NCBI GenBank assembly: GCA_935421135.1
Contig: OW285197.1
Location: 4,273,350 to 4,337,349 of the forward strand
Reading direction: 5' to 3'
Length of the DNA: 64,000 bases
From: Bugulina stolonifera
Lineage: Eukaryota; Bryozoa; Gymnolaemata; Cheilostomatida; Bugulidae
Made by a program: the position numbers and the translations under genes. The notes under the pieces are model-generated. The model ran no database searches. It had not been told where the DNA came from and saw only the letters and a program-made list of their open reading frames with translations. Below, piece by piece: positions 1 to 64,000 of the stretch. How positions within the stretch are numbered: position 1 is the first letter of the stretch; each line of letters starts with the position of its first letter.

Positions 1-258
1 TTACGGTTCAATATAAGAGTTCATCATCTCCTCCTCATACATTTTGAGAATAGAGTCAATGTAATGTGGTGTATTCACAGTCAAATATTATGTAAATAGG
101 GTAAAACTGAAATGCTTATATGTGATAGAACCAATACTATATGTATAATATACATGTACTTGACTGTGTTACCTAGTAGAAAGAGTGTTATTGTTAGCTG
201 TATGTACATATTACGTTATGACGAATATGATGGCAACAGTTGTTTGGTTTACTTGTAG

Positions 259-3200
259 CATCTGGATCAACAGAGAGTAGTCAGCTAATTCACACACAGC
301 CACCTCCCCTATCTTCAGTTCCTCTAGTCAGCGGTATAGACTCGGGTGACTCCGCCCTCGGCTCCATGTCCGCATCTCAATTCCTCTCATCACAATCTCA
401 GTCTAGCTCACAGTCGCCACTCGGGGCTCTGCACCCACACACACCACTTCTATCTACAGCCAGGGTTAGTATAGCTTACATACACCACTTCTATCTACAG
501 CCAGGGTTAGTATAGCTTACATACACCACTTCTATCTACAGCCAGTGTTAGTATAGCTTACATGCATTATACAATGTAATCTAGCTACATCAGTGTACCA
601 TCAACCACCTGTTGGCATGGCAACAGTTAAAGCAATGTGCAGCAAATTTGGCCAGTGATATATTCAAATTACCAAAACACATTTTCTATCAGTGAACGAA
701 TAGTCTACTAAACTAACTGCATGTAACTGTTGGCCAAGTCACTACCATAGTGTAACTCTTGTTCTCTCTTTTTGAGGGGAAATTAGCAGTAAACCACATT
801 TATTGTTACAATTCAACTAAATGCTACATAATTTGCTCTAGAACTACTGATACTGGATCAAACTTAGAAACTTTTAAAGGGGGACAGACAACTCCAAATC
901 TATAATACTTGTCTAGAATTATTTTTTTCTTTGAAGTGGATGGCAACACATCTGTGAATCTACAAGTATGATAGGGTTGGGTGACATAGTGCTAGTATGT
1001 ATTGAATAGTTTAGTATGTTAACTCATGTTACTTAAATATTTGGTATTGCGTATTTAATAACTTTGGCTATCTCATGACATTGTGTTCTGTTATTGGTTG
1101 CAGCAGACACTTGACACTGCAGGCAAATCCTTGTCACTAGAAAGATCTGATTCTACAGGCTCTCAGTTGAGCAGTAGCGCAGGCTCCCAGCCTCTCAAAA
1201 ATGCCAAGTCATGGGCAGGTACGTTGGCTACCCTCTCCACTAGGTTCTCGCTTGTTTGGTTTTTACTCCATGGTCACTTATTTGCAAGCATATAAATGCA
1301 ATCCTATGAATATAGTGATATTTGTTCTAATGTAGAATTCAGAACTTGTCTTCATTGTCTCGGAGCACTTTATACTCAGCCGTGTAAGCAGGTTACACAC
1401 ATTCCTACATCAGTTGGATGCTAGCTTATCTATGGACATAGAAGTGACTTCTTAGTCATCTGATTTGGTGTGATGATCCCTCTTTTCTCTGAGCCCTCAG
1501 CCAGCCCCAACAAATTCATTGAGCTATGCTAACTCTGATTTCGTTGACATTATTAACTCTGTTCTGGTAGACTTTGCCAAGAAGCAAACAACCACCCCTG
1601 GGTCTAAGAGGGGCCCCACCCACTCCACAACCCCCTACACGGCCCCTCAGGATCTCAGCAATGGCAGGAAATCAGTAGCAGCGCCTCCAACTACAAATAG
1701 CTTCGAGCAATTCAAGAGAGCGGCTAAAGAGAGGGTGGAGCGAGAGAGAAGCCTCAAGGAGGAGCAGGAGAGGTGAGGAACCGAGTCTATGCTACACATA
1801 TTATATTTATCCAATCATACCACGTGGTCTACTCGGCTTGATTAAACACTTGTGTTTATTTCAACACATAACCTAAACTGTGTGCGAATAGAAGAGCTCC
1901 TGTTGTCAATATTGTATATGAATAGAATCTTGGAATGACCGTTTCGAATCTCTTATTGTGGGTTGTCTCCACAACATCTATAAAAGTGGAGAAAAAATTC
2001 CATCTCAATATGTGGGAGTTGTCAGCCCCAGCACACCCACAGCGATGACAACTCCAATGAATAGGTTCTAGTGAGCTGTCAGTCCGTCTGGCTATATTAT
2101 TTATACATGTGCTTATCTACATATATTTTTGTCTTCTGGCACTTCTTGTGGTCATAAATAAACTGTCATTGTGTTGTTAGGAAACGACAGCTAGCGGAGA
2201 GGAAGGAGAGAGAAAGAGCTGAAGCTGAGAGGAAAAGACTCCTTGAGGCTGCAGAACAGGCAAAGTCTGAGGCTATGCAGAAACAGAGACAGCAGCAAGA
2301 GCAGCAGGTTAGTGTAGTAGATGCTGCATTTAGTGTAGTATATACTGCAGTAAGTGTGTAGTATATACTGCAGTAAGTGTGTAGTATATACTGCAGTAAG
2401 TGTCTAGTATATACTGCAGTAAGTGTGTAGTATATACTGCAGTAAGTGTGTAGTATATACTGTAGTTAGTGTAGTATATGCTGTAGTTAGTGTAGTATAT
2501 GCTGTAGTTAGTGTAGTATATGCTGTAGTTAGTGTAGTATATGCTGTAGTTAGTGCGTGGTGTGTACTGTAGTTAGTATGTAGTATATACTGTAGTTAGT
2601 GTAGTATATGCTGTAGTTAGTGTAGTATATACTGTAGTTGGTATGTAGTATATACTGTAGTTGCCATTCTTCTGGCAAGTTTTGGATAGCCGCTAGAATA
2701 GCGTATAGTTATATGTGAATAGTTTAAGCAATCCTTGATTGCCAATGGTACTACATAGAAATCACACATTACAGCTTAAGGTAGCATAACTCCTTGTGTA
2801 GTCGAGACCCTGTATATAGGCAGTGGTATATACTGTTGTTATCATGCTAGAGTACATTTTAGGCTGCAGCTGCTCCCTCTGGTGAGAGTCAATCTGCCTC
2901 CAAGGCACAAAGGGAACGGGATAGACTGAGAGAGCAAGAGAGAAGAAAGAGAATGATGGTAGGTTAATACACACTTTATTACACGATATATACAACAATA
3001 GAAGAACTTAGTCTATTATATTATTGATTGCTTGTTAATCGGTTGCTCATCTTTCGGGCAAGGTGTCCCTGTTAGACTAACATACTCAGTGCATCTTGTG
3101 GATTGTATGTAGTGCACTACTCAGCCTCTAGTACTCCCGTCACATTCGGCACAAACATGGAACGTGTGGCTTGCAATGTATTTTATAGCCCGACAGTTTT

Positions 3201-3500
3201 ATCCTAGTTTTGTTTGCCTTGTGGGGAACACGAGCGTTTTAGCTCTCTGCTATTTCTTCGTTTCGCCTTACAAAGAATTCACTGCTTGGTTATTGATTTG
3301 TTACGTGATATCCCCAGCTCATACAGCTACGTGTAAATAGATTCATGAAATAATGCCTCACTTTGGGACTTCCGAGCAGTATGATGACGTCATGTGATAT
3401 CACAATGGTTATAGTCTGTTTCTCCTTGCAGATGAAGAGCCAGGTAGACATGAGTGAACAGAGGCAGCTGTTTGAAACATTTGAAACTGGAGGATACTAA
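259..3500 (+). CDS. BRD4-like: BRD4-like BET protein, C-terminal exons (5' part outside window)
   Basis: Six exons join in frame: 259-464, 1104-1218, 1505-1772, 2181-2307, 2863-2958 and 3432-3500 (TAA at 3498). They give about 293 residues: a Ser/Gln-rich stretch, then KNAKSWA, FEQFKRAAKERVERE, a long charged Lys/Arg/Glu/Gln helix, QREREREQERRKR-like basic sequence, and the end QRQLFETFETGGY. This order matches the C-terminus of long-isoform BRD4 (KNAGSWASL, FEQFRRAAREKEE, REQERRRREAM, terminal FEENLF-type acidic-aromatic motif), the region that recruits P-TEFb to release paused RNA polymerase II. Bromodomains and the ET domain must lie upstream of the window. The acceptor at 1504, rather than 1500, is chosen because only it keeps the frame open. 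A possible ATTAAA poly(A) signal lies near 3879. BET identity is secure. One-to-one orthology with BRD4 rather than a single invertebrate BET gene cannot be judged. Confidence 0.9.
441..563 (+). repeat. 41-bp tandem repeat spanning an exon-intron junction
   Basis: Three copies with a 41-bp period start at about 441, 482 and 523. Each contains the end of the BET exon (coding for ...LLSTAR) and the donor that follows it. Copies 1 and 2 carry the same CCAGG/GTTAGT donor context; copy 3 reads CCAGT. Exonic and intronic sequence were therefore duplicated together. Confidence 0.9.
2308..2660. repeat. Intronic minisatellite (about 17-24 bp units)
   Basis: A degenerate tandem array of units such as GTAGTATATACTGCAGTAAG fills most of the intron between the fourth and fifth listed BET exons. 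The unit drifts into shorter GTAGTATATGCTGTAGTTA forms towards its centre. It starts right at the donor of the 2181-2307 exon. Confidence 0.85.
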
Positions 3501-5852
3501 TCTATTCCCTTTGGCGGGACAGCTTAGTGGTGCTCAAAGACTTGGATATTATATTCTCAGAGGTAGAAAGCCTCACTATGAACGTTTACTTGACTTAACC
3601 AATAGGATTGTGACCTTAACTGGCTCCGCCTTCTCTAATGACATCATAATATTGCTTTGTATTTTTGTCTCACAATTAATCATCGAGTTATGTTGCTCAA
3701 CACTTTTTCATTATAATTTCTAGTAGACCTTGCACATTGCGTCTCTCTCCATATAATTGACTGAGTTAGGTTAGTAAATTTATATTATTTTGGAATCATC
3801 TCCACATGTAAATATGAAATACTGTATCAAAATATTGTAATCAACGTATTGTAAATTGCTTCCAATATATATTCTAATAATATTAAAATGTTTATAGCCT
3901 TTATTTACTCTCTCTCTCTCTCTTTCTATGCACCCTGCATTACTTAGCCTAGGCTACTGGTCTCTACATCTCCATAATTATGTATGGCAATTAGTGTTGG
4001 AGCGGCCTAGTTTTCAGGCACAGGCCAACATGCTCAAGAATATCTGGGTCACGAACATACCAGCCTGGGCCAAAAGCAAAACCGCTATTCTCCACAAACG
4101 TGGGTGTCCTGATGAACTAGGGATGGCTTCCACCGACTAAGCAAACTCAGTTTGATTGTCCCTTTCGGCCTCGGCCATCTTGGGAACTTTATTTGCTACG
4201 CAGGCCACTCCAAGAGACGCTAAATATGATACAGTTATTTCCTTGTTGGCCAATGATATTGAGAGTGTATAGTTAGATAACTGATCAAGATATTATTGGT
4301 TAGTGTATGGCAATCATGCTTGCCAAAAGTGTCCAGATTTTGTCAGGATACCCCCTGGTTTTTGTGTCTGTCCTTGCAAAATTTGGTAAAAATGTTGACA
4401 AACCTCATAAAACACAAAATACAACCTAAAATAAGTCATTTACATTGAAGAAAATATCTTACAAGCCACTAAAAAGCACTAAAATTGATAATCTGATGCT
4501 GTTCAGTGATCAGTTTATTCTAATAATGTACATGTACACCCAAACTATGTCCAGAGATTCTGGTGCTTGTTCAGGGATTTTGAAATAGAATGTCCAGATA
4601 TTTTGCTCCTGCTCCCTGTCAAGTATGATGGCAATAACACCTCCTCCTACACAACACATACTTACTGCAATAATTTATCACCATTTTGGAGTTATCTTGT
4701 CTTCAATTATGAGTAATAAGCTAGATAAACAATCTATTGCGTCTTACTTAAGGCTCGGCTACACGAGAGGCCCTGAACTTTGTTGTTCATTGGCATAGTT
4801 CTATTTAGGCAGCGGTGGTTGCCCTGATTAATATTCGGCCAATTATCAAAGCCTATTTCTAATAAATTATATAATCGAAATCTGGAGCGCTGTCTCTACA
4901 TGTAGTATTGACCAATCACCATAGCAATCCATGACGCCGCAAACCGAGAAGACCAACATGCTAGTCTTTGCATAGCTGAACAAACTGCACACCGATATGC
5001 TCTAGAACGAGGCTCCGAAAAAGAACAACCGGTGCCTTTTATTTACAAAGGAACTGTACCACAGCAGGTCCATGGCTATATGTTTAACACACTTAGTGCA
5101 ATCTTTGAAAGTTTGCTCCAAGTTGCTATCATGGGTACACAATGCGGGGGAGAACAACTTCTTGTAATTATCACATTTAGAGCAGACAACTTCTAGTTAC
5201 AATGTATGACGATATTGGGAGAGGACAACTTGTTATCTTGGTCAGCAGCCTTTGAAACCCGTGTATGTGGAGAAGATAATTATTAAAATAAAACATAATA
5301 CATCCGAGCTATACAACACTTCTACACATCATGTACATGTAAGTGGGGACACATCATAATTGTTACAATGTACTATCTCACACTAACCATGCTAACTATA
5401 ATTAAATATGCTAAAATGTATAATTAATCGCTGCATTTTATTTCATTAGTGACTTAGAATTTGAGACAGCTGTTTGTCCTCACTATTTTAGAATAGTAAA
5501 AATAACATCAGTTTCTCGTCCTCTCTCTAGAATGGATCAAGTGCAGCGGCCCTGCAGCGGCCCTGCAGCCACCGGCAGACATAAATATATTGTACATGTA
5601 CATTATTACACGTAGTATCATTATTACAATCGTGTACAATTGAACATACATGTAGACGTGTAGTCATGTTATCTGCAAAGTACATGTACATACATGTACA
5701 TCAGTCTCCAGTGTACATTGTACAGAATTGCCAGTGAGCAGTTTCAAGAAATGAGATGGAGTTTCGTATTTGCGTGCAACGTATTTACTATAATTATACC
5801 TAACGTATATTATTTGTATTTACAATGAGCGTATAATAATGTAATATAATAT
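3501..5852. other. BET 3' UTR and intergenic DNA
   Basis: Holds the probable 3' UTR of the BET gene to about 3.9 kb, a short CT microsatellite at 3908-3924, and AT-rich unique-looking sequence. I see no coding region with splice support. A 70-residue open frame at 3928-4140 has no recognisable motif. Several copies of a TACATGTACA-type palindrome lie at 5.57-5.71 kb. Confidence 0.6.
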
Positions 5853-6438
5853 TGTAATGGTTTTTGGGTCTTGGTGTGGTCATCCTAAGACGAGTCCAAA
5901 ATGAAGTGCCTATGAGTGGTGCTAGGCCTTCTCATTACATGAAAGATTGATCGGTGTCAGTAGTCAAAGAACTACCAAAAACGACCCATATGATCCCGAG
6001 TCAATGCTTGTTTGCAATACTGAGAAAGAGAGTGATCCGACCTAGTAGGCAATTCGTGTTGCAAGGTCGAGGACCTTAACAACTAGAATGACCTATCTAC
6101 GAAGTGAAAGACTCTATATATAAGTATAGAAGTGTCTTTATTGAGATCCAAGCATGAACTGAGACAACAAACATGAAAACAATGCCCTTTATATAGTAAG
6201 AGAACTTCCAGAGGAAGTTCCGGTAAAAAGGCCGACGTAGTGTCGGGAAAAGACGACGTAGGGTCGCCCGGAAATTGCGCAACAGCATGGCGGCCGGCCG
6301 GAAGCCCGATGGCCGACCCAAAATGGGTCGGGTTATTACAAAAGATGCTTAAAATCATCTAGATCATAATTATGCAAAATCAATACCAAGTAATTCTGAG
6401 AGGTCGGGCCTCTTTACATGGGTATAAAAACCACTACA
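5853..6438 (-). mobile_element. Solo LTR copy a (586 bp)
   Basis: On the minus strand it begins TGTAGTGG and ends CCATTACA, the TG...CA ends of an LTR. It is flanked by the 4-bp direct repeat ATAT (5849-5852 and 6439-6442). Internally it has a TATATAAAGGGC promoter-like box, then AATAAAGACA about 50-60 bp downstream, the spacing of TATA box and poly(A) signal in a short LTR. It lacks the extra 5' (U3) sequence seen in copies b, d, e and f. Confidence 0.8.
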
Positions 6439-6852
6439 ATATAATAATATAATATGCATGTAATATAATATAATAAAATATGATATTATATATTATATTT
6501 GGGAATTGGGAAGTGGGAATTGGATGTTGGTGTAATTAACCACACTGACAAGATGTGATTTGGCCAAATGATGGAATTCTTGGGCACAACAAGCTGTCCT
6601 CATCAAATCATACAGAGAAGTTGTCCTATCCCAATACGTCGCTTTTTCTAGGAAAGCACAACTTACTATAACAGCCAACAACAGTCATTATGAACCATTA
6701 TTATATTATCATGTAACGATTGTATTGCATTATTAATAGTAGAACATTCACATCTTTGTGCATAGAACATTTACATGTTAGTATTGGCAATTCATGGCAT
6801 TTCTTGTACTCCAGGAAACCTAGCTAACTTACAGCATAATGTACATGTTGAT
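6439..6852. other. AT-rich spacer between LTR a and the orphan gene
   Basis: Contains a TAATA-rich low-complexity run (about 6437-6500) and the likely 3' UTR of the minus-strand gene that ends at 6853. No further gene seen. Confidence 0.5.
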
Positions 6853-7863
6853 TTATATCATTACTTTGTACCATAAAATATAAATTCCAGCCGTAATCAA
6901 ATTGTATGACAGAACGTTGCACCAATTATAATGGTCGACAGTCAGTAAAATTCCATAACAAATTATGGCGATAAAGAAGGGTGCGTGATTTTCAGCACCC
7001 CCATCATCATCCAGCTCGCTAGTAGGTACTAGGTCTGTATCACATTCAGACGTCTCAATATCTTTTTGGTAACTTTGTGATCTCACTAACAATAAACAAT
7101 TTGCCACAAATATTAGTAATAGGAATAAAGTAGAAATCACTAGAATGGGAAGTACAAGGTCATCGCTATGGTTACCAATGCTATACAACATGGCCTGTGG
7201 ATAACAGTAGCCAATCAGCAACCATAACCAGCTGCTTATAAAATAACAAATCAACAGGTAATACAGCATGACCTGGCATGAGTCGTAGACTTTGAAGTTG
7301 CACTGCATAGCTGGCCGCTTTGAATGAGTCAGCACAGACATGCCAACAGCGTGAAAGAGTGTATATGAGTGATATGTCATCAAATACCAGCAAACTAAAA
7401 TTGTATGCTCCTGGCAAATTTTATGACAGTCGTACAAAACATAACTCCTATCTCTGAATTGTCTTTCCCTGTCTGGGTACGTCGACATAATTATAGGTAT
7501 TGCCAATATAACCGGTAAGTAAAGTCCAAATAGAATATTCTGGAAGAAGTATATTGCCGTGCACATACCACCAGCAACTAGTGTTTCCATGACAACCGAT
7601 ATCTCCGAGTTGAGGTCAGATATAGTGTTAACTCTGAGAAGAGTGGCAAATATTACTATCAGAGAGAAATTACGGTGTATCTGGTCTATCTTTACGTTGT
7701 GGAAGTAGCCAAGTAAGGCATCAGTTGTAGAGTTGCCCTCTCTTGCTCTGACTTTCTCAGATGAGGGTATAACATGAACACTCTGAGAACGCTCGACATT
7801 TTGGTAAAGTTCATCACTGCTGATCTCTCTGCTACCCTTCTCCATGTTCATATTATTAGCCAT
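6853..7863 (-). CDS. Intronless multi-pass membrane protein, family unknown
   Basis: A single open frame of 336 residues from MANNMNMEKG to YKVMI; the frame stays open 35 codons further upstream to an ATG at 7968. I prefer the ATG at 7863 because a hydrophilic Ser/Glu-rich N-terminus follows it, but cannot exclude the longer start. About seven or eight hydrophobic segments are visible, including SLIVIFATLL, LYLPVILAIPIIM, VMLYYLLICYF, LVLPILVISTLFLLLIF, FFIAIICYGILL and YNLITAGIYIL, with an acidic loop TSELDDDGG before the last pair. Cysteine pairs near CHKICQEH and the CNFKVYDSCQ loop could form disulfides. I recognise no family signature; a divergent intronless 7TM receptor or a transporter are both possible. 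It is the only long ORF in the window with no paralogue or splice structure. Confidence 0.55.
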   Translation of the reverse strand: MANNMNMEKGSREISSDELYQNVERSQSVHVIPSSEKVRAREGNSTTDALLGYFHNVKIDQIHRNFSLIVIFATLLRVNTISDLNSEISVVMETLVAGGMCTAIYFFQNILFGLYLPVILAIPIIMSTYPDRERQFRDRSYVLYDCHKICQEHTILVCWYLMTYHSYTLFHAVGMSVLTHSKRPAMQCNFKVYDSCQVMLYYLLICYFISSWLWLLIGYCYPQAMLYSIGNHSDDLVLPILVISTLFLLLIFVANCLLLVRSQSYQKDIETSECDTDLVPTSELDDDGGAENHAPFFIAIICYGILLTVDHYNWCNVLSYNLITAGIYILWYKVMI

Positions 7864-9050
7864 GGTATCGACGAAAATGAGTGTAGTTGTCAACCAATGA
7901 GATGCCAGTTTAGCAATATAAAAGTTGTACTGTAGCTCTTTGCATGGTGCCACCTTTCTTCTCAGCACATGCGCTAAAATTTATAATAATTTATTTATAC
8001 TGATAAAGTAGCAATAATTTCAGTGGTCTTATATTTTTCATTTTTCTTTCCAAGTATTTCGATGCCAGTCCTGGTATGAACGGCAGAGGATACTTCGACT
8101 AGTACCAAAATTTCTCGAATAAAAATCACAAATATTTTGTGGTATGCTGATACTACACAAGTAGTACTGTCTAGTACTAATTGATATCACACTACTTTGT
8201 GTCATAAGATTCCGCACCACATCGATCTACATATCTTCAACTCTACGTTCTCTACATTCTTCAAGAATAATATGAATTTCCCACCATTACCAATAAACAT
8301 AGTATTGAATATTGGGTAGGTTGTACATGTATGTCTGTACCGAGTCTATACAAATCAGTCTGTGCTGCATTCATAGTATTCATGTACACATGAATATCAT
8401 AGTCCATTAGTACATTGCACATGACTTGTACATGTACATGACCTGTGCATGACTTGTACATGACCTGTGCATGACCTGTACATGACCTGTACAAGACCTG
8501 CACATGACCTGTACATGACCTGTACAATGTACACTTCTCCTTTTCAACTTTTTCAAACTATGTTTTATCCCTCTTGTTCTTTGCAAATTTAAATTATTGC
8601 TAACAACAGCAGAATCGTACTAGTATATTACTAAAATCTATGTATAACAACATGCACAAATATTGTTGTTGTACAAATATTGTTGTTGTTGTACAATGTG
8701 CCAATGTGATTAAAATGTGTTGATTGAAATAATTGTATTAGAAGTTGTCTTCCTTCTCACCTGATCTGATCCAAGAAGAAGATCTTCCTCCTAGGCTGCA
8801 GTGAGCTGTTAGTAGTACCTCTGAGCTGTTAGTGCTACTAGGCTGATCTCTGTGTACTGATATAGCTGTGATAGTAGTAGTAGTGACAGTGTAGCTGTGA
8901 TACAGCTACTCAACTCTCTATCAGGTGCCGGATTATTTGTATTCTTGGTCATTGGTTTATTGATTGTAGAGCTTTACAATGCTTTACAAATGTGCACAAT
9001 GGAAAACTGAATAGCAGGGTCATGTTATAATGCATGTCATGTTAAAATAT
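7864..9050. other. 5' flank of the orphan gene and intergenic DNA
   Basis: Apart from the satellite at about 8418-8530, this is AT-rich sequence with short trinucleotide runs (TTG near 8660-8690, TAG near 8870). No supported gene. Confidence 0.5.
8418..8530. repeat. Short minisatellite of TGTACATGACC units
   Basis: About ten imperfect 10-11 bp units of the type GACCTGTACAT/GACCTGTGCAT in tandem. Confidence 0.85.
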
Positions 9051-9483
9051 TGTAATGGCTCACGATATTTGTACATACGACTCCAGTCACCCTTATAGCA
9101 CTCTAAGTGCCTAGTAGTTGCTACAGCACTACTCACCTAACACTTATTCTCTTGCACCTAGCTGTTTTGATGCTCATACCTACATTGTATTGCATGTCTG
9201 TGATGACGACAAACGTCACAACTGTCACAACACCGACAAACGTCACAACAATTTTTCGACAAACGTCACAAAAGTGCACCGACAAACGTAACAACACCGA
9301 CAAACGTCAAAATAATTTTTCGACAAACGTCACAACAAATTTTCGACAATTGTCGAAAATTTGTTGTGACGTTTTAATAACACCATAACACCAAAAAATG
9401 ATGCTTTTTGCTTTGATTTACCCTTCAATTTGATTATTGTTTGCTGTGTTTTAAAAACTGAAGAAAACAGAAGATAGTTAAAA

Positions 9484-9654
9484 GCAGAGTGTGACAACTC
9501 CCAACTGAGAACATGGAATTATCGATTCAATTGTTTCGCTAAAAATCAAGACAGCTGAGCAGAAGCAGATCTACTTATGCACAGCTGTTTTGGTTTCTAG
9601 CAAAAAAATTTAATCGATAATTTAATGTCTTCTATGTGGAGTTGTCATACTCTG
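9484..9654. mobile_element. Palindromic MITE-like segment, copy 1
   Basis: A 171-bp imperfect palindrome with ends GCAGAGTGTGACAACTCCCA and its complement GGAGTTGTCATACTCTGC. The arms continue through AATTATCGATT and CAGCTG blocks. It lies in the left arm of the 2-kb transposon. Its ends resemble short GACAACTCC motifs scattered elsewhere in the window. Confidence 0.7.
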
Positions 9655-10631
9655 CAGTCTATATAGTGATTATAATCATTTAATACTAACTACATGTATA
9701 ATACTCGTATAATGACACACGCGCATATAACATGTTGAATAAAACTGAAACAAGTCTTTACTGGATGTCAACAATGATTGTAGCAAAATACGAATGGCTA
9801 GGATCACTCAGGTAAGATAAAACACCAGTTATTGCCGGGAATGTCCGGCTAAACAAATTATGGGATAAAGGTTACTTCCCAATCTGATAATTGCATCGAG
9901 TTGCACCTCGGTTTTTGATACGATTTTCTATTGGACAATTTTGTCGATTTTGAATTGAGAGCAAATAATTTCCGAAAAAAACAAATTGTATCAAAACATT
10001 GTGTAGCACTATGTCTAGTAGTAGAGTAGCATATATTTTTAATTTTATGTAGATTCTTGCATTTAGTTATACAGTGATGTACTTTGTTAGCAAGGAATTT
10101 ATAGTTATAGTTATACATTTTAAATAGTGATAACTAGGCAGGAGAGTTCCACCTGTCTTCATATTCTAGAAGCAGATGCTTCTCGGACTAAGGTGTCATA
10201 ACATATTCCCTTTAGATCTGTTGCCTGCAGCTGCATGGTATTTTTAATTATTTTAGAGAAGTGGTGGTGTATGTGAGACCTAGGCTATGTGTACAAACGT
10301 AATGCAAAACTTCGGCCCTTTGACCAGAATGCGATTCAATGCAATTTCCATATACACTGTACATGTAGTTAAATGGCCATTGAAGGATATTTTGTTTAGC
10401 TTGCCCATATTTGGTAATAGCTGGTGCTTTCATCTTTATTGAGTGATCCTTGCCATTCATATTTTGCTACAATCATTGTTGCCATTCAGTAATGACTTGT
10501 TTCAGTCTTAATTAACATGTTATACTTATATCATGCATGTACATGCATGTTATCAAAATACGTGTGGTTACAGTAGTATTGAACGATTATAATTTATTAA
10601 ATGAATTCATTATATAGGCTGCATAGTTAAC

Positions 10632-10804
10632 AGCAGAATGTGACAACTCCCAATAGAGGATACTAAATTAACAATTCAATTTTTTCGCTAAATATCAAGA
10701 TGGTTGGGCAGAAGCAGATTTACTTCTGCTCAGTTGTATTGGTTTTTGGCGAAAAAATTGAATTGCTAATTTCATGTTCTCTATTGGGAGTTGTCCCACT
10801 CTGC
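10632..10804. mobile_element. Palindromic MITE-like segment, copy 2
   Basis: A 173-bp counterpart of the segment at 9484-9654, located in the right arm of the same transposon, again with GCAGAATGTGACAACTCCC ... GGGAGTTGTCCCACTCTGC ends. Confidence 0.7.
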
Positions 10805-11867
10805 TTTTAACCATCTTCGGTTTTATTCAGTTTTGAAAACACAGCAAACAAAAATAATCCAATTGAAGGGTAAATCAAGGCAAAAAGCATTAATTTTTGG
10901 TGCTATGGCGTTATTTTATTGAACATTTGTGATATTTGTTGGCATTGTGACTTTTGTCGTTGAACCTTTGTGACATTTGTCGGCGCTGTGACATTTGTCG
11001 AAAAATTGTTGTGACGTTTGTCGGTGTTGTGACGTTTGTCGAAAAATTGTTGTGACGTTTGTCGGTGTTGTGACATTTGTCGGTGCACTTTTGTGACGTT
11101 TGTCGGTGTTGTGATGCTTGTCAAAAAATTGTTGTGACGTTTGTCGGTGTTGTGACAGTTGTGACGTTTGTCGTCGCTACACATGTCTAACCATACACTG
11201 ATAATTACATATCAATTACATACCTGTATATAGCATTACTGAGTCATTATACTGCTTTTATACCCATGTAAAGAGGCCCGACCTCTTAGAAATACTTGAT
11301 ATTTATTTTGCATATGATCTAGATGATTTTAAGCATCTTTTGTCAAACCCGACCTATTTTGAGTCGGCCATCGGGCTTCCGGCCGCCATGTTGTTGCGCA
11401 ATTTCTGGGCGACCCTACGTCGGCTTTTTTACCGGAACTACCTCCGGAAGTTCTATTACTATATAAAGGGCATTGTTTTTATGTTTGTTGTCTCAGTTCA
11501 TGCTTGGGTCTCAATAAAGACACTTCTATACTTATATATAGAGACTTTCACTTCGTAGATAGGTCATTCTAGTTGTTAAGGTCCTCGACCTTGCAACATG
11601 AACTGCCTACCAGGTCGGATCACTCTCTTTCTCAGTATAGCAAACAAGCATTGACTCGGGACCAAATGGGTCGTCTTTGGTAGTTCTTTGACTACTGATA
11701 CCGATTAATCTTTCATGTAATAAGAAGGCCTAGCACCACTCATAGGCACTTCATTTTGGACTCGGGAGTCGTCTTAGGACGACCGCACCAAAACCCACAA
11801 ACCATTACAATCTTATCAATTGTACTCATCAATACCAGTGGGGCTATATCACAGTTGGGTCCAAGTC

Positions 11868-11935
11868 AAGTCGACTTGTGACTTGACTTGACTTGACTTG
11901 ACTTGTGACTTGACTTGACTTGGCAAGTCCAATTT
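11868..11935. repeat. ACTTG pentanucleotide repeat
   Basis: Tandem GACTT/ACTTG units with small interruptions (GACTTGTGACTTGACTTGAC type), about 65 bp, just beyond the end of LTR copy b. Confidence 0.9.
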
Positions 11936-12605
11936 ATGACTTGGACGCAGCTCTGGGCTACATTAGAGGGTTGTCTTGTACACTGCAGATCAGAGTTTAG
12001 ATAACTAGCATGATAAAAGTATTTCAAATTTTCTTTTGGCGGGAGACTAGCACTAAAAGTATCGAAACATAAAGAATAGAAACCACAATAGTTTTATTTA
12101 GCTGAAACTACTTTAAATAATTATATTCAAACAACTCCATGATTGTAGGACATAATATACATGATATTATTTATGTAATATGACATGCTAGAAAGTACCA
12201 CCTGTGATATACTACATTGTATTATGTGTCTAAACAATGAACTCGTGTATTATAACTCTACATACATGATTTGTAACATTGTACATATGTGCAATACTGT
12301 ACTTGGTTGATTGCACGAATTGGGTAGGTAAAAGTACTGGTACAAGTTGATAGTTGTCCTCTCTCTATTACTAGAATCTGGCCTCTATTTTACTAGTAAA
12401 TTTAGTGCTTTTTGTAATTGATTAACTGTGCTCCATTAAGTAGAGGTGATGTCGATTAAATGTTAAGTATTTTATAATAATTATTCTTTGCACTGTGAAA
12501 TCTAGCGAAGGTACATGACTGCACATGTAGGCTATAAGTTATAATAAAACAACTATTACCAATATAATATGATTTACAAGATGCGCTCCTCTCATTTCGG
12601 TAGAG
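11936..12605. other. Intergenic spacer 3' of receptor gene R1
   Basis: AT-rich sequence with no supported gene or repeat. It ends at the probable R1 poly(A) signal. Confidence 0.5.
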
Positions 12606-12611
12606 TTTATT
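12606..12611 (-). terminator. Probable poly(A) signal of receptor gene R1
   Basis: AATAAA on the minus strand (TTTATT on plus), about 45 nt beyond the stop codon of the candidate last exon (12655). It supports that exon as the 3' end of R1. Confidence 0.5.
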
Positions 12612-12654
12612 GTAAAGAAGAAATTTTCATTTCAATTTCTTGCAGACAGAGAAC

Positions 12655-12737
12655 TTAATATCTTTTTGGAGGTAGAGGTGGGGCATATTCATATTCTTCC
12701 GCATCCAACCTTGGTTTCGTTACTGCCATTTGCTTGA
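12655..12737 (-). CDS. R1 candidate last exon with EEYEYAPPLPPKRY tail
   Basis: Acceptor CTACAG at 12738-12743, then an open frame ending LDAEEYEYAPPLPPKRY and a stop. PPLPPKR fits a class II SH3-binding pattern (PxxPx[KR]), and the two tyrosines in EEYEY sit in an acidic setting typical of SH2-docking sites. It needs a phase-1 upstream exon, whereas the exon ending at 13508 leaves phase 2. Either a short exon lies between them or this exon is spliced differently. The nearby AATAAA supports it being terminal. Confidence 0.5.
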
Positions 12738-15700
12738 CTGTAGAATGCATGGGTTTAAGGCTAAAAGTGTTAAGCAATGATGAGAATATTGTTATTCACA
12801 TAACATATCTTATTGTCTTCTGGATGAATTATCGGACAGCAACCTGTTGCATTTCAAATCTCACCCTTAGCGCACCACATCCATCCTAGTTACCTCTGTG
12901 GAATAAGGATGGATGTGATTCGCTAAGGGCGAGGTTTGAAATGCAAAGGTTGCTGTCCGATAAGTCACAAGTTGAAGACTCTGTAAGACCTGAATGTAAG
13001 AGTAGAGTAGACACTCTCGTCGACACCATCTTAAGTTATACACAAACTCAACTCACTCTGAGTGTATAATCTCTATTTCACTATTTACTTGTATACTCTA
13101 TAAGCTATGCCATACTATTGTATCATTTTATGTGTGACTAATTGCCAGCTCACTTTGTGGCAGAGATTTATTGTGTCTCAGTAAAACCGTTCCTAAAACA
13201 AACTATGTCACTAGTTGCAAGGAAAATACTATTACACTTCACACTAGATAAATAGCAATATTATAGACAGATAACAATTGATTTTATTCAGGAATACCCA
13301 GCGGCATATCACACTCAGCTAGGTGTGCCTGGTAATGATATTATTTATTGCAAACAAGACGATTTTCCTTGAGAGCAAGTATTCAGTGGTTAAATGCCAC
13401 CTCATGCCCTAATATGTCCTCTTTTGTCTTAAGATAGTATTATCTAAATCTCATAACTCGTCTCTGTGTTGAACAGCATGACTAACAACATGAGAGATAA
13501 TACTTACTCTTGTGATACCCCTGGCGATGCAGTCCTTGCACTGTGGGTGACACTGTTGTTCTGTGTCTCTACTGAACCAGTTTTTGTGGTAACAGTAGCT
13601 GCAGTATATGGTAAGGAGCTGAGGGGTATCCGCGGAGTGAACTGTGGAGTCATTTGGATTTGTCTTACAGCTAATTCGTCTCCCTCCCTCCTTTTTTTAA
13701 TCCTTATCCCTCTCTGCCTGGTGAATGCAAACATACACACAATAGCATATTGTTAACTAAGTGTATGAAGGTCCTTGCTTCCACCAAACCATTGCTTAAA
13801 GTCAAACCTGACTTTGAGGTTATGAGATATAGTAGTGAATGTGAGGAAAAAAGATAATACTGTACATGAAAACAAATTAGTACATGAGGTTATTTTAGCA
13901 GAAAGCTTGAATAGGATTAGTCAATGCTAGTACAGACGTGTTCTATGTCTTGGACTGCTTCGTTACGTTACGCATTCATAGTAATTTTAAATGATGTGTG
14001 CTTCAACACAAGCTGTAGTTGAATTACTAGCTGTGACCTGTCGAGAGGACCATGAACTTTTCCTACTTCTAACCAATTCACATAGCTATAAGTTTCTTGT
14101 AAATTTCTACTTTGACAGGCTATAACCACTAATCATGCATGATTTACATAATGTAGTTGTTAATAACTACCTCGTGTAAATCATGTAATCGTTAGTGGCT
14201 AGAGCTGGTTAAAGTGGAACTTTACAAATAGCGTTTGGCCCTCCTCATGTTTGATTCTGATAGTGGGTCACAATTTATCTCCATACTGTAGACACAAAAA
14301 TAGGGATTGATTCAATTTATTACTGACATTCCCGTTGAATAGATTCAGTTAAAAATATTCATTTTCAGCCAAGTTTATAATTTTTGCGTCTCTTTTAGTG
14401 TAACAGACGAATCTAAACTAGAGCGCCGGTATAATTATTGTTTTTTTAAGAAAGATCAGATGGCGGTCTGATAATTAAATTAGGGTGAAGCAACTAAAAT
14501 TGAGATGGGTGCACACTGTATACTCCCATAACCACACTTCGAACACTGTGTGCATGTACATGTACATGTCTAATGTGCCAAGCAATGATGCCAAATAACA
14601 AATTAGCTGACAGTATACGCCATGTACAATGATTTTCAAAACTACTCACATTTCAACTTGAGGCATGGCTTTGGTATACATGTAGTTCAGTTTAAGTTTT
14701 TGGAATAGTTTATTGATGATGGTACAGAGTATCAGTATTGCAACCGGAATGACTACAAGCAACACAACTGTTAGAATAACTTGGTTTCTTGTAAAATCAG
14801 CCTCCGATTTGGGTTCTGTGAATATAAATATAAAGTATCAATAATTCATCAAGATATTGAGATGTAAACGATTACATGTATTATGATTTATAATTAAAAT
14901 GTTTATTGTTTGTGAAGAAACATTTGCTGCTGAACAATGAATATCTCTAGCTTCACCCACTAAAATTTGAAGTCATAATAATGCTTATCGAAACTTGTGT
15001 CCCTGACCCAGAAGTCTATTCAGACACTATAATACTGGGTCAACTACTGCTGGAGTATAGAACTATTGCAATGTATAGAACATTTTATGAGCTCTGTAGA
15101 TTGTACTAAAATTTCTGTAACATAGATATTATATTGTACATGTAGAATTTAGATTATTATTAGTTTTAGCTAAACTTTGAAGTCATGAAGTCACACAGCT
15201 CTTATTGTCGTTCATTCAACATCAAATAGCTAGAATGGAGCTCGGCTGACAAATCAACTATCCAATGAAAACCTTTTACATTGTATATACAAGTGGAATC
15301 GTGCTAAAACACTCAGATAGACGCAATTCTCAAGTTAACATTCATAGCCTAGTCAGACTTAATAATCTCTCAAAATCTACGGGACCGTAGAAACTCGCAG
15401 CAGATACTGAAGGGCAACGAACAATATTTACCATATTCAATATTGATAAGTTAAGTCATACCTACCAGCGTCATTATCAGCCATGTTCATGACCTTGACA
15501 GCGATGCAGGAAAGAGTACTCGCTTCTACAAAGTATGTCATCCCCGTATTAAGAATGACGTAGTGAGACTCTGCTAGTTCGTACTTGACTCTTGTAGAAG
15601 TTGTCTCTACCAATTTTAACTCGCAGTCAGTATAATTACTGCAAGGAAAGTACAAAAAATTACTCTAAATAGATATCTAAATTTCTTGGCAACATTGAAG

Positions 15701-18700
15701 GTATTCCCCCTCTTTTGACACAAGCTCAATAATTTATGCTAAATATTGCACTGCTGTATTATAATATAAATTATTAAATTGAATATTGCTATAAATTACC
15801 TAGCGCCGATGACGGCTGTTAGTATTAGTGATTTATTACATGTCATGTGATCAATCACTTGATAGAAGTAAGCTCCATTCTGCAGTGGATACCTGGGATC
15901 ATAAGATATGCCATCATATATGCCTTCTTCCATCTTCACTGTGAGACAGCCTGTCCATGTGAATAATAGAAACTAACTTCGCTTTTTTAACCAAATTATC
16001 TGTCTTGACACATCATTATAAAAGAGTTTACATTTAGTATTAATAGTGAACAACTCGGTATTGTAAGAGCTGTATCATAATTTTAGTAGAAGATTCCTAA
16101 GCCTTACATGTTGATAGTTCAAAGGTTGGAGTTAGCGTCCCTTTGCTCTTACCATTACCCCTTGAACAACAGTTTGTCATGTACAATATGTAGATTGGAA
16201 ATGCTAGCTAATAAAGAGGAAGAATTTCCATAATTGAACAGAATCAATCAAACAGCTGAATAGCTTATATTACATAGAGCTAATCAATAGGGTGTGCCGG
16301 TGCAAGGGAAGATGATGTCATCTGCTACAAATTGATATCAAACTAAGGCAGTCTATGTCATGTCAGTAACCCAGTTATTAACCATGTTATAAAGCACATG
16401 GAAAGGCTTTTATTGAATAACTTTTCTATTAACCAAGAGTTTATAAATTCCCTCTACACTGTTGGTAACATGATACTTAGCCATATATATTCGCCAGTCT
16501 TTTTATTTGAAGCACCAAAGAACTGTAACTATTGGAAGAATTTCCAATTATTTAAGGCTATATTACAATGCAAAAGCTTCTTCATATTGTTTATAAACTC
16601 CTATAATTGAATGGAGGTGGTCAGTAGCCTACCTTCTGATTCACGAAAGTAGATAGAAAAGATTATAGCACAACAGAAGTTGTTTTACCTTGCCTGGTGA
16701 CAGTAAATTTCTTTGAGCAATTGCGAGAAGATTCATTTATGAAGTAAAATTGTCCTTCTGAAACTTCCACAGAAATTCTCCTAGTAATTGTAACATTCAT
16801 AGATGATGTTCCGTTTGCCAGCAATACCATAAAGCTTTCTTCACATACATTTGGTTCCCTAAAAGATTACTACCTTATGTAAAAAATAAGTTGATTCCCT
16901 ATTAAGAAAAGAGAAAGAGCAGACCATTTAACAGGTTGAGGTTCTGCGTAGGCAGCCTCCAGCATAATGTCTCTTACATTATGCCATTGAGCTGGAAATA
17001 CGGGGGCCAGTTAATGGCTTTACAATAACATCACCCTTTCTCAACAACTTCAACTCTAAATTAAGGAGCTAAACAACTACACGTGTTACATTCATGCTAC
17101 CCTGAAATCTTGAAGAAGATGAATTTAGTTGTTAAGAGGTTATATGTAATGTATGTCAAGTTTCTAATTTAGTGAAAGAAATTGACTTGCAGTTTGACCG
17201 AGAAAGTTTATTTCTATCATAAACTGCACTAATTACCAGAAAGAAACAGACTAATAAACTAATTGTGATGTAATTACAATCATTCTGTATAAATGTTATA
17301 AAAACTCCAATCAAATTTGAATCAAAGACATTACCTACTGTCAACTGCTTTCAACACTCTAACACAATTGTTGTCTACAGTGTAGATGTAGGTGTAGATC
17401 CCAGGGTCTAGAGAGAAACTAGTGTCGTCTTGGACCTTGATTCTCTGTTGATTTATCACTCCTGTCTCTGATAAATTATCTGTCTCGCAATATGTCATTG
17501 CCGTAACTAAATATATGCAAGACAGTCTCATATACCGGCATGTTTGAGCAAAACCAATTATAACACTGACCACTACATAAAACTATCGGTTGTGCCATAC
17601 AACATATTGTGTAGCTAATACATGTATATGTGTGATTTTTTTCAAGATTTCAGTGTGCATCTAGTCAGTTTACTTTCAAGATGATGAAACTTTACAGACT
17701 CAGGGTTGGAGAGAGAAATTATAGCACATTTAATGTTCAATCTGTTGGGTTTTCTACATTGTTTTTCCACTGTTGGTGCACATGGCTGTGCATGCACGTG
17801 GTAAAATGAAGCAATATTGAGGTGTTATTGTGCTAGTTCAAGATTGAACTAACTCCTGATTATTACATAGTAATGAGCAGTGATTGCCTAGTTGGTTGCT
17901 TAGTTAACTATGCATGTACTTTGACCGAGATAAGTCCGAGTTGTTACTTATTGACTAAGAGCTAACATGAGTCCTAGATATTTCACAATAATAGAAATAA
18001 AGGTGAGGTCGGACTTCTTATGGTCGGTCATATACAGGAAAAGATACATTAAGTACTATGGATTCATAATATTAGTAATAGTGTCAATAAAAAAATGTTT
18101 TTCTCATTACAATACTTTTTTTTAATTTGGTGAATATTTGATCACAAGCCTAGCCCAATGGACTGGCGGTGAGATAATGGGTAAGGCTGCAATGGCTGTG
18201 CTAAGGTTTTTGCTCTCAGTTTGCAGGCAGATCAGAGCACATCTGTGGTACAAGGACCCAGTAGTTAGTAGACATCAGTGGGATTCGAACCCTGAACCTC
18301 AGCACTTTCACCCACTGAGCCACCTCCTACTCTTTGCTGATTTGCTATGGTTTTAAATTCAAATTGGTGTTGGTTAAACAAACTGTTTTCTTGGAACTGG
18401 TCTAGGATGAGTAAATCTCAATAATATGGCATACATCGCACTCCAGTAACTTATAATACAGGATGTAGAGTAAGGTGGAAGGCATTGATGCTGTGAGCCG
18501 CTACCCCTCATTGAGTGGAGACCATTTAAAAAAACAAGAAATCATACACCATTATGTTTTGGGAATAAAAATACACGTGCATGCCAAACCAAACTACAAT
18601 GTATACACATAAATGGCAAATCTATGTCTTCCTGTGATGGCTTGCTTTTAGTCGAAGTGCGAGCAGAGTATTAGATTAAACATGATAAGCGGAACGTCAA

Positions 18701-21288
18701 GACAACCGGCTAAGTAGCCAAATTGATATTTTCATACCTATTAATAACTCCACAATTTAGATGTACATACCTTTCTTGTTAATGTATGTGTAGAGTCAAA
18801 GGTCAAAAGTATAAAAATCACTCAAAATAGACTAACTGGTCACATACAGTTTATCCCATTCAACTGATTCTACATGTATATAAAATTTTGACAGCCATTT
18901 TATGTACCATACTTGATAATCTTACCTCGCATGTAATATATGGCACCATTCCATCCAATAGCAAGTTCATTTTGTGGTAATACTAACAGCGAGGTTACTG
19001 AAACCACATCGCAACTGTTATTTTTAACTCCTGATAGCTGTAGGGTGCCTTGCTCACAGTAAATGTATGTTTTGGAGTTCGCCCTATTTACAAATGACAA
19101 CACTCCATTTTGAATTTCGACATCTAGTCCCTGTTCAACCCTGATACGTGTGTTAAGGCGAAGAGATGATTTATTTCCCGTGTAGTAGTAAAAGACTTTA
19201 AACTTTTCAGGTGTCCTAGTCAGGAGAGACTCAAATTTTAGAGTTTTAACACTAGCCTTAAGAATATCAACGAGCCTGATTCTCATTTCATTTTCAAGGA
19301 CATAAAACTTTTCCTTGTTACTGCCTCTTGCAGCCAATGAAATTATTCTGCCAAATTTGGCAGTGTTCAAACTCCCATCTTGCTTGCCTTTTGAAGTGCA
19401 GTTTCCTGTCAGCCATTGAATGTAGCTCCTATAGCGGTCATTGCTATGTCGTCCAAAAAGACAATGAGTATTTCTGTAATGTAAAACTGTTAAAGATCTA
19501 GTCAGTTGGTGGAAGTCTTCCACCTTCAAGCGACTCTTATTGGTAATCTGTTGAACACTTTTGTCTTTTGTCACGTTATCCCAAATCCCACTCATTTTAC
19601 TTGATTTAAATCTAAATCCAGAAGAATCCAGATATAGAAGATCATTCTTGTCTTTTAAATAAATCTCAATTCGCTTTACCTCTCCCCCAATACTCGTAAC
19701 TCTTTCCAGTTTCCTCAAGTCATAATACCTATGATATACACTTGTACATATGCAATAAATGCAATAGTTTACATGTGTATGTAGATAGAAACTATACTGT
19801 TCATCCACGTTGTCTTCCATGTATGACATGATGTGACGAAAAAATGTGGCATATTCGGATATTGCACCATGCAAGCTTTTTAAATAGCAATCTGCAGCAA
19901 TAATAGTTTATTTTATTCAATAACGTTGTGCGCCTTATTTTTATAAGGAACTTGAGCTATCAGCTCACCAAGTTCTCACCACTGCCCTTCAATCACTGCC
20001 TATTATTAACCCAGCATGAAGCAGTGCTACAAGAAGGGGTGTTGCCATATTTGCTTGCCTTATCAAATGATCCATGGTGTACATTTTTACATACATCTAT
20101 GAAGCATTGCAGTTGTATTATCTTAAATATTGAATAAATATAAAGTACACATTGACCAACATGTACATGTAAAATAATAGGTTCTGGATTTACCTGTAAG
20201 TACGAGATGCTCTGTCGATTTTAGTTGAGGTGTTGGACTCGCTCACCACAATCTATGTTTAGAAAAAACATTTGAAATACATTTTACTAGTTTTCATTCA
20301 CAGATGTTACACTGTTTACACAGCATATACATGTATACATGTATATGTGTTACAATTTTACTTTGCTGCAAGAGATATATATAAGCATATTGCTAGACCA
20401 GACCTTCCGTTCCCCAAATATTATAGTGGAATTTATTGCATGCAGGCCGTCCAAAATGATTCATTGGCGTAGTTTTTGGTTTAGAAAACAAGCTACAGCA
20501 AGTAGTTAACCCTTGGTAGACCGATTTCGATAATATCGGGATTGGAATTACTAAGCATTCTGCTCAGTACTCTAGCTTGATAGTACATTACAGTTAATAT
20601 ATAAAATTACATGTACATGTACAATTACTGTACACACAGGCTGTATGTATGCTATGTGGAGCAAAAACCAGAACTAAGATACATGTAACTCCAGCAGTAG
20701 TGGAATTATCAATGTTTAGTTTAAAATATGAAAAATGACTGTGCCTTTATAATTACCATTTTGAAGATATTTTGTTTATAAAAACATACTGTGTACATTG
20801 TATTACAAGTATTCTGGGGAATTTTACTTTTACATCATACGTATAAGCTATATCACTATAAACACCACACCATTGCTGGAAGCCACTTGATCATGCTAAC
20901 TGTTACACAATGCTAAAATATCTCGCACAATATCCTGCAAAATATCCTACAAAACCACTCTATCCATTGCACCATGCTAACACCACACTAACCACCTAAA
21001 CACCACAGTAATCACTACGTCCTAGTAACCGCCAATATAATAATAATAAATAATAGATATTATACTGGTACATTTAATTGTTCTTGGTATTCTGTGACAC
21101 AATACTGCGCACCTGTGCTTGCAGCGATTAATCTCACGACCGTGTTACCTGAACTACATGTACATGTAAAATGTAAATGTATGCAATATAAGACTATGAC
21201 ATACATAAATACATGTATATAGTACAATATGCTCATATCAAATCATGTGACTTACTCCAACCAGTGCTGTTAGTATCATCAAATCCAT
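12655..21288 (-). CDS. R1: NHL-like type I membrane receptor with two membrane-proximal modules
   Basis: Exons in order: 21288-21256 (MDLMILTALVG, signal peptide), 20252-20194, 19728-18926 (803 nt), 17506-17335, 16858-16689, 15950-15800, 15638-15466, 14815-14650 (TM, VILTVVLLVVIPVAILIL), 13717-13508, and a tentative last exon 12737-12655. The first nine encode about 645 residues. The big exon carries GNCTSKGKQDGS, AKFGRIISLA, KFYVLENEMRIRLVDI, which resembles the NHL-repeat pattern of extracellular beta-propellers (G.C...G..DG, then A.F..I, then YV.....IR.V). Four ~50-57-residue Cys-containing exons form two tandem copies of a two-exon module. The tail holds a basic QRGIRIKKRREGDE stretch and a Ser/Thr-rich region. 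Exon phases all close except from 13508 to 12737 (phase 2 into a phase-1 start), so a small exon is missing or another 3' exon is used. Ligand and function unknown. Paralogues: R2 and R3. Confidence 0.8.
12831..12962. mobile_element. 132-bp foldback/MITE-like hairpin in an R1 intron
   Basis: Two arms of about 55 bp (ATCGGACAGCAACC ... CATCCATCC and its near-complement) separated by roughly 20 bp. The outer boundary TTATCGG/CCGATAA is compatible with a TA target duplication. Confidence 0.75.
18140..18331 (-). mobile_element. tRNA-derived SINE in an R1 intron
   Basis: On the minus strand from 18331: an A box TGGCTCAGTGGG, then about 30 bp on a B box GGTTCGAATCC, the internal Pol III promoter of a tRNA head. 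About 140 bp of non-tRNA body follows. The tail boundary is uncertain. It differs in body sequence from the SINE at 29.6 and 46.5 kb. Confidence 0.75.
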
Positions 21289-22001
21289 TTCCTGTCCTGA
21301 GCTTTAACTAATTTCAACTTAATGCTGATGACATACTGTAGCAACAATGGAACTTTAAATAGCACAATGTGATGCCATACCATTGTTAGTAAGACTATTA
21401 TAATTATTTAGATTTTTAGCAACTTATAAGCTATAGGTTTAATGCAGTTGTCCCACATAACTTCCCTATTAATGGAAAAAAAACTTACTGCAAGAGTGAT
21501 TAGGCATTGTTTCACCGTCAAAATTTAAGCTCTACATGTTGCACTACACGTACACACATGCACACGCACACGCACTCGTACACATACACGTATACGTACG
21601 CGTACACCTACGTGTAGATGTATGTATACACATACACTACACTAACTAAACATCATACATGTACACTAAACTATGCATACACTACACTAGACATCATATC
21701 CGACACTGTCCATGCCCTGTGCTAGACATATACTGTGGAACAGTGTAACCCAATAATTTCCCTTGGCTTGGCTTGCTGATTTCTACAGAATTTACAATCT
21801 GAACAAAATCCAAAACTATCAGTTCGACATCTTCTCTGAATTTTTTGTAAATTGGAGGTACTTGATGTGGTTGCAACGGATAACTTACAGTATTTATTTT
21901 CGCTGTTTCAGTTCTTTTACATGCGTTTGCCAATATCTTTAACATGCATTTACTTAGGAATGAAACACAAAAGAGAAAGGTGAAGCTTGTAGCCGAATGA
22001 C
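21289..22001. other. R1 5' flank and IF gene 3' flank
   Basis: Contains a low-complexity run of ACACG/TACGT words (21545-21640) and an 83-codon minus-strand open frame at 21694-21945 with no recognised motif or splice support. It separates two same-strand genes by about 0.7 kb. Confidence 0.5.
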
Positions 22002-22007
22002 TTTATT
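22002..22007 (-). terminator. Probable poly(A) signal of the IF gene
   Basis: AATAAA on the minus strand, 360 nt beyond the stop of the distal last exon (22368). By eye I find no AATAAA on this strand between 22410 and 23392, so both 3' forms may share this site. Confidence 0.5.
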
Positions 22008-22367
22008 TCATACAATATAAATTTCCACAGATAACAACTACCTACAAAATAATATTTCTGCAGAATACCGCTACTGACAAAGACAGTGTTTATTATACAG
22101 TATAATAATATATCACAGCGAAAGCAATCTATTTCAGTCAACTGTATCCATTAACTTGAATTATATATTCCTCGGCAATTAAATATTAGAAAAGTATAAA
22201 ACACACATAAAATATAAGCAGTTTATAACAATAAATATAATTCTAACTTCGAATTATTATGTAATAGGTTAATAATGTCTCTTCCAAATTTGTATTCTTT
22301 CACATTAAGTCCGATCAAGTTGTTTGCTGATTGGACAGGATTTGCAGGAATTCTGCTGTCTGATTGG

Positions 22368-22409
22368 TTACTGAGCATAGGTTGTCTTCTGAATGTGTGT
22401 GGCTTTGTC
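22368..22409 (-). CDS. IF alternative last coding exon, DKATHIQKTTYAQ end
   Basis: Acceptor TTGCAG, then phase-0 codons DKATHIQKTTYAQ and stop. Joined to ...SPAGE it gives GEDKATHIQK, like the GEERATHxQ end known from protostome cytoplasmic IFs. I regard this as the ancestral C-terminus. Confidence 0.8.
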   Translation of the reverse strand, partial: DKATHIQKTTYAQ

Positions 22410-25400
22410 CTGCAATACAAACAACAGAAAAATACAACCCAAGGCATATGTACATGTAGAGTTACTAATATCTAGCATTCTACTTGTATAGATGTTCCTC
22501 ATCATTGCATGAATAAAATAACTATTGCATAATTTTACCTGGACATTATTTTATCTTACAACGAACAAAATTCATGTTGAAACATTTTGCATTGTCTTTA
22601 GAATTTGCATAGAACATTGATTACAAGTTTCAAGTTGAAACCCCCACTGATAGAAAATTGTGGCATGCAAATACAACACAAACAGCATGCAGTTACAAAA
22701 CTTAGTTTGCGGTATTATTTAACGGCTACTTGTGCGATCATTGTCATGTACTATTTGAAACGAGAGTTATGATCTAACGGTGCACTTCTGCAATTTATGG
22801 TATTACTTTTATAAATTGAGAAATCTTTTGAATTTAAAATGTCAAGCTTAAATAACCCACAGATTTAGCATTCAAAATTAATTCGAAAATAAGTCAAGAC
22901 CTTTCGGTTACGACACGGCTGTCGTTACACACAAGCGTTTGAAGATAGCTAATTCAGAAAATATTAATTTTAACTTTAACTGACAAAGTACTTATACGAC
23001 AAAGTAATTACATTAATTCCCATGAGTGTCCATTACTTTACATGAGCACAGGATATACAACACGTATTGAACATGCAGAGAGCAGTAGCTGAATATAGGC
23101 ATGAGGTCACATTAGTCGGAGAGGAAAATGGATGGAAGGGAAAAGCTAAATTTTGGTTTACAAGATATTGAAAATTTCATTTCTTCAATATAGATTTTAG
23201 GCTATGAATAGGGGAAATCCTGTCCTATATTCAGCTACGAACAACCAAGTACATGATACCACATGTATATAAATACTCATTAGCCACAAAACCGAATGTT
23301 AAACTAAATATATGAAGGAGGCCTGCTAAGCTAAGCCAGGCAGCGAATGGGCAAAGTACCCTGGGTAGAATATTGCTTCTTACATAATGCTTCTAAATGG
23401 ATGGCTTTGGTGCCTGCTGCTGAAGCTCCGCCCTTTCCTAATATTGAATATATAACAGTGTTTAAATTCTGATACAGAAGTATCTATGGATAGAATGATC
23501 AACCATTGGTCTACTTTGGTTGATAGATACACATCAAGTGATGTGACATACCCATCACGATATTCAACATGAAAGCCATGTTAGTATTAGTCAAATCACC
23601 CAAAATGCATCAGCGAGATTGAATTTAATTTATTCTTTCCCTGTAACTGTGAGTAGATTTAAGAGCTTTGCATACTGTTAATACACATAAGCCGTTGTAT
23701 TTACAAATATTTATCTGGTTGCTTCTCTTTTTATTTTTCCATATTAGGTTTTCTACCTTGTGTGCAGTGATGTGTTTGCAGAAAGCAGTGCTATGTGTGA
23801 CCATTAATCATGATACATATACAGTCTACTCTATAAATATAACTAGAGGTCAGACTGGTTATGTATGATCTGTATACTGACCTCTCCAGCTGGGCTGACG
23901 AGTGTGGTGGTCACCTGACTTCCTGTGCCCCAGTTATCTCGCTCATACTCCAGGGCATCGGCGGGTCCCTTGTCCTTAGCGTATACCTATTGGACAACAT
24001 ACAGTGACATAAGACGACTGTTCAGGGATATGGGTGTTAAATTGCAAATATATGAAGTCTAATTTTTATTCATTCACATTGTATTGATTGTTAGTAATAG
24101 GGAAAGAAATTCTGAAAACTTTCCTATAATCTACAAAACCGGCTGAATCAATTTTGGTGGTTTTGAGATTGTATAAGTATTTTCTCGTACCTTCACACTT
24201 CTGTTTTCTCTTGAATTACCAAGTGTCATTCCATCGGGGAAGGTGAACATTGTCATTGCCTTACCATCAACCTAAAGAACACAAATCAAGATGCTGACCT
24301 GGCTGTAACTGAGTCTCCGATTTAGCACAATAATCGGCATCCAATTTCCATAGATAGTTGGTAAATAATTGAGTTCTTGGAACTGCACTAGGCATAATGT
24401 CTGTTCATTTAGGGCTATGTACAGAGTAATTATGGGAAGGTAGGATCTGGACGTGCAACCAACTTCATCAGAGTGACCTTTTTTATCAAAGATTCTGCAT
24501 ATCGAGTTAAGATCTGTGGTTCTGCTTAAATAATTTGGCAAACTCATACATATTGACTACATTATACAATCAGATGCAGCTTTAGACAAATACCTTTCTG
24601 CCGACCTTCCAGCCTCCAATGGTCTCCTCTTTTCTGCCGGTATTCTCTACCTCAATCCAGTTTCCAGCTGGGTCAACCTGAGGGTATAGAATTTCCATAG
24701 TTTTAATGCTTGCCATGTCAATTTAAATAGCACAGTTTAAACTTCTATCAGTTAGCAAAAATCCAAACTGATTTAAAAGTCTAGAACTGCCCTCAGATTT
24801 GAAATAACAGCTATTTGATTAGAACTCTGTAGTGATTTGATTTCTAGTACCAAAACCTTGAATATCAATATGCCATTTGTTTACTAGTGAGGAAGTCATT
24901 ATATTATGCGTGGCTGTAGGAGTCTGGCAGAGACCACATACCTGGCTGATAGCTAGTGGCCCCTTTGCAGATCTTTGGAAAGTAGTTTTCTGAGACATCT
25001 GTCCTGTCATGATTGCTTGCTGACCTAATAATGAAGTTATAATATTGCGTTCAAGTCACAATAACCATATATACATGTATACAGTGCCAAGATCTGAGTA
25101 GCCATTCTGGTAAAGTTGCGACTTTTATTAGTATTAATAACACATCAAAGTGGCAATGTGATATGTGTAAAAGTACTGTGTGGTGTGTAATACAATGTTC
25201 ACTTGACGTCGATATACTGCTAAGCATCATTACTTTTCCATGCGTAATTCACTCTGTTGTTATTATCTGAGTAATCTTTAAAAATCACAGCAAATTCTAA
25301 ATCTAACACGACAAGTTTTAACAACATTTAACGTGTGGCCATACAATGTATACATAGCATGCACATTACAACTCAACATAAATAGCATAGCAAAATCTAA

Positions 25401-28400
25401 AGCAAACTTTTAAATTAGTCCTAAACTTTGGAGTTATGTGCACAATGAATGGTATCGGTAAGACAACTCCAAGTAAAGGCATAATTTAAAAGTAACTAAT
25501 GGTCAGCATTGAAAGCTAGCAAGTTGTTAAAATACAACAAAGTCGTGGGGAGGAGAAGGCACTTACTAGTACAAATAATAATATTCTCTTCATCTTGTCC
25601 TAATATTGTATGAAAGTTGATAAGCAGATTTAACAATATACTAATGTTCGAGTTTGCATTCAATTAACAGTGTTAATGTGAACTGATAACTTTTACAATT
25701 TTTGTTTTACCTGTAGGTATGAAAAAATGTGACAAAATAAATTGCCATAATAATAACTTTTTGAAATAAAAGGAATCTGTTTTCCTAGTAGCTATTGGTC
25801 ACATAATTCAGTAAACATTAATCTAACAGGAAATTGATCGAAATTCAGAAGAATGCTGAGATCATTGAGACAAATGGAAATATGTGAGAATTTATTGGAT
25901 CTGTAATTTTTGCCGGCTCTGTTCGGTGTGACAACCGTTAAGTTTCTCTGCTAAGGAACCATCAGCTATACAGTCATGTATTATTGAAGATTCAACAAAT
26001 TTTGTTCAAAATATTAACAAAAGTTTGAAAAATGACTACATATAATTCAGAAGCATATTATATTGGCATGCAATTTAAACTGAGCGTAAAGCCATTTGAG
26101 TGAGCGCGTTGTTTAGTTACTTGATAATATGCAATCTGCTCAAGCTATAGTCAATTTAAATAATTTAATTTAATTTAAATGCAATTTGTGTGCAACTTTA
26201 ACATTTTTCTGTAAACTACTCTGCTACAAGAAGGGGGCCCACAAAGGGTAAAACCTGTTTACCGAACATGTTATAGTCCTTTGCTGTTTCGGCTTTCTGG
26301 GCACGACTTTCCGTAACAAAATCGTCAACAACAACATTACGCATACTCATCCTAAGAACAAATAAAGCAGTGTCATTGGTTAGTACAGCAAGCAGAATAA
26401 TATAGCACATCAGTCATTAGAGCCACCAGATGGAGCTGTGGGAGTGTAACTTAATAGGACAGTGAGATGGATATGAAGATTAGGATTGAATGAATGTTAT
26501 GCCTCCTGGTGTCTGATAGGTGAAGGATGCAGTTGGGTTATTGGCTTCATTTTTCTGGTCAGGAAAGAAAAACCCGAACCCAAAATTACTACACTAATCT
26601 GAGTAGAGTGATTCAACATAGATATTGTATTAGAAATTTTAAACGGCAGCGTCAAGCAAGGAGTAGCAAGTAAAACTTTGGTTTTACTTGAGACGATAGT
26701 TGTTACCAGGATGCCACTATAAAAAGTGTTGATCCCTTGATAAGAGTTGCATCATGAATCTATGCCCATATAGCCATGTTTTGTGGAGCTAGCAAGCGGT
26801 TATTTTCCCCGGGCCACTTTATAAAGACCTACCGGATGAACCACCAATTGCTAGAGAACCGTGATGGGAGTGTGAGGAGGTGGTCTGATGCTGTGTGGTA
26901 GTTTGAACAGTTTCTACAACTCCGAGCTGTTCACTCAGTTTCATCCTATGACAGTAGGTGATGACAGAAAAGGAATTAACATTTGTGCACAAGCAAAGAA
27001 TAGGTTAGAAATTTAGAGTGAGAGAAAATTAAATACAACTACATCACTACAAATAAAATTTGTACAAAAATGTTATCTTCATCCGGCTGTAATAGATTGA
27101 AGAACCTAGATACGAAGGTTGCCATGAAGATAACATATGTGTACAAATATTGTGCTTCATTGAATCACTGCTAGTACCGGCAGGTTTCTTATTGGTTACT
27201 GGTGCTTCTTGTGGTTTGAACATCATGTCCGAGGCGGATGGACTGCTGGCACTGTCGTTACCATTCATACTTTCCGTAAGCCTATGTAACATGGCAAGCA
27301 ATAATGCATCTTAGTACACACCATGCACCAACCCAAATACATGCAGTGATTTTCTAAACATACAAAGTAGCAAAGATCCTGCAGAAGACGATCTCCTGAT
27401 AGCTCAAACATGAGGGTCACCAGGTAGGACAGAAAGGTCTTCCATCTGCGACATCTCAAATTTTTGTCTAAACAAGACATACAAACTCTAGCCAGCTTGC
27501 CTAGCCGAGCCACACTAGCAGCGTATCTAGCGGGGCTTTACACGCCAACTTTAGCTAAGATATTCCCAAGGTGATCAACCGACAGTCTGACAAGGTTTAA
27601 GAAAGACTCAACAGCATTTTTACTCAGCCACAAACATAGACGCCTGCAAACAAGAACAAAGAGCAATCTCCTTTCTGATATCGTACCATCAAGGGCACCC
27701 ATGTTCATTCCTCCCATGGCTGAAGAGGAAGAAGTCTTAGATGTTGTAGAAGATCTGGACTGTTTGATGGTCATTGATGAAGATGAAGAGTTACCACCCC
27801 CAGATCCAGAATCTAACTCAATGTTAAACGAATAACCGGACCCACCGGCACCTCCTCCTCCTCCTCCAGAACTGTGTCCACTGCTCATAGAGCTCACTGT
27901 ACGTACAGTGGTGGATGACATTTGATTGGCAGCCTGCTCAGCTGCATTCAGCCTATGCATGTCGTAATAAACATTAACTAAAAGGCAATGTTAGTACAAG
28001 AACTAGGGCAACCAACCATCCTGTTATCAATCTCATTGCATGTCATTCCTATAAACAATAATCAGGTCTGAAAATATTGAAAATTGATTCACTCCAACAT
28101 CAGAAGAGAATATATTATAATATTACACAATATCAAACTCATGTGACAGTAGACAGTTAGTATCATCTAGAATCTATACATGTAAACCATAATCCATAAT
28201 CCATAATAAAGAATTTCTAATAATTGATTAGACTATTGAGACATCCCAAAAGCAGAAAGTGTTTGTGTTGGCAAGTTCTATGGTGAAGGAGTTTTCTTCC
28301 CTTTCACGAAATTTGATGGAAGACAACTCCAGGTAGTGATACAATAGCAGGTTATGCTAACAATTTCTATGATATTTAGGGTGATTGTTGACCTGAACAG

Positions 28401-31400
28401 TTCTGCTTCTAGAATACCGGTTAGTAAATAATATTGATGCAAGTGTACATCTAAGAAGTGGTACCATAACAAATGACGTCATTACCTGTTCTCTTCAACT
28501 TCCAGAAGCTTCCTATAAGCAGCAATCTCCAGCTCAAGGGATAGTTTGCTGTCCATTACTGCCTCCATCTCTCGCAGGAGTTTCTCACACTCAGCAGTGA
28601 GTCTGTGAATGTCTGACTCGTATCTAATCTTTTCATCGTCCCAAGCTCTCGTGTCCTAGAACAAGATAAACTTATCGTACTTGGTATCACTTCTTTGAAA
28701 TGCAATCAACCAGAATTTTAATTTAATTCACTTGTATTTTTGCAACAACTTTTGTTGCCATATTATGTCAGCGCTGGAATTTTTACGATTTTGTCAAATG
28801 GTTAAGGTCATTGGAAATGGATGGCCTTTAAGTATTGTTGGCACACAATCTCTCAAAAGTCATCAACTGTTGCTAAAAATAAAATTATATGTCATATGGA
28901 TCTGTTCTCTTACCTCCTCATGTGACCTAAGCAGGTCAGCGTACTGTCTCTCCAGCATAGCATTGCGACTTTCAAGGTCACCTATCTGGTTCCTCATGTC
29001 ATTCACTATGCTCTGCAATCTCTTAGTTTCTGTTACCAGGTGCTCAACCTTGCTGGCATCCTTAGCTTGGCCAGTTCTCACCTCTTGTACCTACATGCAT
29101 GTGGAGACGACATCTGTGAGAAGCTGTTCAGTGAATACAAGCATGGAAGCCTAAACCGTGATTGTATGCATTACAGTAACGCTTAGCGATGTTTATCGTA
29201 CTTATTGTGCTCTTTATTGGGGAAGGAAGGCATGTTTCCCGCAAAGCAATGACTTTATGTTCTGGTAACTCATCTATTTATTTGAATACAGATTGGGTAT
29301 AGACTTGCAGAAAAATGGAGATTTGATTGTGATAACCGAAATATTCGTACCTTCATCTGGTAGTAGCTCTGCATCTGCTGGTTCTGGTGGTCGAGTCTTC
29401 GGTCAAACTCATTCTGTAACTCTCTGATGGCGTTAGACATCTCACTTTCCCAGAACTTTCTGTTGTCTTTGTAAGAGTCTTCACCAATGAGAGCTTGCAG
29501 TTCCTTAATTTCTTGATCATGCAGCTAAAATCAGAATGTTACAATTTTAAATTGATTAGTGGTTAGAATGCTGAACCTTCACGCTGAAGGTTCCAAGTTC
29601 GAATCCCAGTCACTGTGGTGTTAGGAAGAGTATCCAGCCACAATTGGCCCTGTGCCTCGTATACAAATAAAGTAGGCGTTTCCAAACTTTCTGACACCAC
29701 TGTAAGTCCTTGGGGTCATGCAAGTAGCATGGATTCAAGGCAACTCCTCTACCTCTGCCGAAAAAGGTCATGTCATCTGGGCCTTTTCTCATAGGGAGTT
29801 GGCCAGCACTGGCACCTGGTAGTGCAAGCTGCAAGGGCCGGTCAGTTTTTTTAGTGTCAGTGAATTTTTTAGGTGGCTTTTTATTTGTACAGGTAGAAAA
29901 TTATGTTCATCAAAATTCGCGTGATTAGACAACTCCCAATTAAAACAAAACATATTGGACAACTACAAACATTTAATAACAACGCCACTTAGACTCCAAC
30001 TTACTTTGAACTATAAAGCTAACGTTTGTGCATGTACTGCATGTACATGTACATTGTATATCCCGTCGAACCAGTTGAGGTAAACTGTACAACATGCACT
30101 TTATTCATAGTTAATTATTATGTATATATACAGTGTATCTTTATGTACTTACATTCTTTAAGAATTCAATCTCCTCTTGGAGAGCTTGGTTCTGGTTCTC
30201 AAGATCAATATTGTTGAGACGTTCTGCATCACGCTCCTGGAGAATAAACCGAGTTATGCTTTGACTGACATAGTGAGACAACTCCCAATGTTATCCAACA
30301 ACTTCAATGTACCCAGAATTATTTTATTATAGTGAACCAGGTTTATCAATTATATTTTATATTGATGTACATTTACCTGGATAGTTTTGAAGAGTTCCTC
30401 TTGCATACGCTTGTTCTCATTAGCCTCGTGTTCCAGGTCCTGCTCCAGACCGTTCACTCGTCTCCTCAGCATGTTCAGCTCTGACTCATAGTCTGCCAGC
30501 TGCTGATTCTGGCGGTTGATGGTGTCCTTGTCTTGCTGCCTCAGCCTTTCCATGTCATCTAGTCTAATGAGAGGAATATACCATGCTGTTCATATTTGTT
30601 CAGAATTATAGGGACTATGAACCTATATAGAACTTAACTAAACTATGCAGTTAGTTGTAATGGAATGCTTAGACTGTAGAGTAAGTAGAATAATATTTTA
30701 ACAACCAGCGACAGTGCAATACTAATATGCTAGGTTCAACCAACCAGTCCTCTGCTAATCTCCAATTACACAAACCTGCCTATTAGCACATGGACTTCTA
30801 TAATTCTATTTCCCCAGCTGTGCACACTAGCTAGGCCTCTGCAGCTATAGACCAACTACATGTATTATGTCAACACGGTGATTTCAATCCATTCCCTACT
30901 AGTATAGACTAGCACCCACTAGTCCTCACTAGTCCCCCACTAGCTTTTAAACTAGTGCCCTACACTATTAATTCACATCAGTCCCCCATTGGTCTCCACT
31001 AGTCCTCCATTAGTCCCCACTAGTCCTCACCCATGTGCTACTTACCTTCTTTTGTACTCAGCCAGCTGGTCTTCAAGATTCTGAATCTTGAGCTCAACTC
31101 TGGCCTTTTCCTTCTCTGACTCATTGTATAGATCTCTGGCCTCCTTCAGTTCTGCCTCAAACATCTGTTTCACTGCCTCTGTGCCTTTACCTGTATAGTA
31201 ACACTAGTCAATGCAATCATACTGCTAAGATGACTAGCTGTGTATTTAGTAAGGAGTTATCCTTTCAATCAAAGTAAGCAAAGAGAGGACAACTTCAATA
31301 CTGCTAGTTTATTTCCCACTGACATGCATGTACAGCAGATGTAGGTGAAATCACACAATGTGTCACTAGTGTGAATCGTGTTCCCATGAGTCGACTGCCA

Positions 31401-34400
31401 CAGATAGTATCTAAATAGCTGCCCTATGGAATGGCATTCAGATAACTCAATAATACTCAAACCGTACTTCAAATTACAATAGAGAATACTCTGGCTTAAC
31501 ATGTTCGTCAATAAACTGTAATTATATACAGTCATGCGATGCTGCTTCTGACAGCAAACCACTGACTGAATATTGAATTGAAGGTCCTGAGAGAGTATTT
31601 CAAAAGGTTACACTGAATATTTTATAGTCTTATTTCAGACAAGCTTGAATCTTAATCAGCATAAGGAGCGTAGTAGACTGGCGTGCTTACCCCATTTGTT
31701 CTGCAAATCTTTTAGCTTCTGTTCTACGGCCTTGAGTTGAGCCTCCAGAAATCTGTTCTTCTCAATGTAGTTTGCAAACCTGCTGTTCAGGTCCTAGGGG
31801 TATAGAACATGACCTTACACTACCACATAAACAAGGGGGATAACTACCAATTAAATGTGATGTTGTATTATGGACTAGCATTCAATTAGAATGGACCATG
31901 TAATTCTACTAGCAATGAAAATACTGTACTTCAAGGAATAGCATCTGTACTCATGAGCTGAGCCTCTATGTAACGTGCATGTAGTCCAATTCTTGCAGAC
32001 AAGCAGGTAACTGCTTAGCTTACCTGCATGTTTTTCTTCTCAGACATTCGACCATCTACGATGTTCTTCACGCCAGCCTCAGCAATGGCTCCCGTGTTTC
32101 CCAGAGCATTGGCCTGTTAAGAATAGTGGATAGCGCATTTCATCACATGTTTATGTTTCGATGGACTGTGTTCTACTGCCATCGCCCAACAGACAGTACA
32201 TGTACATGTATAACATTGTCATTTAACTTTTAGGTATGCACTTACTGTAGATCAACACTTCTGTTTATAAATTGATGCAATTTAAGCCTCAGTAGTCATG
32301 GAATTCCTCAGCATGTGAAACATAAACTTGGAGTATTGAAATTGTGCAAGGATGAATAACTCCAAAGCATAGAAACTTACAGATGTTCCGTAGCTCATAG
32401 TAACTGTTCTGGTTACGTTTCCGGAGCCTCTGTTTAGTCCCATCATACCTGCTCCGGGCATTCCTCCCATGCTAGACCTGTAGCTTGAAGCCCTACTCTT
32501 AGTTACGGGGGTGTAGTTGATGCCCGTAGTGCCCGCAGAGGACTCGTAGGTCCTACAAACAGAAATAAATGTGTAAAATTAGCACAAATAGTCAAATACC
32601 GAATATATTGTGCAATCAAAACTTGATTTTATGATTGTGTCTTCCAAGGAATATTATTTACAGTGTACATTATGCAATACTTTTTTATTCATATTGTAAG
32701 TTATGTAACAAAGCAAGAATAATCTACAAGAACACCCACAGTAATTTTTTTCTTGTGAAATAGAGACTGGCATACTTTACAATTATGAGCTGTTAACATT
32801 TATTCCCAAAGAGTTGCATTGGATTAGCAAAGTTCAAGACCATTGCAATCACATAAGGCAGGCAATTACCTTAGTTGAGTCTGTCTAGCCTAAGAGCAAA
32901 GCTTTATGTCAAAGGTAAGGATACGCAATAGAATGTCTCATTAATCATGATAAATAGGTTTGAGTTTAGGCTATATCAATTCATACTAATACTTATAGAT
33001 AATGTCTGACAATTAACACAGGTATTTACTTGCACACAAAGCAAACAGCCTACATTACTTTTCATCAATAAGTAAGGTTTATGTAACATTTTTTCTATAT
33101 TTGATCTGATAGTTATTTGGGTACAAACAGAGTCAACTATCGTTGTTACGGAATATATTCAATCCCTAGTAGAGTGCAACGTTATCATATATCTGAAGAT
33201 GTGTCAGATTCCACTGTGTTATGTTATATACTGATTGGCCGTGGCATTATGTTCAAACGTTTAGAGGATGAGTAATATATGCCATCGTATTAGTATTTAT
33301 GCATCTTCAGCCCTCCGCAGCTAGCAATGTAACTTGTGTACTGTATGCTGTATCAGACAGAAGGGCTAGTTTGCCAGCATTGCCACAAATCAATAAAAAG
33401 TTACAGACTATTTAGACTCTAAAGCAGTTTTTTATTTTTATGCTAGCTTGTCAATAAATGTGCATGCACATGCACATGTATGTACCAAATGTAGGCCAAG
33501 CAGTAAACTGCAATTATTGCCTCCAAATATATGTACATGTATTAACAGTAGAATATAAACAATTTCAGCTTTGGGGTTATTCTCTCCTACATATTTTCAG
33601 TCACTAGTTACATAAATGGCTACTAAATAGTCTATTCCTATTATCAGCCTGGATTCCACATCTCTCAATATAAACGCCTACACTGTACTAGGTTAACGAC
33701 GCGCTTAGCCGGCGTTTTCACTACCCAAAGCATGCTAGATATTTTTTAGGTGACTACCCTATTGCCTTACGAAGTGTATCAGTGTTTTCCTGCAAGAATG
33801 GATTACAGCTTGCCAGGCTAGTACTCAATACAGCCTACATTGTATCAATCCTTGTCTATCAATAACACTGGACTCCTAAATAGGGGGCATGAAATAACTC
33901 TCCGATCCACTCCTGTCAAACGGTAATATTATTTACTCTTTCAATAATCAAATGTACTGACTGAAAGCTTTCTACTGAAACAAAAAGTTGTATCAAACTT
34001 CACTAAACAAACTGAGGGAAATTAGTCAAGTGCTAACTAATAGCTCTAAAGCAAATAAGGTGATGCTAAGGTCAACTACTCAGCATCGTGGGACAAAAGT
34101 GTGTCGGGAACAGAAGCTAGATCTGTCTACAGGATCATTAGAATAATTACAGAACACAGACATGACTTTGTTACAAGTATTAGGCCTATTTTACTTTTCA
34201 TTACATTATTTTTTTTCTAATTTACACGAGTGCTGCGCACTTAGGTTATAATAGGTATAACTCTAGAGAATTAAAAATAAAAGTTTTGTCTATCATCCAC
34301 GTGATTGGATAAAGCTATTTATCTCCACGGCGTACTTTACAATCTCATTAACACCTGTGTTTACAGAACTTGTGAGGATATCAGTTGCTAATATGGATAG

Positions 34401-37400
34401 TAATCCCATTCATTAAATAAATGCAAATGAATTCCTTCTTTGTAGCAATCTGTTGCCATGGAGACCTTTGACAGGAAGTTGGTTAAAATAATTTCATGTA
34501 GAGACTGCCAAGTCTAAATACTGGCTAAATAGTTACTATCACAGAGTTCAGTACTAAGAGTGCAGCATCTACAGCTCTGTTATACATGTACATGTACACG
34601 GACTGCATAATTGAGTGACTAATTTAACCTTTTTAAAATGACTGTGTAAATTACAATTTTATAGAAACAAAGCCATGTTAAGCAGCTTAGGCTTTGCACT
34701 ATGCCATAGGAATGCAGGTTGCCGAAAACAGTTTATATATATTAGTTTTGCTATTTACATATTGTACAATGTACATGTACATGAATTTGTTTATCAAGTT
34801 GAAATTAAAGACTCAAAGCGAGATGCGAATAGTAAAGTTTTAAATTTCACATTGACATCTCCATAGAAATGCGATATTATATTTATTTTTCACAAAGACT
34901 TGTTTGCAAGACACAGTTTATGACATCATTGATAACAGTCTTGAGCAGTTGGTATTGTTTACCTAACTTTATAAACTGAAATACAAATTTATGTTGTGAA
35001 TGCATAACGCTAACAACTTAATGTTAAGAAGAATTAAAAAATTAATTGAAAAATGTTTGATTATCTATACATGTACTGCTATCCTTATCACTGTCAGTTG
35101 ACCATGTAAAATCCAAAGAATTGTGTTTAATTTTATAGGTTAGCTGGAGGTAAACTGAAGGTCAACTAGAGGTCAACTAGGGGTCATGTGGAGGTCAACA
35201 AAGGAGTCGACTGAAGGTCAAATGAAGGTACACCAAACAGATTTACCTGTTACATAAATCAATTGGCTACTCAGACATTAGCAATAACCTGTTCAGATAA
35301 TATTTTGCCTCACAACAGCAAATAAATACAAGATGGACATATATTGTGATTCTTGGAAAGCTGTGGATGTTTGTCAGCATGAAATATTTCCCTAGCAACA
35401 GGGCAGCATGTGTAGTAGATCTACCTAGCGACAGGTCAGCGTGTAGGCCTGTGTATAAAGCCAAAGTCTCTGAATAATGAATAACTAACAACGTTTTGCA
35501 TTATTTCCATCTTTTACTTCATGAAATGAGTAGATAATACTAAAAATCAATTGCATTATCATTGGATGATCTCCCGGGAACAAAAATCAACTAATCAAAT
35601 GAATAGAGTGTTAACAATGTTGTAAAAATTCAATATTTCAGATCTACTTTGCACTGTCTAGTTATGTATCTTTTGGGAAAACTTAGCAACAGACGAGATG
35701 CAAAATCTATTTTAAAAATGGGTGGATACATGTTTTGTCATTGTGCACTATTTTTTAAATATTAATGCTAGAAGACCTCTGTGCATGGAGTCAGTAGTGA
35801 TTGATCTCTACACTTGTATATACTTCGCTTTTTTTTAATTCGCTCTCAGTCTCAATTATATTCAAACTGTTAACTATAACCAAATAGATACCAGTCTCTA
35901 CCGTGGCCCACAAGAACGTCAGAACTATTTTTCGACAAATAATATTTGAAAATTATTTTTTGCTTTCCAATACTATTTTTTGCTTTTAAATATAACTTTT
36001 GAAATAATTATTTTCATGTCGCTCTGTGCCAAGGCATATAGTAAGTCTCAAATATTCCCTATATTTTCAGACCCCTGCTACAAGGATTATATTCACTACA
36101 CTAATAATGAGGTCATCCTCGCAGCAGAGGTCGCTGATGTCACAGGATGTAGAAAGGATATATGCCAGATTAGGCTGAAACAATTACCATAATGCATTGC
36201 ATGTCGAAATACCAGCACAGATTATTTTAGTAACACTTCACGACTCAATGTGTACTTGTGCGATAAAAATATTTTGTTTGCATAAAATATTATCTAAATT
36301 CTTGGCTTGCTGCTCCTAACACATTCTTTACAAGCTTAGAAATTCTTGTAAACTCTTCAATAATATGAATTACATGAGTTGTGTGTATCATTTGAGTAGA
36401 ATCTGTGGAACTGTATCCCAAAGAGGGTTATCTAGTGCCACTTTACTAACGTCTAGTGGTGTACTTCATAGCATGTATAGCCCAGTAGAGATGACACTTG
36501 ACTGGTATGTTATGATGACTAGGTGCTGACATGGCATCTATGACATTAGTGCTGTCTCACACTTAGCATAAGATATTATTTTGGTTCTGGAATGTACTCA
36601 AGACAGCTTATACTGTTACACCACATATGTATGCATACCAATTAATGATACCTCTCATGTAATGTACAATCTGCACATGTAAGTTCAGTTAGACAACTTA
36701 CAGTCATGTGGTAGCATGTTCTCCTCAAGATAATACACTTACAATGAACATAATTATGAACAATATAATAATACATAATACAATATAACTGTAACTAATC
36801 AACATCTATAACATTGGCCAGCTATACTAACTGTTCATTCTATTTAAAATATAATACATATCTGTGCACAACTCATATAACTACATGATTGTATATAAAC
36901 TGTCTGTATATTTTGTGTGCTCTATGTTATCACTGACTACAAATTTTCTACATAATCCACATGCAATGTCAGTATAGTGATTGTTCTAAGAATTATATGT
37001 CGTCTGACACAGAGCCCATGTGGTCCGATGACTTCATAAAAACGTAAAATTTAGCTGTTTGGTTACATTGTATAGGCCTACATACTCCAAGTCATAGTAT
37101 AGAAATTTCCAACTAAAGCGAGCGAATCGCTTGGCACTCTTATGTGAGTTAAAAATAATATATATTCCATAGTCTAACATTTAAGGACTAAAATTATGGA
37201 TTTACTTCAAAGAATTTTAAATATTTCAAAAAACAAGTTATATTAATAGAAAAACTTACTGGATTGGCGCATTATTTGAAGAGTCTTTAGATGATTGGTT
37301 GAAGTATTTTGCCATTTCAAAGGATAAGTTAACCGACTAGAAGTCTGTCAGAGCACGAGAGAATGAGAGTGTTGGATGGGTGTGCCAAGTAAAGAGCCGG

Positions 37401-40400
37401 CAGAAACAGAATGACGAAGGGAAGCAATCCTTGCAAAGCAAACGTAATTAAACACTAGCGACTGTGCCCTACACAAGTATGAGTGGATGTGTCCCCAGGG
37501 CTACTGTATATAACCAATCAAATGCAAGTAACTGTATAATGCAGACGTTTTAAAGTCCTCGTTTCCCATCATAGCATGTAGTTAAGAAAAGTTATGTAAA
37601 TTATTCAACATTGATGAGTAAGTATGGTCGGATATCCTAGCACAGGTTCGAGACAAAAGATCATCTGAATTTTGCAGGCAATAGAATAAATTTCATATGC
37701 AAATATAGGTGTTATGGTTGACTAGAGTAAGGCTGTGGTATGCTAGGACTATTTCTGCAAGGGTTGAAGAGGTAAGAAATAGGTTCTTGTATTGAATATC
37801 CCCCTGCACGAACTACATGGGAAGATAAATACCAGATGCATATCAACAGGAAAGAGTAAGGTACACAGGTGAATCAACGTGAGGGAGCGGCTAGGTGTAG
37901 TAGTGGTCAAATTATACAGCCTTAGCCTGATGACTTTGTTATAAAAGCAATAATGTTAGGGTGTAACTAATGAATAAATAAAAAATTGACTTTATCTGTG
38001 CCAGTTGCGGCTAAGAATGAAAGCCATCTAAAGTTCTTCCAGTTCTACACGAAGCTAGAAAACACAAGAAAGTGATAGGAATACAGTAGAAGGGCATGCT
38101 GTAGATGATATACAGTAGTCTCCATTGATCTACTGGATAATATTATGAAAGCTGCAGAGGAAAACAAATAAATGCAGTAATAGTGAGAAGAGAAAATCAA
38201 ACAATAGAAGTAAAGAAACTAAGCAAAGCCTTAGGTCTTAGCATAGATAAGTAGATATCAATTGAGGGTGTATAACCACTACCCCTAACTTCAAACACTG
38301 ACTGAAAGATTTGCTGCATCTTAGTATAAGCTTGAGAAAAAATAGTAGCATGTCTAGTGTTTAAACAGTAGCCACAGTGTTTGTGGGGTCTAACAGTGGG
38401 CTACAGTGTTGTTCTTCAGTTAATCTAATAGTATAGTAAGGTTGCAGTTAGGTCTACACATGTATTTAGTCATAGTTGTTCTACTTATCCAGTACACTGA
38501 TGCTTACTGTTTTAAATTGTTCATGAAAAAATTTGTTGCCATGGAGAGTTAATGCATGGTTGAATAATTATAGAGGTTACCATAAATTTGCAATGACAAG
38601 GAAACAACATTTCTGTTTGACAAAGTACCCTGCTATATAAGACATCAATTCACACCTTGGGTGCAGTGTCATTTATTATGTGAATATGATGTCATAAGTG
38701 TCAAAAGGTTGTTATTTGGCATGTTAATATGGATGACTCTTTTAGACTAACTTGAAATAGCAGTTAGGCTATCAAATAAGAGAAATATTGAAATAGATTG
38801 CTAGGCAACAAACGGTTGTATGATAACACAGGAAATACAGAGAAAATCAGAAAGCTGTTTCCCCTATTCCTGGGAAATTAACGATAATGACCGTAGAATC
38901 AACTGGGAGTTGTCAAGCCTTGTGTAAACTACAACTAGCCTCACCAGTGCAGAGTAGGCTACCATTGTACTTCCGTAAGATGGAAATTCATAGAAGAATG
39001 TTAGTTCAAAGGTCAATTACAGTTATTTACTAATTGGTACTAATAACCAGTGCTTAATAGAGATTAATGTGTGTGTACTGAATACAGTGTTAGAACAAGC
39101 AGCAGTCAGCAATAGAGGCAGCACAAGTCCACAGAGCATGTGCCTGTGCCTGTGCCTGTGCAGGTGTACACGTATGTACATTGCAATGCTAGCCCCGGGA
39201 TCCTATATACAGTGTACAGTGTACATGTAGTTTTGTAATCCAATCTACTTTTAATTCACATAATATTACAAGAGACTCCTTTTGATTAAACTGTAAGTCC
39301 AAGAGCAGACAAACCTCAAGGATGCACATTTTGTTATACCAACAACATCCTGCAGCACTATCTAAACAAACATGGTTTCCTAATATCAAATACTGTTTTT
39401 GCAACAATATTATGAGAGGTAAATCTGCAAGCTATATTATCCTGAGGATGGAATTTCAAGAGAAGCATTTTTCAAAGTTTGTTCTATAAATACTTGTAAG
39501 ATATTTTTAGCGTGACACTAAACATTGAATTTGTTTTCCTCTGACTTGTTTAGTTAGTCAAGGAAGAAGAAAGCCAATAGGTTTACAGTTTACCACACTT
39601 ATTCCTACTGGATCCACCCCTGCAGTATATGACTGAATCCACCACTGCTGCATGTGTCTACCATGTGCTTTGTTTATCAACAAACATAAAAACAGTTTAA
39701 CAACTCATTATTTCATTACTCAAGGTAATTAGCAATATTTTGTATTGTAGCCCAAGATTACAAGCAACAGGTATAAATACTATTCACAAGTTATGGATGT
39801 AGTCTACCTGCTTAATAGGCTATGGGTGATTAAACCAGCCTCCTAAGCTGAATAAAATAATAGACTAGCATATAATTAGCAGGTCTGATTAATCTAGAAT
39901 AAAATGATTATATGAGTCAATGTCAATCACCGCATTGCCTAATTAATAATGTATATGGTTTACTTCGTTCAAAGATTTGCCTCATGGAAAAGCAGTCAAA
40001 AGTGCTTTACCCTGATTTAGCCCAATTATTATCCTAACATTATTAATTTTTATTCACCAACACCTGGTTTATATAGAATTGATTGATTGTGAACGCAATT
40101 CAGAAACAGTTTTCGGCTATGCACAGGGTACATGTAGAATACCGTGAAATGAGATTTTTAATATATAAAAAAACATGTAAGTAGTGTAGAAGTGGGGCTA
40201 TTGTATATTGTGCATTACTACAATGTACACGTACATGTATGTACTTGAACATTATCATAACAATGGTCAGAAGTTGTCCTCCCCTTGATAGTTGATGTCA
40301 TCTGTGACAAAACTTGCAAAAACAGCTCAAATATTTATAATAAAATTAGAGCCACAAGTTTAGATTTAAATCAAATAGTTTTGGGAGTTGAAATGGTTAT

Positions 40401-43400
40401 CTGCTGGTGATTGGATGATGTCAGCATGAAGTTACGTTATTCACTAGTAGTAATAGCATTGCTGCTGGTATCATAAGCATACTGCATAGCTTCCAATGCG
40501 TTTACAAGCAGCACAAAGACCTTCCTATATATCACAATGAGTCAGCAATACTCTATGCATATCCTGAGATTGTCATTCATGGAGAATGCACTATCTTAGC
40601 CTACGATCTAAATTATGATGTATTCACATAATAAGGGTGGATATATCCACCCTTCCTTTCTGCATACTAATCATAATATCAGAAATCAGTTGAGTTGTTG
40701 TTTGGAAGGATGCAGGAAACATGACTGAGGTAGTCAACATTATGATAACATTGCTTTTGCTGACATAATAAAGCAGGTACTTGTATAATAGATGTGTCTA
40801 CAGGCTGTGGTTTCCTAATTACCTGTATATGTAACAGATAGGGAAATCTAGCTAATATGAGGGCACCTGTCAACACATGAAGGCTTACAGGCATGTAATA
40901 TACATTGCACATCATTTGATTCAAGTGACATGTGCATACAGCCATGTACTTTTACATGTATATCATGTGTGTTATTAGGCTAGGCACATGACTTGTACTA
41001 TTATATTTAGAATTTTGTGATAGCCTTTGTTCTGCATGAAGAGAGGCTTACTTCATCACCCAATTTAGTCATACACCTACAGCACTACAGAGATAGCCTG
41101 TGCTCCAGGATGTTTGTATGAACTGTACCGTGATCTAGAGCAGATTATCCAAAGTAATCTAAAGATCGGTCAGCGATTTCACTGACCACAACACTGCCCT
41201 TTGTCCATCAGCCCTAGACTATGCAGTTTTTCTACTGCCCAAAACAATAGTACAAGAATAAAACCCCTGACACTTGCATAATAGGCTAATGGCTTCCACT
41301 AATTGTATGTCAGCCTAAGTGTCAACTTGCAATTATATCAACCCAATGGAAATAATTTTATCCTATAGTTACTCCTTTGTGTATACAAGTTATTTGAATA
41401 AACACCAATTTTACTAGGAGACAATAATAATAATAATATTTTGATAATTGACTTTTCTGCAATTATATTGGACTAAAAAAATGCAAGTTGGGAGCAGGTT
41501 TCTTCTAAATTAATGTACATTGTATGTGTTCATTGGAATTGTACCAGACCATACTTTGTGTTATGGTAGCGTAGTGTTACTTGATAAAGTCAGGGATCTA
41601 CACTCTATACCTAAAGCAGTGAAAGCTAAATATGACACTTTAGTAATAGTAAGCAGATAGATATGATGATATCTGTCTTCTAGATCAGTGTGAACATAAG
41701 CTACTGTATTACATTACTGATATCTTATTATTCATGCAGTATATAATTATTATGTTCTACATGGTATGTTATACAAAAAGCATCAGCTAAAATAATTAGG
41801 TGCAATGCTACTCCATGCAATTCTAATCGTTACATATAATTGTGTTTCGTGCCTCATAATATGTAAACTTGTTTAGGAGTATTTTCATCAGGTTCCACAG
41901 AAATTCTACAATCTGTTTGACAACGGTGAAGTGACAGAACCTGTTCTTGACGCTGCAAATTTTTGAACATGTCTGCCTATTTTGAAATGCAATGCTATAT
42001 GCCAATCCATTGTAAGCCTATAATCTCAAATATTATAGCAGAGTTTTTATAACAAAATACAACTGTATCCTTATAAATCGTCACAGCTGCCTGTGTTACC
42101 TTAGTCGTAGTGCAATAATACAGTATAATAACGGTATTATTTTGTAGCCAATCTTGGCAACAAATAAAGTGGTATTTTCTTGTACAATAGATACTTGTGA
42201 TTGCTTGACTGTACCCAGGTGGTCTAATACATTACACAGGCCACTGACCTCTCCTATTGACTGCTGCATTCATTTTAGTCATCACTACACGCATCTTGGG
42301 AAATTGTTGTAGAGCTCTGTGAGTGACAGTTTGTTTGTTATACTCATAATTATTTAAAATTATTTTCAGTGATTAAGCTTGGGTAGAAATAATTACTTAA
42401 GGTATTGTGAATCAAGTGTAGATATCAATGGGCAGTGTTGATAATCTCAGAGAAGCATTGATACATATTTGTTAGCCATTGATTAGTATCCTAGCAACGG
42501 ATATACAATATGTATGACACTACTCAAGCTCTCATGGAAATTGACACAATACTACCTGTCCCAACATTTACAAGATAGCTCTGGGTAGAAAACATATGCA
42601 AGTAACATTTTCTTGTGCAAACTGCCAGCATACTCGTACATGTACATGTTAATTTTCTCAAATGTAGACAGTACAGGTTTAGGCCTAAAGTGAAAACGCT
42701 GAAATGAACTGCACTTTCTTTTAGTTTTAAGCAAAAATAATGGGTCAGAGAAAACAAGGTATAAACTAGAAATACCGGCGATACCGCAATAAAATTTTAT
42801 CACTTACTGAAGCAAAGAACAATATTACTCATAACAAAGGCCAGCTATTAATAACGTCAACTACCACTAAAACAAAACAAGTTCGACCTATTGAACTGAG
42901 ACAGCAGTATTAAAAGTGCAATCACCCGTTAAGTCTAGGTATACTTGTTGCGAATAGCTACAGTTATATACAAGTTACACCCAGCTGTGGACTCCATTGA
43001 CTTAAGACAATGAACTTGGATTAACCACTGATGTCTACATTCAAAACATGGCTTGATGCTTCTAAACAATAGAAGTGTAATTATAAAACACAAAGGTTGT
43101 TTGCTATTAGCCTTGTCATGTATCAAAAACACCCTTAAGACAATATTGATCTATCATTTTCTACCGGTAGAATAATGCGGTAACATAATGTAACATAAGT
43201 AATGATGTCGGGGTCTGTTTAGGCCTGCATGTGTTTTGCTAAACTCTACAGAACAACAACCCGTATAACTACATGTAGCATCAAATACTTCAAGACAGAC
43301 AAGCCGAGTACATGCTGGTATAGGATGGAGCGATAAGTGGCAATATGCGGGTCCAATTTGGTCAAATACTTTGTAGGAATAACTGTGTGTGTCCATAGCT

Positions 43401-44027
43401 AGGTGAAGAGTCAGTCACACTGTATTTATGTAATACAGCTATTCTACTGTGAGAAATGCAGTCACACATCAAGTAGTTACTCAAAAACTAACAGTAATAT
43501 GGACAGTGTTTACTACCCATGCATACATGTACACGTTTATTCTAATGATATTCATTGCAGGAATTGAGGTGAAAATTATTAGAGTATGTTACTTGGTTAC
43601 CTAGCAACTGATTCACTTATCTGGTTATATGCAGCAGTAGGATAATAAAAAGCATGACTACTACTATGTATGTGTTTATAGTAATTACAATTTTTTACCA
43701 AAGTAAACCAAGAAGATGGAATGTACTTTTATGCATGGTCTACATATGCACAGTAGAGAGATTATCGCTTGCCATGTTTTTGTTATACCAGAATGCCACA
43801 TTAATACAACACGCAGACAATGCAATTTATATCTAGTAAAATGCATGTACACGTAGAAATGGTTTTTCTTTTTAAATATGACTAATTGTACAGTGAATTG
43901 GATTTTCAAATTATTCCTTTCTATCATACTACAAAAATAGATGCAAGTTGATGCATTAGTGTTGGTGCGTTTGGTTTGCTTACCTCTGGGTCTTAGTAGT
44001 GACGGTAGATTGCTGAGTGGACGACAT
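22368..44027 (-). CDS. Cytoplasmic-type intermediate filament protein with lamin tail domain
   Basis: Head: first exon 44027-43984 or 37315-37260, then 32552-32381 and 32113-32024. Rod: 31793-31691 (NSRFANYIEKNRFLEAQL, coil 1A start), 31190-31046, 30563-30377, 30236-30153, 29524-29351, 29090-28914, 28655-28486 (LELEIAAYRKLLEVEEN, the rod-end signature). One of four linker exons: 27952-27687, 27281-27178, 26945-26833 or 26351-26263. LTD: 25024-24942 (KTTFQRSAKGPLAIS), 24677-24594 (GNWIEVENTGRKEETIGGWK), 24271-24191, 23986-23882 (NWGTGSQVTTTLVSPAGE). Last exon 23437-23393 or 22409-22368. Phases close throughout. The rod is about 350 residues, the length found in lamins and protostome cytoplasmic IFs rather than the ~310 of vertebrate cytoplasmic IFs. 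No CaaX box ends either C-terminus and I see no classical nuclear signal, so a cytoplasmic filament role is inferred. The longest isoform is about 670 residues. Confidence 0.95.
23393..23437 (-). CDS. IF alternative last coding exon, ERAELQQQAPKPSI end
   Basis: Acceptor CCAATATTAG-type tract, then phase-0 codons ERAELQQQAPKPSI and stop. Joined to ...SPAGE it gives GEERAELQQQ, again preserving the conserved GEERA step. It either ends the transcript in this region or is an included stop-bearing cassette upstream of the distal exon. Confidence 0.7.
   Translation of the reverse strand, partial: ERAELQQQAPKPSI
26263..26351 (-). CDS. IF mutually exclusive linker exon 4 (89 nt)
   Basis: Starts phase 2 (AG|G) with R-MSMRNVVVDDFVTESR, ends phase 1 before GTAAAC. 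It encodes 29 residues that are acidic and helix-like, unlike the Ser/Gly-rich alternative exon 1. Confidence 0.75.
26833..26945 (-). CDS. IF mutually exclusive linker exon 3 (113 nt)
   Basis: Starts phase 2 with R-MKLSEQLGVVETV, ends phase 1 before GTAGGT. Gln/Thr/His-rich linker of 37 residues (QTTTQHQTTSSHSHHG). Confidence 0.8.
27178..27281 (-). CDS. IF mutually exclusive linker exon 2 (104 nt)
   Basis: Starts phase 2 with R-LTESMNGNDSASS, ends phase 1 (GCC G) before GTACTA. 34 residues, containing KPQEAPVTNKKPA. Confidence 0.8.
27687..27952 (-). CDS. IF mutually exclusive linker exon 1 (266 nt)
   Basis: Starts phase 2 with R-LNAAEQAANQMSSTTVR, ends phase 1 (GAT G) before GTACGA. 88 residues, very Gly/Ser-rich, like the tails of keratin-type and some invertebrate IFs. 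It is the exon nearest the rod. Confidence 0.85.
29554..29836 (+). mobile_element. tRNA-derived SINE, family 2, copy in an IF intron
   Basis: Begins in a truncated A-box region (TTAGTGGTTAGAATGCTGAA) followed by a B box AGTTCGAATCCC and a body with GTCATGTCATCTGGGCC and GGGAGTTGGCCAGCACTGG. It matches the reverse complement of 46.48-46.74 kb over its whole length. It lies antisense to the IF gene, starting about 30 bp upstream of the acceptor of the 29524-29351 exon. Confidence 0.8.
30895..31030. repeat. Intronic minisatellite of CACTAGTCC units
   Basis: Irregular tandem units of the form CACTAGTCCTC/CACTAGTCCCC, about 10-13 bp, in the IF intron just 3' of the 31190-31046 exon. Confidence 0.75.
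32553..37259. other. Large IF intron (head exon to proximal first exon)
   Basis: No coding exon seen. It holds a short GGTCAACTAG-type direct repeat at about 35145-35215 and scattered TGTACATGTACA palindromes. Confidence 0.5.
37260..37315 (-). CDS. IF proximal alternative first coding exon
   Basis: ATG at 37315, MAKYFNQSSKDSSNNAPI, donor CCA|GTAAGT, phase 2. This is the same phase as the distal first exon, so either can splice to the head exon at 32552. The start context is GAAATGG. Confidence 0.85.
37500..37520 (-). promoter_or_regulatory. Possible core promoter for the proximal IF first exon
   Basis: On the minus strand GATTGGTTATATACAG: an inverted CCAAT box directly followed by a TATA-like TTATATA, about 190 nt upstream of the ATG at 37315. 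This is a pattern match only. Confidence 0.4.
37521..43983. other. Large IF intron (proximal to distal first exon)
   Basis: About 6.5 kb without a supported exon. Holds short open frames only, and a copy of the GGGAGTTGTC motif near 38900. The likely place for promoter-specific regulatory DNA. Confidence 0.5.
43984..44027 (-). CDS. IF distal alternative first coding exon
   Basis: ATG at 44027, MSSTQQSTVTTKTQ, donor CAGAG|GTAAGC, phase 2. It replaces MAKYFNQ... to give a Ser/Thr-rich extreme N-terminus. A TATAAAC element lies on the minus strand at about 44159-44165, some 135 nt upstream. Confidence 0.8.
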
Positions 44028-44165
44028 TGTCACTAAGTCCTTTCCTTGCTGCGAAATATTTAGATGGTAGAAAGTCCCTCTCCTCTGTATAGATGACGTG
44101 AACAGGCCAGTCTGAGCGGTGAAGTAAATCCCAAACACATGATGCCTTTACTTTTGTTGTTTATA

Positions 44166-46479
44166 TTTACTGGATTAGGCTCCGCCTACCGCTCTGTAAT
44201 TGGCTAACAGCAGTTTTATGTGACTGGTTTGTGAATGGATTCCTATTGTTACAACACACATGTAAATATTAATATAATGTTTCGTATGTGTACATATTAT
44301 TACATAATCTCAGGATATACATGTACATGTAATATGTATGTTTATATCGTATTACAATGTACATTATTACAACTGGATATTATATCGCATCATATTATTA
44401 TCATAATAATTATTAAACTTTATAGCATATTACTGGCATATGGTATTACAAAATATTTTAGTGCAACTGAGGTATACTTATTCTATTCACTGCAATAGAA
44501 TATATTACCCTGAAATTGTGGGTGTAGTGTACCTAGCTCATTCGTTCAACTTCTAACACCTCTGTATATACACCTTTGAAGATCCATTATCGTGTTTTAT
44601 ACTATTATATACATGTACATGTACAACGTAGGCCTGCAAACAGTAATAACTTCAATTCATGCGTGGTATAGGAATACCATGCCTATTGCTCATAAACTTT
44701 GCTGACTTTGCTGTCACATATTAAGTTCAACTCAAGTGAATCAGAGAGAAACAAATGTGGCCGGTTTATTTGCATTGTTGCTAGACCTGTGAATGATAAG
44801 GACTTCAGTTCTACAAAAGTTGAACTAGTTATTTGAGTTTCGCAGATACCGATACTACAGACCTACTTGTTGGATTAATTGTGCTGTAAGGCAAATAGTT
44901 GTATGCAAAATGGCTGATATTGGGGCCCAGAGTTAGATGACATCATTGTTTACGTGATGACGTCATGGGCCCCTCCTACAAGTTCCTGTGGCTGTTTATC
45001 TTGGGGATCAGCCGGCTAATAAGTAAGTCTTATCAGCACCCTTCCCTCTCATAACGTGAGCTACTCACCCTTGCAGTAAATAGCTATCAACAGCTAAGAC
45101 AGAAATAAAACAGAAAACAAAAAATTTGTGTTCAAATGAGAAATTTCTGACCTGAGTCACATATCGGACACAATGTCGTAAATTGTGTTACTTACAATTT
45201 CATACATAGGAAATCAGTGAATGTGCCGTACAAATTAATTAATTGGCCTTCTCTTTGGATAGAGCAATTATAGTGAATGTTTACTTAAAATGTGTAAAGA
45301 ATGAGAGAAATTCCTCTCAATGTTTTTGAAGATATTATAATTATTTTGATGTCAGTAATAATACCAGTATACTGAGAGTAGATAACTCCAATATTTATTC
45401 ACGATGAACTTGATAATAATTACATGTATGTTGTTATTAACAAAAAATAAATGAGTCAAATTCCATAGAAATGTCACCATATTTATCATTAATTGTGCAT
45501 CAAGTGGTACAATATCTTATCCGGTCTATATGTGTATATTCTATGCAGTGTGCCGAGTTGAGGTCATCTTTCAGGGTCGGGGTCAGGGTCATTGCACGGA
45601 CTGATGAAATGGATTTTAACATTCTGTTATAACTCAATCACTCAATCAACTTTAAACTGTCAAAATTGTGTTACTACTTTTAGATGTTGTGTAAACCTAC
45701 TAGTAATGAGCTAATTTGTAAAGTATTTATCTTTTGGTAAAGCATTCCTCGAAGCATCAAATCCTGCCTCCATGTCGAGCAATACTTGCATGTAAATGGG
45801 ATTGCTCTGACTAATGTTTCCAGTGTACTTATATTTTGCACAGCAGTACATGTACATGTATGTGCATTGTATCTCCATATTCTTTGTCTTTCTCTATTCC
45901 TGTTCAAATGTAAGGGGCAGTTTCATGCAGTAGAAGCACATGCTTCCATGTGTCATTCTGTCTGTCTGTCTGTCCGTTCGTCTATGGCACAGGAAGGAGA
46001 GGAATCAGGAAGTATTACATCAACTCTACACATTAGCATAGCATGTAAGTGTTGCATTCCATTGAAAATGCTTGAAATGTCTTTGGCTAGTAAAAACTAT
46101 TAGTGGGGAATATCGTAGTAGTAGATTGAAGATGAAAGCTGCCACTCTAAGCCTGTTTATGACATCACCAGTTAGTTACATATTCTATTAATAGCTGCGT
46201 TAACAGTTAGTGTTACTATTTTAGTAGTATGGTAATGGTTACAGCTATATTAATTTTTTCACATGATATACATATACATGTATATCATGTTTTTATTTTT
46301 GGTTAGTACATTATGAAGTATATCATTATACACATGTACATGTGTATGGGGTTGCTAGCTTTTCTTTTATTCACTAGCTTAACAACTTGACCAACCATAT
46401 TACTATAGAATAATACAATTTTACACAATTTCATCAGCAAATCCAAAATGAGGGCTACTACTCACTGGCTGAAAACTCA
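44166..46479. other. Intergenic DNA upstream of the IF gene
   Basis: AT-rich with many ACATGTACATGT palindromes and a TCTG microsatellite (45958-45978). No supported gene. Confidence 0.5.
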
Positions 46480-46740
46480 CCGGCTTGTACTTCTGGGCTT
46501 GACCAGTGCTAGCCAACTCCCTGTGAGAAGGGCCCAGATGACATGGCCTTTTTGGCAGAGGTAGAAGAGTTCCTTTGAAGCCATGCTGGGTTGCATGACC
46601 CTAAGGACTTTTATATCAGGCACAGGAGCAATTGCGACTGGATGCTCTTTCTAACACCACCGTGACCGGGATTCGAACCTGGAACCTTCAGCATGAAAGT
46701 TCAGCATTCTAACCCCTCAGCCACGGCTGCTACCTAAAAT
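46480..46740 (-). mobile_element. tRNA-derived SINE, family 2, intergenic copy
   Basis: Read on the minus strand: GCCGTGGCTGAGGGGTTAGA (A box), AGGTTCGAATCCC (B box), then the same body as the copy at 29.55-29.84 kb. This copy keeps the intact tRNA head that the other lacks. Confidence 0.85.
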
Positions 46741-48294
46741 AAGGCCTACTACTACTACACTGTGTTTATTTAACCTGAGTGGGCAAAGCGATTACCTGTC
46801 CCTGCCTCTGGTAAAGAATAGCCCAGTTAAGTAAAGGGTGATACCTCTCACCCAACATAATTCTCTAAATACTTTGAGACATTACTCGACTCTCTTGGAA
46901 TATTTTTAATTTTCCGGAACTATACAGCTGCTTAATGTATTCAATAATGCTTCCTCTCATCTACCTCTAGCTTCTTAAAGTACAAATCATTCCTCTAAGA
47001 TTCCCGTGATGAGTCAGTAATGAAGATAAAACTGTTTACTAATGGACTCATTAAATCCCTAAGATATCTAATTAATGGATGCCAATGCGTTTAGTAACTA
47101 ACTACTAGTATGACTAGCTCTGCTGTTGATGAGAGAGAAGATTATTCTACATGATTATATTTTCCAGGAAACAGCAGGCAACTGAGTGTTCCACCCACAA
47201 TGCATCTGATGACTATCAGCAGCTTGAGGGTTGGTACTGTCTGTGGACAGGAATATTTATCTGTTAGATGATCTATGCTAATTATTATGGGGTATGCAAT
47301 TGTGTAACTGATCTACATACGTAACACTAGCAGAGTGTAAATTAGCATAATTAGTTAGAATTGTCTTCTCATAGCAGAAGTAGTAAGTAGGTGAATGGAA
47401 TGCGTGTGCATGCGCACTTACTGAGGAGTTATGCTTTCATGCACAAAGAGAGGATAACTTCACTAACGAATGCTTTTTTGTATATTGTAGACCAATACTA
47501 TATTATGTGAGTTCGGTGCGTAGTTGACGGTTGCTTGTTTGCGGTTACAGTCATAGAGTTATCTCCCCTAATAACTCTATAGTTACAGCAGCTGTTTCGG
47601 TCAGTAGTTGGCTGTAGATCAAGCATGTGATTCGTGGTAAGGTTCCGGGAATGTATGACCTTCTTGTCACTAAAATTCAATGCTCTGATGCATCCTTCAG
47701 TTTTAGTCTAAATCTTGACAAGTAATCAACGTGTTATGTATTTGAATACAATGTACCTGCATGAGGCCTCATAAATACAGAAAGACAGATATTAGCCTCC
47801 CATAATATACAATGTAGTTAATTAGGATGTCCAAAATATTATTTATTGCATCTTCGAACGTTACACATCTGCAAGCAGATTACCTGTATTAGATGTGCAT
47901 GTTTGTATTATTGTGTTACATGTACATTAAATTAGATTGTTTTACATTTGAGTCATATTTACTGTATTATTACATGTACAGCATGTCGTACATATCACAT
48001 TGTGTTATGCCTTCGCAAGCATATGATATTATAACACTGGGTAATGACTTCAATTTATATCGTCATATGAAAATATTTGCTAGCCATGTCTGGTCATTCC
48101 AATGTGCTATGAGGAACATACGAACAGTTATATCCTGTTAGCATTGAATAGTGTACAGTATTCCATGATATTTCATGATTATAATTATACTGGCAAGGAG
48201 GACTGGTTAACAAAGTATTATCATTCAGTGTCCGTCATAACTAGTATTCATTCTATTCATTCCTATGATACCATAACCTTGGCTATACTGCCCC
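46741..48294. other. Intergenic DNA
   Basis: No supported gene, RNA or repeat. Open frames here are short and lack splice or motif support. Confidence 0.45.
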
Positions 48295-48504
48295 TTTCCA
48301 CAAAAACAATGTAACTCACTATATTGTAATTTTACAGGAGAAGGCTAAACGCGTTTGAGTTGAGCCCTCCAATTGTATTAATCCTAGAGATGCAAACAAA
48401 ATATATTCTGAACCAAAATCACGTTCTCTGTTTAATGGTACCATTTTTATTGCTGTATGTTGGTTTTTTAACTAATTAATCCAGTTACATTGTTTTTGTG
48501 GAAA
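48295..48504. mobile_element. 210-bp MITE-like element with perfect 22-bp inverted ends
   Basis: The left end TTTCCACAAAAACAATGTAA(CT) is the exact reverse complement of the right end (48483-48504). No convincing target duplication. Partial copies of the same motif (GTTACATTGTTTTTG) occur near 49907 and 50075. Confidence 0.7.
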
Positions 48505-50951
48505 ATCATCGTGCTGGGCTCTCTTCAGTGATTGTCCGCAAAAACAATGCATCTAATGAATTACAGTGTTTCTGCAGACAATATAGAAGTTATATCAGCA
48601 AATAATGCCTGTGAAAACAATGCATGAGCTTGTAAATTAGTGCAATCAATGTAGAAGCACACATACAGACTATATTTGCATGTGTGACAGACAGTACCAT
48701 CCCATTACACCGATATTATCAGGTTGAAACATAGATTTCTGTAAATCCAACTCAATATAAAATATCCACACTCGGTTTACTCGATTCCGATTTTTTTTCT
48801 TGTTGATGAGGTGTGCAGCGTCTGCAAAACTGAAATCATTTGTTGATAGTTTGGTTTTTGCTTTTTGGGGGTCTTCAGAGGCTCACCTCTTACTTTGGGT
48901 TTAGATTTTTCATGAAATTAAACTCTGTTATGATTTCCCGTATCACATTTTTGCTTCCCGAGTACTTCTAGTTCTTCCGCAACGATGTGCCCATACTTTC
49001 CAACATAATAGCCCTGGTGATTGTCTAAATACATGTACCTATAAAATCTCAACCATATGGTTTATTTTCACCTACTTTATTATCTCTCTGCACATAATTT
49101 TTAGCATCTAGAAACGAAAAGTTGTCGGATAAGCGCTCTTATTTTCAAACATTGGGAAAACGCTCATGTAATGCTGGTCCAGTTTAAGGAACATAATATT
49201 TAACGTAGCACTGCCTCCCATATGCTACCAGAAGCACATCTCTATCAGCAGATGGTAGAATATTTCATTGCGCGTTTTGTCAATCTTTACAGATCGTATT
49301 TTCAACCAGATCGTATTTTTAACCGAGCATGTCATAAAAATATTTATAAATAATATAAATTTATGACAGCTGCAACCACCGAAAGGCTCTTTGCAAGAAT
49401 AGGAAAATGCATAGGCTATATTATGTGAAAACTAGTGCTTCAGATAGAAAATGAGATAATGAAATGGCACACTTTTATACGACTTGTTTGACAAGGAAAA
49501 TGTAACGGTGTGGGCAGAAATGCTCCATATTAACTTGAATCCGAGTAATATTTGGTTCGAATCTGAGTACAATCTGAGTACAATCAGAGTACAATCTGAG
49601 TACAATCTGAGTACAATCATGATTCAGAGTACCAACACATAATTAGTGTTCTTTAGTTATACCATACTGACAGTCAGAGCAAGTTAGACTCCAAACAGCA
49701 TTTATGATAGATTCATTGGAACTGATAATAAATATTTGCCGAGACAACCCCGCTACTGGGACTCCAAACATATTATAATTCACTTGGGTTCATATAGATT
49801 CATGATAAAGTCATGTAGGAGATGTGAGAGGATAAAAACATACTTGAATAGTCAACTCCAGAAAAAAAATGAGGCAAAATTGCACTGTATGTGTTGGAAT
49901 CTGGAGTTACATTGTTTTTGCTGACAATCACTAGTGCCAATATTGAGATACAGTGTTTCTGCTCTCCCAAAAAACCTATAAGGACCTATTTTTTTTCAAA
50001 AATATTTTAGTATGTGGTGTAAGATGGTATTTCAACACCATTTATGCAATAAACCCACTTTTGAAAAAAATTGAGTTACAGTGTTTTTGTAGATATGGGC
50101 AGTATACATCATGTACAGCACATGGTGCAAACCATGTACAAAGTAAATAGTATTCACTGCATTAAAGTTTTGGAGTTGTCTTATCTCTGGACTAGCATGG
50201 ACATGGTAGGAGTTGTCCCATTCTGCCCACATAGTTAACTGGGGTCAGTGGACTAAACTGTTGATTACTTTTTCATGATTGAGACAAAAGATGGATACTT
50301 CAGAGCTCAGACCATATCTATAGATGGGCATGCATTCCTACCTCCTTATAACAAATGAATCTGATCTAGCACACTAATAACTGAAAGAAGCAATACTACT
50401 GTCAACTGATGCAACTATAGAGTTTGGGTAAGACAACTCCATGGCTGTAACTACCAGCCACCAATGTTGTTATCGGTCAATATACACCGGATTTCAATAA
50501 CTGTAATATCACAAAGTTATAATGTATTTTGGTGGTGTTATCTCATATAGATCTAGGAGCACGCAACTTCCAATATACAGGCATATGCAGTACTATTATT
50601 ATACTAACAGAGTGATCATTGTTAGTACTGCTTATTGATTGCATAAGAGTTTTTAGTTTATCTTGCAAATCTGATGACATGATTGATGTTGCCACAAATA
50701 ATGTGCCTTGCAGCATAATATACAATGTTTATTAGAAAAAACCTGACTTGACTGTGAGTGGAACTAGTTCTATTGCAAAACTAAGTTGAGGTTTAAGAGT
50801 GTATCACTAACTACATGTAAGTGGTAGTTGTGTGTCCTTACTATCCCCTGCTTTAAATTGAATGTGAGTCATCAACCAACACCAGATGTTACTTAGTCTA
50901 ACCCACTGTCTCACTCAGACTCTGTACAAGCCAGGAGAAGGAGGTGACAAC
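48505..50951. other. Intergenic DNA with fragments of short repeats
   Basis: Includes a 12-bp minisatellite (AATCTGAGTAC units, about 49562-49620), partial copies of the 48.3-kb element end, and paired GGAGTTGTC motifs near 50175 and 50215. The stretch near 50830-50890 resembles 59.80-59.85 kb. Confidence 0.5.
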
Positions 50952-50953
50952 TA

Positions 50954-52343
50954 CCGTGGCCTATTTCTGCCACACAGTGTAAAACTAAATTGCGATTTAC
51001 ATGATACTGAATCCTAAAAGAAATAAAATAAAAAGTAAATTCACCTGAAATAAAATAAATCATGTGAAACTAAACTGAAAGGTAATTAAAATATGAAGTT
51101 TATATGAAACTGAAAGTGAACTCACATGAAACGAAAACGGAAAACGCCTGAAACCAAAATGCCAATTCACATGAAACAAAATTTATGGGCGTTACTTATT
51201 GTAGCAAAACGAAACTACACCTCCACCCTGGCGTAGAGATACACTTCCGTCTTTGAGATTACTGGGTATTATTAATAATTTGACGTAGGAAATGTCATCA
51301 ATTTAGTCCATTGATTTTTATATTTTCACATTATTATTGAAACACTCAAAATAAAGGAATTAGCACCAAGTGAACAAATGTGGCAGTTAGTAATATTCTT
51401 GCAGTACTAATAAGATCGAGACTTGAGAGTACAACTCTTTTACTATATTTTATATTAGTTTTAATGCAATATTTAAGGTGCAAACACACGGGAGCGTTTT
51501 GGGGCGAGCGTTTTATGGTCAAGCGTCGAACGCTATGCCCTTGCTAAACACACGGGGCGAACGGAGAGCGCGGCGATTTTACCATTAGCCAATGACATGC
51601 CGGTATGTATTCACTGCGCGATAGTCCACGTGTTTATGCTTACTAACTCCGTTTACCAACCAATCAGCGTCAAGCGAATCATCTCAATACTTCGGCAGGC
51701 TGAGCTTGAGCGTTTTGAGAGCGTTGGCACTCTGGCGATTCGAGAGCGTCAAATTCGCCCCAAAACGCTCTCGTGTGTTTGCACCTTAATAGTGACTTTG
51801 TATATTTTCAACAAAATTTATCCTTAAATCACAAAAACTCTAAAGAAGTTGTAAATATTTTTGATAAAATGTCATCATTTTTTTCGAGACTGCCAAATGT
51901 AAATTTAAATACTTATTTTTTATTAAAAATACTGTAAATACTCTCATAAAAGCGTGTTGTTACTAATATTCTCCTTCCTACCAGTAGGTTGATGAAATAC
52001 ATATTATACTTTTATTATTTGCATCTAAAGTAAACACCAAAATACAATTAAAACTACCAAAATAACTGACTATTTCCTGTCACACCACTCATGTACTAAA
52101 TGTAGTTTCGTTTTGTTGTTATGAGTACCACCCCTAACTTTCATTTCAGGTGAATTGCAATTTGGTTTCATGTGAGTTCACTTTCAGTTTCATATGAACT
52201 TCAAATTTTATTTAAATATCAGTTTGGTTTCACGTGGTTTCTTTTATTTCAGGTAAATTTAATTTTTATTTTGTTCATTTTTGGATTCAGTATCATGTAA
52301 ATTGCAATTTAGTTCCACATTGTGTGGCAGAAATCGGCCACGG
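50954..52343. mobile_element. TA-flanked non-autonomous DNA transposon (1.39 kb)
   Basis: The ends are CCGTGGCC ... GGCCACGG, flanked by TA (50952-50953, 52344-52345). Inverted similarity continues inward for 200-300 bp, through TTTCTGCCACACA and the CATGAAAC/GTTTCATG arrays of both arms. No transposase ORF. A TA target and this structure suggest a Tc1/mariner-mobilised MITE, by inference. It carries a second element at 51477-51785. Confidence 0.8.
51477..51785. mobile_element. TTAA-flanked MITE nested in the 50954-52343 element
   Basis: 309 bp, ends GGTGCAAACACACGGGAGCG and its near-complement CGCTCTCGTGTGTTTGCACC. It is flanked by TTAA on both sides (51473-51476, 51786-51789). TTAA targets are known for piggyBac and Kolobok superfamilies. 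More GC-rich than its surroundings. Confidence 0.85.
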
Positions 52344-52345
52344 TA

Positions 52346-53086
52346 ATAATTACATGTACAATAATATATATTTTGTTAATGAACTATTGTAATTTGTTAG
52401 TTGTCGCTTCTCGTTAGTTTACACAGAAATGATTTTAAAAGAGTTAATTTACAATGTATAAAGACAAACTAGCCATGGCGTTAAAATATAATAGTAAATG
52501 GCAGATAAATAGTCAATAGCAAACTGTCTATCTGTTATAATGTAGTGAATAATTAGCAAATCTTCAAAAAATAAGAGTTGTCATCTCTTCATTTTGGGAG
52601 TTGTCTTACCCCAAACACTAACCTCAACTTATGGACGTTTCTTATGAAATATTTAGTAACTGTTAATTTCTGGTAAGGGGGTTGGCACCAAACTCCAAAT
52701 GTGAATTGTTAGCAGTTGGTTGCTTGAGATCTACATGTAGATAATAATTCAGTTGACGCTCACCACCTTTGAAATCAAATAAAGAAATTTTACAAATTGA
52801 TTCTTTTCTTCATCACATTTTTATTCTATGCATACCATAAATTATGCTGGCAACTTAATCTTTATATTGCTAATCAAACTTATACATGTGCATACATGTA
52901 TAAGTATAAAATTTGCTAGACACACTGAACTGATTACAGTATAGCATCATTTAAAAGAATGATTCCTCCCACGCTTATGTAGCGGCATAATTACTATAAT
53001 AGTAAAAATGTCTTCATTATTTAGAGTTATGCCCACTAGTAAATAAATTAATGTTGCAGGTAACAGGTTGCCATATTTGTGGAGAA
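52346..53086. other. R2 3' flank
   Basis: Contains the likely R2 poly(A) signal (AATAAA, minus strand, 52820-52825), 262 nt past the R2 stop. A paired GAGTTGTC/GGGAGTTGTC motif lies near 52578-52605. Parts align with 59.9-60.4 kb, the flank of R3. Confidence 0.55.
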
Positions 53087-56000
53087 CTAGGTTTTATGTT
53101 TACGTCTGTCCACATTGTAGATTGTGTGATCGCTGAGCTGAAACGCGTCTCTCTGCGCCCCCCTTATCTTCCTGAAAATATAAAGTCAAGAGATACACTT
53201 TTTTTATGTTGTACAGTTTTATGTATAGAATTTGCTAAATGGATAAAGCCCTACATGCTGGAGTAGTGTTTAGGTGGCAAAACCTACAATTCCAACAGGC
53301 TTATATCAACTTCCACAGTCAGTGTCTGAAGTGGAACAAATAAGGTGGGTAAATGGTGCATGCTATCTTACATATTAGTATCACATTTTAATCCTCCAAG
53401 ATGAACCTTAAAAACAACAACATAATGTATTCTATGTTACCTGGATCTTAACCGGTTTACTCCTCTCTGCTTTAGCAGTAGAAATAGAAGAATAGAACCA
53501 ACAATAACTGCAGTGATAGATAGAATTGTCATGATAGCACCGATGTGGCCTTTGTCTGAATTCCCTGCAAATATATTCACTATATTGTCATGACAATCCT
53601 GAGAAAATGCTCCTCAACAAAATGCATTTACATTAAGTAATTAGAAGACTTGAAAGTGACAAAAGTTACAGAAAGTGGCAGAAGAGAAGTTACAATACAA
53701 GTAACGCAAAGTGCCAATGTAATGACGCAAGGTGCTAACGTTCAGATTTCAAATGATTGACTTAGTGGTAGTTTGTTTGGAAAATCATTTTGCATGTGCA
53801 ATTATTTAATTACTTTTCCAAACTACAGTGTATCTATGGCCTAGCTAGACCCAGCCCTGACTATGATACAAAGTATAATATAATATAATATAATATGATA
53901 TATTATAATATAATATAATATAATATAATGTAATATAATATAATATAATATAATATAATATAATATAATATAATATAATATAATATAATATAATATAATA
54001 TAATATAATATAATGTAATATAGTATAATATAGATTAAACTATTTTCTTACTGGGATTAACTGCAAGTGCTTCATCTGAAGGCTGCCGAGAAGTAGGCAT
54101 GTCAGTCTGTGATGTCTCAGTTCGAGGAGTAGATGCTTCTAAAGAATATTTGGCAACTACTGAACAATAAACTCAATTTAAGAAATATTATGATGTTTAG
54201 CAAACAGTAATAATTATTGCACTGTTGAGATTTCCGTCCATGAGTGAGAAGTTTTTTTCTGATTTATTGCTACTTTGGAGCATTTTTGTAATAAATACCA
54301 ATTTTGCAAAAGCTTTATCAAGTTATGATATGATTATAATGCATGTAAATCTGTTCTATACTCCACTGAATATTACCCAGACTGAAATTATAAACAAAAG
54401 TGGTTTATTTAGATTTTGCTTAGTAAAAAGAGTTTAGGTTAAACCATTAATACTCAAGTGATTCTGAATGAATGTAAAGACTCATTCAAATTGTGCAAGG
54501 AACAATAATTGCCAGTACGCTTTCAGAAAGTAGCTGAAAATGTTATGAGCATTGTCTTGAATAGTTTATCAAAAATCCTAATCATCAACTGTTGTTTCGG
54601 ATCGACATGTACCAATGATCGCTGTTTGGGCTCTAACTGCATGTAGTAACCATGGCAACGTAAGTTAGAAATTCTTATAGTTCATGTTTTATCAGATAAG
54701 AGATGCGTCAAAAGATGGATGGAGTGGCAACCTACGCTTTGCCAGAGTTGAGAAAAACATCGAGATAGGGAACTTTTTTCACTATTTTAAATGACGACAG
54801 CCTTACTCAATCACACTAACCACTAGAACAGATTTGAGGTCATATGAAATTATCTGCTCTTACACCTATTTGAGTCGAGAATGATCCATTGATTAGCGAA
54901 GAGTATTTAAACATTTTTAGAAATAAATCTTCAACTATCAGTTATTCATTCTTTGGTAAGGAGCCAAGCTTGCTACACAAGAGTTAATTCAATGCGCTCT
55001 TTGGTGTCACCAAAAACTAGATTAAATATGGAAAGTGAAGATTACCTGGGTCTTGTCTCACTGTTGCGTTAACTTCACATTCTCCAGTCTCTTTGTTTAT
55101 AAAGTACGTAGAGCCTACGGATAGCTGGGGGAACGTCCTATTAAATGTTTGGTCACTTTTAGAGTTTTCTTTTTCTGTAACATCAACATGTCTTGTACAG
55201 TTTAAAGTTGATCTACAAAATAAAATTGTGTTTAAGTTAAAGTAATCACTAACAAGTACATGTTGATAATGGAGGAGAAATACAAGATACACTATTATAC
55301 ACATATCATTATCAATTGTTGTTTTCAAATGAAACCATCTCCAATGTAAACCTGAGAGAAGTATGTAATCTGAAGTTATCTTCTCTCTCTACTCACGTTT
55401 CATATGCCACCTCAGTTAGATAAACTGTATTCTCACAAGCACTTGCGTTTAATCTTTCCTCATATGTGTACGCTCCTGTAGCCAACGGGCTTAACCCAGA
55501 ATACTCGTATCGTTTTGGAATCTTTTTATTGTTAAGCCAGCCAAGAGAGGCCCCGCAGTAGCTGACCGGTCTCACTACAACGGTAATTAATATTGCTAAA
55601 AACACCGACACCATATCACCAGCGTAAAACAGGAAGCTATTCTCAACAGGCTACATACATATAATTTTCCAACACCTCTCTTCTTACTATTGGCCAATGA
55701 TATTAAAAGTAAGACGTATACGTAATGTCGGAACTTGTAGCAATGCTGTAGATATACTATTGATTTAATGTTGGTATGATATCGAAAGATGATTCTAGAC
55801 TACAGCACAAAAAATTCCATTGGGTTACAATGTATCAGTTGTGAGTTTCAGCTACCCTTGCGATGCTTGTGCAATCACAGGAGCAATTCTTATAACTCTT
55901 GGACGATTCTGATTGGTTGCAACTAGTAGTTTAGAGTAGAAGACTTAGCATCCATGGTTTGTAGATTTAAAAGCCATGAAGTAGTTATTGATTTCAATTT

Positions 56001-59000
56001 CAAACTAAACAATGCCTGCTCATGCGTCATGTAATATTCTACCTGTAAATACTAAATGCATGTACATTGCACATAGTAAACAAAAACAATTGGCTTACCT
56101 GAGAAAGTGTATATATTGTCACTACTCCCAACATGCAGTTTCCGTCCAACGGACAAAAACGACTGCGGTGAAACTGGACATTGGTGCCCTTTTATACCGT
56201 AACTACAGTACGTATAGAATTCTTTAGTGTTCAAGCTTACAATAATAACTTTGCTGGACGTGTTGCTTTCTTGATAAATTATGGCCAGTAAGTCTTCATT
56301 AATGACATATCCACCAGTTCTTTTAATAAATTCTAAAGCCTCTGCATGATCTAAAATGCTGGCAAGTTCAAAGTAGCCCCAGATAACTCTAAAGGATTTG
56401 GATTCTAGACTAAACTGAATGAACCCAAAGTCCATGGTTATAACAAGAGATTTGTTGTAGCTATTATATGTCATGCAGTCGGCATTTTGTAGTCGTCTAT
56501 CTGCATCATGAATTGTCCGGATGGTTCTATTTTCTACATTCACTTCTCTGATGGCGCCATCTGTCTGGAGCACGTACATTCTTGACCTGTTTCTGGTATC
56601 ACCAGCCACATCTACGATAGCTATAAGCCTTCCTTCTTTTACTCCACCATCCGTAGTTCCAGCAGCTGTACAATTTCCAAGATATGCAGAGATCTGTGGG
56701 TCTCCTTCTGGATCAAAGAGGATTAGACAGGGAATAGTAGCATGCACCAGGATCATTCTAGATGAATCTATTTGGAAGAAAGAAGTCCAATTTAACTCCA
56801 CTTGAAGGTTGAGTGATTGCATGACAAACGCAGTGTCAACTAGCCCATCATGGTAATCTTCGGTTGACGTTCCATTTGTCAGTTTAAGTTTGTTGTCAGC
56901 CAAGAAAAGTATATACTCTCTGTTTCCTTCGTAAACTTCCATGTGCTTAACATTTCCAACTACTCTATTAGTGTGTTGCTTTGTGGCGCCGAGCTTGTAT
57001 CTAAAACCAAAAATATTCCAAAGTCAACCAATGTGGTTATTCATTACACATGGCGTAGCATATAACTGTTTATAATAAATTGAGAACCATTATGGGTAAA
57101 CATTGCTGCTTTTCTTTGACTTTGCGAATTTGTTTTTTCGAATTTTTATAAACCTTATTAATCTATCACCGCAATGCCTAGATATGGTTGCTAGACAGAG
57201 AAAACTAATCTTTTATCACACTAATTGAGCAACTCAGTGACCCAGGCACTTCACTAGTAGCTGAGCTGAGTCACAATTTACTGACCTACGAATTTATGCT
57301 GCCAATACCGGAGACCATGTATGGCGACCAAATACTGTGGTTGTTGAACTTGTAAGATATACATGACAGTCATGTACTACAATTGTATTGCTTTGCTGAC
57401 ATGCAGGTCAGCAAGATGTAAGTCAAAAGTATGTCCGTTGCATGTCACTAATAATAATTATTGTCTAACATGTTACTATATAATAATAATAGGTAGCACA
57501 TATAGTGTGAGGAAAGGCTATGGGGGAGAATTATTGTGCAATGTGTCACTTTCGAGATGGATAACTTAGAGAAGATATTGAGACAGTATTTCATCTCACA
57601 GCAGTCATCTGAATTCTTGATAATATTACTTAGTTAAACTGGGAATACGCATTTTTACAGAATATGCAGCTAAAAGCAGTTTGTCTCCAATGATCTCTAA
57701 GCTGTCATGCTAGCTGATAATGATTACAGCGTGCTGTTGTTAGTGATGTCATCAAAAACTTTCTAGTAACAGTCTACAGTTAAACCTAGTTTTTCAACAT
57801 TCTTTTTGATGGAAAAATCCTAAAATCATAGATATTGGTCAGCAATACTTATTAGAACAATAAGGTATTATCATACACACCCCGTATTAGCAGACGTGTT
57901 TAGGATATCCCCAGGCAAAGACTCTCCATGACACCTAATTGGAATCATCTAAAAGTAGAAAATACAGTATTAGAATAAATTCACAACTTTAGAGTGCTAA
58001 CTTTCTTTGTATAAATGCCGCCGAGTTTAGATTGAATTTCGTAGAACATCTTTGTATGTAATATATTGTAATGTTTTGGAGGGTTGTTTGTGTATGTCGT
58101 CCTAAGACGACCCCTTGTCCAAAATGAAGTGCCTATGAGTGGTGCTAGGCCTTCTCATTGCATGAAAGATTAACAGGTACTAGTAGTCCAATAACTACCA
58201 AAGATGACCCATGTGATCCCGAGTCAATACTTGTGTGCTATACTGAGAAAGAGTGATCCGACCTAGTAAGAAGTTCGGGAGGCAAGGCCGAGGACCTTGT
58301 CAACTGGAATGTAACTTTATTGATTTCCAAGCATCAACTGAGACAATGAGCATAAAAAAGCGCTCTTTATATTATTACTATAAGAACTTCCGGGGGAAGT
58401 TCCTGTAAATTGGCCAACGTAGTGTCGTCCAGAAATTGCACAACAAAATGGTGGCCAGAAAGCCAATGCCCGACCCATAACATGTCCGGCTCAACAAAAG
58501 ATGCTTAAAATCACCTAATTCATATGCAAAATAAGTATCAAGTATTTCTGAGAGGCCGGCCCTCTTTACATGGGTATAAAGAGGACATAATTACTCAGTA
58601 CTACGCACTATAAGTAAATAAATGATAGTTTACTACAGAGACAATTTAATATAAGCAAGTATATGCAATAAGTGTTCATAACAAGTACATAGAGTTGTAT
58701 TGTAATGGTTTCTGTGTTTTGGTGCGGTCGTCCTTGGACGACTATCGACCCAGAAATGAAGTGCCTATGAGTGGTAATAGGACTTCGCATTACATGAAAG
58801 ATCGAGCGGTCTCAGTAGCCCAAATACTACCAAAGACGACCCATCTGATCTCAAGTCCGACCTTCAGACTATACAATGAAAGAGAGTAATTCAACCTAGT
58901 AGGCGGTTCGCAGAGCGAATGACCTAGTAAAAGGAAGAGAAAGTCCCTGTATCAAGTATAGATGTGTCTTTATTGAAAGCCAAGCGTAGACTGAGACAAT

Positions 59001-59545
59001 GAACAGTAAAACAGTGCCCTTTATATAGTATAAGGACTTCCGGCCGACATGACGTCGGGAAAAGACGACGTGTGGTCGTCCGGAAGTTGCGCAACAAGAT
59101 GGCCGCCGGAAGCCCGACGGCCGACCCAAAATAGGTCGGGTTCTACAAAAGTTGCTTATAATGGTCCAATTCATGTACAAAATGAATATCAATGGATTCT
59201 GAGAGGTCGGGCCTCTGTACATGGGTATAAAAGGCATTAAAAGACTTAGAAATAATCATACAATCATATATAACAATATAAGAGTAAAGTACAAGCAGAT
59301 ATATACATGTATGCACGCAATAATGAGTGTCAGATGTAAGATACGACTGGGCGTACCATCACAATATTTACCAATTTAATACTACATGTTGCCGGGCTGC
59401 TTTTATGAATACATTGCAGTGATAATGCTACTGAAATAACATTTTAGAAAATATTGCAGGTAAATTAATTGCTCTCCTCTTCTACATCTATCATATTCCG
59501 TGAATTACATGTACTCACCAACAGCACTATAAGTCGACCAATCAT
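53087..59545 (-). CDS. R2: NHL-like type I membrane receptor, short form
   Basis: Exons: 59545-59519 (MIGRLIVLL), 57948-57881, 57000-56099 (902 nt), 55574-55397, 55212-55046, 54138-54052, 53564-53441 and 53171-53087. They total 1638 nt, 545 residues, with all phases consistent. Order: signal peptide; NHL-like ectodomain (YLGNCTAAGTTDGG, GRLIAIVDV, RMYVLQTDGAIREVNV) with several NxS/T glycosylation sites; one two-exon Cys-containing module (YCGASLGW..., STYFINKETGECEVNATV); a Ser/Thr/Pro stalk (STPRTETSQTDMPTSRQPS); TM (GAIMTILSITAVIVGSILL); and a short basic tail with QLSDHTIYNVD. The big exon is homologous to that of R1 and the module to R1's first pair. Two LTR copies sit in intron 1. Function unknown; a cell-surface receptor or adhesion molecule is inferred. 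Confidence 0.85.
53878..54034. repeat. TAATA pentanucleotide microsatellite
   Basis: About 30 nearly perfect TAATA units in the R2 intron, starting about 12 bp beyond the donor of the 54138-54052 exon. Confidence 0.95.
58067..58700 (-). mobile_element. LTR copy c (abutting copy d)
   Basis: Read on the minus strand it ends in CATTACA at 58067. It shares the GTGCCTATGAGTGGTGCTAG block (complement) with copies a and b, making it the older, more diverged type. Its own start is not recognisable and it runs directly into copy d. ATAT precedes it on the plus strand. Confidence 0.7.
58701..59363 (-). mobile_element. Solo LTR copy d in R2 intron 1
   Basis: 663 bp, TGTGATGG start (at 59363) and CCATTACA end, with TATATAAAGGGC and AATAAAGACA internally. 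Nearly identical to copy e but in inverted orientation. Flanks GTAT (58697-58700) and ATAT (59364-59367) differ by one base. Confidence 0.85.
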
Positions 59546-60219
59546 TCTATTATACACTTAACTTGATTTTGGCAAGAATGAGTCATTAGTTTACATTTAT
59601 GACGCCGCGTTCAACAATCAAACTGTATTTCCAACAATAGAACCTCTGCAATGTGAACCATATTGAATATTCTTGTTCTCTGACTTATCTCACTGGTGCC
59701 ATCAGTATTGTGTCCGACTGGGTAGTATAATTCATGCTAGTAGGTGAAGTGCTCATACTCGTGTCAGTAGATACTAGAATTGTCTTACCTCGTTACTACC
59801 TGCTTTAAACTGGGTGTGGGTTAAGAATCAACATCGGATATTTAAATTTTTGAAGAATTTCTTAGAAGGACAGATTATTCATGTGCAATGGTGTGGAGCC
59901 ACCTTCAGTTTCAAATCAAGTTTGATTTGCTAGCAGCTGATTGAATGAAATCTACATGTACATCATGCTGAGAATGATGGTTTAACCACATTGGAGACCT
60001 GACGAGATATAATTTCACATCGGATTCTTGTTCTTCTTCGAATTACTATGCTCTGTAGATTACAACCGTGATTCAAGTGTTTTTACACATTGTAAATGTC
60101 AAAATACTTTTCTAGACACATTAAAACATGCTACATGTACAATGTACATGTACATCATTTATAATTATAACACGTTGGTATTGCTAGACAACAAATACAC
60201 CTTGTAAATTATTTCTGTG
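59546..60219. other. Spacer between R2 and R3
   Basis: R2 promoter region and R3 3' flank. No other gene seen; segments near 59.80-59.96 kb match the R2 3' flank. Confidence 0.5.
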
Positions 60220-60225
60220 TTTATT
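60220..60225 (-). terminator. Probable R3 poly(A) signal
   Basis: AATAAA on the minus strand about 250 nt past the R3 stop, at a distance similar to that in R2. Confidence 0.5.
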
Positions 60226-60474
60226 TTTAACGATGAAATGGTTATAAATAGTTATCATGTAGCTTATTTACATGGTGGAGAACAAACAGTTAGTAATTTT
60301 TCTCCAGAGGTTGAAAGCGTGCTGTACCTTTTAGAGCAGCCTGATAATGACCAATCGTAGCTTCAGCTGAAATATCATAATTAGGAGTTATGCCCACTTG
60401 TGAATGGGAGCAATATTGTAGTGCAATAGGTAACAGTTTGGCAAATCTGTCCAAAGCTAAGCTTTATGTTTACG

Positions 60475-63400
60475 TCAGTCCACATTGTATAGTGTGTGAT
60501 CACTGAGCTGGAAAGCCACCCTCTGTGCCTTCCTTAATTTCCTGAAAATACAAAATCAACAGACACACTTACTGTAGTTTGTGTTTTACAGTTTTATATA
60601 TAATTTGCTAAATTGATATAAAATGTATGCATGCTTGAGTGGTGTGTAAGCGGCAAAAACTGCAATCTTAACAGGGTGGTATACCCTCCACATTCAGCAC
60701 TTTTGACGAAAATTTACTGTAATTTTAACACTTTGAAGTATTGTGATGGTACGCCCAGTCGTATCTTACATCTGACACTCATTATTGCGTGCATATATGT
60801 ATATATCTGCTTGTACTTTACTCTTATATTGTTATATATGATTGTATGATTATTTCTAAGTCTTTTAATGCCTTTTATACCCATGTACAGAGGCCCGACC
60901 TCTCAGAATCCATTGATATTCATTTTGTACATGAATTGGACCATTATAAGCAACTTTTGTAGAACCCGACCTATTTTGGGTCGGCCGCCGGGCTTCCGGC
61001 GGCCATCTTGTTGCGCAACTTCCGGACGACCACACGTCGTCTTTTCCCGACGTCATGTCGGCCGGAAGTCCTTATACTATATAAAGGGCACTGTTTTACT
61101 GTTCATTGTCTCAGTCTACGCTTGGCTTTCAATAAAGACACATCTATACTTGATACAGGGACTTTCTCTTCCTTTTACTAGGTCATTCGCTCTGCGAACC
61201 GCCTACTAGGTTGAATTACTCTCTTTCACTGTATAGTCTGAAGGTTGGACTTGAGATCAGATGGGTCGTCTTTGGTAGTATTTGGGCTACTGAGACCGCT
61301 CGATCTTTCATGTAATGCGAAGTCCTATTACCACTCATAGCCACTTCATTTCTGGGTCGATAGTCGTCCAAGGACGACCGCACCAAAACACAGAAACCAT
61401 TACAGTATGGCTGCCAGAGTATCATATACAACCTTGGTGGCTAGGTGCTTTTGGCTTTATTTAAAACATCATTGTTCAACACAGGGTACCACAACTCCTA
61501 TCAATATGCATATTGTCTGAAAGCCGAGTCTGTACTCATTCTAATCATACCAAAGATGATAGGTTTACTAGCTACTGGACCCTCTCACAAGTATGTGAAA
61601 TCAGTTAATATTTTGATGTTTGACAAATAATTTTGTAATTTCGTATCGCTGAACTTGGATAATATTTCTAGCAAAAATTTCAACAAATTAATCAAGATTA
61701 TGCAACGTTGTGCAACATTGTATGTAGGAGCATTAAATTCTGCTTTGACCTCTCTAACTCATACTTTCATTCTTTCACTATGAGGGGCCAAGACCTACAA
61801 ACTCATCGTAAGCCATTGAGAGGGGGCAACTCTAACAAGTACACTCGCTGTAAGACTTCTGTCAGTTTATAGAATTTAGATTTTGATGATTGCATCATAC
61901 CAATCTTAACTTACTATGACTAGAGAATACTTTATACTAGGCCTGCAACAATTCACAAAATACTGTTTCGATTTTTTCTATTCTGCCAATTAACTTTTTC
62001 GAGTTTTTCGATTCGATACTTCATTGCGCAAAATTAACAGAAAATACACTAGTGAGGTCAATCAGAGCAATAACAGTATCTCACAATTTTACTGAAATAA
62101 TGTAACTATGTAGCACAAAAATAGATAAGTGTGTTACTGTAACCCCAAGCAAGCAGTGAATGAAGACAATGAGCACAAATATCAATGCTGCTATTTCTTT
62201 GAATCATTTACCCTGACACCATTTACATTTCAATAGTTCTTTGCAACAGTATTTAGAGCACGGTCAATTGTAGTAATTGAGTTGATAATTCTATTTTTAA
62301 TCACCAAAAAGAATAGAATGAGTAGATTTCAGAAGCATACCCTTCTATTTGTGTGGAATATCAAATACAAATTGTATGTTTGGGGCATTTACATAATTAT
62401 AGACTTATATTAGTAATACTGTGATGGTACAGGACATTTGTATACGACTCCAACTCCCGGACGAAGCTCCATCGCACCTTAAGTGCTCAGTAGTTGTTAT
62501 AGCGCTACTCATCTGACACTCACATTCTCATAATTAGTGTTCGTATACTTACCCTAAACTGCATTGTATGTCCAAACCGTTAATTACTGTCTACATACGT
62601 GTCTCCATGTGCTAATACTCATTACTTATTCATGTATTGTTCCACTATATAACTGTATATAATTGCATGAATGTTACTAAGTCTTTTTAATGCCTTTTAT
62701 ACCCATGTACAGAGGCCCGACCTCTCAGAATCCATTGATATTCATTTTGTACATGAATTGGACCATTATAAGCAACTTTTGTAGAACCCGACCTATTTTG
62801 GGTCGGCCGTCGGGCTTCCGGCGGCCATCTTGTTGCGCAACTTCCGGACGACCACACGTCGTCTTTTCCCGACGTCACGTCGGCCGGAAGTCCTTATACT
62901 ATATAAAGGGCACTGTTTTACTGTTCATTGTCTCAGCCTACACTTGGCTTTCAATAAAGACACATCTATACTTGATACAGAGACTTTCTCTTCCTTTTAC
63001 TAGGTCATTCGCTTGGCGAACCGCCTACTAGGTCGAACTACTCTCTTTCATTGTATAGTCTGAAGGTCGGACTTGAGATCAGATGGGTCGTCTTTGGTAG
63101 TATTTGGGCTACTGAGACCGCTCGATCTTTCATGTAATGCGAAGTCCTATTGCCACTCATAGGCACTTCATTTCTGGGTCGATAGTCGTCCAAGGACGAC
63201 CGCACCAAATCACAGAAACCATTACAATACATCTTAGTACATGTATTCTATAGCTATCCACTTACTGCCAACAAAATTTCTAGGAAAAAAAGTTGAGCTT
63301 CACTGAGATTCGAACCCATGACCACACGTTTGTAAAGCGAGCGCTCTGCCACCATGCTATGGTAATCACTGGGATTTCCAAGACTAAGTATATATTTAAC

Positions 63401-63701
63401 AAAAATCGAAAATTGAGAGCAATAAATCGATATCGAAAATGCTGCAAATTAAAGGTATCGTGAATCGTTAACACGCACCAAATCATAAGGTCACTATCTA
63501 ATTTTGATCTCCCATGAAGAGTTTTGAGAACAGCACCATGCATAATATAATGTACTCCATATGTACATGTCGGTTACCTAGATTTAAGATGGTTAGCTCC
63601 TCTCTGCTTCAGCATTAGAAGCAAAAGAATGGAACATACAATAACTGCAGTAATAGATAGAATTGTCATGATAGCACCAATGTAGCCTTTGTTTGAATTC
63701 C
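60475..63701 (-). CDS. R3: 3' end of a tandem copy of R2 (rest beyond window)
   Basis: Two exons are in the window: 63701-63578 (TM, NSNKGYIGAIMTILSITAV...) and 60541-60475 (KLRKAQRVAFQLSDHTLYNVD, stop). The TM exon has the same 124-nt length and phases as in R2 and closely similar sequence. The tail keeps QLSDHTxYNVD but stops 7 residues earlier than R2. The intron between them is 3.0 kb, against 0.27 kb in R2, mainly because it holds LTR copies e and f. Upstream exons must lie beyond 64000, so whether the gene is intact is unknown. Confidence 0.8.
60742..61404 (+). mobile_element. Solo LTR copy e in the R3 last intron
   Basis: 663 bp from TGTGATGG to CCATTACA with a perfect GTAT/GTAT flanking duplication (60738-60741, 61405-61408). 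Contains TATATAAAGGGC at about 61078 and AATAAAGACA at about 61132. Confidence 0.9.
61409..62419. other. R3 intron sequence between LTR copies e and f
   Basis: About 1 kb of AT-rich sequence with no ORF of note and no primer-binding site or polypurine tract recognised. Since e and f each have their own flanking duplication, this is host intron, not an internal region of one provirus. Confidence 0.65.
62420..63226 (+). mobile_element. Solo LTR copy f in the R3 last intron
   Basis: 807 bp from TGTGATGG to CCATTACA, the longest copy, with a perfect ATAC/ATAC duplication (62416-62419, 63227-63230). It has a 5' (U3) segment of about 270 bp that matches copy b but not copies d and e, which have a different, shorter U3. 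Confidence 0.9.
63305..63365 (-). pseudogene. tRNA-like relic (Val-TAC-like)
   Basis: Minus strand: TGGTGGCAGAGCG (A-box-like), loop TTTACAA suggesting anticodon TAC, then GGTTCGAATCTC (B box), followed by a T run. The anticodon and T stems pair poorly, so it is a decayed tRNA or a SINE head rather than a working tRNA gene. Confidence 0.5.
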
Positions 63702-64000
63702 CTGCAAACATACATGTGTATACTAGATTGTCATTATAGGATACTGAGATGTTTTTTCAACAAGAAACAATTACATGTACATGTATATTCGAAGGTTTAA
63801 ACTTGACGAATTAATATGGGATGGCAGACAAAAGTTATTATGCTAATGAAGCAAAGTGCCAGTGTTTTGATGCTAGTTCAAATCGGTAAAATAATTCAAA
63901 AGATTATTCTATTCAATTCCTATAACAAAAAACGGCAACTACTAGATCTTGCAGAGTAAATAAATAGCTCTCAATATTCTCTTTTGAGACACAACGTAAG

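What the first reader, a model, noticed from the sequence alone, without database searches (positions are those of the whole stretch)
26263..27952. Four frame-enforced mutually exclusive exons linking IF rod and tail
Four consecutive exons (266, 104, 113, 89 nt) all start with R-[LM] at phase 2 and end at phase 1; every length is 2 modulo 3. The rod exon leaves phase 2 and the LTD exon needs phase 1, so in-frame protein requires exactly one of them (all four would restore only the downstream frame). The choices differ sharply: Gly/Ser-rich, KKPA-containing, Gln/Thr/His-rich, or acidic. One gene could make four filament types differing only in the rod-tail linker.
Basis: partly seen in the sequence, partly recalled or inferred. 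Interest (0 to 1): 0.85.

Follow-up and report, generated by a model that had tools for sequence, protein, structure and literature searches.

The report
Four-way exon switch in filament gene
A gene for a cell-skeleton filament protein, probably from a bryozoan (moss animal), carries four alternative exons for the piece joining its rod to its tail; the reading frame allows only one per full-length protein, and a named bryozoan's gene catalogue lists four matching proteins, so the finding looks real, although the general trick is known.

Summary
The minus strand carries a complete cytoplasmic intermediate-filament (IF) gene with a lamin-tail domain (LTD). Exons A (266 nt), B (104), C (113) and D (89) lie between the last rod exon and the first LTD exon; each enters in phase 2 with Arg-Leu/Met and leaves in phase 1. 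Shuffles of the interval never gave four such exons (0 of 1000). Each single choice encodes a full protein (609-668 aa); the 12 other outcomes (11 multi-exon, 1 skip) stop 265-642 nt before the last junction.

The closest relatives include the bryozoan Watersipora subatra: NCBI isoforms X1, X5, X6 and X7 share rod and LTD, differ in the linker, and match A, B, C and D, C-X6 most weakly. The mutually exclusive reading is supported, though no RNA-seq was counted and isoforms X2-X4 were not seen.

Corrections: linker D is not acidic (5 acidic, 5 basic); KKPA is not conserved; the likelier first coding exon is 44027-43984.

Molluscs and an annelid also swap linkers here, so this is a four-way version of a wider splice hub. 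A docking RNA structure was not supported.

The parts
43984..44027 (-). likely first coding exon (MSSTQQSTVTTKTQ + AG|)
   Evidence: matches the start of W. subatra and P0001 proteins (MS..S.T.KT.R)
37260..37315 (-). weaker alternative first coding exon (MAKYFNQ...), probably not used or a second promoter
   Evidence: no counterpart in the proteins
32381..32552 (-). head exon e2
32024..32113 (-). head/coil 1A exon e3
31691..31793 (-). rod exon e4
31046..31190 (-). rod exon e5
30377..30563 (-). rod exon e6
30153..30236 (-). rod exon e7
29351..29524 (-). rod exon e8
28914..29090 (-). rod exon e9
28486..28655 (-). last rod exon e10, ends AYRKLLEVEEN + AG| (phase 2)
27687..27952 (-). alternative linker exon A (Gly/Ser-rich, 90 aa with split codons); counterpart of W. 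subatra X1
27178..27281 (-). alternative linker exon B (36 aa, SDMMF motif); counterpart of W. subatra X5 and of P0001
26833..26945 (-). alternative linker exon C (39 aa, Gln/Thr/His-rich); counterpart of W. subatra X6 (weakest match) and like the single linker of P0006/P0007
26263..26351 (-). alternative linker exon D (31 aa, AKDYNMFG motif); counterpart of W. subatra X7
24942..25024 (-). first constant tail exon L1, enters in phase 1 (|GT CAG CAA)
24594..24677 (-). LTD exon L2
24191..24271 (-). LTD exon L3
23882..23986 (-). LTD exon L4
22368..22409 (-). last coding exon L5 (DKATHIQKTTYAQ stop)
27055..27151 (-). hairpin in the B-C intron, arms of 28 nt, 89% complementary; role unknown
   Evidence: energy z -5.8 against 200 shuffles; no other copy of that arm in the window within 3 mismatches

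Best explanation
This is a four-exon mutually exclusive cluster in a cytoplasmic IF gene, probably of a bryozoan. The pre-mRNA joins the last rod exon to exactly one of A, B, C or D and that exon to the first tail exon, giving four proteins with the same head, rod and LTD and a different flexible linker of 31 to 90 residues. Shown from sequence: because every exon is a class 2-1 exon, any transcript with none or with two or more of them is frameshifted or, for all four, stopped in B. Inferred: such transcripts are removed by nonsense-mediated decay, a tissue- or stage-specific factor chooses the exon, and the linker tunes the distance and contacts between the filament core and the exposed LTD. 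Inferred on modest evidence: C and D descend from an ancestral single linker exon by tandem duplication, while A and B have diverged too far to tell or were recruited.
For: Exact phases, in-frame single products and early stops in 12 of 12 other outcomes. Chance test 0 of 1000 and coding signal. W. subatra isoforms X1/X5/X6/X7, on contigs of the same listed length, with identical compared rod (150 aa) and LTD (60 aa) stretches and no difference outside the linker in the alignment. Linker matches exceed shuffles: A-X1 0 of 500, B-X5 0 of 500, B-P0001 0 of 500, C-X6 1 of 500, D-X7 0 of 500. In X1 the residue before QQAIM is Ser instead of Gly, as a phase-1 split codon (A|GT) would give. D resembles X6's C-type linker (0 of 500, z 4.7) and C resembles the linkers of P0006 and P0007 (0 of 500 each). 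AlphaFold2 models of X7 and X1 put the variable piece in the disordered stretch between the rod helix and the LTD strands (448-484 and 457-533 with pLDDT below 50). Same-position linker swaps in Haliotis, Patella, Mytilus, Owenia and unnamed transcripts.
Against: No junction reads were counted and the window's species has no transcript here. W. subatra isoforms are automated models, and X2-X4 were not seen. tblastn with relatives recovers D (E 6e-6, X7) and 20 residues of A (E 0.005, X1), but B only at E 1.5 (P0001) and C not at all. C's raw score against X1 (47) is as high as against X6 (46); only the shuffle test separates them (9 against 1 of 500). Some other cross-matches also beat shuffles (A-X5 0 of 500, z 6.5, probably Gly runs). 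Exon A's acceptor scores -0.6, below all 14 constitutive acceptors of the gene (lowest -0.1), and a nearer upstream TTTTAG would read Ser-stop (by eye). The out-of-frame stops are what chance would give and are no sign of selection. Introns between the exons (405, 232, 481 nt) are long enough for exons to be joined.
Confidence: 0.87

Rival explanations
1. The exons are alternatives, but some (A or B most likely) are rarely spliced or make no functional protein; one linker does nearly all the work and the rest are tolerated by-products.
For: Linkers diverge faster than the rod: 18 of 36 (B), 16 of 34 (C) and 18 of 31 (D) aligned residues identical, 44 of 72 for A, against 371 of 440 in the rod part. 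A has the weakest acceptor of the gene and all four donors score below the constitutive mean (5.5, 6.1, 7.5, 4.4 against 7.8, sd 2.4).
Against: All four are open, in phase and recognisable in a second species, with short motifs conserved (SDMMF in B, AKDYNMFG in D), and each has its own annotated isoform. The acceptors of B, C and D (6.4, 3.4, 5.8) lie within the constitutive range.
Confidence: 0.2
2. Exon choice is set by competing long-range RNA pairings (docking and selector sequences) as in insect Dscam.
For: Clusters elsewhere use this mechanism (PMC6071210, introduction). A 30-nt window in the intron before A (28035-28006) pairs with the four other introns at -20.5 kcal/mol or better; 2 of 28 shuffles do as well. 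A strong hairpin lies in the B-C intron.
Against: The test is not significant for the upstream intron and negative for the downstream one (27 of 28 shuffles do as well). No second bryozoan genome was available to test conservation.
Confidence: 0.12
3. Two-exon or zero-exon splicing, or read-through into a terminal form, is itself used, to make tailless IF proteins or to lower expression through decay, rather than being an error.
For: Every multi-exon or skip product keeps the entire rod and loses the LTD (477-542 aa). A scan listed eight possible terminal exons in the interval, among them read-through of B and of D. Patella and Haliotis cracherodii have annotated isoforms that end soon after the rod without an LTD.
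Against: The seven closest proteins returned (P0001-P0007) all have the LTD, though truncated forms could be hidden in 90% clusters. The mollusc LTD-less forms have their own terminal sequences.
Confidence: 0.1
4. The four exons are not alternatives of one gene but remnants or predictions from separate paralogous genes, and the in-phase layout is coincidence.
For: W. subatra has at least one further IF protein (P0006, 73% identical to the query, same listed contig length) with a single C-like linker.
Against: There is one rod and one LTD in the window; tblastn with six relatives finds no second copy with E below 0.1. The four W. subatra isoforms show no difference outside the linker.
Confidence: 0.02

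Closest known systems
Watersipora subatra IF isoforms X1, X5, X6, X7 (NCBI annotation; named '60/70 kDa neurofilament protein-like' or 'intermediate filament protein A-like')
   Same: Same rod, same LTD, four alternative linkers matching A-D; 77-82% identity over the whole isoform.
   Different: Automated models only; I found no paper that describes them (searches, in a library without most subscription journals). Exon order and introns were not available.
[quoted passage not shown] 1991; the title was seen in the reference list of PMC9132205; content recalled)
   Same: Lophotrochozoan lamin-like IF gene with several products.
   Different: As recalled, isoforms differ by neurofilament-type tails; a frame-enforced choice among four short linkers before a shared LTD is not what I recall.
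Mollusc and annelid IF isoforms with swapped rod-tail linkers (Haliotis rufescens X1/X2/X3, Patella vulgata X1/X3, Mytilus trossulus X2/X4, Owenia fusiformis P0035/P0037)
   Same: Same rod end and same LTD start, different linker between.
   Different: Two or three linkers seen per species, some also with LTD-less ends; Owenia also varies a rod segment; exon structure not available here.
Mutually exclusive exon clusters such as Dscam and FGFR2 IIIb/IIIc (PMC6071210, introduction read; FGFR2 named in its reference list)
   Same: One exon out of a tandem set; decay of transcripts with two or more exons is a proposed contributor.
   Different: No convincing docking structure here. [quoted passage not shown] here four exons of length 2 modulo 3 still fail in every combination because B has a stop in the shifted frame.
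Lophotrochozoan lamins with alternatively spliced C-termini (PMC10125929, passages seen)
   Same: IF-family tails diversified by splicing in cephalopods and annelids.
   Different: Nuclear lamins, and the choice concerns the C-terminal end, not the rod-LTD linker.

Membership tests
Cytoplasmic intermediate filament protein, lophotrochozoan (long coil 1B, LTD) type | Filament rod domain | tested here: met
   PF00038 E 3.8e-48, 165.2 bits, cut-off 40
Cytoplasmic intermediate filament protein, lophotrochozoan (long coil 1B, LTD) type | Lamin tail domain after the rod | tested here: met
   PF00932 42.1 bits, cut-off 34.3; lamin tail chains in the PDB match; strands in the models of the W. subatra proteins
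Cytoplasmic intermediate filament protein, lophotrochozoan (long coil 1B, LTD) type | About 42 extra residues in coil 1B relative to vimentin | tested here: met
   the two vimentin alignment blocks are offset by about 42 residues: query 209 with 208, query 246 with 203
Nuclear lamin | C-terminal CaaX box | tested here: not met
   protein ends KTTYAQ
Nuclear lamin | Basic nuclear localisation signal between rod and LTD | tested here: inconclusive
   by eye only B has KKP, absent in the W. subatra and P0001 B-type linkers; no predictor was run
Mutually exclusive exon cluster | Adjacent exons of the same phase class whose single inclusion keeps the frame | tested here: met
Mutually exclusive exon cluster | Multiple inclusion and skipping give no full-length product | tested here: met
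   12 of 12 outcomes stopped early
Mutually exclusive exon cluster | Transcripts each carry exactly one exon | tested here: inconclusive
   4 of 4 W. subatra isoforms seen and P0001 carry one linker; X2-X4 not seen, no reads counted
Mutually exclusive exon cluster | Exons homologous to one another by tandem duplication (common, not obligatory) | tested here: inconclusive
   D resembles the C-type linker of X6 (0 of 500 shuffles), but C against X7 does not (372 of 500); A and B show no convincing kinship with C or D
Dscam-type docking/selector cluster | A common docking site complementary to a selector by each exon | tested here: inconclusive
   2 of 28 (upstream intron) and 27 of 28 (downstream intron) shuffles reach the observed value, so not supported; no phylogenetic test possible

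The most novel reading that the evidence does not exclude
The rod-tail junction of lophotrochozoan IF genes is an ancient splicing hub at which lineages keep several interchangeable linkers, and in bryozoans it has grown to a conserved four-way switch kept exclusive not by RNA docking or short introns but by exon phase plus a stop that closes the all-four loophole, so that one gene sets the spacing and stickiness of filaments cell type by cell type.
Probability: 0.4. Interest if true: 0.68.

Novelty: new variant of a known kind. Interest (0 to 1): 0.55.

Why it matters
Intermediate filaments vary widely between cell types, usually by using different genes. A single gene that swaps only the linker between an unchanged rod and an unchanged tail domain is a natural experiment on what that linker does, a part usually treated as passive and disordered. 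[quoted passage not shown] Linker swaps in molluscs, an annelid and bryozoans suggest a common theme for which my searches found no description, and which existing RNA-seq could test.

Tried and rejected
Docking/selector pairing: tested against 28 shuffles, not supported. Weak splice sites as a mark of regulation: of the alternative acceptors only A's is weak; donors are on the low side but within range. An earlier scan scored training sites against themselves and overstated the contrast; I use the leave-one-out values. That scan, at its loose threshold, listed B, C, D and one further candidate (25784-25711, 74 nt, RKTDSFYF...), while A fell below its acceptor threshold; the further candidate has Lys, not Leu/Met, after Arg and no relative seen, and I set it aside. 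The same scan listed eight possible terminal exons (acceptors 28277, 27643, 27395, 27281, 27105, 26505, 26351, 25784); I did not pursue them, and they are not excluded. A further piece between C and D (26554-26480) was read by eye: it is open to a stop in a phase that fits neither neighbour and is not in that list; dropped. First exon 37315-37260: replaced by 44027-43984 after comparison with relatives; the searches were run with the earlier first exon. Splicing-factor motif counts in the interval: small excesses only (TACTAAC 4 against 0.97, TGCATG 4 against 1.83), not pursued. Rfam: no match at gathering scores in the window. A second protein search with all four linkers plus LTD gave no new hit like the bryozoan group (best new one P0121, 42% identity). 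Protein searches list only the best 120 (386 hits, 794; the 118 were all listed). No paper on this cluster was found in searches; searches looked for squid and snail precedents and 33 for the general mechanism; most subscription journals are missing from the library. For pairs of proteins with the same rod and LTD, 200 of 269 fetched proteins could be parsed; 49 pairs passed, but these include 6 pairs among the W. subatra isoforms, simple insertions (Tubulanus, part of Mytilus), long inserts (Magallana), near-identical linkers and cross-species pairs, so the number is not a count of independent switches. Owenia was found and is not among the 49 because its rod also differs.

Full report
What is there. 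The window's minus strand holds one complete cytoplasmic intermediate-filament gene: head and rod in exons e1-e10, four linker exons A-D, and five exons L1-L5 for the tail. The protein matches the Filament rod (PF00038, E 3.8e-48) and the Lamin Tail Domain (PF00932, 42.1 bits, cut-off 34.3), and its vimentin alignment shows an insertion of about 42 residues in coil 1B, as in lamins and lophotrochozoan IFs (recalled). It ends KTTYAQ without a CaaX box. Comparison with relatives shows that the first coding exon is most likely 44027-43984 (MSSTQQSTVTTKTQR), because W. subatra and P0001 begin with a similar peptide; an ATG exon at 37315-37260 also splices in frame but has no counterpart there. The searches used that earlier version.

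The observation. Exons A, B, C and D have exactly the stated coordinates and lengths. The last rod exon ends ...LLEVEEN-AG|, and each linker exon supplies G plus a Leu or Met codon, completing R-[LM]; each ends in G, which with |GT of L1 makes Gly. In the 3461-nt interval exactly four acceptors meet the combined conditions and they are these four; 1000 dinucleotide-preserving shuffles of the interval gave a mean of 0.143 and at most 2 (the length bound of 85 nt was chosen knowing D). Codon log-odds trained on the other exons are 0.36, 0.25, 0.14 and 0.28 in the claimed frame and -1.00 to 0.06 in the other frames of the same exons; 2000 intron windows have mean -0.90, sd 0.32 and maximum 0.08, with the caveat that those introns were also the background of the score.

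Frame logic. With the orthology-supported first exon, single inclusion gives proteins of 668 (A), 614 (B), 617 (C) and 609 (D) residues. The other outcomes are six pairs, four triples, all four, and none; 12 of 12 stop early, 265-642 nt before the last exon junction. C and D begin GATGA, so joining them after another linker exon, which ends in G, gives GGA TGA at once; B joined after A stops four codons past the junction codon. The all-four transcript, which would restore the frame for the LTD, is stopped by B. Such stops are expected by chance in shifted frames and I do not read them as selected. By the usual exon-junction rule, which is recalled knowledge, these transcripts would be decay substrates.

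Independent support. The closest relatives in a 5.8-billion-protein collection are two unnamed sequences and five proteins of the bryozoan Watersipora subatra (P0001-P0007). NCBI isoforms X1, X5, X6 and X7 show no difference outside the linker in the alignment, and are identical over the last 150 rod residues and first 60 LTD residues compared by script. Linker by linker, A matches X1 (44 of 72 aligned residues), B matches X5 (18 of 36), C matches X6 (16 of 34) and D matches X7 (18 of 31), against 371 of 440 in the rod part and 113 of 130 in the LTD part. Against 500 shuffles each, A-X1, B-X5 and D-X7 are never reached and C-X6 once. C-X6 is the weakest link: C's raw score against X1 (47, reached by 9 of 500) is no lower than against X6 (46); the assignment also rests on the similar ending (LAIGG, LAITGG) and on elimination. 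A-X5 also beats all shuffles (z 6.5), probably from Gly runs. Translated searches of the window find D with X7 (E 6e-6) and 20 residues of A with X1 (E 0.005), B only at E 1.5 with P0001, and C not at all. In X1 the residue before QQAIM is Ser, not Gly, which is what a phase-1 split codon ending in A would give. P0001, from a 2923-base contig of an unnamed JGI source that encodes 654 residues and so is presumably a transcript, has one B-type linker. The W. subatra genome note reports RNA-seq from one adult specimen (PMC12902671, passages), but the annotation it describes is Ensembl's; I did not see what supports NCBI's models.

Limits. P0004 (X1) stands for a cluster of four sequences and I did not see X2-X4. 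No reads were counted. The host genome of the window could not be searched because that tool did not complete. The species of the window is not known; that it is a bryozoan is inferred from W. subatra being the closest named relative.

What the linker does. AlphaFold2 models of the W. subatra X7 and X1 proteins, each on an alignment of 24 sequences, show a rod helix broken once, then a disordered stretch (residues 448-484 in X7, 457-533 in X1, pLDDT below 50), then the LTD strands (pTM only 0.27, so only the local picture is used). The choice therefore changes a flexible tether of about 31 to 90 residues. Compositions differ: A is Gly/Ser rich (18 Gly, 32 Ser+Thr of 90), C has 4 Gln, 4 His and 13 Ser+Thr of 39, and B and D are balanced in charge (4 and 4; 5 and 5). 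Short conserved pieces (SDMMF in B, AKDYNMFG in D) suggest binding motifs, which is inference.

How exclusivity is achieved. Introns of 405, 232 and 481 nt between the exons speak against simple crowding, and the exons are flanked by AG and GT. A docking-site test found nothing convincing: for the intron before A, 2 of 28 shuffles do as well, and for the intron before L1, 27 of 28. A strong hairpin in the B-C intron (arms of 28 nt, energy z -5.8) has no other copy of its arm in the window within 3 mismatches and is unexplained. I therefore favour regulated choice by a trans-acting factor with frame and decay as the safeguard; the first half is inference. [quoted passage not shown] this cluster is a counterexample in principle.

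Wider picture. Among proteins listed by three searches, other lophotrochozoans show linker replacement at the same place: Haliotis rufescens X1, X2 and X3, Patella vulgata X1 and X3 (with X5 and X8 ending without an LTD), Mytilus trossulus X2 and X4, unnamed pairs P0015/P0069 and P0079/P0087, and Owenia P0035/P0037. The commonest linker begins R-[VI]-GL-[KR]; several of the alternatives do not. W. subatra P0006 has one C-like linker. D resembles X6's C-type linker (0 of 500 shuffles), so C and D may be duplicates of an ancestral linker, but C against X7 gives no signal (372 of 500); A and B show no convincing kinship. Squid neurofilaments are the known precedent: the title of Szaro et al. 1991 was seen in a reference list, its content is recalled.

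Verdict. It is a new, four-way variant of a known kind of splicing switch, at a junction that seems to be a splicing hub in lophotrochozoan IF genes.

Noticed in passing
window 27055-27151 (minus-strand gene, B-C intron): Strong hairpin, 28-nt arms 89% complementary with 41 nt between, folding energy z -5.8; could be a splicing element or a relic of a small mobile element.
   Followed up: partly
window 27980-27978: A TTTTAG acceptor-like site 25 nt upstream of exon A's acceptor (by eye); using it would read Ser-stop, so exon A depends on skipping the nearer AG.
   Followed up: no
window 58693-59369 (-), 60736-61407 (+), 62685-63234 (+): Three copies, 98-99% alike, of a 550-670 nt repeat in both orientations, each with an ORF of 116-119 aa; an ORF at 11205-11558 looks related by eye. 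Probably a recent mobile or repeat family.
   Followed up: partly
window 18900-19907 (-) and 56052-57023 (-): Two long ORFs (335 and 323 aa) that by eye share a GNCT..G..DG motif; no Pfam match at E 0.01.
   Followed up: partly
window 6853-7980 (-): 375-aa ORF that by eye looks like a multi-pass membrane protein; no Pfam match at E 0.01.
   Followed up: partly
proteins P0035 and P0037 (Owenia fusiformis): Besides the linker they differ in a rod segment equivalent to exon e9 here, which suggests a second alternative exon pair inside the coiled coil (by eye).
   Followed up: no
proteins P0264, P0266 (Patella vulgata) and P0265 (Haliotis cracherodii): Annotated isoforms that end soon after the rod with no LTD, so the same junction may also choose tail or no tail in gastropods.
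   Followed up: no
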